From: Isoetes taiwanensis
Lineage: Eukaryota > Streptophyta > Lycopodiopsida > Isoetales > Isoetaceae
Direction: 5' to 3'
NCBI GenBank assembly: GCA_021234155.1
Contig: JAJEKV010000522.1
Coordinates: forward strand, 62,001-126,000
Length of the DNA stretch: 64,000 nucleotides
The notes beneath the pieces were generated by a model. The model was not told the origin of the DNA and did no database searches. It was given only the letters and a program-made list of their open reading frames with translations. Below, one piece after another: positions 1 through 64,000 of the stretch (positions are counted from its first letter, which is position 1; each line of letters begins with the position of its first letter). Made by a program: the position numbers and the translations under genes.

Positions 1-71
1 ATTAGTCTAGTTGGATTTGGGATACTTGGCTCTCAAGGAAAGAAGACCCCGGGTTCAGCTAAACAATGGAA
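1..71 (+). pseudogene. tRNA-Glu(CUC)-like, cut by window start, degenerate
   Basis: Begins inside the D arm (TAGTCTAGTTGG). The anticodon region GGCTCTCA can be read, but the anticodon stem and T arm are altered. The 3' acceptor strand survives as ACAATGGA. Confidence 0.6.
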
Positions 72-146
72 TTTCATTTTAGGGCTTTTAAGGATCATGT
101 GCTTTTTGCTTGAATGAGGTATTCACTCTTTTAAAATTTTTGAAAT

Positions 147-227
147 TCCATTGTAGTCTAGTTGGTTAGGATACTTGGCTTTCACATCCCTTCATTTGGT
201 ACATTGGGTTCAAGTCCGGCAATGGAA
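147..227 (+). pseudogene. tRNA-Glu(UUC)-like with an insertion
   Basis: The 5' acceptor, D arm and start of the TTC loop (GGCTTTCAC) are kept. The anticodon stem does not close, because extra bases sit between the loop and the T arm. The T arm lost one C. Confidence 0.65.
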
Positions 228-294
228 TTTCATATTTGACTTTTAAAATATCATGTGCATTTTGCTTGAATGACTCTTTTAAAACATTTGAAAT

Positions 295-340
295 TCCATT
301 GTAGTCTAGTTGGTTAGGATTTCAAGTCCCGGCAATGGAA
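295..340 (+). pseudogene. tRNA-Glu stub lacking the anticodon arm
   Basis: The D arm runs directly into TTCAAGTCCCGGCAATGGA. The anticodon arm and half of the T stem are missing. Confidence 0.7.
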
Positions 341-651
341 TTTGTAACTACTCAAATGTTAGAATTTAGTGTGTGTGCTTTAAGGCCATGCTTCCAATAG
401 GCATTTCAGTGGAGGATCATATTTGATGGATTTGTGATCTTAATTTTAATCTAATGTAGTAAGAACTGAAGGATATACTTTATTCATTCGTTGAGCTCTT
501 TTGAAAGGAACCCCAAGAAGGAGAATGCCAATTTTACTATCTAATACTCTTTTTATATTACGTAACTCAAAAAATGGTACCACCAAGGCCTCGGATACAA
601 ATATTTTAATGAGTGTGAGTTGAAGAACAACCTTTATTTAGGTAGCCAATC

Positions 652-724
652 TCCATTGTAGTCTAGTTGGTTAGGATACTTGGCTTTCACCCGAGAGACC
701 CGGGTTCAAGTGAATGCAATGGAA
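652..724 (+). pseudogene. Chimeric tRNA-Glu (TTC loop in the CUC slot), T arm broken
   Basis: Occupies the CUC position of its unit but reads CTTGG-CTTTCAC-CCGAG. The 5' stem and loop are of the UUC type and the 3' stem is of the CUC type. The T arm reads GTTCAAGTGAATG and cannot pair. Confidence 0.65.
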
Positions 725-791
725 TTTCATTTTTTTTTTTCGTGTTATCATGTGCATTTTGCTTGAATGACTCTTTTAAAACATTTGAAAT

Positions 792-834
792 TCCATTGTA
801 GTCTAGTTGGTTAGGATACTTGGCGGCAATGGAA
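792..834 (+). pseudogene. tRNA-Glu stub lacking anticodon and T arms
   Basis: Acceptor and D arm are followed directly by GGCGGCAATGGA. Confidence 0.7.
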
Positions 835-1170
835 TTTGTAACTACTCAAATGTTAGAATTTAGTGTGTGTGCTTTAAGGCCATGCTTCCAATAGGATTTT
901 GATCTTAAGTGGAGGATCATATTTGATGGATTTGTGATCTTAATCTCGTTCGATTGGGATCGTTCTGAGTAGTAAGGTTGAAGGATATACTTTATTCATT
1001 CGTTGAGCTCTTTTGAAAGGAACCCCAAGAAAGGAGAATGCCAATTTTACTATCTAATACTACTTTTTTTTTTATATTACGTAACTCAAAAATGGTACCA
1101 CCAAAGGCCTCGGATACAAATATTTTAATGAGTGTGTGTTGAAGAACAACCTTTATTTAGGTAGCTAATC

Positions 1171-1240
1171 TCCATTGTAGTCTAGTTGGTTAGGATACTT
1201 CGGCTCTCACCAGAGACCGGGTTCAAGTCAAAGCAATGAA
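1171..1240 (+). pseudogene. tRNA-Glu(CUC)-like, degenerate
   Basis: The CTC loop is present (GGCTCTCACC), but both anticodon stem strands, the T stem and the acceptor 3' strand (CAATGAA) are altered. Confidence 0.6.
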
Positions 1241-1302
1241 TTTTTTCTTGAATTTCTTTTTTCATTGAATGAGGTGATTGACTCTTTTAAAACATTTGAA
1301 AT

Positions 1303-1335
1303 TCCATTGTAGTCTAGTTGTTGGATACTTGCCAA
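1303..1335 (+). pseudogene. tRNA-Glu 5' fragment
   Basis: Only the acceptor 5' strand and part of the D arm remain, followed by unrelated bases. Confidence 0.55.
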
Positions 1336-1389
1336 AAAACTTGCGTTTGCTTGAATGAGGTTGGTTGACTCTTTTAAAACATTTGAAAT

Positions 1390-1460
1390 TCCATTGTAGT
1401 CTAGTTGGTTAGGATACTTGGCTTTCAATAAGCGACCGGGTTCAAGTCCCGGCAATGGAA
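1390..1460 (+). pseudogene. tRNA-Glu(UUC), near-complete, anticodon stem weakened
   Basis: The T arm and acceptor are intact. The anticodon arm reads CTTGGCTTTCAATAAG, so its 3' stem no longer matches. Confidence 0.6.
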
Positions 1461-1936
1461 TTTGTAACTACTCAAATGTTAGAATTTAGTGTGCTTGAAG
1501 GATGAGGCCATGCTTCCAATAGGCATTTGAAAGGTGGAGGATCATATTTGATGGATTTTTGATCTTAACTCAAAAATGTCACCAATGGGATACAAATATT
1601 TTTAATGAGTAGAGTTGAAAACAACCTTTAAGGATATACTTTATTCATTTGGTTAGGAGCTCTTTTGAAAGGAACCCCAAGAAGGAGAATGCCAATTTTA
1701 CTATCTAATACTAGTTTTTATATACTTAACTCAAAAAAATGGTACCACCAAAAGCCCTGATGGGGATATTTGAAAGAGTAAGAACTGAAGGATATACTTT
1801 ATTCATTCGTTGAGCTCTTTTTTTTTACCAATTTTACTATCTAATACAATTCGTAACTCAAAAAAATGGTAAAGGGTACAATTTTTTTAATGTGAGTGTG
1901 TGTTGAAGAACAACCTTTTTATTTAGGTAGCTAATC

Positions 1937-2010
1937 TCCATTGTAGTCTAGTTGGTTAGGATACTTGGCTCTTTCAAGAGAACCCGGGTTCAAGTCCCTA
2001 AGCAATGGAA
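1937..2010 (+). pseudogene. tRNA-Glu(CUC)-like, anticodon arm altered
   Basis: The acceptor pairs well. The anticodon region reads GGCTCTTTCAAGAGA and the T stem 3' strand is CCCTAAG. Confidence 0.6.
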
Positions 2011-2087
2011 TTTCATTCTTCACTTTACGTATCATCATGTGCATTTTGCTTGAATGAGGTGATTGACTCTTTTAAAACATTTGAAAT

Positions 2088-2162
2088 TCCATTGTAGTCT
2101 AGTTGGTTAGGATACTTGGCTATCACCCAAGCGACCCCGGGTTCAAGTCCCCGGCAATGGAC
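2088..2162 (+). pseudogene. tRNA-Glu-derived copy with anticodon ATC
   Basis: The anticodon stem is intact (CTTGG/CCAAG) but the loop reads CTATCAC, so the anticodon position is ATC, an Asp-type anticodon, instead of TTC. The T arm has extra C bases. Identity elements elsewhere are still of the Glu type, so real decoding is doubtful. Confidence 0.5.
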
Positions 2163-2223
2163 TTTTCGTATCATGTGCATTTTGCTTGAATGAGGTGATT
2201 GACTCTTTTAAAACATTTGAAAT

Positions 2224-2295
2224 TCCATTGTAGTCTAGTTGGTTAGGATACTTGGCTCTCACCCAAAGCGACCGGGTTCAAGTCCGGCAATGGAA
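2224..2295 (+). pseudogene. Chimeric tRNA-Glu (CTC loop, UUC-type stem) in the UUC slot
   Basis: Flanks are of the UUC-slot type. The arm reads CTTGG-CTCTCAC-CCAAAG. The T stem lost bases. Confidence 0.6.
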
Positions 2296-2668
2296 TTTGT
2301 AACTACTCAAATGTTAGAATTTGTGTGTGCTTTGAGGCCATGCTTCCAATAGGCATTTGGGAGTGGAGGATCATATTGATTTGATCAATATTTGTGGATT
2401 TGAAACATGAAGGATATATTTAATCTCGTCGATTGGGATACACGTTTATCATATTTGATGGATTTGTGATCTTAAGTAGGTAAGAAGGATATACTTTATT
2501 CATTCGTTGAGCTCTTTTGAAAGGAACCCCAAGAAGGAGAATGCCAATTTTACTATCTAATACTCTTTTTTATATTACGTAACTCAAAAATGGTACCACC
2601 AAAGGCCTCAGATACAAATATTTTAATGAGTGTGTGTTGAAGAACAACCTTTATTTAGGTAGCTAATC

Positions 2669-2742
2669 TCCATTGTAGTCTAGTTGGTTAGGATACTACG
2701 GCTCTCTCACCGAGAGACCGGGTTCAAGTCCCGGCAATGGAA
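2669..2742 (+). pseudogene. tRNA-Glu(CUC), anticodon arm shifted
   Basis: The T stem 3' strand and acceptor are intact, and the anticodon arm has been scrambled to TACGGCTCTCTCACCGAG. Confidence 0.6.
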
Positions 2743-2816
2743 TTTCATTCTTCAGCTTTATTATCATGTGCATTTTGCTTGAATGAGGTGATTGACTCTT
2801 TTAAAACATTTGAAAT

Positions 2817-2907
2817 TCCATTGTAGTCTAGTTGGTTAGGATACTTGGCTTTCACCCAAGCGACCGGGTTCAAGTCCCAAGTTGAGAAGCCAATTTCGGC
2901 AATGGAA
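2817..2907 (+). pseudogene. tRNA-Glu(UUC) with an insertion in the T arm
   Basis: The anticodon arm is intact (CTTGG-CTTTCAC-CCAAG). About 18 extra bases separate the T loop from the acceptor 3' strand. Confidence 0.65.
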
Positions 2908-2995
2908 TTTGTAACTACTCAAAGAATTATCATGTGCATTTAGGCTTGAATTGGTGGTTGACTCTTTTTTAAAAACATTTGAAATTCCATTGTAG

Positions 2996-3047
2996 TCTAG
3001 TTTTAGGATACTTGGCCATGAACGGGGTTCAAGAAAGAGAATGGAAT
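2996..3047 (+). pseudogene. tRNA-Glu remnant
   Basis: The acceptor 5' strand and fragments of the other arms remain. No anticodon can be assigned. Confidence 0.5.
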
Positions 3048-3135
3048 TTGTAACTTGTTAGGAATTTTGTGAGTGTTGAGGAATCATATAGGCATTTCAT
3101 TTTGGAGGATGTGATTTGATTGTGTGATCTTAATC

Positions 3136-3174
3136 TTAGGATACTTGGCTTTCACCCAAGCGACCGGGTTCAAG
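3136..3174 (+). pseudogene. Internal tRNA-Glu(UUC) fragment inside the spacer
   Basis: A D-arm-to-T-loop piece with an intact TTC anticodon arm lies where spacer sequence is expected. It looks copied from a neighbouring gene. Confidence 0.6.
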
Positions 3175-3390
3175 ATGGGATACACGTTAGTGATAGTAAG
3201 AACTGAAGGATATACTTTATTCATTAGTTGAGCTCTTTTTGAAAGGAACCCCAAGAAGGAGAATGCCAATTTTACTATCTAATACTCTTTTTTATATTGC
3301 GTAACTCAAAAATGGTACCACGAAAGGCCTCAGATACAAATATTTTAATGAGTGTGTGTTGAAGAACAACCTTTATTTAGGTAGCTAATC

Positions 3391-3462
3391 TCCATTGTAG
3401 TCTAGTTGGTTAGGATACTCGGCTCTCACCCGAGAGACCGGGGGTTCAAGTCGGCAATGGAA
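3391..3462 (+). pseudogene. tRNA-Glu(CUC), T arm altered
   Basis: The anticodon arm is perfect (CTCGG-CTCTCAC-CCGAG). The T arm reads CCGGGGGTTCAAGTCGG, so the stem is shifted. Confidence 0.6.
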
Positions 3463-3536
3463 TTTCATTTTCAGCTTTAAGTATCATGTGCATTTTGCTT
3501 GAATGAGGTGATTGACTCTTTTAAAACATTTGAAAT

Positions 3537-3609
3537 TCCATTGTAGTCTAGTTGGTTAGGATACTTGGCTTTCACCCAAGCGACCCGGGTTCAAGTCCCG
3601 GCAATGGAA
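3537..3609 (+). tRNA. tRNA-Glu(TTC): tRNA-Glu(UUC), intact
   Basis: First exact consensus UUC copy from the left. The 7-bp acceptor is TCCATTG/CAATGGA, the anticodon arm is CTTGG-CTTTCAC-CCAAG and the T arm is CCGGG-TTCAAGT-CCCGG, with discriminator A. There is no run of four T close behind it. Confidence 0.93.
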
Positions 3610-3952
3610 TTTGTAACTACTCAAATGTTAGAATTTAGTGTGTGTGCTTTGAGGCCATGCTTCCAATAGGCATTTGAGTGGAGGATCATATTTGATGGAT
3701 TTGTGTCTTAGTTCTTAGGATGGCTTTCACCTTAAATGGGATTCAACGTTATTCATTCAATGGTTCTTTTGTAGAAGAACTGAAGGATATAATTTTTATT
3801 CATTCTTTTGAGCTCTTTCCAAAAGGAACCCCAAGAAGGAGAATGCCAATTTTACTATCTAATACTCTTTTTTATATTCGTAACTCAAAAAAATGGTACC
3901 ACCAAAAGGAATTTTTATTCATACAAATATTTTAATGAGTGTGTGTTGAAAT

Positions 3953-4232
3953 TCCATTGTACTAGTTTTAGGATTTAGGTAGCGGGTTAATCTCCATTGT
4001 AGTCTAAAATGTTAGAAATTTAGTTGGGATACATTTATGGAGGGATAATCTCATTGTAGAGACCCGGGTTCCGGGTTCAATGGAACTTTGAATTTTATCA
4101 TGTGCATTTTGCTTTTTACTAGGTGATTGACTCTTTTTAAAACATTTGAAATTCCATTGTAGTCTAGTACAAATATTTTAAGGATACTTTTTCAAAACAT
4201 TTTTGAAATTCCATTGTAGTCTAGTTGGTTAT
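3953..4232 (+). pseudogene. Scrambled array unit with tRNA-Glu 5' fragments
   Basis: Short acceptor/D-arm pieces (TCCATTGTAGTCTAG) occur near 3953, 3992, 4153 and 4210 without anticodon or T arms. This is the most rearranged unit of the array. Confidence 0.55.
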
Positions 4233-4332
4233 GGAATTTCATTCTTGAGTTCAAATATCAATGGAATTTCATTTTGCTTCATGTGCATTTTGCTTGAATG
4301 AGGTGGTTGACTCTTTTTAAAACATTTGAAAT

Positions 4333-4405
4333 TCCATTGTAGTCTAGTTGGTTAGGATACTTGGCTTTCACCCAAGCGACCCGGGTTCAAGTCCCGGCAA
4401 TGGAA
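4333..4405 (+). tRNA. tRNA-Glu(TTC): tRNA-Glu(UUC), intact
   Basis: Identical to the array UUC consensus in all four arms. It marks the start of the well-conserved part of the array. Confidence 0.93.
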
Positions 4406-4731
4406 TTTGTAACTACTCAAATGTTAGAATTTAGTGTGTGTGCTTTGAGGCCATGCTTCCAATAGGCATTTCGAGTGGAGGATCATATTTGATGGATTTG
4501 TGATCTTAATCTCGTCGATGGGATACACGTTACAGTAGTAAGAACTGAAGGATATACTTTATTCATTCGTTGAGCTCTTTTGAAAGGAACCCCAAGAAGG
4601 AGAATGCCAATTTTACTATCTAATACTCTTTTTTATATTACGTAACTCAAAAACGGTACCACCAAAGGCCTCAGATACAAATATTTTAATGAGTGTGAGT
4701 TGAAGAACAACCTTTATTTAGGTAGCTAATC

Positions 4732-4804
4732 TCCATTGTAGTCTAGTTGGTTAGGATACTTGGCTCTCACCCGAGAGACCCGGGTTCAAGTCCCGGCAAT
4801 GGAA
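4732..4804 (+). tRNA. tRNA-Glu(CTC): tRNA-Glu(CUC), one G-U pair in the anticodon stem
   Basis: The arm is CTTGG-CTCTCAC-CCGAG, a 5' strand of the UUC type with a 3' strand of the CUC type. It closes with one wobble pair and all other arms are perfect. Confidence 0.85.
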
Positions 4805-4878
4805 TTTCATTCTTCAGCTTTCGTATCATGTGCATTTTGCTTGAATGAGGTGATTGACTCTTTTAAAACATTTGAAAT

Positions 4879-4951
4879 TCCATTGTAGTCTAGTTGGTTA
4901 GGATACTTGGCTTTCACCCAAGCGACCCGGGTTCAAGTCCCGGCAATGGAA
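4879..4951 (+). tRNA. tRNA-Glu(TTC): tRNA-Glu(UUC), intact
   Basis: Exact consensus copy. Its partner CUC gene ends 74 bp upstream. Confidence 0.93.
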
Positions 4952-5274
4952 TTTGTAACTACTCAAACGTTAGAATTTAGTGTGTGTGCTTTGAGGCCAT
5001 GCTTCCAATAGGCATTTCGAGTGGAGGATCATATTTGATGGATTTGTGATCTTAATCTCCATTCGATGGGTAGTGAGTAGTAAGAACTGAAGGATATACT
5101 TTATTCATTCGTTGAGCTCTTTTGAAAGGAACCCCAAGAAGGAGAATGCCAATTTTACTATCTAATACTCTTTTTTTATATTACGTAACTCAAAAATGGT
5201 ACCACCAAAGGCCTCAGATACAAATATTTTAATGAGTGTGTGTTGAAGAACAACCTTTATTTAGGTAGCTAATC

Positions 5275-5349
5275 TCCATTGTAGTCTAGTTGGTTAGGGA
5301 TCGGCTCTCTCCGAGAGACCGGGTTCAAGTCAAGTCCCCCGCAATGGAA
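5275..5349 (+). pseudogene. tRNA-Glu(CUC)-like, degenerate
   Basis: D arm and anticodon stem are altered (GGGATCGGCTCTCTCCGAG). The T-loop segment is duplicated as GTTCAAGTCAAGTCC. Confidence 0.6.
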
Positions 5350-5424
5350 TTTCATTTTTCAGACTTACAATTATCATGTGCATTTTGCTTGAATGAGGTG
5401 ATTGATTTTTAAAACATTTGAAAT

Positions 5425-5554
5425 TCCATTGTATTTTCTAGTTGGAACAATTTTATTTAGGGAGCTAATTTCCATTGTTAGTCTACAATGGTTGGATTTC
5501 CACCCTTGAAGTGGTTGACTCTTTTTAACCGGGTTCAAGTCCCAAGCAATGGAA
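5425..5554 (+). pseudogene. tRNA-Glu split into 5' and 3' pieces
   Basis: The acceptor 5' strand is at 5425 and the T loop plus acceptor 3' strand at about 5529-5554. Spacer-like and anomalous bases lie between them. Confidence 0.55.
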
Positions 5555-5878
5555 TTTGTAACTACTCAAATGTTAGAATTTTTGTTGTGCTTTGAGGCCA
5601 TGCTTCCAATAGGCATTTCGAAAGTGGAGGATCATATTTGATGGATTTGTGATCTTAATCTTCGATGGGATCACATTACAAGAGTAAGAACTGAAGGATA
5701 TACTTTATTCATTCGTTGAGCTCTTTTGAAAGGAACCCCAAGAAGGAGAATGCCAATTTTACTATCTAAGTTCTTTTTTTATATTACGTAACTCAAAAAA
5801 TGGTACCACCAAAGGCCTCAGATACAAATATTTTAATGAGTGTGAGTTGAAGAACAACCTTTATTTAGGTAGCTAATC

Positions 5879-5949
5879 TCCATTGTAGTCTAGTTGGTTA
5901 GGATACTTGGCTCTCACCCGAGACCCCGGGTTCAAGTCCCGCAATGGAA
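5879..5949 (+). pseudogene. tRNA-Glu(CUC), short variable region
   Basis: The anticodon arm closes (CTTGG-CTCTCAC-CCGAG). Bases are lost around the variable loop and the T stem 3' strand. Confidence 0.55.
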
Positions 5950-6024
5950 TTTCATTTTTCAACTTTTTGTATCATGTGCATTTTGCTTGAATGAGGTGAT
6001 TGACTCTTTTAAAACATTTGAAAT

Positions 6025-6095
6025 TCCATTGTAGTCTAGTTGGTTAGGATACTTGGCTTTCACCCAAGCGACCGGGTTCAAGTCAAGCAATGGAA
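6025..6095 (+). pseudogene. tRNA-Glu(UUC), T stem broken
   Basis: The anticodon arm is perfect. The T arm reads CCGGGTTCAAGTCAAG, so the 3' stem strand is lost. Confidence 0.6.
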
Positions 6096-6452
6096 TTTGT
6101 AACTACTCAAATGTTAGAATTTAGTGTGTGTGCTTTTGAGGCCATGCTTCCAATAGGCATTTCGAGAGTGGAGGATCATATTTGATGGATTTGTGATCTT
6201 AATTTGCTTAGTCATTTGGGATACGTTGGTTAGGAGTAGTAAAAGGGTTCAAAGGAGAAGGATATACTTTATTCATTCGTTGAGCTCTTTTGAAAGGAAC
6301 CCCAAGAAAGAGAATGCCAATTTTACTATCTAATACCAAGAAAGAGAATTTTTTTTATATTACGTTAAAAAAAATGGTACCACCAAAGGCCTCGGATACA
6401 AATATTTTAATGAGTGTGAGTTGAAGAACAACCTTTATTTAGGTAGCTAATC

Positions 6453-6525
6453 TCCATTGTAGTCTAGTTGGTTAGGATACTTGGCTCTCACCGAGAGACC
6501 GGGTTCAAGTCCCCAAGCAATGGAA
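6453..6525 (+). pseudogene. tRNA-Glu(CUC), T stem and anticodon stem altered
   Basis: The CTC loop is readable. The stems lost pairing at CACCGAG and CCCCAAG. Confidence 0.6.
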
Positions 6526-6599
6526 TTTCATTTTTCAGCTTTCGTATCATGTGCATTTTGCTTGAATGAGGTGGTTGACTCTTTTAAAACATTTGAAAT

Positions 6600-6672
6600 T
6601 CCATTGTAGTCTAGTTGGTTAGGATACTTGGCTTTCACCCAAGCGACCCGGGTTCAAGTCCCGGCAATGGAA
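6600..6672 (+). tRNA. tRNA-Glu(TTC): tRNA-Glu(UUC), intact
   Basis: Exact consensus copy, with A and B boxes and all stems paired. Confidence 0.93.
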
Positions 6673-6984
6673 TTTGTAACTACTCAAATGTTAGAATTTA
6701 GTGTGTGTGCTTTGAGGCCATGCTTCCAATAGGCATTTTGAGTGGAGGATCATATTTGATGGATTTGTGATCTTAATCTCGTCGATAGTAGTAAGAACTG
6801 AAGGATATACTTTATTCATTCGTTGAGCTCTTTTGAAAGGAACCCCAAGAAAGAGAATGCCAATTTTACTATCTAATACTCTTTTTTATATTACGTAACT
6901 AAAAAATGGTACCACCAAAGGCCTCAGATACAAATATTTTAATGAGTGTGAGTTGAAGAACAACCTTTATTTAGGTAGCTAATC

Positions 6985-7051
6985 TCCATTGTAGTGGTTA
7001 GGATACTCGGCTCTCACCCGAGAGACCCGGGTTCAAGTCCCGGCAATGGAA
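6985..7051 (+). pseudogene. tRNA-Glu(CUC) with a 6-bp D-arm deletion
   Basis: TCCATTGTAGTGGTTAGG lacks the TCTAGT block, which destroys the D stem and the A box. The anticodon and T arms are perfect. Confidence 0.7.
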
Positions 7052-7125
7052 TTTCATTTTTCAGCTTTCGTATCATGTGCATTTTGCTTGAATGAGGTGG
7101 TTGACTCTTTTAAAACATTTGAAAT

Positions 7126-7198
7126 TCCATTGTAGTCTAGTTGGTTAGGATACTTGGCTTTCACCCAAGCGACCCGGGTTCAAGTCCCGGCAATGGAA
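7126..7198 (+). tRNA. tRNA-Glu(TTC): tRNA-Glu(UUC), intact
   Basis: Exact consensus copy. Confidence 0.93.
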
Positions 7199-7532
7199 TT
7201 TGTAACTACTCAAATGTTAGAATTTAGTGTGTGTGCTTTGAGGCCATGCTTCCAATAGGCATTTCGAGTGGAGGATCATATTTGATGGATTTGTGATCTT
7301 AATTCCAATAATTTCGATCGGATATCTTAATCTAAGTAGTAACTGAAGGATATACTTTATTCATTCGTTGAGCTCTTTTGAAAGGAACCCCAAGAAAGAG
7401 AATGCCAATTTTACTATCTAATACTTTTTTTTTATTATTCGTAACTCAAAAATGGTACCACCAAAGGCCCTCGAGATACAAATATTTTAATGAGTGTGAG
7501 TTGAAGAACAACCTTTATTTAGGTAGCTAATC

Positions 7533-7609
7533 TCCATTGTAGTCTAGTTGGTTAGGATACTTTCGGCTCTCACCCGAGAGACCCGGGGTTCAAGTCCCAA
7601 GCAATGGAA
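7533..7609 (+). pseudogene. tRNA-Glu(CUC) with small insertions
   Basis: The anticodon arm is intact. There are two extra T before it and an extra G in the T stem. Confidence 0.6.
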
Positions 7610-7684
7610 TTTCATTTTTCAACTTTAAGTATCATGTGCATTTTGCTTGAATGAGGTGATTGACTCTTTTAAAACATTTGAAAT

Positions 7685-7757
7685 TCCATTGTAGTCTAGT
7701 TGGTTAGGATACTCGGCTCTCACCCGAGAGACCCGGGTTCAAGTCCCAGCAATGGAA
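7685..7757 (+). tRNA. tRNA-Glu(CTC): tRNA-Glu(CUC) sitting in the UUC slot
   Basis: The 5' flank (CATTTGAAAT) and 3' flank (ATTTGTAACTACTC) are those of a UUC gene, but the arm is CTCGG-CTCTCAC-CCGAG. It looks like gene conversion of the anticodon arm. The T stem has one mismatch (CCCAG). Confidence 0.75.
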
Positions 7758-8112
7758 TTTGTAACTACTCAAATGTTAGAATTTATTGTGCTTTGAGGCC
7801 ATGCTTCCAATAGGCATTTCGAGTGGAGGATCATATTTGATGGATTTGTGATCTTAATCATTTCGATCGATGGGATAGGCATTTGGAGAAGGATATACTT
7901 TATGGATTTGGATTAGTAAGAAGAACTGAAGGATATACTTTATTCATTCGTTGAGCTCTTTTGAAAGGAACCCCAAGAAAGAGAATGCCAATTTTACTAT
8001 CTAATACTCTTTTTTATATTACGTAACTCAAAAATGGTACCACCAAAGGCCTCAGATACAAATATTTTAATGAGTGTGAGTTGAAGAACAACCTTTATTT
8101 AGGTAGCCAATC

Positions 8113-8185
8113 TCCATTGTAGTCTAGTTGGTTAGGATACTCGGCTCTCACCCGAGAGACCCGGATTCAAGTCCCGGCAATGGAA
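8113..8185 (+). tRNA. tRNA-Glu(CTC): tRNA-Glu(CUC), one T-stem mismatch
   Basis: Differs from the consensus by one base: CCGGA instead of CCGGG, which also changes the B box to GATTCAAGTCC. Confidence 0.7.
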
Positions 8186-8259
8186 TTTCATTTTTCAGCT
8201 TTCGTATCATGTGCATTTTGCTTGAATGAGGTGATTGACTCTTTTAAAACATTTGAAAT

Positions 8260-8332
8260 TCCATTGTAGTCTAGTTGGTTAGGATACTTGGCTTTCACCC
8301 AAGCGACCCGGGTTCAAGTCCCGGCAATGGAA
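8260..8332 (+). tRNA. tRNA-Glu(TTC): tRNA-Glu(UUC), intact
   Basis: Exact consensus copy. Confidence 0.93.
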
Positions 8333-8691
8333 TTTGTAACTACTCAAATGTTAGAATTTAGTGTGCTTTGAGGCCATGCTTCCAATAGGCATTTCGAGTG
8401 GAGGATCATATTTGATGGATTTGTGATCTTAACCTGTCGATCGGATATACTTTATTCATTACGAGTGGGATACGTTGTCGATCGGGATAACGTGATAGTA
8501 AGAACTGAAGGATATACTTTATTCATTCGTTGAGCTCTTTTGAAAGGAACCCCAAGAAAGAGAATGCCAATTTTACTATCTAATACTCTTTTTTATATTA
8601 CGTAACTCAAAAATGGTACCACCAAAGGCCTCAGATACAAATATTTTAATGAGTGTGAGTTGAAGAACAACCTTTATTTAGGTAGCTAATC

Positions 8692-8764
8692 TCCATTGTA
8701 GTCTAGTTGGTTAGGATACTCGGCTCTCACCCGAGAGACCCGGGTTCAAGTCCCGGCAATGGAA
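8692..8764 (+). tRNA. tRNA-Glu(CTC): tRNA-Glu(CUC), intact
   Basis: First exact consensus CUC copy: arm CTCGG-CTCTCAC-CCGAG, T arm CCGGG-TTCAAGT-CCCGG, acceptor TCCATTG/CAATGGA, discriminator A. The following TTTCATTCTTC has no run of four T, unlike most CUC genes here. Confidence 0.93.
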
Positions 8765-8838
8765 TTTCATTCTTCAGCTTTCGTATCATGTGCATTTTGC
8801 TTGAATGAGGTGGTTGACTCTTTTAAAACATTTGAAAT

Positions 8839-8911
8839 TCCATTGTAGTCTAGTTGGTTAGGATACTTGGCTTTCACCCAAGCGACCCGGGTTCAAGTCC
8901 CGGCAATGGAA
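8839..8911 (+). tRNA. tRNA-Glu(TTC): tRNA-Glu(UUC), intact
   Basis: Exact consensus copy. With the CUC gene at 8692 it forms one of the few fully intact pairs. Confidence 0.93.
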
Positions 8912-9237
8912 TTTGTAACTACTCAAATGTTAGAATTTAGTGTGTGTGCTTTGAGGCCATGCTTCCAATAGGCATTTCGAGTGGAGGATCATATTTGATG
9001 GATTTGTGATCTTAATCTCGTCGATGGGATACACGTTACAGTAGTAAGAACTGAAGGATATACTTTATTCATTCGTTGAGCTCTTTTGAAAGGAACCCCA
9101 AGAAGGAGAATGCCAATTTTACTATCTAATACTCTTTTTTATATTACGTAACTCAAAAATGGTACCACCAAAGGCCTCAGATACAAATATTTTAATGAGT
9201 GTGAGTTGAAGAACAACCTTTATTTAGGTAGCCAATC

Positions 9238-9290
9238 TCCATTGTAGTCTAGTTGGTTAGGATACCCGGATTCAAGTCCCGGCAATGGAA
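9238..9290 (+). pseudogene. tRNA-Glu lacking the anticodon arm
   Basis: The D arm is followed directly by ACCCGGATTCAAGTCCCGG. The anticodon arm is deleted and the same CCGGA mismatch as at 8113 is present, so the two copies are related. Confidence 0.7.
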
Positions 9291-9364
9291 TTTCATTTTT
9301 CAGCTTTCGTATCATGTGCATTTTGCTTGAATGAGGTGATTGACTCTTTTAAAACATTTGAAAT

Positions 9365-9437
9365 TCCATTGTAGTCTAGTTGGTTAGGATACTTGGCTTT
9401 CACCCAAGCGACCCGGGTTCAAGTCCCGGCAATGGAA
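9365..9437 (+). tRNA. tRNA-Glu(TTC): tRNA-Glu(UUC), intact
   Basis: Exact consensus copy. Confidence 0.93.
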
Positions 9438-9786
9438 TTTGTAACTACTCAAATGTTAGAATTTAGTGTGTGTGCTTTGAGGCCATGCTTCCAATAGGCA
9501 TTTCGAGTGGAGGATCATATTTGATGGATTTGTGATCTTAATCTCGTCGATCGGATACACGTTACAGTAGTAAGAACTGAAGGATATACTTTATTCTTTC
9601 GTTGAGCTCTTTTGGAACCCCAAGAAAGAGAATGCCAATTTTACTATCTAATACTCTTTTGCCAATTTTACTATCTAATACTCTTTTTCATATTACGTAA
9701 CTCAAAAATGGTACCACCAAAGGCCTCAGATACAAATATTTTAATGAGTGTGAGTTGAAGAATAACCTTTATTTAGGTAGCTAATC

Positions 9787-9859
9787 TCCATTGTAGTCTG
9801 GTTGGTTAGGATACCTGGCTCTCACCCGAGAGACCCGGGTTCAAGTCCCGGCAATGGAA
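9787..9859 (+). tRNA. tRNA-Glu(CTC): tRNA-Glu(CUC), substitutions in D arm and anticodon stem
   Basis: GTCTGGTT replaces GTCTAGTT, and CCTGG pairs imperfectly with CCGAG. Full length, possibly functional. Confidence 0.6.
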
Positions 9860-9933
9860 TTTCATTTTTCAGCTTTCGTATCATGTGCATTTTGCTTGAA
9901 TGAGGTGGTTGACTCTTTTAAAACATTTGAAAT

Positions 9934-10006
9934 TCCATTGTAGTCTAGTTGGTTAGGATACGTGGCTTTCACCCAAGCGACCCGGGTTCAAGTCCCGGCA
10001 ATGGAA
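9934..10006 (+). tRNA. tRNA-Glu(TTC): tRNA-Glu(UUC), one anticodon-stem mismatch
   Basis: Single change CTTGG to CGTGG in the 5' strand of the anticodon stem. Otherwise consensus. Confidence 0.7.
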
Positions 10007-10360
10007 TTTGTAACTACTCAAATGTTAGAATTTAGTGTGTGTGCTTTGAGGCCATGCTTCCAATAGGCATTTCGAGTGGAGGATCATATTTGATGGATTT
10101 GTGATCTTAATCTCGTCGATGAATTTGGGATCGAGGATTCCAAGTAGCATAAGGATTAAGGATATGGATATGTGATCTTAAAGATGAAGGATATACTTTA
10201 TTCATTCGTTGAGCTTTATTTTGAAAGGAAGGAACCCAAGAAAGAGAATGCCAATTTTACTATCTAATACTCTTTTTAATATTACGTAACTCAAAAATCT
10301 CAGATACAAATATTTTAATAAGTGTGAGTTGAAGAACAACCTTTATTTAGATAGCTAATC

Positions 10361-10433
10361 TCCATTGTAGTCTAGTTGGTTAGGATACTCGGCTCTCACA
10401 GAGAGACCCCGGGTTCAAGTCCCGGCAATGGAA
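10361..10433 (+). pseudogene. tRNA-Glu(CUC), 3' anticodon stem altered
   Basis: CTCGG-CTCTCAC is followed by AGAGA, so the stem does not close. T arm and acceptor are intact. Confidence 0.6.
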
Positions 10434-10510
10434 TTTCATTTTTCAGCTTTTAGATTATCATGTGCATTTTGCTTGAATGAGGTGGTTGACTCTTTTAAAA
10501 CATTTGAAAT

Positions 10511-10573
10511 TCCATTGTAGTCTAGTTGGTTAGGATACTTGGCTTTCACCCAAGCGACCGGGTTTCAATGGAA
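10511..10573 (+). pseudogene. tRNA-Glu(UUC) with a truncated T arm
   Basis: The anticodon arm is perfect, then ACCGGGTTTCAATGGA. The T loop and 3' stem are missing. Confidence 0.65.
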
Positions 10574-10956
10574 TTTGTAACTACTCAAAATGGAATTTGT
10601 AAGTGTGCTTACTCAAATGTTAGAATTTAGTGGTGTGTGTGATTTTTGAGGCCATGCTTCCAATAGGCATTTTCAGTGGAGGATCATATTTGATGGATTT
10701 GTGATCTTAATCTCGTGGAGGATCATATTTGATGGATACACGTTCGGATACATAGTAAAATAGTAAGAACTGAAGGATATACTTTATTCATTTGTTGAGC
10801 TCTTTTGAAAGGAACCCCAAGAAGGAGAATGCCAATTTTACTATCTAATACTCTTTTTTATATTACGTAACTCCAAAACGGTACCACCAAAGGCCTCAGA
10901 TACAAATATTTTAATGAGTGTGAGGTGAAGAACAACCTTTATTTAGGTAGCTAATG

Positions 10957-10991
10957 TCTATTATAGTCTAGTTGGTTAGGATGCAATGGAA
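10957..10991 (+). pseudogene. tRNA-Glu stub
   Basis: Only a mutated acceptor (TCTATTAT), the D arm and the 3' acceptor remain. Confidence 0.65.
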
Positions 10992-11065
10992 TTTCATTCT
11001 TCAGCTTTCGTATCATGTGCATTTTGCTTGAATGAGGTGGTTGATTCTTTTAAAACATTTGAAAT

Positions 11066-11138
11066 TCCATTGTAGTCTAGTTGGTTAGGATACTTGGCTT
11101 TCACCCAAGCGACCCGGGTTCAAGTCCCGGCAATGGAA
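11066..11138 (+). tRNA. tRNA-Glu(TTC): tRNA-Glu(UUC), intact
   Basis: Exact consensus copy. Confidence 0.93.
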
Positions 11139-11445
11139 TTTGTAACTACTCAAATGTTAGAATTTAGTGTGTGTGCTTTGAGGCCATGCTTCCAATAGGC
11201 ATTTCGAGTGGAGGATCATATTTGATGGATTTGTGATCTTAATCTCATCGATGGGATACACGTTACAGTAGTAAGAACTGAAGGATATACTTTATTCATT
11301 CGTTGAGCTCTTTTGAAAGGAACCCCAAGAAAGAGAATGCCAATTTTACTATTACGTAACTCAAAAATGGTACCACTAAAGGCCTCAGATACACATATTT
11401 TAATGAGTGTAGGTTGAAGAACAACCTTTATTTAGGTAGCCAATC

Positions 11446-11521
11446 TCCATTGTAGTCTAGTTGGTTAGGATACTCGGCTCTCACCCGAGAGACCCGGATT
11501 CAAGTCCAAGTAGCAATGGAA
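11446..11521 (+). pseudogene. tRNA-Glu(CUC), T arm disrupted
   Basis: Perfect anticodon arm. The T arm reads CCGGATTCAAGTCCAAGTAG. Confidence 0.65.
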
Positions 11522-11595
11522 TTTCATTTTTCAGCTTTCGTATCATGTGCATTTTGCTTGAATGAGGTGGTTGACTCTTTTAAAACATTTGAAAT

Positions 11596-11668
11596 TCCAT
11601 TGTAGTCTAGTTGGTTAGGATACTTGGCTTTCACCCAAGCGACCCGGGTTCAAGTCCCGGCAATGGAA
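11596..11668 (+). tRNA. tRNA-Glu(TTC): tRNA-Glu(UUC), intact
   Basis: Exact consensus copy. Confidence 0.93.
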
Positions 11669-12015
11669 TTTGTAACTACTCAAATGTTAGAATTTAGTGT
11701 GCTTTGAGGCCATGCTTCCAATAGGCATTTCGAGTGGAGGATCATATTTGATGGATTTGTGATCTTAATCGGGATATTTATGTAAGAACTGAAGGATTGG
11801 GATACGGATACGTTCTGAGTAGTAAGAACTGAAGGATATACTTTATTCATTCGTTGAGCTCTTTTGAAAGGAACCCCAAGAAAGAGAATGCCAATTTTAC
11901 TATCTAATACTCTTTTTTATATTACGTAACTCAAAAATGGTACCACCAAAGGCCTCAGATACAAATATTTTAATGAGTGTGAGTTGAAGAACAACCTTTA
12001 TTTAGGTAGCTAATC

Positions 12016-12088
12016 TCCATTGTAGTCTAGTTGGTTAGGATACTCGGCTCTCACCCGAGAGACCCGGGTTCAAGTCCCGGCAATGGAA
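12016..12088 (+). tRNA. tRNA-Glu(CTC): tRNA-Glu(CUC), intact
   Basis: Exact consensus copy. A T5 run at 12094-12098 is a good Pol III terminator. Confidence 0.93.
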
Positions 12089-12093
12089 TTTCA

Positions 12094-12098
12094 TTTTT
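12094..12098 (+). terminator. Pol III T5 terminator behind tRNA-Glu(CUC)
   Basis: TTTTT lies six bases after the tRNA 3' end. The same CATTTTTC block follows most CUC genes, while some copies have CATTCTTC and lack it. Confidence 0.6.
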
Positions 12099-12162
12099 CA
12101 GCTTTCGTATCATGTGCATTTTGCTTGAATGAGGTGGTTGACTCTTTTAAAACATTTGAAAT

Positions 12163-12235
12163 TCCATTGTAGTCTAGTTGGTTAGGATACTTGGCTTTCA
12201 CCCAAGCGACCCGGGTTCAAGTCCCGGCAATGGAA
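12163..12235 (+). tRNA. tRNA-Glu(TTC): tRNA-Glu(UUC), intact
   Basis: Exact consensus copy. With the CUC gene at 12016 it makes a complete pair. Confidence 0.93.
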
Positions 12236-12561
12236 TTTGTAACTACTCAAATGTTAGAATTTAGTGTGTGTGCTTTGAGGCCATGCTTCCAATAGGCATT
12301 TCGAGTGGAGGATCATATTTGATGGATTTGTGATCTTAATCTCGTCGATCGGATACACGTTACAGTAGTAAGAACTGAAGGATATACTTTATTCATTCGT
12401 TGAGCTCTTTTGAAAGGAACCCCAAGAAAGAGAATGCCAATTTTACTATCTAATACTCTTTTTTATATTACGTAACTCAAAAATGGTACCACCAAAGGCC
12501 TCAGATACAAATATTTTAATGAGTGTGAGTTGAAGAACAACCTTTATTTAGGTAGCTAATC

Positions 12562-12634
12562 TCCATTGTAGTCTAGTTGGTTAGGATACTCGGCTCTCAC
12601 CCGAGAGACCCGGGTTCAAGTCCCGGCAATGGAA
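12562..12634 (+). tRNA. tRNA-Glu(CTC): tRNA-Glu(CUC), intact
   Basis: Exact consensus copy, followed by CATTTTTC. Confidence 0.93.
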
Positions 12635-12708
12635 TTTCATTTTTCAGCTTTCGTATCATGTGCATTTTGCTTGAATGAGGTGGTTGACTCTTTTAAAACA
12701 TTTGAAAT

Positions 12709-12865
12709 TCCATTGTAGTCTATTTGTAACTACTCAAATGTTAGAATTTAGTGTGTGTGCTTTGAGGCCATGCTTCCAATAGGCATTTCGAGTGGAATTT
12801 GTAACTACTGTTAGAATTTAGTGTGTGTGCTTTGAGGCCATGCTTCCAATAGGCATTTCGAGTGG
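12709..12865 (+). pseudogene. tRNA-Glu(UUC) 5' stub and duplicated downstream spacer
   Basis: After TCCATTGTAGTCTA the gene body is missing and the downstream block (TTTGTAACTACTCAAATG onward) follows. That block is then repeated once more to about 12865. Confidence 0.65.
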
Positions 12866-13115
12866 AGGATCATATTTCATATTTGATGGATGATCTTAAT
12901 CTCGTCGATGGGATAGTAAGTAAGAACTGAAGGATATACTTTTTATTCATTCGTTGAGCTCTTTTGAAAGGAACCCCAAGAAAGAGAATGCCAATTTTAC
13001 TATCTAATACTCTTTTTTATATTACGTAACTCAAAAATGGTACCACCAAAGGCCTCAGATACAAATATTTTAATGAGTGTGAGTTGAAGAACAACCTTTA
13101 TTTAGATAGCTAATC

Positions 13116-13194
13116 TCCATTGTAGTCTAGTTGGTTAGGATACTCGGCTCTCACCCGAGAGACCCGGGTTCAAGTCCGTGTGAAAGCAATGGAA
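13116..13194 (+). pseudogene. tRNA-Glu(CUC), T stem 3' strand replaced
   Basis: Perfect anticodon arm. The T arm is followed by GTCCGTGTGAAAG before the acceptor strand. Confidence 0.65.
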
Positions 13195-13276
13195 TTTCAT
13201 TTTGAAGTGGAGGACTTTAAGTATCATGTGCATTTTGCTTGAATGAGGTGGTTGACTCTTTTAAAACATTTGAAAT

Positions 13277-13364
13277 TCCATTGTAGTCTAGTTGGTTAGG
13301 ATACTTGGCTTTCACCCAAGCGACGGGTTCAAGTCCAAGTCATGTGCATTTTGCTTGAATGGAA
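13277..13364 (+). pseudogene. tRNA-Glu(UUC) with linker sequence inserted in the T arm
   Basis: Intact anticodon arm. The T arm is broken by a piece of the array linker (CATGTGCATTTTGCTTGAAT), and the next 80 bp are scrambled array fragments. Confidence 0.65.
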
Positions 13365-13767
13365 TTTGTAACTACTAAAATGTTAGAATTCCATTTAGTC
13401 TAGTGCTTTGAGGCCATGCTTTTCCAATATGTTCAAGTCCCAAGAATGGATCATATTTGATGGAATTTAGTGTGTGTGCTTTGAGGCCATGCTTCCAATA
13501 GGCATTTCGAGTGGAGGATCATATTTGATGGATTTGTGATCTTAATCTCGTCGATCGGATACACGTTACAGTAGTAAGAACTGAAGGATATACTTTATTC
13601 ATTCGTTGAGCTCTTTTGAAAGGAACCCCAAGAAAGAGAATGCCAATTTTACTATCTAATACTCTTTTTTATATTACGTAACTCAAAAATGGTACCACCA
13701 AAGGCCTCAGATACAAATATTTTAATGAGTGTGAGTTGAAGAACAACCTTTATTTAGGTAGCTAATC

Positions 13768-13840
13768 TCCATTGTAGTCTAGTTGGTTAGGATACTCGGC
13801 TCTCACCCGAGAGACCCGGGTTCAAGTCCCGGCAATGGAA
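13768..13840 (+). tRNA. tRNA-Glu(CTC): tRNA-Glu(CUC), intact
   Basis: Exact consensus copy, followed by CATTTTTC. Confidence 0.93.
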
Positions 13841-13914
13841 TTTCATTTTTCAGCTTTCGTATCATGTGCATTTTGCTTGAATGAGGTGGTTGACTCTTTT
13901 AAAACATTTGAAAT

Positions 13915-13987
13915 TCCATTGTAGTCTAGTTGGTTAGGATACTTGGCTTTCACCCAAGCGACCCGGGTTCAAGTCCCGGCAATGGAA
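13915..13987 (+). tRNA. tRNA-Glu(TTC): tRNA-Glu(UUC), intact
   Basis: Exact consensus copy and partner of the CUC gene at 13768. Confidence 0.93.
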
Positions 13988-14318
13988 TTTGTAACTACTC
14001 AAATGTTAGAATTTAGTGTGTGTGCTTTGAGGCCATGCTTCCAATAGGCATTTCGAGTGGAGGATCATATTTGATGGATTTGTGATCTTAATCTCGTCGA
14101 TCGGATACACGTTACAGTAGTAAGAACTGAAGGATATACTTTATTCATTCGTTGAGCTCTTTTGAAAGGAACCCCAAGAAAGAGAATGCCAATTTTACTA
14201 TCTAATACTCTTTTTTATATTACGTAACTGAAAAAAAAATGGTACCACCAAAGGCCTCGAGATACAAATATTTTAATGAGTGTGAGTTGAAGAACAACCT
14301 TTATTTAGGTAGCTAATC

Positions 14319-14388
14319 TCCATTGTAGTCTAGTTGGTTAGGGATACTCGGCTCTCAGAGAGACCCGGGTTCAAGTCCCGCAATGGAA
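14319..14388 (+). pseudogene. tRNA-Glu(CUC), anticodon and T stems shortened
   Basis: GGCTCTCAGAGAGACC lacks the ACCC block, and the T stem 3' strand lacks one G. Confidence 0.55.
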
Positions 14389-14462
14389 TTTCATTTTTCA
14401 GCTTTCGTATCATGTGCATTTTGCTTGAATGAGGTGGTTGACTCTTTTAAAACATTTGAAAT

Positions 14463-14535
14463 TCCATTGTAGTCTAGTTGGTTAGGATACTTGGCTTTCA
14501 CCCAAGCGACCCGGGTTCAAGTCCCGGCAATGGAA
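14463..14535 (+). tRNA. tRNA-Glu(TTC): tRNA-Glu(UUC), intact
   Basis: Exact consensus copy. Confidence 0.93.
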
Positions 14536-14828
14536 TTTGTAACTACTCAAATGTTAGAATTTTGTGTGTGCTTTGAGGCCATGCTTCCAATAGGCATTTC
14601 GAAAGTGGAGGATCATATTTGATGGATTTGTGATCTTAATCTCGTCGATCGGATACATTCTAGTAGTAGTAAGAACTGAAGGATATACTTTATTATTCGT
14701 TGAGCTCTTTTGAAGGGAACCCCAAGAAGGAGAATGCCAATTTTACTATCTAATACTCTTTTTTATATTGTGTACAAATATTTTAATGAGTGTGAGTTGA
14801 AGAACAACCTTTATTTAGGTAGCTAATC

Positions 14829-14901
14829 TCCATTGTAGTCTAGTTGGTTAGGATACTTGGCTCTCACCCGAGAGACCCGGGTTCAAGTCCCGGCAATGGA
14901 A
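14829..14901 (+). tRNA. tRNA-Glu(CTC): tRNA-Glu(CUC), one G-U pair in the anticodon stem
   Basis: Same CTTGG/CCGAG form as the copy at 4732. All other arms are perfect. Confidence 0.85.
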
Positions 14902-14974
14902 TTTTCATTTCAGCTTTCATATCATGTGCATTTTGCTTGAATGAGGTGGTTGACTCTTTTAAAACATTTGAAAT

Positions 14975-15047
14975 TCCATTGTAGTCTAGTTGGTTAGGAT
15001 ACTTGGCTTTCACCCAAGCGACCCGGGTTCAAGTCCCGGCAATGGAA
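14975..15047 (+). tRNA. tRNA-Glu(TTC): tRNA-Glu(UUC), intact
   Basis: Last exact consensus copy of the array. Confidence 0.93.
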
Positions 15048-15368
15048 TTTGTAACTACTCAAACGTTAGAATTTAGTGTGTGTGCTTTGAGGCCATGCTT
15101 CCAATAGGCATTTCGAGTGGAGGATCATATTTGATGGTTTTTGTGATCTTAATAAGATATTGATGGGATACGTTTTATTAGTTGAAGGATATTTTATTCA
15201 TTCGTTGAGCTCTTTTGAAAGGAACCCCAAGAAGGAGAATGCCAATTTTACTACTATCTAATACTCTTTTTATATTAATGTAACTAAAAATGGTACCATG
15301 AAAGGCCTCAGATACAAATATTTTAATGAGTGTGTGTTGAAGAACAACCTTTATTTAGGTAGCTAATC

Positions 15369-15431
15369 TCCATTGTAGTCTAGTTGGTTAGGATGGCTCT
15401 CACGAGAGACCCGGGTTCAAACGGAATGGAA
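15369..15431 (+). pseudogene. tRNA-Glu(CUC)-like, degenerate, array edge
   Basis: Lost bases around GGATGGCTCTCACGAGAG and in the T arm (TTCAAACGGAATGGA). Confidence 0.6.
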
Positions 15432-15507
15432 TTTCATTTTTCAGACTTTCATTATCATGTGCATTTTGCTTGAATGAGGTGGTTGACTCTTTTAAAACAT
15501 TTGAAAT

Positions 15508-15532
15508 TCCATTGTAGTCTAGTTAGTTAGGA
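15508..15532 (+). pseudogene. tRNA-Glu 5' stub marking the right array boundary
   Basis: TCCATTGTAGTCTAGTTAG is the last array sequence. Non-repeated DNA follows. Confidence 0.75.
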
Positions 15533-16974
15533 AGATGCCTGTACAAATAGTGAAGGTTTTGAAGGAAGAAAAACTCTTTGCTCTTCAAACCGAGAAATTT
15601 AGCTGGTAGGACACGGCTGCATATATCATCAAGTCAAGGCAAAAGAACTATGAAAGAAACCAATTACACGAGCACCATGACAATTCCTATCACGAAGAAA
15701 AATCAAAAGAAATGAGTCATGCTGTGATTTATCTGGAAAAAAAATCAAAGAAGATGAAAAGCTTGAGTGGACCTCATGTGTTCTTTGCAGGCTGATCAGC
15801 TATTGCCAATGCCGCGTCTAGCCGCTTCGAAACCCTAACTCCGCTGATAATAGAACGGCCCCTAAAGGAGAAAATCTGGGAAAGCAAAAAATGAAGAAAA
15901 AGGAGAAATCTGAGAAACAAAATAGCAGCTTTCATTTCACCGAAGTAGAAAGCAGCGAATAGAGTACAAAAAAAAGCAGACCTGATTATTTCTCCCTTGC
16001 TTTGCATGTAACCTTCATGTGCATAGGATCTAGCCGAGATGCTGCTACGGCATCGTTACAGCAGCCATCATAACCTCTGCTCCTCCTCACGATAACAAGC
16101 CATAGCCGGAAGCCATAACCGGAAGGAGCGCCACCATCGCCATAGCAAAGAAGCTCCGACATCATCATAGCTAAGGGAGGGAATGAAAAAATACAGGGCG
16201 CAAAGAAGCTCCGCCATTGCCATAATGGAGGGAAATGAAAAAATACAGGGCCATTAATCTCAGGCCTGCTAGAGCCAATGAAAGGAGAGGACCCGGATCA
16301 ATATCCTGGCCGTTGATATCATCGTGAATCATTATAAGGGCCAATAATATAATAGGATGGGGATCAAGATCTTAGTCGTCCATCTTGGTTATATGAAAAT
16401 ATTTTTTTAATGGTTTAATTCATATGTTCATTTTTATGGTTCAAACGTTGTGCCCCTAGGATCCATCATGCCCTTGGTTCGGGAAACTTTTCCCTCCTAA
16501 TTGTAGATACAGGTTCCTACAAAATCGAAATGATCCGGTGAACATATGAGCTCTGGCTTCGATTTAAACCAAGACTGGTGCTTCCAAAACACTCTTAGCT
16601 ATAGATCTTGGAAATAGCCATAGATTTTTAAGCATCTTTAGCCACAGGTCTTGGAAATTGCTGCTTGAGTCTTGAAATAGTTGTGCATATATTGAGTTTG
16701 TAACTTCGATCTGAATCCCTCGTACTACAAATTTATGCCTTCTATCCTAAAATTGTGAATAAGAGCCTTTCTATACTACAGATTACACTTCTAGCCTATA
16801 AACCGTGAAGCAGAGCCTCGTAGAAGATCCGACAGCTTTAAATCCTTCCTACCTACTTCCAAATATAAAAGTTTCAGACTCCAAGTGATCCGGTAGAAAT
16901 TAATACGAGGTGTTAAATTTTGATTTCAAGTGGTAGGTTACGCTTAAACCGCGGAATTTCCCGAACGGAGATCA
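15533..16974. other. Single-copy-like stretch, no confident gene
   Basis: Two overlapping minus-strand ORFs (15774-16007, 77 aa; 15986-16168, 60 aa) show no recognisable domain. A short near-duplicate, AAAGAAGCTCCG followed by ATCATCATAGC or CCATTGCCATAA, occurs at 16146 and 16202. At 16338-16357 the text ends AATATAATAGGA before T, which resembles a Helitron 5' end on the minus strand (TCCTATTATATTATTGG). No matching 3' end was found. Confidence 0.4.
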
Positions 16975-18033
16975 TGCCACCTGTTTGGCTCCAGCATGTC
17001 ACGTGGGCTCTAACATGCCATGCATGATCTAACATGCCATGCGGGTTCCAACATGCCAAGGTGGTTCGCGCATGCCATATGGGCTCTACCATGCCACCTA
17101 GGCTCCACATGCCAAGGTGGCTGAAACATGCCACCTAGCCACCTAGGGTCAAACATGCCAAGGTGGCTCAAACATGCCACCTAGGCTCCAAAATACCACT
17201 TGGGCTCCAACATGCCACCTAGGCTCCAACATTCCAAGGTGGCTCAAACATCCCACGTGGGTTCCAACATGCCAACTAGGCTCCAACATGCCAAGGTGGC
17301 TCAAACATGCCAAGGTGGCTCAAACATGCAACATGGGCTGCAACATGCCACCTAGTTGGCTCAAACATGCCACATGGGCTCCAACATGTGAGGTGGCTCA
17401 AACATGCCAAGGTGTCTCAAACATGCCACCTAGGGTCCAACATGCCAAGGTGGCTCAAACATGCCACCTAGGCTCAAGCATACCAAGGTGTCTCAAACAT
17501 GCCACGTGGGCTCCAACATGCCACCTAGGCTCCAACATGCGTAGGTGGCTCAAACATTCCACATGGGCTCCAACATGCCACCTAGTTGGCTCAAACATGC
17601 CACGTGGGCTCAAACATGCCAAGGTGTCTCAAACATGCCACATGGGCTCCAACATGCCACCTAGACTCCAACATGCCACCTTTCAAACATGCCACGTGGG
17701 CTCCAACATGCCACCTATGCTCCAACATGCCAAGGTGGCTCAGGCATCACAAGGTGGTTCAAACATGCCAAGTTGGCTCCAACATGCCACACAGGCACCA
17801 ACATGCCACCTAGGCACCAACATGCCATCTAGGCTCCAACATGCCACCTAGGCTCCAACATGCCACATGGACTCCAACATGCCACGTGGGCTCCAACATG
17901 TTACCGCCAAAAATTCTGGCGGGCTCCAACATGTTACACCAAAGACGCCACACCTAGGCTCCAACATCCCACGCGGGCTCCAACATGCCACCTAGGCTCC
18001 AACATGCCAAGGTGGCTCAGGCATGCCACCTAG
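16975..18033 (+). repeat. 19-bp minisatellite, about 55 units
   Basis: The unit is close to CTCCAACATGCCACCTAGG, with common variants CTCAAACATGCCAAGGTGG and CTCCAACATGCCACGTGGG. Each unit keeps the CAUG palindrome and usually a CCTAGG or CACGTG core. Because 19 is not a multiple of 3 and the variants avoid stops, chance ORFs arise, including one of 225 aa at 17174-17851 with a 19-residue period. The same minisatellite recurs at 35831-36945, in both cases next to the R repeat. Confidence 0.9.
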
Positions 18034-18410
18034 GCACTCCAAGTGGTGACATGGCATGTCAATAAGCAAGGCCAATTTTTGACTAGGCCAAAAATGAAAA
18101 GATGTCCATCTTTGGTCTTTTCATTGGGTGATGTTGGCAAATTTTGGGTGACATGGCTAGATGGTGGTGACGTGGACATGATGACTAGGACTTTATGCAA
18201 GAAATATGATAACCTTTGGAATTTTTGGTAGCGGAGCTTGGCAAGGGATAGAATAGAGGGATCTTGAAGAACTTAAAGCGCTGATGCCCTTCCCCAATAT
18301 CGAACCAGGCCAGGACTTTGGCGGCTTCCTCACCGGGGAGGGGAGAGGCGGACCCAGGAGGCCGGACCTGAAAGGTTGACGAGGCAGCCCTTTCTGCCGC
18401 CATCGCTTTG

Positions 18411-19190
18411 GTGAGGGCGGGCAAATGCCAATGCCCCTTCTCCTGGAGCTCGGTTTCCCTATCCGACCGTTGAATCTGCCGTGCAAGTAACATGCTTCGA
18501 GAGGTTCAAAAAAATTAAAGATCGGTCCGAGAGAACTTATCAAACCGCGAAGCGTCCTGTGGTCGACCATGTAGAAACCCAAGTGTTTTGTCGTTTGGGC
18601 AGTACAAAGGCCCCGGAATCGAGATTCGACTCACCATGTCGTCCGAAATGGCAAAATTACCCTAGAGACCAAGTTAAACAGTCATTTTTGGCAACGAAAG
18701 AAACATGAACCCTCTACATGGCAGTATTCTGCAGCCATCTCTTAGTCCAATTGACTACAAACTATTGTACATGAGGCGATTCTTGGAGAAGGGGTGGTCT
18801 TCTGCACACGAAACTTGATCCCCATGGTAATGTCGGCGTTTTGAGGCCATTGGCAGAGTCAGTTCACAGTTCTGGAGTGGGAGAGTTGCCCGTCCATGGC
18901 CAGGGAGCTTAGGGAGAGGACCTTTGGGACGAACTGCTTCCGAAAGGTTTTAAGGGTCTGTCTTCTGGCATCAACACCCTCCCTCTACGTGATGACATTA
19001 TGCAAGATCCTGGTCGAATCTGACTAGGATATGGCCTCCGAAACGTAAACCTTGCGTGTTGCTAGGTTATTGAAGGGTTTACGTTATGGAGGTCGAGTTT
19101 TAGTCGGTTGCACTTGGGACATGGTCGAGATGTTGCAGTTGAAAATGCGAAGCAATAGGAACTGACGGAATGGGGCTTGGATTTATCCTC
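18411..19190 (+). repeat. R repeat, single + copy (unit ~810 bp)
   Basis: Starts near GGGCAAATGCCAATGCC and runs through TTTTGTCGTTTGGGCAGTAC, AACCCTCTACATGGCAGTAT and GGAGAGTTGCCCG to TGGGGCTTGGATTTA. It matches the tandem R units at 32420-35830 with many small differences. No protein family is recognisable in any frame, and short ORFs recur in several frames between copies. The 18034-18410 stretch before it is not repeated elsewhere in the window. Confidence 0.8.
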
Positions 19191-19420
19191 CTCCTAGTGT
19201 AGCAATTAGAAGTCAAGAGCACCTTTTGCAGTAGCAAAATTGTTTGGGATCATTCGGTATGGCCAATAGATCCAAACTCTGTTATTTCAGTTCCTATGGC
19301 TCCGCATGCATGTTTAGAAAAGGTGCACCTAGTTATCCAAGAAAATGACCACATTTTAGTCTGCAAAATGTAAAACCCTACAATAACCTACCAACATACA
19401 GGGTTTACGTTTCACAGACT
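19191..19420 (+). repeat. S spacer and stub of an inverted R arm
   Basis: 19195-19335 matches, in opposite orientation, the 33690-33811 segment that sits between inverted R arms. After it, 19369-19415 (CCCTACAATAACCTACCAAC onward) is R sequence in reverse orientation. The locus therefore has the order R(+), S, R(-) stub. Confidence 0.7.
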
Positions 19421-20530
19421 AAAACGTGGTCGAACCATCATTCAATTAAATTGGGATTATGTCTATTCCAAAATCGCGCCTATAAGCCTTTTATTGACCA
19501 TTATATTGAATTAACCACACTTTTGCACTGAGTTTATTCTCGGGCTAGGAAGATTGCATTTTGTGTTGAAATGGAAAGGCATTCAAATATTCGATGCAAA
19601 TCACCCATATTATGACAGAATGTTGGCAATATAAAAAGTAGGAAATTGCTTATTATTTCGTACCATCACAGACGACAACGAAATCTATAGATTGAAATTT
19701 TAGTGCTTTACGAATAAATAACGGCAAGCAAGTTGCTACAAAACATAGATTTTCGTGGTTCAAATCGCGCGTGGCGCGATTTCATTGGCATAAATATAGC
19801 ATTATAATAGAATATAAACTAAAAAAACTAATCCGATTCATCGTCGACAGGCGCTCCTGAGATCCTCTCCATCATGAACAAAGCATGCTCTGGATTCCAA
19901 AGAAGATGGATTACAACATCAAAGGGATCAGGATAGAAGCGGACGGGATTCATAGCAACGACAGTCAACCAGTCCTCAAGTTCTATTTCTAGGCTGGCGG
20001 ACTGCGAGAGGTCCTCATGGGTCATCTTGGGTAATAGAATGTGCCATAATAACAAGAAGCAGGCAGAGGCCGAAGACGATGGTTTGGCAATTTCATGCAT
20101 ATCTATTTATACACACCTGAATTATTGACGGTATATACATACAAATTATTGCAAGTATAGCAAACCATACACATAATATAATAATACAATACGTACACAG
20201 TACCAATAATGCTGCTACAAGAACACAATATATATTCAAAACCTTTCGTGTAAAGTATATTTCATATTCAAAACTTTTATAGAAAGTGTATTTCCGGTAT
20301 ACATATATATCAAAAGAGTTCCCTTTCTAGAACGATTTTCTCAAGGTCCCTGTCAATTTCCCCTGTCCGATCAAGTCGCGGGTATAGTGTTTGTATCTCT
20401 TCTACCGTTTTCCCTGAAGCTATTTCTTGCATGACACCAATGAAGCAAAGCAGAAGAATCAAACAGTTAAATGGGCAAAGGGGAAAGCAGTAATCACTGA
20501 ATAGGGAATTGCGGGAGGTCTTCGCATAAT
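19421..20530. other. AT-rich stretch with two small unrecognised minus ORFs
   Basis: 19828-20100 on the minus strand encodes 90 aa with an acidic end (GAPVDDESD). 20310-20430 on the minus strand encodes about 40 aa (EIASGKTVEEIQTLYPRL). Both start with a similar M(H/Q)EIA. I recognise neither. They could be exons of a decayed gene, since the DNA between them is AT-rich and intron-like, but no clear splice pair was identified. Confidence 0.25.
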
Positions 20531-20544
20531 CATATGGAACATTA

Positions 20545-21300
20545 ACAGATTGACAATGGAAAAAGTAGTCACGATGCAGGATATCTTGACGGATATAGAT
20601 ATGATATGCTTTATGGAGACCAAAGAACATGAGTTATATGTCGCCACACGTGATACAGGATTTGAGTTAATTTATACTCTGAAGAAGTAACACATTTGGA
20701 ACAATGATAATAAAAAGCGTTGGGGCATGTTATGTAAGACAAAGTTAGGGATTAAACGCGGGATAAAAAATGGTCAATATATGTGGTTGGAGATAAATGG
20801 TTCACAAACAATATACTATTTGGCCATTTGTTACTTTGCTCCAAGACATCAAAAAGTATACAAGGAAACAGATGCTTCAGGGATGATCCTTTCTTTGGAA
20901 TTGAACAGACATAATGTATTTTCAAAAAAGAAAGGGGAAGTAATTTAATTTGGAGACTTTAATGGCGGAGACGAGTGATAGACAAGCAGCGGCAATCTAT
21001 CTGAGACATACATGACTCGCTCGGCTAGAGTATATGGACAAGGATGAACTAGTATCTAATGGGTGGAATAGACAATCACAGGATCACATCATTACCAAAA
21101 CTGGTCGGTTTCTTTTGACCCTTTGCTGCAATGCTAACATGATTATATGTAATGGCTTGGATAGATTCTCTGGGACGGAGAGGACTACGTGTAGATCCAG
21201 GAGCATTGTTGACTATGTTATAATGGCAGATCAAACATTACACATATCACAGAATTTCAGGTTGTGGAGGAACAGCTAGAATCGGATCACTGCCCGTTGA
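20545..21300 (+). pseudogene. LINE endonuclease domain remnant
   Basis: Signature motifs can be read in order: WNINRL, METKE (catalytic Glu), FGDFNGGD near 20955 (Asp/Asn), SIVDYVIM near 21205 and SDHCPLKL near 21282 (catalytic His). They lie in different frames, so the domain is inactive as written. Confidence 0.85.
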
Positions 21301-22009
21301 AGCTCACAAATGGATATCAATACACCAGACTGTCATATAAAGGAAACAATAGAGCAAGGATATTATCTTAGACCTAGTTTGAAAGATTGCTACAGGGCTA
21401 AGCTGGAGCAAGATCTGGAATCCATTAATTGGGATGCAGACTTGTCAATGGCTAGCAAGCAATTGTGTGACCTTCTTTCAGGTACCGCCAAAGAGGTTTT
21501 TACCTCTAAGCGTGCTCTGAAAGGGCTACGTGTAATGCATGGTACGACCAAGCTTGTAAGGAAGCAAAAGCTCAATGGAGAAATAGCCATGGCATGGTAA
21601 AAGAATATTGTAGAAAAGAATATAGAAAGATTATTCGGCAAAAGAAAAGGCAGTTTACTCATCATAAACAAGAGTCTCTGTGCCATAGCTACCTATTGGA
21701 ACCCAAAAGTTTTTGGAACACACTGCGCAAAAAAAGAAAACAGGAATTCCCTTTATTGTCGGATGTGCTTTGGAAACATGTACATAATCTTTATCATTTT
21801 TCGAGGAAGGGAATCCGATTCTATCCAATATAATAGACTAAACTTATTGATATCAATAAGAAGAAGTAGCAGATGGCATATCACGTTTGGCAAATGGTAA
21901 AGCCAAGGATCTTCAAGGTCTTTGCGCAGAACATATAAAATGGGCAGGGCCCAAATTCCATCCCATTATTTGCATTTGTTAACTTAAAAGCGGTGTCACA
22001 AGGAATGCC

Positions 22010-23240
22010 TCAACAATGGCGGATTAATCCGGGTGGTACCGGTTCATAAAGGAGGTGCGTGGGAATTAATAATTCAGAACAATACCGGTAAGTGGCTTAT
22101 TAACGGTTCTTTGGCATCCATTGCGGAGAAGAGAATTAGTATGTATGGGAGAGTAATCACAAAGATCTCAAAACACGTGCGGGTTCGCGTCTTTGGAAGA
22201 TCTACTATGGATCATTTATTAGTGCTCAAATCAATATTTGACACGCTTAAAGGGACTAAGAAGCCTCGCATATGTAGCCTTTGTGGATTTTAGAAAGGCC
22301 TTGATAGAGTGCCTAGACCTAAACCGTGGGATAGATTGGAGAAATTAGAGGTGCCGAACAATTCACCGGGCTAGGTGCAAGTATTATATGAAAAGGTATT
22401 GATCTGACTTTCCTTTCCCCTCTGTAGAAAACCCGGAATATATTGATAGCAATATGGGGTCAAGCGGTACTGCGCAATGTCTCCCACTCGCTTGGATTGT
22501 TCATTGACAGTCTTGAGGACTGGTTACATGACAATTGCCCAGAGGGGACAGATATTTACGGCTATGTGGTATACATTAGGGTTTTTTTTAGATTAAAAAG
22601 GGCCTTCAAAACATGCCAACTAAGCCAAATGAAGATAAATGAACTACCAATCGAAATCGAAGCTCGATTGGGTCCGGTCAGTAAAATCTGTTATAATTAA
22701 CTCTTTGGATCACATTTTTTAGCATAACTATTGATAGAAAAGTCCAAATGAGCTCTCGTTTAGTGCAATAGATAGATCTCGTTGAGATCTTTCTAACCTT
22801 AGATGCTTTGCACATATTTTAACCACTTATGATTGTCAAAACTCTAAAAAATATGGTTTTTACTATTTTTTACTATCCTACGGAGCTAAAAGATATGCAA
22901 ACCACCCAAGGTTGGAAAGATCTCAATGAGATCTATCTATTGCACCAAACGAGAGCTCATTTGGACTTTTCTATCAACACTTATGCTAGAAAATGTGATC
23001 CCGATTGAGTTAGTTATAACTGCTTTTGGTTTAATCGATTACCAGCCTGCTTTTCGATTGGTAGTTCATATAGCTTAGTCAGCAGTTCTTAGAAGGCCCT
23101 TTTATGATCTCAAAAAATCCCTAATGGATACTAATGTATGCTGATGACGTAGTTATCTTTGCCAGATCACCAGAACACATGCAGAAACATTTAGATGGGC
23201 TCATTTACGTGATAACACGGGGATGAGGTGAACTTAGATA
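22010..23240 (+). pseudogene. LINE reverse transcriptase domain remnant
   Basis: Recognisable blocks: VPVHKGGAW (22036), KHVRVRVFGRSTMDHLLVLK (22170), the CGF-KGLDRVPRPK region (22280, from an FVDFRKAFDRVPR-type motif), LFIDSLEDWL (22497) and LMYADDVVIFARSPEHMQ (23132-23185), the last carrying the catalytic Asp pair. A DNA transposon separates the last two blocks. Confidence 0.85.
22576..23124. mobile_element. Foldback MITE (Mutator-like) inserted in the LINE
   Basis: Begins TTAGGGTTTTTTTTAGAT and ends with the inverse, ATCTCAAAAAATCCCTAA. The arms, about 22576-22810 and 22895-23124, are inverted copies, for example CCAAATGAGCTCTCGTTTAG against its complement at 22949-22968. The flanks TGGTATACA and TGGATACTA look like an imperfect 9-bp target duplication. 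Long terminal inverted repeats with 9-bp duplication are typical of Mutator-like elements. It has no coding capacity. Confidence 0.75.
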
Positions 23241-24039
23241 AGACAAATATCATGACAAGGGGCACTTAACAGGAATCATTTCAATATAAGGGGGCTCTGG
23301 TGAATACCTGTGATTCCTATAAGTATTTGGGGTTGATTTTCCACAGGAACCATAGATGGAACACGTGCATTGCCAGAGAATTGATGGTTATAAGGCTCTT
23401 TATGCTATGCGAGCTTATGGGAGAAGCACATTTATGGTCTTGGTCACTTAAACGGAAACTTTTTGTCTCACTAGTACAGAGTGTTGCATTATATGGGAGT
23501 GAGATATGGGGGCCTAGCCTCTCACAGGGATTATGGGATGATTTAGAGCAAACTCTAAAGAAATTTATGAACTTGAGATAGGGGTAAAAGCTCGGGACTC
23601 CATATCAAATGATGTTGGTGAATGTGGGCTTATGCCTTTAGAAGGTGAAGCATTAGTCGATGCATTAGATACCCGAAAAAAGTGGATACCATGGATAGCA
23701 CACGACTACCTCACACAAGGCCCTTTGGTCGACAAGGATAAAGGATGGTTTCAAGATGTTGTAAGGTGGCTAAGGAAATGGGATATTGACTGGCAGGATG
23801 CACTTTTGGTAGGCAATAATTGAGACAATGGGTTTTGGTAAGGTACACAAGAAGATGTGGTCTCAACCTAAAACAAAATGATTCTATCTGAGCCAAAGCA
23901 TGAATCCTAGCTTGGGAGTATCCAAGTACCTACATGAGAATATCTCTATAAAGAAAAGGCACGCAATAGGGCCTAATAACGCCTTAGCTCGCATCATTTG
24001 GGAGTGGAAACTAGTAGATGGGGACACGTTATCCCTAGG

Positions 24040-24339
24040 ATGGAGAGATATTGTAAGATTTGCGGAGAAGAACAAATAGAAGATGAAGAACATACATTGC
24101 TTCATTGTAGTGCTTACCATGCATTGAGAACACAGCATGGGATTAATGCCCAAGATCTTCGTACCTTCTTCACCTTGGGAGGAGATAAGATTGGGGCATA
24201 TACATTAGAATTGTTGAGATGTAGAGAGAATTGTTTGAAGAGATTGAATAGCATTATAGATGATGATAACATGCTGAGTGAGAGTGACGAGTTAGATGAG
24301 GATTCTGAAACTCATCTACTCTTTTATGATAATGTGTAA
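24040..24339 (+). pseudogene. LINE C-terminal zinc-knuckle segment
   Basis: CKICGEEQIEDEEHTLLHC gives a C-X2-C-X9-H-X4-C pattern, which is common at the C-terminus of LINE reverse transcriptases. An acidic tail follows and stops at 24339. Confidence 0.7.
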
Positions 24340-24414
24340 AAGTTTGGTTGTCTCTTAGGCCTTTGAGGCCTCCCAAAGACTTAATACGCTTCACTTCTCT
24401 CTCTCTTTCTCTCT

Positions 24415-24646
24415 CTTAGTCTAGTGGTAATACACTAGGTCTAGCAACTATAGGTCTCGAAGTTGAGACCGTGAATCAAGACTTCGAATCCTGACTGGGT
24501 GTCAAAACCCACAGCACGCTAATGTAAAAGTGGTTGGGCTGGGGCCCAACAAAGCAATGTAGTGTGGTGTGTGGTCACATGTCCAATTGGATGTTGCCTA
24601 GTGGCGTGACGTTAAAATACTATCTATCTATCTATCTATTTATCTA

Positions 24647-24690
<44 letters not shown>
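24415..24690 (+). mobile_element. tRNA-derived SINE with pyrimidine tail
   Basis: The A-box-like TAGTCTAGTGG at 24417 and B-box-like ACTTCGAATCC at 24481 are about 55 bp apart, as in tRNA-headed SINEs. A tRNA-unrelated body follows to about 24620, then a (TATC)n/(TC)n tail to 24690. It lies immediately after the (TC)n tail of the LINE. The family is not recognised. Confidence 0.65.
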
Positions 24691-24692
<2 letters not shown>

Positions 24693-24988
24693 GACATTCC
24701 AAAGACAAGATATCTCGGGCCCCAGGACATATATTGTAATCGCCTCATCACGATACACGCCCATCATCTCGATTGGCGTGTGCGCCGCGTGTAGCTAAGC
24801 AAGTAGCACCCTAGGGGGCAACTTGCAAGTGTGTGCACATTTATTCATGTGTACACTTTAGCCCACTTAATTAATATAGACAAGTGGGCCACACCCATTT
24901 ATCCCACATGCTCAAGGGTTAATGGAAACCCTAACCCTAACTTATAGTCTATACTAGTAACGGTGCCGGCCAAGGCGGGTCGAAAGTG
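24691..24988. other. Short stretch before the LTR element; possible Helitron 3' end
   Basis: No gene. At 24953-24970, A-CTAGTAACGGTGCCGGCC resembles on the minus strand a Helitron terminus ending in CTAG before T. The hairpin is imperfect here. Two and a half CCCTAA-type telomere-like repeats occur at 24927-24942 and are too few to mean anything. Confidence 0.3.
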
Positions 24989-26668
24989 TGTGGACGTCCC
25001 CTACTCAGATAATTATGCGATGCCGACCCGTATACAAACAGGAGTTCATCCCCATACCAGCTCCCACACCGTCACGGGGCCCTCCACAATCACTTTGCAC
25101 GCACCGAGTCCGATGGGAAGAGTGAAGGGGTCATTTTACCCCGTCTCCTCGGGGCCTACCTAGTCAGCGAAGCGTAAACACACATGTCGATAGTACATAC
25201 ATCAGCGTCATATGACCATCACGAAGGATGGTCTCCCACATATCTGCATAGACAAAGATCAGCACAACACATAGGAAATCCTACCCAAGACTCAGACACA
25301 GGGATGGACTGACAAACTTGGGTCTCCGTGAGGTCATTGCGTGCCGTAATTCATGGCAATGGATTTGGGCGGCATAAGAACATGGCATTGGGTTGTCCAC
25401 TCCATCCGCCCCTCCAGGTGCACACCTTGAGTAGGTTGAAAAGTGTTGGGACTCGATCAGAGTTCACGGATACATAGCCGAGGGGGCTATATCCTGGGTT
25501 ACATCTCCCCAGTTCCGATGGGGCAGGTAGGGATCTCTCCCTCCAGAGATCTACATGCTGACTCGAGGTGACTAGAGGGCCACTGCCCTTATTCGACTTG
25601 AACCCAATGGAAAGTGAACCCCACTTCACGGGTGTCGAGCCCATGCCCTGCCCACACTCAGTGGCAAGCCATTAGACCTAGTCACAGTGATCCCCGGTAG
25701 ACTTTACACGCCAGAGGGATCGTTCAAGAGTCAGGACACGAACCTCCTTCTTAGCCAGTCTGGCCCCCTTCACCCACAAACTGTGTGTGGTTCTTGTGTA
25801 AGGGCGAATCTATAGTGTGCTAGAGAGGCTAACTAGGAGCATCTACTATCAAGCTTTAGGGTCTCTACCCCCCTTCCCAATACAAGGAGTTCACAGAGAT
25901 ACATCATCCATATACATATTAACGGAAGAACTAAAGAACTAGATCTAATCTATATCATAGAGTTAGGTTCTTTAGTTAGAGGTATCTAGAGATCTAGATG
26001 ATTTCGCTATGGGCAATTTAATAGCTAAACCTACCGATTCGGGATGTTGGAAGATGGTTTAAGCTATTAAATTGCCTAAACTCGATCCTTGAGTTCCTCC
26101 TCCCCGACTGAGAGAAAAACCATCCTTTGAAATGCTCGAACCAAGGGAAACTAATGGTGCAATTTCTCAAAGAAGAGTTCGGGATGCGGTTTTGGCTCTT
26201 GATCCTGACCAACAGAGCTCTAAAACCCTAGAAACGAAAATGGGCAAGTTAGGGCTCTCCCTACTTAAATAGGCAAGGGGGTGGGCTAGGGTTTCCAATT
26301 ATCCCCTTTAGGCATGTGGGATAATTGGGAATGGGCCCACTTGCCTTGCCCGACTATGTGGCCAACAAGTGCCCACATGGAAAGGTGTGCCCATATTAAC
26401 GTGCATATTGGCAAATGTGCACATTAATTTGCACACTTGGGTATGGCCCACTTGGCACCAAGTGTTCACATGGGAAAATGTGCACCTAGATAAATGTGCA
26501 CATGGTTAAATGTGCACATTAATTAACACACACTCCTTGCGAGTTGCCCCTAGGGGCTACCCACTTGGCTAACGCCACACAGCGTACCACGTCGTCCGGG
26601 ATGGGTGTGCGGATGACCGGCAATGCGATAATAGATCCCGGGACCGTATCTTTGTCTTGGAACGTCAT
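24989..26668 (-). repeat. 3' LTR (left copy)
   Basis: On the minus strand it starts TGACGTTCC and ends CCACA. It matches 44102-45769 along its whole length, for example CAAGGAGTTCACAGAGATAC and GAACTAGATCTAATCTATAT blocks in both. Short ORFs inside are not conserved between the two copies. Confidence 0.75.
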
Positions 26669-26682
26669 TCTCCCCACCTTGA
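26669..26682 (-). promoter_or_regulatory. Polypurine tract-like site
   Basis: On the minus strand it reads AAGGTGGGGAGAA immediately before TG of the left LTR, where plus-strand priming of LTR elements normally starts. Confidence 0.55.
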
Positions 26683-29600
26683 AATGATCTTTGTCCGCAA
26701 AGATCGTGGGTCTCCCACCTTGGAATCTTCCTAACCCGCAATCAACTTGATGCATACGATATACTACTATAATACTTACACATTTATTAAGATTACCTTA
26801 AGGTAATATTTTTAAAACATTATTATGCCCCTTACATTATCAACTAACTTGTCACTGTCAGAACTTCTATTAAACAAGGTACTTATTAGTCTCCTTATCA
26901 CAACATTTACTTTATCACAATTTAACACTTTCATATACAATTATTACTTAAGGTACTCTTCATTCCTTGCAACACATTCCAACAAAATTTGTGTTGCAAG
27001 TCTTCAGACCTTTAAAATCCCGTGCATTAATTTTATAATATCTATAATTACATACTTACTATCTTAATTATTAGAATTACTCTAAGGTAATGTTTAAGAC
27101 ATTCTTGTACTATTTCATTATCCAATTAACTTATCACATCATAACTTAATCCACGAAGGTAATTATTAACCTTACTTAATACAACATTTAAGTTTATCAA
27201 AGTTTATCAATTTCATACCAAATTTACACTTCTAAGGTACTCTTCATCCCTTGCAACACATTATAACAAAATTTGTGTTTGCAAAAGCCTCAGAGTTCGA
27301 CCTCCTTGCCCTCAGGAGCTCTATTGGCCCTGTGCCGACACTACCTATTATTACTTATTAATAAAATTTTGGTTATATGGTGACCACCCCACCTATCTAC
27401 ATGGATGCATGGCTAATCTCCCGGGGAAGAGGGAGGGTGAATCTTCCATTATGGCCGTGGAGACAGCCTATATGCCTATATGCCGCCATGCCTACACCCT
27501 AGTTGCCCAACGTGGAGGATAGGTCCTTCCCGTATGTGGGCTTGAAGGCCGATTCCTCCTATCAAAGCATATATGGGGCTAGAGGTGCTTTTCCTATCAA
27601 TGCATCTCTCAATGACCTCCTTTCTCTCGAGGTCGTCTACTTCAATGGGACAAGTAGACTTTCTAATCTACCTTCCACTCGCCCAAGCGAAACGGGTCAT
27701 GCCTACATTGACATTACACCACGCCCTAGAGATCACCGTAGTGGTCCCATCATCGGTAAATACGCATGCAACTCATAACAAGCATAGGTTGCATCGTGAG
27801 ATTAATCTTAACTACACATGAAACTAATCTAAACACCAATCGACATGCCCGGAGCCAATTTTACGGCTCCTTTAATGCATGTGATTAACATGATTACCCT
27901 AAGGTAATATTTATGAATTAACATTATCATAGTATCGGATACATTACTTCCGATAGTACAATTATATTTACTCTAAGCTTTGCAATATTTAACCACTTTT
28001 AGATCAAAGGATTATTTAAACAATAACCCCGATTTAGACCTATTGTTACATAGACAAGGTTTTTAATTATCATACACAAGAATTAGATGTGCTTCTTATT
28101 CTCTTCCTTGGGTCTGCATGACCTTTGAAGTATATCCCTAAGATGCACTTAAATATATCCTAATTCTATTTTCTATTTATATTTAAAAGGACCCCGAGGT
28201 CATATAGCTATCCTTTGAAGGAATTGCATCCTTGAGAAGGATTAATTAACATGCTACTGTGATACACGCTTTTTGTCATTTAACTTATTTCCCTATGATA
28301 CATATCGCATAACATTTTTTTTTTTTTTTCCAGGTTATTGGGATCTACATTTAACTTATCTATAAGACACATTAAAGCTTATAATATATGTGCACGCCTT
28401 TACCTAAGGCTAGAACGCATCCACCCATTGAGCCTAAGGCCGAAAGTAATTTTGGAGATGACTTGGTGGATTGCATTGTTCCCATAGTTTTGCTCCACTT
28501 CATTGGTGTAGATAGCTACTACGTCCGCCTCTGGGCCGCTGAAGGCCTCCCCGAGCACTAAGGTATCTATCTATCTTACTTCTATTCGCTTCGCCATTGC
28601 CGGAGTGAACTCTATTCTAGGGAATTAGGTCAATTCGATGCAAGTACGTTCAATCATAAGATTGAGCTCTCCCACTTTCTTTGAAAAGAAAATGGTCCCA
28701 AGACCCCTTCAATGACGTGGTACACAACGTCCTATCTATTCTCTCCCCTTAAGAGGTTATACGCTTCTTTACTTAGCAGATTATTTTTACTAGCCTTAGC
28801 TAACATATATAACCATCTAAGATGGATGCACATATTATGTTATCATTTATTTCAATATAGTTATGGGTTACCTACTTAGTTAGAACAATTCTAAACCACA
28901 TGGTTTTGTCATGACGACAATTCCTTTTGGCTCAAAAGACTATTTGATTACTATAATTCTTATTTTAGATGTACCTTTACATGTACTATTCTTTTATATT
29001 CTAGAGATTCCCCCTTTCTTGGTTATTTAAACCCTTGGAATATTCCTACCAATCGAATTGATGTCATCGTAACAAGTTGGCCGGGCTTGTTAGATTACTT
29101 CTTTTCTTTCGGTTGGATTATTCTTTGGAGGTACTAGATTTATACATGGTCAACAATTTTCCTAGTAATGATTCCTTCTTAGTGAGGAGATCAATCTCAC
29201 CAAGTGGTTTCAATACATTGGATGTCTGTTAACAATCGTGTATAATTATAGTCACTCCTATGCGTTTCCTTCCCAATACTTGACGCTTAGCTCAATATTG
29301 GGGCAATCCTTTCAACGAGAATATCTGGAAATGCCTTCTAATCCCAATATGGATGTTACCATCTACATTTAACCTACTAGGCCCCATGGCCTTAGATGCT
29401 CGAGCTTGCTAGAAGCTCATCCACTCGTTGCTTGCTTGAAGCAGCAAGGTAACATTCTTCCAAGTCGCTCGATACTTCAGTCTCCTTGACGGTGGATCCC
29501 CTTTGATGTAGAGGTTGACTTTGTTCGTTAGAAGCCTCTCATTGCTGGTGGCTTGATGGTGTAGTTGATCACTTGAAATCTTCCATGCCGCTTTTCAAAA

Positions 29601-30900
29601 GCCTGAAGGTGGCGCCATTGAAGAAGATCTTTCATCTTGAACTCTTTGTCTTGGCAGCTAAAGGACGACTCTGTATCCGATATTGTTTCTTCGACTCCAT
29701 CGATGTCTCATACGTCGAGTCCTCTTGTCGTTATCGTGTTGCCCGAAGAGTGTTGAGGATGTTGATTGCTTCACACCTGCAAATTGCCTGACATCTCTTC
29801 CTTTGATCTGTTATGCTACGGGAGGGAAGGAATAACAAGGGAACTATACATGCAAAACATATAGCTTACATAATTACAATTACTACTAGAGCTATTAGAT
29901 CCCCCTTATGCCTCCCTTCGAGTTGCACACCTACTTCTTGGCGATGTCACCGGTGTTCCTCCCGTTCAATGGTGTTGATGATCTATATCCTCCTATTTGT
30001 ATCGTCGGCTCATACTCCGGCAACTTGTTGGTATACTTGGGCCCTCCGATGTTTTGTCGGCTATGGCACCACACGCTTTGCATGACATTCTAACTAAAAG
30101 GTGGCTGGTCGTTGATGCTTCGACATTTCGGTCTGCTTCGATCCTGTTCTTGGGCGGTAGTTGTTCCCCCTTCTTGCTGCTTGAAGCTATTTGGAGGCGT
30201 CTCTTGAGGCTGTGCGCGATTCCTTTGGCTATACTCCTCTGGAGTTGTTCTTTGAATCGTCGATCCTTGGGTTCACCAAGTTGCATGCAAGTCCGCGTGC
30301 AAGTCATCGGTTCGGCTCGCCTAGTTGCTTCTCCATCGAGCTTCCCATCTTCCTTGTTTGATCCCCTCGATCACATGGCTTTGACGTTGTCACATTCCTC
30401 GTGCTAAGCCGTCTTCTTGTCTTGAGGTACCTTAGGTGGCTTTGATTGTGCTCGTCGGTTTTGATCCTCATGTTGCCTCTAGGGAGCTCGTGGGAGAAGT
30501 CGGTTGCTAGCACTTCTCCAGCTTTCAGTTCCTGACCTTTGTCCCTCTATGCATGTCGGTCTCTTTGGTCTCTCTGACAAGTAAAGCTTCATGGCTCTCC
30601 TCCCTGCTGGCTATGTTGTCGGGTGATAGATCCCTATATCTGTGACTTGACCCTTGAGTTGAAGTAGTACTTGCCTTAGATGTACTCTTGTCGTTGAATA
30701 GCCTGGCTATTATCTTGAACTCTCTTTTTGCCGAAGGTGCTTCAGTTGCTATCCTTGTCGTTAAGGTGTCGAATGCTTCTACCTTGGGCATTTGACGTGC
30801 CACATGTCGGAGATATGATCGGCTTCTTCTCTTCTAATTACTGGTAGGAGTACCTGATGAAGCCATCACCTAGTTCACACTCACCCCGGTTTTTGGTCCA
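26683..30900. other. LTR-element interior, 3' side; no gene recognised
   Basis: AT-rich from 26750 to 29300, then more balanced to 30830. Several ORFs of 60-136 aa occur on both strands between 27503 and 30803, for example 29997-30407 plus and 30525-30803 minus, but none shows a domain I can name. Short AAGGTAAT-rich pieces near 26800, 27080 and 27895 and a similar ATTCCTTGCAACACATT block at 26962 and 27246 suggest an internal duplication of about 285 bp. Confidence 0.35.
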
Positions 30901-31059
30901 CTGTGGAAAACATCAGTTTTGGTAGGTCTACATGTCCTGTTTTCAAAGAATCCTACATGTGGATTTGTGGAGGTATGGTTTTGTTCAATAATGGTGTTCT
31001 TTTTTCAGTGGACTAAAACATCCACTGTTGTTTTGTAGTTTCCTCTATTGTGACATGTC

Positions 31060-31590
31060 ATTTTATAATACAATCCACCGTAGGAAAGAATACTTGAATT
31101 TCTACATGTCTAATAATTCTGTTGTCACATGTCTTTATAGATGTAGGAAAGAATATTTGATTCTCTACATGTCCTATGCTTCCATTCACATGTCTTTATA
31201 GTAGTAGGACAGAGTACTTTATTTACTAAAGCATTGTAGGAAAGAATACATGAATTACAACATATGTAATACTTCTATTGTCACATGTCTTTATAGAAGT
31301 AGGAAAGAATACTTGATTCTCTACATGTCGTATGTTTCCATGTCACATGTAAAACAATTCTATTCTTTATAGTAGTAGGACAGAGTACTTTATTTGCTAA
31401 GGCATTGTAGGAAAGAATACATGAATTATGACATGTGTAATACTTCTATTGTCACATGTCTTTATAGAAGTAGGAAAGAATACTTGATTCTCTACATGTC
31501 CTATCCTTCCATATCACGGGTCTTTATAGTGGTAGGACAGAGTACTTGATTTGCTACATGTGATGCACGTGCACGATCACATGTCCTTAT
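31060..31590. repeat. ~175-bp tandem repeat, about 3 units
   Basis: TGTCACATGTCTTTATAGAA followed by GTAGGAAAGAATACTTGATT recurs near 31125, 31278 and 31450. The ACATGT and GTAGGA blocks are repeated inside each unit. Confidence 0.8.
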
Positions 31591-31654
31591 ACTAGTATTC
31601 CATGTAAGACAAGTTACTTCAACTACTTCAATTACTTAACGCCTATTTTTGCAT

Positions 31655-32160
31655 AACACAACCATCAAGAATTTGATTTGTATTCCTTGAGGGGGTGCAG
31701 GACCGCTGCAACAAATCCCTAAGCATTAATGTCATAGGACCACGCAAAATCCTAACAATATCCTAACATTTTGGATATTGTTAGAGAAAGACCATTAAAC
31801 CACGCCTACATTTTTGCATAACAAACCATTAAGAATTGTGAGATGTATTTCTTTATGGAGGAAAGGACCATTGCAACAAATCCCCAAGCATTAAAATGGC
31901 AAGACCATGCAATATCCTAACATTATTCCCCCATTTTGGATATCGTTAGTGGAACACCATTAAACCGTTCCTACATCTTGGTATAATTTAGACCATTAAG
32001 AATTTGAGATGTAATTGTTTATGGGGAATAGGACCACTTCAACAAATCCCCAAGCATTATAAAATGGCAAGACTACGCAATATCCTAACATTATCCCCCC
32101 ATTTTGGATATCATTAGTGGAACACCATTAAACCATGCCTATATCTATTTGGTACTAAGG
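31655..32160. repeat. ~160-bp tandem repeat, about 3 units
   Basis: The blocks CAACAAATCCCCAAGCATTA, ATCCTAACATTATCCCCCCA and GGAACACCATTAAACC recur in order at about 31710, 31880 and 32045. This is a different unit from the neighbouring 175-bp repeat. Confidence 0.8.
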
Positions 32161-32419
32161 TTTGCTATAGGCCATCCAATAGTTATCCACGCCATCCAAT
32201 GGTTTTAATTGTATCTAATTTATCTTATTCAATGGTTCTTTTCTAACGATTTGCACTAAGAATCCAATGGTTCTTTGAAAACAAGATAACTTAATGCACT
32301 TAGACGATTTGCATTAAGAATTAGAGATGTAATTGTTGGAGCCATCAAGCAAAATACCACAGCTAACACCAAACACAAACTCGGGAAAACCTTGCTAGGG
32401 AAGACCTTGCTTCCGAGTC

Positions 32420-33655
32420 ATGAGGGACCAAGTTACGCGGTCATTTTGCAGCAAAAGAAACACGAACCCTCTACATGGCAAGATTCGCACCCCCGTTAAG
32501 GCCAATTCACTACGAACGTGTTGGACATGAGCTACTTTGGTGCGTCCGGAGCGAGGGTGGTCTTACGCCCACACTAAACTTGGTCTCCGTGGTAATGTCG
32601 ATGTTTTTCGAGTCCGTTGGCGAGTCGGATCACGCCAGGGTAGGGTGGGAGAGTTGCCCGTCGTGGCCAAGGACCTTCCGAGAGGACCTTTGGGACGAAC
32701 TTCTTCCGAAGGTTTTAGGGCTCCGCCTCTTCTGGCGCCAACGCCTCCCACTACTCATGACATTGTGCAAGATCCCTGGTCCAATCGACGGTATGGCCTC
32801 CAAAACACAAACCCCGTGGGTTGCTAGGTTATTGTAGGGTTTACGTTATGGAGGTCGAAGTTTTATTCATTGCACTTGAGACATGGTCAGAAGCCGCGAT
32901 TGAAAACCGAAGCAATAGAAACCGGCGAAATGGGGTTTGGATTTACCGAGGCGTGCTTTCCTACGGTGCTCCTCTAGAGGGCAAATGCCAATGCCTCCCT
33001 TCCCGAAACCCGGTTTCCCTATCCCACCATTGAATTCTCCATTCAAGTAACTTGCTTCGGAAAGCGCAGCTCAAAAAATTCAAGATCCGGTCCGGGAGAA
33101 CATATAAAACCACAAAAGTGTCTGCAATCGCCAGAAAACCAAGTGTTTTGTCGTTCGGGCAGTACAAAGGCCCCCGGAATGGAGATTTGACTTCGCCATG
33201 TCGTCCAAAACAGCAAAATTACCTTAGGGACCAAGTTACGCGGTCATTTTTTGTAGCAAAAGAAACACGAACCCTCTACATGGCAGTATTCTGCACCCTT
33301 CGCTAAGGCCAATTCACTACGAACGTGTTTGACATGAGGTACTTTGGCGTGTCCGGGAGCAGGGGTGGTCTTCTGCCCACGAGACTTAGTCTCCAGGGTA
33401 ATGTTGATGTTTCGAGTCCGCTGGCGTAGTCGGATCATAGTTCCCGGTGGGAGAGTTGCCCGTCCCGTGGCGGGGACCTCGGAGAGAGGACCTTTGGGTC
33501 GAACCTGGAAGGTTTAGGGCTCCGTCATCCGCTTCAACGCCTCCCACTACCTCATGACATTGTACAAGATCCTGGCCCGACCCGGGGTATGCCCTCCAAA
33601 ACGCAAAACCCTCCGCTTTGCCGATTATTGTAGGGTTTACGCTTGCCTACCAAAA
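32420..33655 (+). repeat. R repeat, direct copies (one and a half units)
   Basis: The block GACCAAGTTACGCGGTCATT occurs at 32426 and 33239, a step of 813 bp. The first unit is partial at its left end. The second stops inside the unit at about 33655, where S begins. Short ORFs (for example 32475-32837, 120 aa) reappear in other copies in other frames, and I consider them non-coding. Confidence 0.85.
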
Positions 33656-33815
33656 TGTGGTCGGTTGCACTTGGGACTGGTATACCTTTTTCCAACATGC
33701 ATGCGAGCCATGGCAACTGAAATAACAGACTTTGGATCTACCATGATCCCGAATCATTCCAAAAAAATATTTGCTACTACAAAATGTGTTCTTGACTTCT
33801 AATTGCATTAATCGG
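33656..33815 (-). repeat. S spacer at the centre of inverted R arms
   Basis: Matches 19195-19335 in reverse orientation, including AACATGCATGCG and CTTGACTTCTAATTGC. It separates direct R copies on the left from inverted R copies on the right. Confidence 0.75.
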
Positions 33816-35830
33816 GAGCTCGGTAAATCCAAACCCCATTTTCGTGGGTTTTATTGCTTGGTTTTCAACTGCGGCTTCGGACCATGTCTCAAGTGCAACT
33901 GAATAAAACTTCGACCTCCATAACGTAAACCCTACAATAACCTAGCAACGCCCGTGGTTTACGCTTTTGAGGCCATACCGGGTCGATTGGACCAGGATCT
34001 TGCACAATGTCATGAGGTAGTGGGGAGTTGAAGCGAAGACGGAGCCCCAAAACCTTCCGGAAGAAGTTTGACCCAAAGGTCCTCTGCAGGAGGGTCCTCG
34101 GGCGGACGGGCAACTCTCCCACCCTCGGGCGGGTGATCGACTCGCCAACGGACTCGAAACATCGACATTATCACCCGAGACCAAGTTTCGTGGGCAGGAG
34201 ACTACCCCTGCTCTCGGGCGCCAAAGTAGCTCATGTCCAACACGTTCATAGTGAATTGCCCTTAGCGAGGGGTGCGGGGAATCGCCATGTAGAGGGTTCA
34301 GTGTTTCTTTTTGCTGCAAAAAGATGACCGCCGTAACTTGGTCCCTAGGGTAGTTTCGTTGTTTTAGAATGACATGGCAAAGTCAAATCTCCATTCCGGG
34401 GCCTTTTCTTGCCGGACGACAAAACACTTGGTTTTCTATCACGTCATTTAGGGGACATTTTCGCGGTTTTATATGTTCTCCGGACAGATCTTGAATTTTT
34501 TTGAGCCTACTTTCGAAGCAAGTTACTTGAATGGAGAATTCAACGGTCGGATAGGGAAACCGGGTTCCGGGAAGGGAGGCATTGGCATTTGCCCTCCCGG
34601 AGGAGCACTGGTAGGAAAGCCTGCCTCGGTAAATCCAAACCCCATTTCGTCAGTTTCTATTGCTTCTGGTTTTCAACTGCAGCTTCTCGACCATGTCTCA
34701 AGTGCAACTGAATAAAACTCGACCTCCATAACGTAAACCCTACAATAACCTAGCAACCCACAGGGTTTGCGTTTTGGAGGCCATACCCTGGTCAGATTGG
34801 ACTAGGATCTTGCACAATGTCATGAGGTAGTGGGAGGGCATTGACGCCAGAAGATGGATCCCTAAAACCTTCCAGAAGAAGTTCGTCCCAAAGGTCCTCT
34901 CTGGAAGGTCCTTGGCCAAGGACGGGCAACTCTCCCACCCCGGAACTGTGATCTGACTCTGCCAACGGACTCGAAACATCGACATTACCCTGGAGACCAA
35001 GTTTCGTGTGCAGAAGACCACCCCTGCTCCCGGATGCGCCAAAGTAGCTCATGTCCAACACGTTCGTAGTGAATTGGCCTTAGCGGAGGGTGCAGAATAC
35101 TGCCATGTAGAGGGTTCGTGTTTCTTTTGCTGCAAAAAATGACCGCGTAACTTGGTCCCTAGGGTAATTTCGCTGTTTTGAACGACATGGCGAAGTCAAA
35201 TCTCCATTCCGGGGCCTTTATGCTTGCCCGAACGACAAAACACTTGGTTTTACACCGCCGATTGCGGCAGGACACTTGGCGGTTTTATATGTTCTCCCGC
35301 ATGATCTTGAATTTTTGAGCTCGCTCCGGGCAAGTTACTTGAATGGAGAATTCAAGCGGCCGGATAGGGAAACAGGGTTCCGGGAAGGGGAGGCATTGGC
35401 ATTTGCCCTCCCGGGAGGAGACACTGGTAGGAAAAGCCTCGGTAAATCCAAACCCCATTTAGATGGGTTTCTATTGCTTCGGTTTTCAACTACTGACCTC
35501 TCGACCATGTCTCAAGTGCAACCGAATAAAACTTCGACCTCCATAACGTAAACCCTACAATAACCTAGCAACCCGCTGTGGTTTGCGTTTTTGAGGCCAT
35601 ACCCTCGGTCGGGATTGGACCAGGACCTTGCACAATGTCATGAGGTAGTGGGGGAGGGCGTTGGCCTTTAAGAGGAGCCCTAAAACCTTCCGAAGAAGTT
35701 CGTCCCAAAGGTCCCTCTGGAAGATCCTTGGCCACGGGGCGGGCAACTCTCCCACCCGGGCGTGATACGACTGCGCCAGCGGACTGAAACATCGACATTA
35801 CCACGGAGACCAAGTTTCAGGGGCGAAGGC
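33816..35830 (-). repeat. R repeat, inverted copies (two and a half units)
   Basis: CTCGGTAAATCCAAACCCC starts at 33819, 34625 and 35438, steps of 806 and 813 bp, all in reverse orientation relative to 32420-33655. The last unit is cut where the 19-bp minisatellite begins. Confidence 0.88.
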
Positions 35831-36690
35831 CACCCACGCTCCAACATGCCACCACATATGGCTTCAACATGCCAACGTAGGCTCCATGGGTCAAACATGC
35901 CACCTAGGCCCAACATGCCACGTGGCTCCAACATGCCACGTGAGCTCCAACATGCCAAGTTGGCTCCAACGCGTGCCACCTAGGCTCAAGCATGCCAAGG
36001 TGGCTCAAATATGCCACCTAGGCTCCAACATGCCATGTAGGGCTCCAACATGCCAACTAGGCTCCAACATGCCTCGTGAGCTCTAGCATGCCACCTAGGC
36101 TCCAACGTCCCACCTAGGCTCCAACATGCCAAGGTGGCTCCAACATGCCACCTAGGCTCAAAGCGTGCCAAGGTGGCTCAAACATGCCACCTAGGCTCCA
36201 ACATGCCACGTAGGCTCCCAACATGCCGCCACGCCCAACATGCCACCTAGCATGCCACCTAGGCTCCAACATGCCACCCGGCCCAAGCTGTGCCACGCGG
36301 AGGCTCCAACATGCCAAGTTAGCTCCAACGTGCCACCTAGGCTCAAGCATGCCAAGGTGGCTCAAATATGCCACCTAGACTCCAACATGCCACCAAGGCT
36401 TCAACATACCACGTAGGCTCCAACATGCCAACTAGGCTCCAACATGCCTCGTGAGCTCTAGCATGCCACCTAGGCTCCAACGTGCCACCTTGGCTCCAAC
36501 ATGCCACGTGGGCTCTAACATGCCACCTAGCATGCCACCTAGGCTCCAACATGCCACCTAGGCTCCAACATGCCACGTGAGCTCCAACATGCCAAGTTGG
36601 CTCCAACGTGCCACCTAGGCTCAAGCATGCCAAGGTGGCTCAGATATGCCACCATCAGCTCCAACATGTCATAAGGCAACATGCCACACG
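35831..36690 (+). repeat. 19-bp minisatellite, forward block
   Basis: Same unit as at 16975-18033 (CTCCAACATGCCACCTAGG and variants), with internal duplications of several units such as GCCTCGTGAGCTCTAGCATG at 36071 and 36446. Confidence 0.9.
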
Positions 36691-36945
36691 GGCATGTTTG
36701 AGCCTAGGTGGCATGTTGGAGCCTGGGGTGGCATGTTGGAACCCATGTGGCATGTTTGAGCCACCTGGCATGTTGAGCCGAAAGTGGCATGTTTGAGCCA
36801 ACCTACATGCCCGGACCCTAGGTGGCATGTTGGAGTCTAGTGTCATGTTGCCTAGGTGGCATGTTGGAGCCTAGGTGGCGTCTTTGAGCCACCTTGGCAT
36901 GTTTGAGCCTAGGTGGCATGTTGAGACCGCGATGGCATGTTTGAG
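36691..36945 (-). repeat. 19-bp minisatellite, inverted block
   Basis: From GCATGTTTGAGCCTAGGTGG onward every unit is the reverse complement of the forward block. The array therefore switches strand once, near 36690. Confidence 0.88.
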
Positions 36946-37470
36946 TTAATATGAACTCTAAATTAGCATTCAAATTTAAGTTGTTAATATTTATCTACAA
37001 ACATGCATAATAAAGGTCCGCTAACATATGAAGCGAGTTTGTTTAACGTCTGGCATAGGTTTTTTGCCCAACATATGTCTAATCTATGCCCAACTACTAG
37101 AGAACCACAATCTCGCCCTTTCCATAAGATCAAGGTTATTATTTTGGAGTGACCTAGTACTTGGGCAATCAAATTCCATAGCGATAAACAACTCCCCTTT
37201 GTGAATAGATTTAAGCCAAGGCGGGACCATAACGCCCGACCACAACAACTGGGCAAAGCTATCTAACCCAAAAGTTCTTTTTTTCAAACACTATCACAAG
37301 CACCTATAATGCGTCTAGCCAACGAGTCAAAATAATGCTCTAACTCCTGCTACGGTAACACCCGATAATCTGAGCACGTTTGTCGTGAACATTATATATG
37401 CTGAAAATTAAAATAATGCTTTTGCCACGCGTAAAAAATGAAATAATACTATACTATTGTATTCAACGGC
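36946..37470. other. LTR-element interior, no gene recognised
   Basis: AT-rich. The two minus ORFs of 90 aa (36984-37256) and 67 aa (37084-37287) overlap in different frames and match no family I can name. Confidence 0.3.
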
Positions 37471-37623
37471 CAAGATAAATAGCAAAATCCTGATCTCTCA
37501 GAATGTTTTGGCTCTTAGAATGAACGGTGGAGATTTGCAAAGAGATCAGCGTGAGAGATTGTGATCCGAGTCCTTTCACGTGATTGGCTCCTTCATCAAC
37601 GGCATTTCCCTCCCCCCTTTTTT

Positions 37624-37804
37624 TTCTTTCCCGCCCTTTGCCATGGCGATGGCAAATCCGGCAGTGGCACAACCTCTCTTTTCGTCTATCCACCCCAAAC
37701 CTGATCCTCTACCTTTCATCATTTCGCAGTCCCTAATCTGGCTTCTTCTCCGGCGCCCGACTATGCGTCTCGGCGGTACAAAGTTTGGGGAGTGGCGCCT
37801 TTAA
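37624..37804 (+). CDS. Possible first exon of a captured host gene
   Basis: From the ATG at 37643 the frame reads MAMANPAVAQPLFSSIHPKP, rich in Ala, Ser and Pro and poor in acidic residues, like a plant organelle-targeting leader. The frame continues to 37804 and a longer in-frame start exists at 37580. A pyrimidine-rich stretch lies upstream (37605-37630), as in many plant 5' leaders, and TTTTGTGCAG before AAGCCTGG at 38012 looks like an intron acceptor. No full protein was recovered and no family recognised. It lies between the two LTRs on the opposite strand to the element, so capture is possible. A chance ORF is also possible. Confidence 0.25.
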
Positions 37805-39650
37805 ACCCTCTTAACTTTCATCTTTGGCGCCACGGTAAGAGGTTTCTTACCCAAGAAGAGGTTTTTACGCCACAAAGAAGATATTTCATATTCGTCATTG
37901 CCCGCGATAAGAGGTTTCTTTGATGGACAAGCTTCAAAAGTAAGAGAATGCAGAACCGATTCTTTTGTATTGCCTTTGTTTCTTATTTTTACTTTGTTCT
38001 TCTTGTTTTGTGCAGAAGCCTGGTGAGCCCAAGGTGTCTGCGATTCCCTTGCTAGTTTGTGGGACTAGTAGCAAGAGTACAATGGAAGGTCCTTTCATAC
38101 ATCTTCTTTGGTAAAGCCACCGTGGGTCGAGGTAGAGATTCATAGTATTTTGTTCCATTACGCTCTCTTTTTAAGGATTTTCCTACAAATCATTCTTGAG
38201 TCTTGCCATTCTTGTTTCATCGGAAGGGTGGCCATTCTTATTGGGTCTACCGGAAAGCTTCGCCACAAGTCTTTTCCTCTCTTGTTGTACCAGAAGGATT
38301 GTTAGAAGAAGGATTGTTGGACAAGCATATTTGGTTTGTCTCTGGTGGTTTCCTTATTGAGGCCGAATAGCCATACCCGAGCGCCTTTTTATCATGAAGG
38401 TTTGATCTTTGTACCGGAGTATAAGCGGAAGCCGATCTCAGAATAATCGAGTCTAAAATGGAGTGTAAACGGACCGCAAACGTGATTCGAAGTAATCTCA
38501 CGGTTTCATTTGTTAAATGTTAAATTTATAAAAGGTATGAATGTAAATTTAATTGTTTATTTTGCATAGTTTATTCTTTACACCCTTGTGCATTCACCTT
38601 TTAGTTTTAAGTGTCCACTTTGCACCATTGGAACTTAGCACAAGAACTTAGTATGTATAAATGAGAATGGAGACAACATAATAATATATTATTGCCTTAT
38701 GGACTTGTTTGGGTTCGATTCCCAAAAAGGCTTTCTTTTTTACAATAAAAATATCATTACAAAATTCATAATATATTAGCTTTTAAATTGTGGTCTATAG
38801 TAATTTTTTTCTTAAATTTGTGCCATGTGTGGACATTTGATTTGTTAGAAGATATATTAGAAACAATACTTTGTTTTTTTTCTCGATGTAATAATAATTT
38901 TTTTTTATTTTAAAAAGTATGCCACGTGTCCATATTTGATTAGCTAGAATAATATTTTTTTATTTAAAAAGTATGCCAATGGTCAATATCTCATTAGTTA
39001 AACAACCCATTAAAAACTCACATTTTTTCTCGTGTTATAATATTACTTTTTACATGTTCTTATTTTAGGAAAACAATAGCTAGATTTCAATAACACATGT
39101 AGTGTTTCATAAATTAAAAAGGCCATGTTAGTTTTCTTAATTTTGCAAAAAACAACATTTGGCGGATGTCCATATTGAGAAAAAGAACATTTGAAAACAT
39201 TATTTTTCTATTTCCTCGTGTTCTTTTTTATAGTTCTTTATTTCTAGTGTTGTAATTTAGTTTTCAAGTGTAGTAAAAATTAAAATCTCTGGCGTGCTAT
39301 TTTAAAGATAAACAACGTGTGGTTTTACAAAAACAACGTGAAGAAAAAAGTACCGCGTTGACAAAAATTCACAAAAACTATATCAATTTTTTCCATGGCG
39401 TGGATTTTACGCCAAAAAGACCAGTGGGGAAATTTTTGTCAAAAACCACCGTCTCTTTGTGCAAATCGGATAAGCGGGCCCGTGGACTTTTGGGGCCATT
39501 TTCTTTGTTGTTTTTGGCATAAAACAACACTTAGTACAACTAAAAACAAATGTGGACCAAAAATTGGGGTCGATTGTGGTTGTTGAAGGCATATCTCCTC
39601 GTCATGATTACTTGCTTTTCGTAAGTGCATCTCCATCTAATACACGCGTG
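37805..39650. other. AT-rich interior with loose ~90-bp repeats
   Basis: At 38815-39000 the phrase AAAAAGTATGCCA followed by GTCCATATTTGATT or similar recurs three times (38820, 38917, 38967), a degenerate tandem repeat. Three short ORFs at 39319-39636 overlap each other on both strands and carry no domain. Confidence 0.35.
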
Positions 39651-42200
39651 TCATAGCCCATCACCCTATATTACTACAAGGTGGAATTATGGTATTCGAG
39701 ATTTGCCTTCTTAGTTGGCTCGTTGATGTCGGTCGTTCCTCCTTCTATTGTTGAGGCCACTCCGTGTCATGATGTCGATCAGAGTGTTCTGCTGCCACAA
39801 GATGTAGTGTTGCTTCGACAATGTCCACGGGTGCGGTGCTGATGATCTTGACATGGGGGTGTTGTCTCTTATTCGACATTGGGTGGATGGCTGGTCTTCT
39901 ACTTGAGGGCACTTAGAAAGTGTTTGGAGTCGAAGGTTTGCTTGGCCTCAGTGTCGTTCTCCCTCGTACTTGCTCTTCCATTTTGATCTTGGGCTATAGT
40001 TGTGCTTCTCGCTTCCTCCTTTCGTAGTGAAGTGAAGGAGCTTCGATCTAAGCGTTAAATCCGTAAAACATGACTCTAAACTCATGTTTCTCCACTATAT
40101 ATGTGGACACCCTAGATATACAATAGACATATCGCATTTACATTGGGATTTTAATTCATCCACTTTTCGAAACAACTCACGAAGATCTACTTAAATGTTT
40201 ATACTCCTTTAGGGTTTCCCCTCCTCCTATGTACGTTTGATTCTTCGGTTTTGTTGCCTCTTCTTCATTGCGGTTGACTCGGGATTCTTTGAGATCTTGC
40301 TACTATTGTTGAGCTTCATGTCTGTCAAGGCTTTCGTCACACCAAGTTGCGAAGAGTGTTCACGATGTGATCCCTTGAAAAGATGCTCCTCCTCCAATGT
40401 GTATGTTCGTAGTAGGAATGCGGTGACCTTCCGGCGTCCCTACATCTGATAATGTCGTTGCAAGGTTGCCGACGCGTCAAAGGCTTAGTTGATAAGCTTG
40501 AGTAGGGTTACCGGCGGCTGTTGCAGTCGGGCATTCTTGAATGTCTTTGAAGCTCTGGGATCATGGTCGGTAGGCAGGCATTGTCGTTCCTCCACAAGTT
40601 GAATTTCCCCCGCTGACTCTGTTGCTTAGGCTTTGCTTCATTAGTGGTGCCTCTCCTGTGCACGGAAGTGTGGTCATGTCCATTGCCTACCATGGCTCCC
40701 TTCCGGGTGCGCCTTTCGTGAGTTGTACACTGGCTAGGTCATCTCCTCCATGCCTTGGGTCCTATCCCTTCGTCACGCCCTCTTGGGCGTAGTAAGGTAA
40801 ATCCTTCCTTGGTTTCTAGGTGTTCCGGGTCCGAATTCTTGTTCGAGCGGAATATTTTCCTCCTTGATCTTGCTCCTAATGCTGATGTAGGCCTTCAAGT
40901 GGAGATGTTCCACGATATGCATCTCCTCCCCTCATGGTCTCCTACTTTTTGGAACCAGATGAAAGTTCTCTGCTGGTGCAAGGTAGGTGGAGGCTTGTCC
41001 TGATTAGCCTTAGGTGCTTTGTTGTTGCTTAGCTTGGTTGCTCCTTTTGTTGGCGTTGCATGGCGTTAAGCGAGCTCTTTGGGCTGCAAGGTCGTGGTGG
41101 TCTTCCCTCCGGTTTCTACGGCTCACGGTCGCCATGACTTCTCTCCTCGACGGAAGATTATGCCCCTCGGCCTAGCTCCGTGATGCTAATGCGGCATCGA
41201 TGTCTAACGTCTTCCGCACCTATATTTTGCTGCCTTTGCATTCTTCCATTTGAAACTCATGTGTCGCGTCAGTGGGTGAAGCGTCGAGATCCTCTTCGAT
41301 GTGAGCTCGTGGGCGTGGTAGCAGGGAGGTTGACATCTAGAAGAAATTCTTGATGCCGTTGGTTACCAATATTCTTCCCATTCGATGAAGATTGATGATA
41401 GGCGGTGGTGTCTGTTCTACTTTCGTTTGTCGATTGAGGGTGTTTGTCGTTGTGCTTCCCTCTCTTGGGTTTGCCTTTTCGGTCTCCTCTCCATACATGG
41501 TTGGGACCTTGATGTCTTCAAGAAGTTCGCCCTTAGCTTCGTCTGCGTGGCTCGCCCCGGGTCGCCGAAAAGTAACCCTCGTATATCCTAGAGTCTAAGA
41601 GTCTACTTGAAGGGTTCTCCTACAATATTGCGGGCTCTATAAGCAAAAGCAAGATGGCTCGGCGGCATTCTTGGAGGTATATCTATAATCTACAAGTCTA
41701 TGGACATTAGGGCGTGTGGTATGGCATGAAATAAAGGGTTGTTTTGCAAAACCTCCATGATGTTTGAGGCATACTCTAAGGTCCTAGCAAAGTTGGTTGG
41801 GGGGTCCAATATCTACACATGGAGTGACTTGAGCAGCTCTAGACTTTAGCTCCTTTCTAAGTATCGGCAATAGGGAGTGTCAATGTGGCTGACTATATAA
41901 GTCAAACTCTATTAGAAGGACACAAAATTAGGTCGGGGTTCGCCTTGGGCATGGCAGGAGGTGATGTCTGAAGAGTTGGACTTGGGTTGCTATCTTTGAG
42001 GTCTAGATGACTATAACAAAGGGGTGTTCTTGGGCACTTCTATCTAGGAGTAAGGCATCAGATTTGAGCGAGAGCAATACTTGCGAGCTACTAATGGGGG
42101 TATGCTTCTATCTACAAACAAACTATAGTTTGGAAAAACAATTCAAGGGTTTGAGCAATTTTGGTCATTTTGAGATGGGGTTTGACATTTCTATCTAATT
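39651..42200. other. LTR-element interior, 5' side; no gene recognised
   Basis: More GC-balanced than its surroundings, with scattered ORFs up to 82 aa on both strands (40755-41003 plus; 40508-40693 minus). If coding sequence of the element survives anywhere, this minus-strand stretch downstream of the primer site is the expected place, but nothing is recognisable. Confidence 0.3.
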
Positions 42201-44087
42201 TTGAGATCATAAATGGATTCTAGGCTGTCTAACGGTCCCTAACTTAACAAATTTCGAGGCGATTTGGAGCTCTGTAGCTCAAGTTATGGAGGTTCAAAAT
42301 TTGGAGGTCTCACACATTGCCCGGCCGAAAATGAGATTTTCATTATCTCTGTCTCGGTATGACGTGTGAGACATTGGCTCAAAATGGGTTAAACTTGTCC
42401 AATTTGGGTGATATAAGGTTCTAATCCTACTTATCTCGTCGAGTTAGGCAGAATGGACCCCTTATTTGGTCGATTTGGGCGATTTTGGGCACTTTTGGGG
42501 CATGGTCTCATAGCATGGTCTCACGTTAGCCTGGACCAGATAATGAACTTTTCATTTTACGTCTGGCAAGGACGTGTGAGACATCCCTCAAATTGGCCTA
42601 GGATGTCCATTTTTGACTAACACAAAAGCTAAAACTTACTAACTCAACTTAATTAAGTAACTTTATACACTTATAATTTACTCTAAAACACTTTGTATTA
42701 AACAAATTTTATCATTTACGAAATTAATAATGCTTTCGACTTTGATATGGCTAAGTGCATGTCTTTCTTCATTAGAGTTACTCCTTGGCGTGTCAGGCGT
42801 GGTACATTTGAGTCTTCAAAATGTTGGACCGGCTTACGCTTCTGCTTTCTGACCCCGGCCTCCGCTCTCGTTACGCCTCTCCTCTTCTTGTTTCCTTGAC
42901 CTCCCTTGGCCTTTTGGCTGTTTAAGCCTTGTCGAGGGAGTGGCTGATCCATTTTGCGCGCCACAGCGTCATGTCGATCGGAGGCTTCTCTATCAAGATC
43001 TTGTCTCTATCTAGCTTAAGGGTCTTGGTTCTAAGTTTAAGGCTTGGCCATTAATATTATCTAATATTATTAAAGCTTAAATCTAATTAAGATTATAATT
43101 CCAACATAAATGATGCCCAGCCCTGGATTGTTGTACGGGGGGTTTTTGGGGGTTCAACCTTGTGGGTGGGAGGTTCAATTCTGCTCTTTGTGGGAATTCT
43201 TTTTAAGATGAGGGTTTAAATAGATTGGAAAGCTAATCTAGCCAATTCCTAGGCTGAAATTGAATTACCAAGTTACTTTTCTAAAATTTTTTGACTTTTT
43301 AAACCTGTTTTGGATCAATGTCTCACCACGTCGCCCGGACATGTTTTGAGATGTTCAAAGCTTTTTAGATCAATGTCTCACACGTCCAAAACGGATCAAT
43401 GTCTCACCTGCGTCAGCGCCCGGGCATGTTTTGAGATGTTTAAAGCTTTTTCGGATCAATGTCTCCACCGCGTCGGCCGAGGCATGTTTTGAGATGTTCA
43501 AAATGTCACGCTAGCGCCCAGGCATATTTTGAGATGTTCAAAATCTATCCGATGCGATCAGGCATGTTTTGAGATGTTCAAAATCTATCGGGCGATGAGA
43601 TGTTCAAAATGTTCAAAACGGCCCGGGCATGTTTTGAGATGTTTCAAAATCCGTCCCCGGCGGCGATGTGAGATCATCTTATTTGGCTCACTAATTTTGA
43701 GATGTTCAAAATGCAACCGGCGCGCAGGCATGTTTTGAGATGTTCAAAATCTGTTCACTAATTTTGAGATGTTCAAAATCTGTCGCGCCCAGGCATGTTT
43801 TGAGATGTTCAAAATCTGTCCTGGCGCGACGTGTGAGACCATCCTATTTGGCTCACTAATTTTTGTCTTTAACTGTTACTAATTTACTCAGTATTTGGCT
43901 CACTAATTTTTGTCTTTAACTGTTACTAATTTACTCTAACTGTTACTAATTCACTTTAACTGTTACTAGCTTAGCATATACTACAAAAATGAGAAAAAAT
44001 TTCCCATTTCTCGAGGTTTGAGGATCCTATCAAGTTAGTAATTTGGGAGCATGGTCAGTGCTTTGCTCTTGGTCTCCAAGAACATTG
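42201..44087 (-). other. Leader region of the LTR element, next to the primer-binding site
   Basis: Contains repeated GACGTGTGAGAC phrases (42361, 42570, 43828) and the GTTTTGAGATG minisatellite described separately. At 43852-43975, TTGGCTCACTAATTTTTGTC and AACTGTTACTAATT blocks are duplicated two to four times. Confidence 0.4.
43310..43850. repeat. Irregular minisatellite with GGCATGTTTTGAGATGTTCA core
   Basis: About a dozen copies of GGCATGTTTTGAGATGTTCA plus AAATCTGTC or AAAGCTTTTT, separated by variable GC-rich pieces (GCGCCCGG, CGTCGGCC). The first copies alternate with GGATCAATGTCTCAC. Confidence 0.8.
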
Positions 44088-44101
44088 CTCTAATACCCAG
44101 C
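44088..44101 (-). promoter_or_regulatory. Primer-binding-like site
   Basis: On the minus strand, TGGGTATTAGAGCAATGTTC follows the LTR end CCACA after two bases. Plant LTR elements commonly use TGGTATCAGAGC, complementary to initiator tRNA-Met, and this differs by two changes. Confidence 0.6.
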
Positions 44102-45769
44102 TGTGGCGTCCCCTACTCATTATCACGATGCCCGCAGGTATACAAAGCGGGGAGTTCATCCCCATACCGACTCCCTGCGTCATCTGGGCCCTCCTCCACA
44201 ATCCTTTGCACGTAACGAGTCCCGGTGGGAAGAGTGAAGGGGTCATTACCCCGTCTCCCTCGGGGCCTACCTGGGCTGCCCGAAGGCGTAAACACACATG
44301 TCGGTGGTACATACATCAGCGTCATATGACCATCATGAAGGATGGTCTCCCACATCTGCATAGACAAAGATCCAGCACAACACATAGAAATCCTACCCAA
44401 GACTCAGCCACAACCGCGAGGGGATGGGTGACAAGCTTGGGTCTCGAGGTCATGCGGAGGCGAAATTCATGGCAATGGATTTGGTGGCATAAGAATTTAT
44501 GGCATTGGGTTGTCCACTCCATCGCCCCTCCACACACACTTTGCGCGAGTAGGTTGAAAAGTGTTGGGACTTTGATCAGCCAGCAGGATACATGGCAGGG
44601 GGCTATATCTGCTTTTTACATCTCCCGATTCGATGGGGCGGGTAGGGATCTCTCCCTCCAGAGATCTACATCTTGACTTCGAGGTGACTAGAGGGCCTGC
44701 CCTTATTCGACTTGAACCCAATGGAAAGTGAACCCCACTTCCGCGGTGTCGAGCCCATGCCCCCCTGCCCACACTCGGTGGCAAGCCGGTGAGCCTAGTC
44801 GCAGTGATCCCGGTGACTTTGCGCCCGGTCGTTCAAGAGTCAGGACACGAACCTCCTTCTTAGCCAGTCTGGCCCCCTTCACCCACAACAGGGTGTGGTT
44901 CTTGCACAGGCCGAATCTATAGTGTGCTAGAGAGGCTAACTAGGAGCATCTACTATCAAGCTTTAGGGTCTCTACCCCTTCCCAATACAAGGAGTTCACA
45001 GAGATACATCATCCATATATAGAGGAAGAACTAAAGAACTAGATCTAATCTATATCATAGATTTAGGTTCTTTAGTTAGAGTCCGGGTATCTAGAGATCT
45101 AGATGGCATATGGGCAATTTAATAGGCTAAACCCTTGATTCGATGGTTGGAAGATGGTTTAAGCTATTAAATTGCCTAAATACCGATCCTTGAGTTCCTC
45201 CTCCGACACGAAGTTAAGACCATCTCAAATTGAAATGCTCGGAACCAAGGGGAAATAATGGTGCAATTCTCCGGGCAGAAGTTCACGGGATGCGGTTTTG
45301 GCTCTTGAGGCTGACCAAAGCAGAGCTCTAAAACCCTAGAAACTAAAAATGGGCAAGTTAGGGCTCTCCTACTTAAATAGGCAAGGGGTGGGCTGGGGTT
45401 TCCAATTATCCCTTTAGGCATGTGGGATAATTGGGAATGGGCCTGCCTTTTAATGACTATGTGGCCAACAAGTGCCTACATGGAAAGGTGTGCCAATATT
45501 AATGTGCATATTGGCAAATGTGCACATTAATTGCACACTTGGGTATCGCCCACTTGGCAAAGTGTCACATGGGAAAATGTGCACCTAGATAAATGTGCAC
45601 ATGGTTAAATGTGCACATTAAGTAATGCACACTCGCTGGCGAAGTTGCCCCAGGGGGGCTACCACTTGGCTACGCGTCCTACCGCATTAACGCCGGTCGG
45701 GATGGCGTGTAAGCGTGTGGCGATCGCGATTATCGATCACGGGACCGTATCTTTGTCTTTGAACGTGAT
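44102..45769 (-). repeat. 5' LTR (right copy)
   Basis: Full-length partner of 24989-26668 in the same orientation. A TATA-like or transcription start site was not assigned. Confidence 0.75.
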
Positions 45770-48257
45770 CTGAAGTGGGCTCAAACTCTTTGTCATAAAT
45801 CTCATAGAATTATGCAAATCCATAGAGAAATTGTCTCGTACTATAGTAATCCAAGTTTAAGTTATGCAAAAAGGCTCTCAAAACCCTTGGGCTTCGGATA
45901 TAGGAATGCAAAAATTGTTGTTCTAAAGTGGAATTGCTTCTAACTTGCCAAAGCTTTATTTGCAAAATCATAAGATTACATTGCTTCCATATTAGAGATT
46001 TTCATGCCAATTGAGAAGCATGTCTTTTGTACCATTAACTTTTTTAGTCTCTAGTTTACAATGTGTATATCGCAACACGATAACATTTTGGTCCACTATG
46101 CTAATTGTCCTAAAAACAACATTCAAAGATGAGTGCTAGCCAAGTCTATGTGGAAGGAAAACATGGAAAAATAATACTTGAATACCACATTATAGGGAGG
46201 GATATATTGTTAATATATTAGAGCTAACATTATTCAGAAGATGTCTTGTATAATTCAAGTAAGTTCATGCTTAGAGATGCCCAGCCTGCTATTTATAACA
46301 GATGATAAAATGCAAAAGCATGCAAAACTAAGAGACTGCCAATTCAAATTGCCCTTCAAATAAAATATTTGTACCTCCACCAAAATACAAAACCGAAACA
46401 GTTACATAAAGCTATAGTTTATTCAAATTGCAGGTTGCATGCAACCTGTTTGCAGTGCACTTACTTTCTTCATATCAGTGCACTTAACAAACCTGCTAAA
46501 TTTATGTAGAATAACAATTATATCATGTTTTAAAGTCCCCAGTCATTTCAAATGTTGCAAGCAACTGCATGAAGAACAACATCTCTGGTATATGCTTTGA
46601 CATCTCGGTACCAGCAAGGTAATACTTTGATGTTTACCCAGTTCAAGAAACTGTGGCGAACCTGAAACGCTATGCTCCATCACATCTTGTTGATTAAGAG
46701 AGAGCCAGTTAGTTATTCTTCCAGCTTTGAAAGTGTATCTTCTGCTCTTCTTAGTAGGAAGAACAGCATAATAAAATAGCCCTCTGTGTTGCCATAAATA
46801 ATAACCAAGGCATTAGAGCACAATGCAAATTTAACTCGCTAGCTTATGCTTCACTATAATATTCTGTATTTCATCTTCCTTAAGCAAATGAAAAGCATAG
46901 CTCAAACAGTCTTAGGTTAGAAATAATCTATTTGTTATCAGGAAACGAAATGAATACCATGAATAACAACGACAGCCGCATTTCAAAGGCATGTTTGTTT
47001 GCAGCCCTGATTAGGCATGAAATCCATTTTGGAGCAGCCACAACATAAAGAGGTCCACTACCAGCCTTAACTCACTTGTATATGGCATCAATACAATATG
47101 AAAAAACAATAGACTGTCTCTAATAACCTAGAGCTGACAGAAGTAAAGGCTTTTTCTAAGAACAAAAGCGTTATATATGATCACAGTACTAAAATGAGCG
47201 AGGAGAAAAGAGTTGAGGACTTACGGTTTCAAAGAAAAAGAGAGAAAGAATTGCGGCGTTTTTGGTAGGCTTTTGAGGCTCCGATTTCATAAAAAGAGCA
47301 ACAAGATCAGGATATGACTCGTAGGCTAGAGAAGGAATGCTTCCTTTCAATAAATAGCGGGGATTCAGCTTTAAAAATCTTGCAATCCCATAGGGATATG
47401 TGAAAGCAATCGTGCATAGGTGAATCAATGCCTTTGTGAGCTCGACTCTGAGTTTTACCCGCCGACTGGAATGAAACCCCAGCAAGGGGCACCCATCATA
47501 GATTGAGGAGGGATCATAGTAGGAGGAGTAGTTCGGGGGGCTTGAATCATAGGAGTAAAAGCGAAGGTGAGAAAACCCGGTCTGAAGAAGGATTGAAGGT
47601 ATCTAGTGCATGGCAGGTCCTTTGCCATTTCTCTAGTGCTCTGTCTATCGAATAAAAACCCTGATCTGGAAAGAGTCCTTTGCAATTTCATGGTTGTATT
47701 GCTTTCGGGACCTAGAAGAAAAATATACCAGAACAAATCGCTTTGAAGACATGGGCCTGAGAGTTTCACCCAATCAATCAAGTATTAGAAACAACTTAAC
47801 ATCTCGCCATCCGAGGCCCGAAAGCTCTATACTCTCGCGGTATCTCTGGCGGCACCTCAGGGCCGATCCTAGAGGCGAATCGGCATTTCTTTTTGAACAA
47901 AAAATGAATCGCGAACTTTGTAATGCATGTGCTTCAAAAGCGAGCGAATCCTAAATGCAAGAACCCTAAAAATGAAAATGAGGTGAATCCACATTACTGG
48001 ATCATAGATGGTCGATTTCTTCAAACATTCTAGTCTCGTTTTGGAACAAAGATTTGATAGAACATTGCCGATTCTGGGACCAAGCGAGAATGCTTTCCAT
48101 GACTACGGCAGCAAAAAACGATCTTTAGGTTTAGGTAGCCGTCTCGACCATCTAAGTTTTTATGTCAAAATCTTAGCCATTAAATCCCAACCCTAAATCT
48201 CAACTTTTGGATTTAGGGCTGGGTCCAACACTTATGCTATAACATTATAATATAAGA
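45770..48257 (-). mobile_element. Probable Helitron (5' end at 48257, 3' end not found)
   Basis: On the minus strand the sequence at 48257 starts TCTTATATTATAATGTTATA directly after an A, the usual Helitron 5' configuration. It continues with a GGACCCAGCCCTAAA block shared with the ends at 52164 and 56453. No convincing hairpin plus CTRR end was found to the left, so the left limit is only the LTR-element border. The interior is AT-rich (45800-47200) and carries a candidate spliced exon in the same orientation. Confidence 0.45.
47225..47485 (-). CDS. Candidate exon of an unrecognised gene or captured fragment
   Basis: The open frame reads through TKALIHLCTIAFTYPYGIAR and SYPDLVALFMKSEPQKP to FFFET, where GAAACC meets GTAAGT, a perfect plant 5' splice site. 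The DNA further left is AT-rich and intron-like. Composition is protein-like, with mixed hydrophobic and charged residues and few low-complexity runs. Upstream, another minus frame (47464-47781, containing APRTTPPTMIPPQSMMGAPC) ends at a second possible donor, GGCGG|GTAAAA. How these join is unclear and I do not recognise the product. Confidence 0.3.
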
Positions 48258-48299
48258 TAAGGCATAGGAAATCCTAACTTTCCATTTTCGTCCACAGCC

Positions 48300-49155
48300 T
48301 TCTAGAGCTCCGTTTTGCTTGCTCCAAGAGCCAATCTAAGCCTCGAAGTCAATGCGAGCAGCCTAAGCTCATCGGTTCTAGTTTCATCTTCAAAGCGGTT
48401 AAAGATGGATGCGTTAGAGCGAGGGAGGAGCAAGCCAGGGATCAGGTATTCGCCAATTCAATAGTCTAATCCGCCTCCCAGACATAGAGTAAGTAGGTTT
48501 AGCCTATTGAATTGCCCATAGCAGCCATCTAGACCTCCAGATACCAAGCCATAACTAAAGAACCTAACTCTGTGATTTAGATTAAATCTTATTCTTTGGT
48601 TCTTCTATGGTATGTAGGTGATGATGATCTCTGTGGAATCATTGTATTGGGAAGGGGTAGAGGCCTTAAAAGCCTTAGTTGATGCTGCTAGCTAGCCCTC
48701 TTTAATGCACTATTAAATTCGGCCTGTGTACAAGAACCAAACCTGGTTCTGGGTGGAGGGACCAGACTGGCTTACAAGGAGGTGCATGTCCTGGCTCATG
48801 ATCACGTCCCTACGGTAGTAAAGCCTATGGGGACTACGGTGCACTAGACCTAATGCTCTGCCCACTTTGCATGCTGAGGGCTTTGCATGGGTTTGACACT
48901 CTTGGGGTGGTGGACACCTTCCATGGAGTTTCATCAGTGTCGGCGATGGCCCTCTAGTCACCTTGAGCGGCATGCCAACCTGGTGGGAGCAATCCCTACA
49001 CCCCCGGTGGGGGAAGCCCCTCGGCTATGCATCCGGGCTGATCAAGTCCCAAAGACTTTTTCAACCTACTCTCGCAAAGTGTGCAGGAGGGCGGATGGAG
49101 TGGACTACCCTAAGCCATGTTCTTATGCCAGCCAAATCCATTTGCCATGAATGTA
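48300..49155 (+). repeat. Diverged LTR-related fragment, opposite orientation to the 24989-45769 LTRs
   Basis: Read on the + strand it follows the reverse complement of the other LTRs from TCTAGAGCTCCGTT through GAACCTAACTCTGTGAT, ATTGTATTGGGAAGGGGTAG and GGCCCTCTAGTCACCT to ATCCATTTGCCATGAA. It is more diverged than the pair, so it is older or from a sister family. Confidence 0.65.
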
Positions 49156-50170
49156 GTTTCTTGGAATGTTATTATTGCAACATATTCACAACACGGAAAT
49201 GGGAAGGGAGGCCCTTATGCTTTTCCAACGAGATGCGGCTGCAAAGGCGTGGTTCCCCTTAGTGCAACTTACTTATCCGTCCTTTCCGTCTGCTGAGATA
49301 CATTGGCATGATTGATGATGGCTGTCATATTTTTGTTTCCATGGATCAAGATCATAAGATCCCGCCTCACGGATCACTATAATTCCATAATTGATCTTCT
49401 TGGTCGAGGCGGGATAAATTGGGTGAGTCGAGGACCTAGTAAATCATATTCCTTGTGGTAATACATTGCCGGGATGGATGAGCTTGTATAATGCATGTAG
49501 AATGCATGATGCAACCAGTTATGAAATATTACGGTTCTTTAATAAATGAGAGCTGAAGAAAGAGGATTTGACGAGTTTTGTTGTGTTTAGGGTAATCCCT
49601 CAAGATGTCCATGATAATGAGATATTTATCCAAGACCCACTTATTGGAATCACTTAGAAAGAGCCTTGAAGCAGGTCATAGCCAAGGTTGATGCGAGAAA
49701 AAAGATCAAGTGAACACTCTTAAAACATCATATCGAGAATCTTAAGCGACGAATTAAATCGGGAAAAGGACTACGCTCAACTATTGCAGCTCGAAGCAAA
49801 AAAGGAAAAGAATCTTATTGCGAAAGCGGATCAAGGAAATTAATGACTTGAGAAAGGGCTCTGAAGAAAAGATTGCAGCTTCGCCATTACTACTGTTATG
49901 CTTTAAAATGAAGCAAGCGGGAATTCTTAACGATAAAGACCACTAGGCCTATGGAATTGAAAACATTTATGGTTAAGAGTCTTGACCGACCACTAGGCAT
50001 AAATGTCAAAAAACTATGTGATCATAGAACACAAATGCATACATATATAATCAACTAGTAATAGTGGGTGTTCTTTGGAGGCATAATTTGGGGAGCCTAT
50101 GCGGGACTAAACCTATTCATTTTAAACTTCTTTTCATAAATCATATAATAGAAACCAAGCCCGGTGTTAT
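49156..50170 (+). other. Sequence following the LTR fragment; weak coiled-coil-like coding trace
   Basis: Short + frames around 49360-49900 contain charged, heptad-like pieces (LNREKDYAQLLQLEAKKEKN near 49760). They could belong to the element of the preceding LTR fragment or to a decayed gene. The piece is too decayed to assign. Confidence 0.25.
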
Positions 50171-52164
50171 TTGAGCTATAAAGGTTTTTGTGCATTTAAT
50201 ATCCCTTTCCTTTGTCCTTTGGTTTTGCTCTATCAGGTGCCTACCTACGGTTTCCTTTATTTTTTCTCACATGTTGTTTTCCCTTCTCCCCTTTTTCTTT
50301 TTTTTTTTTTAGCCCCTTCTCCCTCCTTCCTTTCCTTCCCTTTTCCTTCCCTTTCTTTTTCACTTCTTCTTTTCCTTTCCTTTCCCTTACCCTTTCCATT
50401 TCCTTTTTCGATAGGCTTTTCTCTTCCCTTTTCACCTTTTTCCCGCCCTTCTCATTTTCCCTTTCTTTTCCCCTTTCTTTTCATTTTCTCTTACCCTTTT
50501 TCCATGCCTCTTTTTCTTCTCTTTTCCCCACCTTTTTGTGTGGCCCTTTTCTTCCTTTCTCCACCATCTTCCTCTTTATCTGTGCTCTTTTTCCATCTCT
50601 TTTCCCATTTTCCTCTTCCCTTTCCCTCATGCCTTTTTTTTTCCCTTCCCTCCCCCCCTTCTTGCTTCCCCCTTTTCTTTTTTCCTTTCTCTTCCCTTTC
50701 CATCCCTTCCCCCCCTTTTCGGCTTTTCTTACGCCCTTTTTCCTTTTCCTTTTCTCATTCCTTTTCATTTCGCTTTCCCTTTCCCTTTCATATGCCTCTT
50801 TCCATTCGCATTTCTTCATCTATTTTTATGTGCCTTTTTTTTTTTTCCATCATCTTATGCCTTTTTCCTCTTCCACTTTCCTCTTTTCTCTCTCTGTTTT
50901 TTTCCCCTTTGCTCTTTTTCCCTTTCCTCATCCTTTTCCTCTTCTCGTCTTTCTGATGCCCTTTTCCCCTTCCTCTCTTCCTTTTTTTCCATTCCTTGCT
51001 CTCCATCATTTCCTATTCCCCTTTTCCTCCTTTTCCCACCTTTTCCCTCTTTCCTTTTTTTCGGTGCCTTTTTATCTTCCCTTTCCCCCCTTTTTTCTTT
51101 TCCCCTTCCGTCCCTTTTCTAATGCCATTTTTCCTCTTCTTCTCCTCTTTCCTCACCTTTTCTCTCTAATCTTTTCCCTTCATTTTTTCGATGCCCTATT
51201 TTCGCTTCTCTTCCCCCTTTTTTCACCATTTCCCTCTTCCCCTTTTTTGCATGCCCTTTCCCCCTTCCCTTTTGCCCTTTTCCTCGTGCCCTTTTTCTAG
51301 GTACCCTTTTCCCATTTCCATCTCCCTTTTTTGTTTTTTTCTTTTCCTTTCCCTTTCCCTCATCCCATGCGCTTTATTCGTTCCATTCTTCCCACCCTTT
51401 TCATGTTCATCTTTTTCCCTCCCTTTCCCACCCTTTCCCTCTTTCCTTTTTCCACGATGCCTTTTTATCTTCCTTTTCCCCCTCTCTTTTCCTTTTCCGT
51501 TCGCTTTCCCTTTTTCCATGTCATTTTTCCTTTCATTCTCCTCTTTCCCTCACCTTTTCTCTCCCGACCTTTTCCCTTTCTCTTTTGATGCTCTCTTTTT
51601 GCTTCTCTTTTCCTCTTTCTTCACCTTTTTTTTTTTCCCTCTTTTTTTTCCCATGCCCTTTCCCCTTCCCTTTTTGCCCTTTTTTCTCATGCCCTTTTTT
51701 CTAGGTTCCCTTTTCTCTTTTCCATCTCCCTTATTCTTTTTCTTTTCCCGTACCCTTTTCCCATGCGCTTTGTTTATCCCCCTACTTCCCACCTTTTCTC
51801 TTACCTTTTTTCTCCTTGTCATGCCCTTCCCTTCTTCCCCTTTTCCGTTCCTTTTTCCCTTCCCTTTCTCCCTCTCTATTTCTATTCTTTTTTTTTTTTC
51901 TCCCATGCCATTTTCCTTCCTTTTTTTTTTATTTGTCCTTTTCCTCTTCCCCTTTTTCCCCGCCCTTTTTTCCCTTCCTTTTTCCTTTTTACCGTGCTTT
52001 TCCTCCCCTTTCCTTTTCCTTTTTCCTTAAGTGATCAAATCATGACTAATCACGATAGCGGGAAGTTGTGCGATAAATCTCGGCCTTCAGTTTCAATCAG
52101 ATAATCTCAGCCGTTTAAATTAGGGCTTGATCCATTCAATACGGTGTAACATTATAATATAAGA
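50055..52164 (-). mobile_element. Possible Helitron containing the polypyrimidine tract
   Basis: The 5' end is good: TCTTATATTATAATGTTACA on the minus strand at 52164 after A, with the shared GGATCAAGCCCTAA block. The 3' end at 50055 is only a candidate: A-CTAG-T is present, but the adjoining segment (TAATAGTGGGTGTTC) does not form a clear hairpin. Confidence 0.35.
50260..52028 (+). repeat. 1.75-kb polypyrimidine tract
   Basis: The + strand is almost only C and T. Purines come mainly as isolated ATG or GTG in phrases like CATGCCCTTTTCCC and GTGCCTTTTT, which recur every 50-120 bp, so it looks like a decayed minisatellite with a CCCTTTTCC-type unit. Long Phe/Ser/Pro/Leu ORFs on the + strand (up to 362 aa at 50212-51300) and Lys/Glu/Arg ORFs on the minus strand are by-products. 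Such tracts can form triplex (H-) DNA. Confidence 0.92.
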
Positions 52165-52838
52165 TAAGACTGCCCTTGTTTTCATTCATGAATCAAAAGT
52201 GCTTCAGATCATAGAAAGGTAGTGATTTGTCATCATCACCATTGCTTGTATGATTGAAGAAACTATTAGGTCTTCAGTGAAAAGATCGCCATTCTTCTTA
52301 TGCAGTAACTTAAGAAGCTTAACACTAGAAATCGTTTAGTGGTTTATCATTATTAACAAGTACACTTTGAGTGGGAAGGGCGTCATGCCTTTTATGCATT
52401 AATTGAAATGCTTTAGACTAGAAGCCATTAGTGGATTACCAACTTTAATAAGTAATACGTAAGAAACCATCCATAGTTCTTAATGGTTTTAGTCTATTAA
52501 CTTGAAATGCTTCAGACTACATAACATTACTAGTTTATCAATGATAACCATGAACCTGATGCATTACAAAACCATGCACATTTTGAGCAAAACAATTATA
52601 TCTAATTTTGATAAGCAAAATAGTGCTTTAATAGAAAACCCTAAACACTTTGACTAATCAACTAATAGTGATTTATTGCTATTAACACAATTCAAACCGT
52701 GCAGGTTTACCATGAAAATTAGCTGGGCCAGTTTTCCACAATAACAAACCACAACAACTACCACATTATGAAATCACATGAATAGAGCACTACATTGAAA
52801 CCACATCCACAACCATCACGTTATACCACACTAGTTAT

Positions 52839-52861
52839 GGTGCCCAGTGTTGCTGGGCACC
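52839..52861 (-). other. Helitron 3' terminal hairpin
   Basis: Perfect 9-bp stem, GGTGCCCAG and CTGGGCACC, with a 5-base loop, four bases before CTAG on the minus strand. Confidence 0.7.
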
Positions 52862-53089
52862 GTCTCTTTTGTTAATGTCGTGCTAGCAAACTCCCCTTGT
52901 ATTTGCACAATTCATCCCTTGTATTTGTTACATCTATGTTGGCCTAGCATGTAAGACAGAACTTGCATACGCACTCGTATTCATTACATCTGTATTGGTG
53001 GTTTTCCTCTCAAATTGATTAACAAAGAAACATGATTGGCCTTTTCAGGACTTGTTCCTAGAGTGCTGACTGTTAATGCAGGTGTTCAT

Positions 53090-53310
53090 GGAGTGTTGAA
53101 AGATAATGCAGTTGTTCATGGAATGCTGCTTAAGTTATAAAACATTCTGTTGCCTTAAACTGCTATAATAAAATGAACATGCTTGGTTTTGGCGAATGGC
53201 TTAAAGGATAATAAAGCAGTTGTTAATAGAATGCTGCATAACATTGCCCCAACTGCTATAACAAAATGGACATGCTTTTCGGAAAAGGCCTAAAGGATAA
53301 TAAAGCAATT
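53090..53310. repeat. ~60-100-bp imperfect repeats
   Basis: GTTCATGGA(G/A)TG occurs at 53084 and 53117. CTGCTATAATAAAATGAACATGCTT is echoed by CTGCTATAACAAAATGGACATGCTT 110 bp later, and AAAGGATAATAAAGCA appears at 53202 and 53292. Confidence 0.6.
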
Positions 53311-53334
53311 GTATTGTTTGAAATCATAGATAGC

Positions 53335-53868
53335 TTGTCTAAAAAGAAGACCCTATTTGGTTGCCCCACTCCTGGTATAACTTGTACATATGAAAAATTA
53401 TAACAAAGTTGTTTGACATTTGTGGAGTGGGGCAACTCGTATATGCATATGAAAAGTTAAAACGAAGTTGTTTGACATTTGTCGTTAGTGAAGCTTGTAT
53501 TTGTATTTGAGCTTACCTGTGTGGCGGAGAGTAGAGTTGTGCATTGGTAATGCACACTTGTAATCTTCATGGTATATCAGTCATGTGGGTATGCATATGC
53601 TTACAACCCTGGTCAAGAAAAGGGAAGTGAACAAAGGTTGTCTAAAGGGAAGACCTTGTTTGGCTGTCCCACTCGTGGGGTGGCTTGTGTATGTGAATAT
53701 GAAAAGTTAAAACAGAAGTTGTTTCACATTTGTAATCAATGAAGCTTGTAATTGTATTTGAGCTGATCTGTGTGGTGGGGAGTAGAGCTGTGGATTAACA
53801 ATGCATAACTTGTAATCTTCATAGTATATCAGCCATGTGGGCATGCTTACAACCCTGGTCATCTAAGT
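53335..53868. repeat. ~300-bp direct duplication
   Basis: The unit from TTGTCTAAAAAGAAGACC at 53335 recurs from TTGTCTAAAGGGAAGACC at 53637. It keeps AGTTGTTTGACATTTG, GAGCTTACCTGTGTGG-like and CTTACAACCCTGGTCA blocks. The second copy is shorter by about 70 bp at its start. Confidence 0.8.
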
Positions 53869-54584
53869 TATTCAAGGTGGTCTGAGTTGGAGACTTGCCT
53901 TCAGAATATTTGGTATAGACTCTAGCTTTCTTGCACCCTCCTTTCCCTGGAATTGATTTTGTAAAGACCATTGTCTTACGTGGTAAAAGGTAATTTACAT
54001 CCTTCATTTTGTAGTTAACAAAATGGATGCATTTTGTAGTTAACAAAATAGATGTCTCATATCAAAGGAGCATGATATTTTGTGGCAAAAACCAATCCAG
54101 ATTAAAGGTGGTGCTTGTGACAGTCAACTCAGATTTGTCTCTAAATGAAATGTTGTGAAGAACTTCTGTTTACTCCCGAATATTATGTCGAGATACAAAG
54201 ATATGGTATATAGTTCTTCTAGTGGATAGAGCTATCAAAGCTGAAAGACTTAAATATGCCTTCCCATCTTAACTTGCATCCACGCTTTAGAGACTCAAAT
54301 ATTGTCTGTAGAATTCAACAACCGTAAAGATAGAATAAAAAAGAGAGTCAGATTAGCAAGGCCATACCTCCCTTTTTCTATTCAGAGCAAAACCACATTG
54401 TAATCAGTGCAGCAATATAATAATAACCTCCAGCCATACAACCTGCGAATTTCTTTGTAAAAGCACAATAAGGTAAATAGACCACGATATACCACAAATT
54501 ATTTAACACACTTTATTGATTAGTTGCCTTCCCTTCTCAATCAACTATAAGCTTTAGCTATTGCCTCAAGCGCAAGCAATAACT

Positions 54585-54706
54585 GGACAAACACCCTTTG
54601 CTTCGACAAACACCTTTTGCAGTACCTTCTTCGAAGATAAACAGCAAATGCAGCTTCGACAAACACCTTTTGCAGTACCTCCTTCAAAGATAAAAAGCAA
54701 ATGCAG
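54585..54706. repeat. ~62-bp tandem duplication
   Basis: CTTCGACAAACACCTTTTGC followed by AGTACCTTCTTCGAAGATAA and AGCAAATGCAG is repeated twice, with a partial third copy at the left. Confidence 0.75.
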
Positions 54707-55399
54707 CTACATCCTTTATATTTGCTAAATGAGCGCCTACAAAAGAAACAGCAAGAATGAATAAAAGAGAATACGTTTATTGCAACAAAACCATTACAAA
54801 TAAAACCTTACCTCCATTTAACCCAGTTAAAAATGGATGCCCACTTGAAATTTCCACGATGATACAGTGTTGGGATAAACCTTCAATAAGGATTCACACA
54901 AATTTACATAAAGAGAGATGTATCAAAGAGCACACATAAGAACACATGGTACATCAAAACAAATTGCAGAGCAAATCATAATAAATTATAGAGTGTTCAT
55001 GCAAGAAGAACATGGCTTAGAAAATATATATCTGAAAATGTGATGCCGATGCATTTTGTACAAAAAAATAGCAACGGAAAAAGCCTATTAGCATCATTTG
55101 TAGTCTGCCTTTAATGCTTCAAATAATAGATCAACTTCTTACCAGATCGATATCCTGATTCGCTCTAAACAGTTGCAGCAGAATTATATATTCAAGTCAA
55201 CATTGGAGTTCCACTGGGATTGAAGACCAGAGTCGCCAACATAAGAGAAAAAACGTACTTCTTCACTGAAGAATAGATAGAAGGGTAGTTATATACTGGA
55301 GATGCGATTATAGTGCAGAGTTACTTGAATCCTTGAACAAATACTGTTTCAAGTGTTCAGCAATTAATGCAGGTCACCACAACTCCCTGCCAGATTTAG

Positions 55400-55856
55400 A
55401 TTAAGCCATGCCTTCACATATGTTGATGGTGATGTTTTCATTTACCTGATCGATGAAAGAAGAAACATGTGTGTAAACCTGCTTAACTTGCTCAAGAACG
55501 AAAAAGTGAACACCTAGCTCGCAGAACAAATGGAGCCCTTGCTTGCACAACCACAACAAAGCAAATGAAGGAAGAATGAGTTCACCGTAGCTGCATTCTC
55601 TAGACCTCCTTTTCCACATTTTGATTTCTTCTTCCACATGGAGCCAAAAGATTCACAGGAGTTTTCAAAGCAGAAAGCAACACCCAAAAGATGAATACAA
55701 TGCGGTTCCAAAGATCCTAAAACATAATGTTGTACAGAAGAAGGAACGAAAAATATCATCACGTACCCATTTAGCATGGATTTTGCAGGCTCTTGCTTGC
55801 AGAAGCTGCAAAATATCATCTCCATTGGCACATGCAACCCTCTTTTATAGGTCATT
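55400..55856 (-). promoter_or_regulatory. TATA box and possible minus-strand transcript inside the Helitron
   Basis: CCTATAAAAG on the minus strand at 55848-55857 is a good TATA box. About 25 bp further on, a frame starts MEMIFCSFCKQEPAKSMLN and meets a possible splice donor (GGTACGTGA, near 55765). Downstream frames are Cys-rich and unrecognised. It could be a captured promoter plus exon, or chance. Confidence 0.25.
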
Positions 55857-55943
55857 TCTGGCGGCTTCCAGAAGGCTAAGGCTGAGATTCCAATGCCGGA
55901 AGATGCTGTGAGTTCATGGTTTTAGCAATGGTAAGGTTCACCA

Positions 55944-56258
55944 ATGGAAGATGCTCTGTTCTTATGTTTATTCATTTTCTGCTGGAGCTATGTCTGCTCA
56001 ACCTCAAGCATCACTTACAAAGCAATGGTGCAACGGAATTGGACTGCCAAATTGACCGGAGACGGGAAACCCATTAGGAATTGGAAGTTTATAGAAACAG
56101 AGTTAGATGCAGATGGCAGGGTGCAAAATGACGGCACCAAGAGCATTGGTTCCAGGTCGAACTCTTGCAGCAAACAAAGCTTGCCTCTGAACCTCGATGA
56201 TGCCGGACCTTTGAACCTCGATGATGCCGGACCCTGTGCGCCCAACCCTAAAAGGTGA
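55944..56258 (+). CDS. Unrecognised small ORF with signal-like N-terminus (104 aa)
   Basis: Residues 1-19 are hydrophobic (ALFLCLFIFCWSYVC), like a secretion signal. The middle is polar (TGDGKPIRNWKFIETELDAD). Residues 82-89 and 90-97 are an exact LNLDDAGP repeat caused by a 24-bp tandem duplication. No upstream promoter was identified and the ORF lies inside the 3.6-kb Helitron on the opposite strand. Family unknown. It may be a chance ORF. Confidence 0.25.
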   Translation: MEDALFLCLFIFCWSYVCSTSSITYKAMVQRNWTAKLTGDGKPIRNWKFIETELDADGRVQNDGTKSIGSRSNSCSKQSLPLNLDDAGPLNLDDAGPCAPNPKR

Positions 56259-56453
56259 AAACGTAGTAAGAGTAAGAAGGAGTAAATCTAGGCCGTCCAA
56301 ACCTTTTTCAAGTAAATCTAAGCCATCGAAACTTGTAGGGCGTGGTTCACGACACACTGAATACATCTGGACCGTTAATCTTTGAACTCGAAATCTGGAC
56401 TGTCCGATCTAGGGCTGGATCCAATCAATACACCAAAACATTATAATATAAGA

Positions 56454-58550
56454 TGGACAAACCGTACCCTAAAAACGATATAATGTACCACATCCACGTA
56501 CCAACATATAATACCACTTTCACAAACACTAGAAATAAGCCATTTACAATCACCATGACATAATACCACCTTAACAAACCTTACATGAAGACCAATTAGT
56601 TTAGCCACGTATGGTTTTTAATGAAATTAACCCCCAAACACCCATTAGTTTTGTAGAATGGTTTTATAGTCACAACCATAGAAAAAACCATGTAGTGTTT
56701 TAATTTTGGGTGCCTTGTGTATTTTCTCATTCGTATTCATGCAGGGTTTTTGATTCTTCAGGATGCTGAGTTGCCATGCTAGAATGGCTACAGATTACAG
56801 AACCTGCTACATGTTTGCCCCCTTTGATACCAACTAGATGCACTAGGACAGTCGGATCTGCACTTTAGATTGAGGGTATTAGAGCGAGGTAAGAATCCGG
56901 ATTCCTTGCAATTTTTTATAACACAGCCATTCAAAATTTTTATTTTTTATCTTCACGACACTGCTGCTTGAATGCGTTCTAGAATCATTGCTATTCAGCA
57001 TTGGCTTTATTTTTTTGGCTTCGAATCTTGCTGCAAACTTACAGGTAAGATAGCAGCTTATATTTCACCCCACTCGGATTTTGCTGCACTTTTAGGATCT
57101 AAGGTGGCTATGCCAGAGCAGGGGCAAGGTCTGGAACAATGGTGGAGTATGGAGGCTAGGGTCCCGCTCTACACATTCTATTCTTCAGGTGAATTTGAGT
57201 ACTAGCACTTTTGCCTCCTTTTGTGGGTGATCAATTCTCTTTACTAGATCTACGTGGTTTAATATCCGAAAACAATATTGTGGCGGTTATTGTGCGCAAA
57301 GCATGGAATAAGTTCAACACTGAGGAGTTACCTTAGCATAAGGAATTTGAGCTTCTTTACTTGTTCTAGTGAGAGGCTAATTTTCGTTTAGGGTAGCTGG
57401 CATTTTTTCCACAAGCTACTCGCCTTCCTCCAGGAACATTTGATTCATAGCCTGCTTTCATTGACTTCTTTTTTTTTTTTTTTTGAAGAACTGTGTCATC
57501 AATATATTAAAAGAATGGTAATGTTACAACTTCTTTCTGCAGATCTAATTAGTCAACTTCAGGGAATCTTAGCTGGAATTTTTATTATCCTTGTAGGTTG
57601 AATATGCTCAAGCATTGCCTTTGGCTAGCAGAGAAACATATTGAGCATTGCTATATATGTATGCATATGGACTTCAGTTATATACGGGCAAGGGTGCACA
57701 GTTTTTTGTTAACAAAGCTATGTCTAGGTTCTTTTGATGCTGAGTAGAAACAAGATTTACATTGAATACACAGATTCACATTGAATACACAGATCCAAGA
57801 TTCAGAATAAAAGCACATGTGGACATATGATTGCTGTCTGAAATATATTGGCAAGCAAAATGTGGGCGCTTGAGGGCGGGCTTGAGGGCGGGCTTGAGGG
57901 TAGCACACAATATATTTTCCAATTTGCTAAATCAAGATGTGGTTGTCCAATGTTTTAATAGCATAAATGTGGCTGGTCTATGAATAGCCATTAATATTTT
58001 ACTGCATTTTGGTTATTTTGGTAGAGGTTCGAGCTCCCGTATTTCATATTCTAAAAGCTAGGTTCGATATTCCCTCAAAACCTTCGGCGAAATCGTATTT
58101 TATATTTCAAAACTATAGGCGCCTCCAATCATAAATCACTACAAACGAAATGAAAGATGCCCAGGGGATCCAACATACGATCTGAGTCGTAGGATCGATG
58201 AATCCGACGACTGTGGTAGTGCAAGGTGCACCTTGTTTAGAAATATGTAGCAAAATAACAAGGGGTTCTAGGGGGATTTGATATGGATGCAAAAATAACA
58301 ATTCTTGAAACCATAGACCAATATGTAGCATTATAACAGGGGGTTTCTTTTGTATTTTTGTACGTTTTTCCCTAAGGTTTTTATATGATTTCATGAATGT
58401 ATTTGATGAGGTGTACTAATTAGTATATCTAGAGTCTTTATCACGGCTTAAACTAATTTTGATGCCTAATTCCAATGGTTTAGACCCATATGTCATATAT
58501 TTCTTTATTATATTATTGTATTTTCTTGTAGTATTATATTGTGCTCAACA
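56454..58550. other. AT-rich stretch, no confident gene
   Basis: A T15+ run at 57471-57484 followed by GAAGAACTGTGTCATCAATA looks like the inverted 3' tail of a retroposed sequence. 57750-57800 has a 21-bp duplication (TTCACATTGAATACACAGAT). 57865-57900 has GCGGGCTTGAGG twice. The 77-aa plus ORF 56972-57205 is unrecognised. Confidence 0.35.
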
Positions 58551-58594
58551 TGCAAGCCTCGAGATAACCCATTTTAGGGTTATGTGTTGGGAAG

Positions 58595-58855
58595 TTATTG
58601 GATTCCTTCAGCATGGGTGACAGGGAGGAGTCGAGCCCTAACTCCGTATTTGTAATTCAGGACGGGTAGCGTAGAGAGTCGGGCAAGAGGGGTAAGCCCT
58701 TCTTCAATGGTTGTCCATGGGATCACGGGACGGAGAAGGCAATATCCCCATTTTATTTTATTACGAGAGGCTGTTTTCGGATTCCCTTCTTGATCCTTTG
58801 TTAAAGTTACAAAGCCGTCTCTTTTGTAGTCTTGTTGGTCCACTTTCCTTGCCAT
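58595..58855 (-). CDS. Unrecognised 86-aa ORF of organelle-like style
   Basis: The frame reads MARKVDQQDYKRDGFVTLTK then RPVIPWTTIEEGLTPLARLS and ends VRARLLPVTHAEGIQ. It is basic, compact and without low-complexity runs, which stands out from the other ORFs in this region. I first thought of an organellar insertion but could not name a source. A short gene fragment or chance ORF is equally possible. Confidence 0.25.
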   Translation of the reverse strand: MARKVDQQDYKRDGFVTLTKDQEGNPKTASRNKIKWGYCLLRPVIPWTTIEEGLTPLARLSTLPVLNYKYGVRARLLPVTHAEGIQ

Positions 58856-58931
58856 GGCCTAGCCCCGATTGGGTCGCCTTAGGCTGTTCAAAAATTTTGG
58901 GCTCAGCCAGAGCCGAAAACTATCATAATTG

Positions 58932-59480
58932 AATTTTTGAATAAACTTCGGAATGCAAAGGCTGTCTTTGCGGTTTTCCAGGTTGTGAGTCGAGAACAAA
59001 ACAATGCAAGCTGAAACAAAGGAAATTCATTAAAGTTTTGAAACCAAAGATGTAGTTGAAAAGAATTTTTAAAAAAATACTAGTCACCAAAAATACTAGT
59101 TTTGAGATACCTTATATTTATAAATGGGCTTATTACAATATATATTACAATGGGTGAAGCGATCATAGTGGTCATATTATCCCAATGATTACACCCTCTT
59201 CACACATGAACCACCTAGTGCAAGCGGCGTGGAGCTCTGTCCAAGTCCTTGAGCAACTTCTGAACGGTGATAGAAATTTGTATGAGGTTCCTTCATAGGC
59301 CACGTGCTTGTATGTCCATTTGATGTCACCACCCTCTTCCGGCATCTTTCTTCAATGAGCTGTTCTTTTCATTGCTCCCAAGCATGTACTATCATGGTCG
59401 AGATAAGGGCTGCAAAAGACAAAATCAAGTTAGTCAAGTGATGCTACATGCAAAAAAATAAAATAAAAAACAGTTCTTAA
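58932..59480. other. No gene or repeat seen
   Basis: Mixed-composition sequence with a short internal echo, AAAAATACTAGT(C/T), at 59074 and 59089. Confidence 0.4.
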
Positions 59481-59489
59481 AGGCCATTT

Positions 59490-60005
59490 TTGGAAAAATG
59501 GGCGAGGAGAGCCTTTCTCGACTTCGCGAGTTGAAAGGCGACTCAAAGCTTAAAACGAGTTTAGAGTCGGAAGGCCTTTCGACGACTCAGCGAGAAAAAG
59601 CGACTCAAAGAAAAGCGCGGTTTTAGGGGTCCGGCCTTTTCGACTTCAGCTGAGTCGAAAGGCGGCTCAAAGTGAAAAACGGAGGTTAGGGTTGAAAGGC
59701 CTTTCGACTTCGCCGAGTCGAAAAGCAACTCAAAAAGCATTAGGTTTAGGGGCTGGTATGCTAATGCCTTTCGATTCGCTGGTAGTATAAAGTACTAAAG
59801 GCCCTAATTAATTAGGTTTAAAAAGGGTCGCGGCCTTTCTCGACTCCTTGAGTTCGAGAAAGCATTTCTGGGCTCAGCGGGGTTTAGGGGTTTAGGGAAA
59901 GGTCTTTCTCGACTCGGCGGGTCGAGAAAAGGCAACTCAAAACAAAAGCGGGTTTGAGGGCCTTTCTTGACTCGAAATTCGAAAAGCCATTTCGTAAAAA
60001 AAGGC
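59490..60005. repeat. ~60-75-bp minisatellite with a hairpin in each unit
   Basis: Each unit has a self-complementary core, GCCTTTCGACT-cgg/ttc-GAGTCGAAAGGC, then GACTCAAAG, then AAAA-GCGGGTTTAGGGG. Seven to eight units can be followed (cores near 59510, 59570, 59635, 59705, 59775, 59840, 59905, 59970). The stem is kept although its loop and the linker vary. Confidence 0.8.
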
Positions 60006-60900
60006 AAATTCAAGGGCCCGGAGATTATTTTTTGCGGAGGGCATTTTATACTAACCACAACTTAATTAGCACACATTAGTACTTTATACTACCACAATTT
60101 CATAATACACGCGTTAGCATACTAGCACACCGTCCATACAAAGCAATATATAGTTATATAGTATAATTATAGCATACTAGCACATGGTCCATGGAAAGCA
60201 ATATATAGTATAGCCATGCATGATTTCCTTTGAAATAAAGTGCACTAATTTAAAAGTGTACTATAATCTTGTATAAACCAACTTTTTATCTTAGACATAA
60301 AATTATATGCCTAGCACCTCTAAAGGTCAACATAAGGTGTAAAAATATGATTATACAAACACACATATAAACACAACCATGCTATTAAAAGGAAATTTGA
60401 AATTAAAAAGGAAGCGGGGGGATTTTGTACATACCTTTGAAAAAGAAAAGATTTAGGACAATGTCCTAAAGGTTCAAACTATATCATCTGGTTGGCTGGC
60501 CACTATATCATAAAGGCTGGCCGGCCGGCTCCGATCCCACAATTTGATAGAATATGTAGAAGCACCCTCCACTAATGTACATATAAAGTTAAACACCCTC
60601 ATATTATATGAAGTTAAATACTTTCCCTTTTTTTCTATAGTTTTTTAAATATATTATTGCATCTTGTAATACCCCTTTTTTTAACTTAGATTTTTAATAT
60701 ATTATCATCTTATTAAATAAATATTCCATGGCCTAACAAAGATTCACCTATAAGGTCAAAATAATTTAGGACATGTGAAGGTCAAAATAATTTAGGACAT
60801 GTGAACGTACCAGCACACATATTGCAACTTTGAGAGAGATTTGTTAGACATATAAAAGACATATTACCTAGCCAGGTTCGAAAATAATTTTTTAATGTAT
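60006..60900. other. AT-rich stretch with short direct repeats
   Basis: AGCATACTAGCACA followed by GTCCAT and AAAGCAATATATAG occurs at 60116 and 60172. An exact 26-bp tandem duplication (GGTCAAAATAATTTAGGACA onward) fills 60754-60805. No gene. Confidence 0.5.
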
Positions 60901-62640
60901 TATTTTTATTTATCACTTTACCAGCCTTTTTTCCGCCCATGCTTGAAATTTGAAATTTGGTACATACCTTTTGGGCCTTTTTCGTTTTGGGCATGGTTTT
61001 GGGCATGGTTTGTATCGCCTTGTTGTAACACCTCACCTCCATCTCTGTAATTCTCCACATCCATGTTGTAATCCCGGTTCAAATCTTCCCTATGTTAGTG
61101 CAAATCCGAAGCTCTGCATCGATACAAATACACTTCTTGAATTTCAATTAGAGAGAAATAATATTACCGGGTAACACGAGACATAGCGGGGGATCAAGCT
61201 GAAGGGGATTCTGAGCTTCTACCGACTCCGCCACAAATCTTTGCATGTGTTTAGCATTCGCTAAAGATTAAGGCACCATGCATGATACGGTAGTAAAAAA
61301 GTTCGAGAAGTATATAAAATAGAAAAACCTGCTTTGAATCTTGGAAGAAAGCAGGCGTTTGGCCCGGAGATTGAAGAAACCTATCAATCCGGCGAGGGGT
61401 AGCCGATCTTTGCGAGGGGCAAGCCGGTGGACATTTAAAGCTTTTTGGAGTCTTCGGATCGGAAGGCTTAGCCCCTCTTGCCGTGGTGAGCGCCATCCAG
61501 CGTCATCAAAGAAGCATAAATGAGCACCCAATCTTGGTGTGCCTTAAAAAAGGATAGCCAGTTGCCTTAAAAAGGGTGAATCTAGCTTCATTGGGATATG
61601 GGGCGGCAATGTTTCTTGGCGGCTATGAGATGCGGCTATGGGCTCGAAATGGTGCACTGTAGCCCTTTTGGTACCATTTTTCCCTATGGCAGTAAGAATC
61701 GGTGAACAAGGTCTTTTTGGAACCATTTTTTCCTTTTGGAGGTATTTGCATCGCCATTCACGATAATACATTTGTTTGAAAACTTAGGCGAAAAGCTCAA
61801 ATGCGGGAGGATTTTGCGACATACAAAGTTAGGGCACATGCTTTGCTCAAGAGAGAAAGGATGCCGAGATTTTGGCTGCTAAGGATGCACATAAATATTC
61901 CAGGAAGCACGGAGACAAGCTCAAAGTGCAGCGATTCTTGCAGGGTTGAAATCTGCGAGATGATGGGCGGAAAAGCGAAAAAAGCCCTTGGCTTTTGTCC
62001 GTCTTCTTAGGCATACTCACGGCAGCGGCCTTTCGTTTTGCCGATAGTCCAGCACCGGCCTTTCGTTCTTCCTTCTACTCCAGCATACAAGCTTGAGAAC
62101 CGTCTAATTCTTGTGTGCTCTTACTATGTTTTTCTTCTTGCTTCTTATCTATGCAAGCGATGCAAAAGAAAGGAGGCGGTATTAATGTGGACATAAAAGC
62201 GATCTACCCATTATAGCTTTGGAGGTGCCGCATACCTCCACGGGCACGATATGAATGTGATGGAGACCTCATGCGGAAGAATGAATTTGCCCTAAACTAA
62301 GGAATGAGGCGCGGATGCGAGGACCACGGTTTGTTGTTGTAGACCAAAATATGGGATGCGAGGACAACTTCTTTGTTGTTGTAGACAAAATATGACATTG
62401 GGTATCTTTCTTTGTAGACCAAATATGACGGGAAACGCTTGAATAAGGCACTTGCATCATCGGTTGGCCGGTTGCGGTTCAAGATGCCCTGAGGGGGATA
62501 GCGGATTTTTTGGCTCTCTGACTCCCACCTAAATGGGTCAAAAGGTTTATTCTAGGTCATGGGATAGAATAATGAAGATTTTTGGGTGCCTGAGAAGGGA
62601 TGAATCCTCAATCCTGCCCATTCTCGCCTCCGCAGTGAGA
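60901..62640. other. No confident gene; small unrecognised ORFs
   Basis: The 87-aa minus ORF 61268-61531 and the 81-aa minus ORF 61251-61496 overlap in different frames. The first has a basic middle part (RLAPRKDRLPLAGLIGFFNL) and could be an exon fragment. 62295-62425 carries a ~50-bp repeat (GATGCGAGGAC then TTTGTTGTTGTAGAC), two full and one partial copy. Confidence 0.35.
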
Positions 62641-62654
62641 AAAAACTCACCATT

Positions 62655-62720
62655 CTAATTAATTATTTAATTAATTATTTATTTATTGTTTAATTAAATT
62701 ATTAATTAAATATATCATTT
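62655..62720. repeat. AT-only low-complexity tract (ATTAATTA-type)
   Basis: Built from TTAATTATTTAATTA-like words. Self-complementary. Confidence 0.8.
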
Positions 62721-62763
62721 AAGTTATCTACTTAATCTTTTTAGTTTTTGAATGATTGTTTAG

Positions 62764-63050
62764 CCCACGGAACCCCCTCCGTCCTCCCTTTTGCCCCATT
62801 GCTCTCCCCCTTTGCCCCTCCTCCTCTTCCCCATGCCTGCCCCTCCCTTTGCCCTTCCCCCTCCTCCCGTTCCCTAAGAGACCCCTCCTCCCCTCCCCTT
62901 TGCCCTTCCTTCCTCCCCTTCCCCTCCCTTCCCCATTTGCTCGGCCCCTCCTCTTTGCCCTTTTTTGCCCTCCTCGTGCTCCTTTGCCTTTCCCTCCCTT
63001 CCTCCTGTCTCCCCTTCCTTCCTACTCTTCTTTCTCTACCATCCCCCTTC
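62764..63050 (+). repeat. Second polypyrimidine tract, C-rich (~285 bp)
   Basis: Mostly CCCCTCCTCC and CTTTGCCC words. It differs from the 50-52 kb tract in being richer in C and lacking the CATGCC punctuation. The overlapping ORFs on both strands here (103, 131 and 116 aa) are composition artefacts. Confidence 0.85.
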
Positions 63051-64000
63051 ATTTTTCGGATTATTGTAAATGTTATTATTCTTATTTTATCAAGGGAAAA
63101 ATCTAATAATGATTCAATGGCAACTTACTTCTTTCTTGCATGAGTCCCATTTTCAGTCCGAGTCCCAAAATTGAGATTTGTCCCACTTTAATTAAATCGA
63201 CTTCTTTGTTAATTTCAAGCAATTTATGGTGTATAAGCCGCCAGTTGAAGTCGATCCCTTTGGTCCGGGTTGGGGTTGCACATTTCTTGGCACATTTCTG
63301 AATCAATCTTTGTATGGTACTCTAAATTGGAGTCATCCATTGAAGGAATATATTTCTTTGCTATTGCTTACGTTTTGAAGAATGCTACTTATGTCGAGAG
63401 CACGGAAAAGTTGATTCACGAAAATTAGGGATTTGCCATAACATTTTGACATGTGTCTATCAATTCATCTTGGACAAGGGCAGCTTTTATAGACTGTTAG
63501 ATTGAAGTGATGGCATCGGATAGTGGTGACTCTCTGTGAGTACCGTGGTTACGCTTTAGTTAGAGCGTGAAGAGCTTGTGGAACACAAAGCTAAGTGTCC
63601 TTCAGTGCGTCACTTGCCAAAATGATGGGTGTGGTGAAGTATGCTGCATTTCAGCTTGATGTTCATGATGGATAGGCATTGTGTAATGACGCTACATGAA
63701 GTTAGTTAGTTGTCCCTTTGTGCAGGACCGGCATGGCAATGGTGCCCAGAGTGCCATAAAGCATTGTGTTGATGCGATGGGGAGGCACCTTTTTCTTGCT
63801 ACAAAATAGTTCGGAAGCAAAGAGATGATGGTTGAAGATCAAGGACGGCGTCTTCCTCTTTCGACAAGGTTAGCTTATTTGCTTTAGCCGGTTTTATTGT
63901 AGGGTCTAAGTTAGATATTGGGGTACAAAAGCACCCGTCCGGGCCTTCTGCTTTTAGGTGCTTGATCTGGCGTGCAGGGGGGTGCCGGAAGCGGGAACAC
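63051..64000. other. No gene or repeat recognised to the window end
   Basis: Mixed composition. No ORF longer than about 67 aa and no match to other parts of the window was noticed. Confidence 0.4.

Follow-up and report, generated by a model that had tools for sequence, protein, structure and literature searches.

What kind of locus repeats the same pair of tRNA-Glu genes over 15.5 kb, and have its many damaged-looking copies truly decayed? We examined the window, a 64,000-nucleotide stretch of Isoetes taiwanensis DNA, in which positions 1–15532 form a tandem array of approximately 546-bp units, each with a tRNA-Glu(CUC) and a tRNA-Glu(UUC) gene. All parts of the array described below lie on the + strand. 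The array is presumably nuclear. We consider it probable that it is a plant-type tandem tDNA array, amplified and homogenised by exchange and mostly silent, in which much of the apparent decay at CpG sites is consensus error.

Organisation of the array and its tRNA-Glu genes

The unit count was defined by cyclic alignment against a reference unit (12016–12561), which carries the majority base at all positions but one. This alignment gave 26 complete and two partial units of about 546 bp each, bearing out the roughly 27 head-to-tail units of the first-pass annotation. The array continues past the left edge of the window, and the count is a lower bound (at least 26 complete units). In the reference unit, tRNA-Glu(CUC) is followed by a 74-bp spacer, tRNA-Glu(UUC), and a 326-bp spacer. 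The short spacer between the CUC and UUC genes (12089–12162) contains a T5 run about 6 bp 3' of the CUC gene. The long spacer, from the UUC gene to the next CUC gene (12236–12561), includes unit positions 320–355, a CpG-dense region that was the least stable stretch in the variability profile along the unit. A conserved 330-bp spacer had been proposed; this holds for the clean units (326 bp in the reference), whereas the length varies elsewhere.

The core (units 8–25, 4732–14828) is more uniform overall, with some messy units. The units at 8692 and 13768 differ from the reference unit 12016 by about 1% or less, and such near-reference units are interspersed with worse ones; the left edge is the worst. 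There, the divergent left part (units 0–7, 1–4731) begins with a partial unit (1–146) that aligned poorly to the reference, and four of its units (1171, 1937, 2669, and 3993) carry 182–232 inserted bases each, in part extra tRNA-like half units. Among insertions of at least 12 bp, 399 of 747 8-mers were the array's own words, against 12 in shuffles; a true local duplication would give the same picture. At the right end (15508–15532), the array stops about 25 bases into the tRNA gene of the UUC slot.

The fixed order of one CUC and one UUC gene, as first annotated, is the general pattern, but it is broken by a slot swap, a chimera, truncated genes, and the insertions on the left. The gene in the UUC slot at 7685–7757 is of the CUC type (Rfam 61.2 bits), which is an exchange between the two isoacceptor genes. 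The gene in the CUC slot at 652–724 (Rfam 36.3 bits) is chimeric, combining a UUC-type anticodon arm with a CUC-type variable region. Large parts are missing from the genes starting at 9238, 10957, and 12709.

The window yielded 35 ARAGORN tRNA genes (17 Glu-UUC, 13 Glu-CUC, one called Asp, and four with unreadable anticodons), which all lie on the + strand within 1389–15048, and 40 Rfam tRNA matches, also all on the + strand (652–15047). Every one of these matches falls inside the array. The top 14 Rfam matches each scored 67.9 bits with an E value of 1.2e-12, and chance is therefore excluded. Fifty tRNA 5' ends with at most two errors were counted in the array. Exact matching to the intact gene reproduced the 14 intact UUC and four intact CUC genes reported previously. 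The type copy of the former is 12163–12235 (67.9 bits; 14 identical copies) and that of the latter is 12016–12088 (67.3 bits; other copies at 8692, 12562, and 13768). Each of the 18 exact genes has a cloverleaf, a Glu anticodon, and both internal boxes, A and B, intact (Rfam 67–68 bits); over the whole array, exact copies of the A box number 51 and those of the B box 39. The internal A and B boxes of tRNA genes serve as promoters for RNA polymerase III; hence, transcription of the intact genes by this enzyme is predicted to be possible. TTTT, taken as the shortest RNA polymerase III terminator, starts about 6 bp 3' of three of the four intact CUC genes, and in 11 of the 14 intact UUC genes the first TTTT lies at least 158 bp downstream. 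CAA was present directly upstream of four CUC genes; in the reference unit, the 10 bases before either gene lack it. The RNA folding z-scores of the two genes were weak (−1.8 and −1.0) and were not used as evidence.

The 5' end of the genes occurs in the A4 form 57 times in the array and never in the G4 form. G4-C69 is the ordinary plant form of tRNA-Glu, and the tRNA-Glu of the array is, we assume, cytosolic and not plastid. Among the matches listed in a literature search, five papers on plants (judged by title) contained the G4 form and none contained the A4 form. A4-U69 should in principle be usable as a built-in sequence tag, which would make expression of the array directly testable. Exact scans with the 5' half gave no match in viral contigs (A4 form) or in the genomes of bacteria and archaea (either form), in keeping with a plant gene. 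In a Pfam search with 10 of the 221 open frames of at least 60 codons in the window, one weak match was observed, to a reverse-transcriptase zinc finger, which missed its cut-off (E 0.024).

Papers are cited here by PMC number and from excerpts. PMC11700998 defines a tDNA cluster by at least three tRNA genes per kb. Two genes per 546-bp unit correspond to 3.7 per kb where both are readable. When the damaged units are included, the ARAGORN density is 2.3 per kb (35 genes in 15.5 kb); therefore, a gene finder would see at least three per kb in stretches only. The same orientation of units with a common spacer, another trait of such clusters, was found in the 26 full units, with all tRNA matches on the + strand. 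The array described by the first-pass annotation is thus confirmed with minor corrections.

Differences at CpG sites and the apparent decay

Differences between units were concentrated near CpG: 319 of 623 lay within 5 bp of a CpG, a zone that covers 148 of the 546 unit positions. This CpG-centred nature of the apparent decay is new here and was absent from the first-pass annotation. The majority base was used as the reference, and the polymorphic positions 29 and 334 were dropped. With a single-unit reference, the minority base at 334 had made an extra CpG and inflated the C-to-G counts; the effect was kept in the majority-base rerun. Only two of 545 circular shifts, those by 1 and 2 bases, reached the observed value. 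Insertions and deletions likewise peaked at CpG. Transitions made up 30 of 74 substitutions at CpG versus 120 of 242 elsewhere; that is, 44 of the 74 were not transitions. When all units were examined, GC, CC, GG, CA, and TG showed no comparable effect away from CpG. CHG away from CpG was seemingly raised over 21 positions in a first tally; this rise was not used because only two such sites lay more than 5 bp from CpG (values of 0.049 and 0.069; the mean was 0.029). tRNA structure alone was rejected as the cause of the disagreement, as stability is lowest within the spacer. In five copy pairs of other repeats in the window, CpG-flanking bases differed 1.4–3.1 times more than CpG-distant ones, but GpC-flanking bases, the control, also differed 1.3–2.4 times more; the CpG effect outside the array is therefore only suggestive.

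Modified cytosines cause consensus errors in nanopore sequencing. Base modifications alter the nanopore signal (PMC12862388). The CpG pattern fits such consensus error better than decay, and the CpG-centred, mostly non-transition changes suggest that many "pseudogene" copies were probably misread. The true number of intact genes would then likely exceed 18.

The alternative of true decay, with genuine pseudogenes in the degraded units of a dying satellite, seems somewhat unlikely to us. It accords with the three genes that lack large parts, and the edge units are not only worse but also diverge at non-CpG sites; part of the decay is therefore probably real. However, decay of methylated CpG should produce mainly C-to-T changes (G-to-A on the other strand), and neither the excess of non-transitions nor the CpG peak of insertions and deletions agrees with this expectation. 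More generally, intact tandem tRNA genes in long-read assemblies can resemble pseudogenes as a result of consensus errors centred on CpG, and counts of "pseudo" tDNAs in such arrays need checking against accurate reads.

Dosage, exchange, and growth of the array

Selection for tRNA-Glu dosage had been suggested as one cause of the array. Away from CpG, core units 8–26 showed 29/1387 events in tRNA bodies and 113/6175 in the spacer, i.e., the tRNA is no more conserved than the spacer. Together with the 11 UUC genes without a near TTTT, this leaves dosage selection unsupported in the core. The left units lean otherwise: in units 1–7, away from CpG, the tRNA parts were less variable (9/511) than the spacer (117/2275), which could reflect selection there. 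An array kept as a supply of both tRNA-Glu isoacceptors, constitutively or in particular cells, would agree with these left units, with the 18 intact genes in which both anticodons are paired per unit, with the numerous exact A and B boxes, and with CAA upstream of four CUC genes. Furthermore, root cap cells of Arabidopsis express the Ser-Tyr-Tyr (SYY) cluster although it is methylated (PMC12308677). We nevertheless regard such a supply as unlikely, given the equal conservation of spacer and tRNA in the core, the distant TTTT of most intact UUC genes, and a reference unit without CAA in the 10 bases before either gene, while an upstream CAA motif is present in 78–82% of plant tRNA genes (PMC11700998). 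A specific form of it, a cell-type-specific reserve of both isoacceptors that would be marked by A4-U69 and switched on in tissues making glutamate-rich proteins, and whose UUC genes, with no terminator close by, would give rise to long precursors with trailers and so be controlled at processing, is suggested by analogy with SYY in the root cap and seems very unlikely.

Variants outside CpG were linked between units. In three of the four units with C at position 541, the next unit had A at position 52, and A at 52 was never found without the preceding C at 541. T at position 512 occurred in units 2–6 and 8 and again in unit 26, the last full one. The recurrence of such linkage in non-adjacent units speaks against assembler duplication as the sole source of the units. 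Expansion of a few real units during assembly, to which the uneven and messy copies, the disagreements centred on CpG, and the patchwork nature of the insertions would point as signs of a poor local consensus, is therefore improbable, since plain duplication would yield same-haplotype copies, whereas linked non-CpG variants recur and the insertions and slot exchanges vary by unit.

Satellite-like amplification, the other cause that had been suggested, is supported by the more uniform core, the divergent edges, the linked variants in non-adjacent units, and the slot exchange; the earlier interpretation is thus partly supported. In our best reading, unequal exchange built up a satellite-like tDNA array whose core is more uniform than its variable edges. 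Likeness between units did not clearly rise with proximity in the array (199 of 2000 permutations were as extreme); ongoing local exchange would predict a greater likeness of neighbours, and this similarity test was not significant. The satellite-like array would have started from an ancestral neighbouring tRNA-Glu pair (CUC then UUC) with its spacers, which unequal exchange may have amplified head to tail to at least 26 units. The pattern of variation suggests that exchange and conversion homogenised the core and that the edge units diverged. By analogy with tDNA silencing in Arabidopsis (Hummel 2020, as quoted in PMC11700998 and PMC12308677), the array is likely to be methylated, mostly silent, and a minor contributor to the tRNA-Glu pool. 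Much of the apparent decay at CpG sites would reflect consensus errors that a nanopore-type assembly makes at methylated cytosines.

Comparison with known tRNA gene clusters

No glutamate array had been known to the first-pass annotation. A 50-species survey reports identical tandem pairs for all 20 amino acids (PMC12652284), and small tandem tRNA-Glu pairs are therefore known; Glu is, however, missing from its list of tandem pairs with the same amino acid and different anticodons, as excerpted. The excerpts of that survey mention tRNA-Glu once, in the Val-Glu-Phe figure. The excerpts of another survey, which covers 44 eudicot, 20 monocot, and 4 basal genomes, name clusters for Pro, Tyr-Ser, and Ile and mention tRNA-Glu once, in the gene-content table (PMC11700998); those of a further survey contain no mention (PMC2888827). 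Among the matches listed for titles and abstract beginnings of the open-access literature, there was no plant tRNA-Glu array.

The array belongs with the known tRNA gene clusters of plants. The human 1q23.3 repeat also has a tRNA-Glu gene in every unit (9–43 units per allele), but it is an animal repeat with a 7.3-kb unit, five tRNA genes, and a CTCF site (PMC4041453). The Val-Glu-Phe tandem repeat of a plant species coded Cpu contains tRNA-Glu(UUC); its unit, unlike that of the present array, combines genes for three amino acids and has a single glutamate anticodon (PMC12652284). The tRNA-Cys cluster on Arabidopsis chromosome 5 consists of tandem units of about 0.42 kb, variable in number between ecotypes and with a flanking pseudogene, but it concerns cysteine and has four units in the reference genome (PMC10701932). 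Plant tRNA-Pro clusters are tandem tDNAs for one amino acid with different-anticodon pairs in 33 of 50 species, whereas a strict two-gene unit repeated about 27 times is not described for them in the excerpts (PMC12652284). The SYY cluster on Arabidopsis chromosome 1 is alike in having about 27 head-to-tail units (PMC11700998, PMC10701932), with more than one tRNA gene per unit and a uniform core between variable flanks richer in variants and pseudogenes (PMC12308677). In the present array, the left units are the worst and three core units agree within about 1%, yet some core units are messy, and the divergence is probably partly technical. SYY carries serine and tyrosine genes, and its expression and methylation are established; the present array carries two glutamate isoacceptors. 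Large plant tDNA clusters are now extended to glutamate and to a unit of two isoacceptors.

Extent and anatomy of the glutamate tRNA array

A head-to-tail array of tRNA-Glu genes on the forward strand, detected with ARAGORN, Rfam and cyclic alignment, occupied positions 1-15532 of the window. The array is real. It extends past the window's left edge, and on the right it breaks off inside a tRNA gene, roughly 25 bases from that gene's start. Across the whole window, ARAGORN found 35 tRNA genes, all on the plus strand and within the array (17 Glu-UUC, 13 Glu-CUC, 1 read as Asp, and 4 unreadable), and all 40 Rfam tRNA matches fell there too. Cyclic alignment to the unit at 12016-12561 gave 26 full and 2 partial units. 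Exact matching reproduced the 14 UUC and 4 CUC intact genes counted in the first-pass annotation. No 14-base word of the unit was found elsewhere in the window, and the sole opposite-strand match of these words, at base 76, lay within the array.

In each unit, 74 bp separate the CUC gene from the UUC gene, and another 326 bp follow; the genes are named by anticodon. The two genes differ at aligned positions 30, 35, 42 and 45; position 35 is the first anticodon base, and positions 30 and 42, opposed in the anticodon stem, form a C-G pair in the CUC gene and T-A in its UUC counterpart. In both genes, acceptor position 4 is A and its partner is T: the A-form 5' sequence (TCCATTGTAG) occurred 57 times and the T-form partner sequence (GCAATGGA) 48 times, the G and C forms never. 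G4-C69 is the ordinary plant tRNA-Glu form. Within the portions of the open-access literature covered by our search, the A form was not found, and the G form was present in 5 papers, on plants judging by title.

Exact A and B boxes numbered 51 and 39, respectively. Downstream of the intact CUC genes, TTTT started at about 6 bp in three of the four and at 31 bp in the remaining one; for the intact UUC genes the nearest TTTT was at 158-206 bp in 11 of 14 and at 25-91 bp in 3. CAA lay immediately upstream of 4 CUC genes, where CCAATC replaced the CTAATC seen in 20. Irregular genes were a CUC gene with UUC-slot flanks (7685), a chimera (652), and genes lacking large parts (starts 9238, 10957 and 12709). 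In the cyclic alignment, the units at 1171, 1937, 2669 and 3993 carried 182-232 inserted bases, in part additional half units bearing tRNA-like copies, and several core units (8-26, numbered left to right) were messy, which makes a uniform core with variable flanks less certain here.

Divergence centred on CpG and other repeats

With the majority base as the reference and polymorphic positions 29 and 334 excluded, 319 of 623 events lay within 5 bp of a CpG, a zone covering 148 of 546 positions. The event rate was 0.159 at CpG, dropped to 0.082 at a distance of 1-2 bp, and was 0.028 more than 20 bp away. Only 2 of 545 circular shifts, those of 1 and 2 bases, reached the observed CpG value. Insertion and deletion openings were likewise highest at CpG. 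GC, CC, GG, CA and TG away from CpG had no effect across all units. Methyl-cytosine deamination would produce mostly transitions; here, transitions were 30 of 74 substitutions at CpG versus 120 of 242 elsewhere. Units 8-26 alone showed the same pattern (172 of 314 events near CpG; 19 transitions of 43). We infer that modified cytosines were miscalled in the consensus of a nanopore-type assembly, and this CpG-centred error probably overstates the apparent decay of the copies. Insertions of at least 12 bp (31 of 197) were patchworks of the array's own words, a result also expected from true local duplication.

In five pairs of other window repeats, difference was raised 1.4 to 3.1 times next to CpG; this is no proof of the effect there, because it was also raised 1.3 to 2.4 times next to GpC. 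At 43312-43863, short repeats (TTTTGAGATGTTCAAAAT) are separated by CpG-dense stretches differing irregularly among copies, by eye resembling the disagreement in the array. The window also holds a degenerate 19-bp repeat in two arrays (GGCTCCAACATGCCA-like; 16986-18035 and 35829-36945, the latter with an inverted arm), a 1.7-kb element in two copies about 85% identical (24989-26668 and 44102-45769), and several direct and inverted copies, also about 85% identical, of a 1.1-1.3-kb repeat (32423-35842). Broken open frames at 20691-24336 look by eye like a LINE-type retrotransposon, and one of five frames scanned weakly matched the Pfam model of a reverse-transcriptase zinc finger (E 0.024). A polypyrimidine tract of about 2 kb lies at 50200-52100 (GC skew -0.70 and AT skew -0.71 across 50001-52000).

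Probable amplification and possible constraint

Away from CpG, tRNA and spacer were equally variable in units 8-26 (29/1387 versus 113/6175; Fisher 0.51), which therefore indicates homogenisation rather than constraint in the core. In units 1-7 the tRNA was less variable (9/511 versus 117/2275; Fisher 0.0004, the events not being independent), as in units 1, 2 and 6 alone (2/219 versus 46/975); this left-edge difference may reflect constraint, or easier alignment of the tRNA 5' halves. Of the two origins offered in the first-pass annotation, satellite-like amplification is the most likely, and a dosage reserve is unproven. Taken as a whole, amplification by unequal exchange, with mostly silent genes and apparent decay that is in good part consensus error, appears reasonably probable. 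Telling against local exchange, adjacent units did not resemble each other significantly more than units further apart did (199 of 2000 permutations). Pure assembler duplication is disfavoured since units that are not adjacent share non-CpG differences. Four units have C at unit position 541, and in three cases (13/14, 15/16, 19/20) the next unit has an A at position 52 that is absent elsewhere; T at position 512 occurs in units 2-6 and 8 and again in 26, the last full unit.

Comparison with known tRNA clusters

One survey compared genomes from 44 eudicots, 20 monocots and 4 basal angiosperms; in the parts consulted, the clusters named are Pro, Tyr-Ser and Ile, and its sole tRNA-Glu mention is in a gene-content table (PMC11700998). 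Tandem tRNA-Glu pairs as such are already known, since identical tandem pairs exist for all 20 amino acids according to excerpts of another study, of 50 species, which also describe a Val-Glu-Phe tandem in a species coded Cpu; Glu is absent from that study's list of tandem pairs sharing an amino acid but differing in anticodon (PMC12652284). The portions of the surveys compared name no large array of glutamate tRNA genes with two paired isoacceptors. The human 1q23.3 repeat differs, with a single tRNA-Glu in each 7.3-kb unit in the text available (PMC4041453). The array belongs among plant tandem tDNA clusters, of which the Arabidopsis Ser-Tyr-Tyr cluster is one. In the sections consulted, uniform units make up the core of that cluster, its flanks are variable and carry pseudogenes, and it is expressed in root cap cells but silent in most tissues (PMC12308677).
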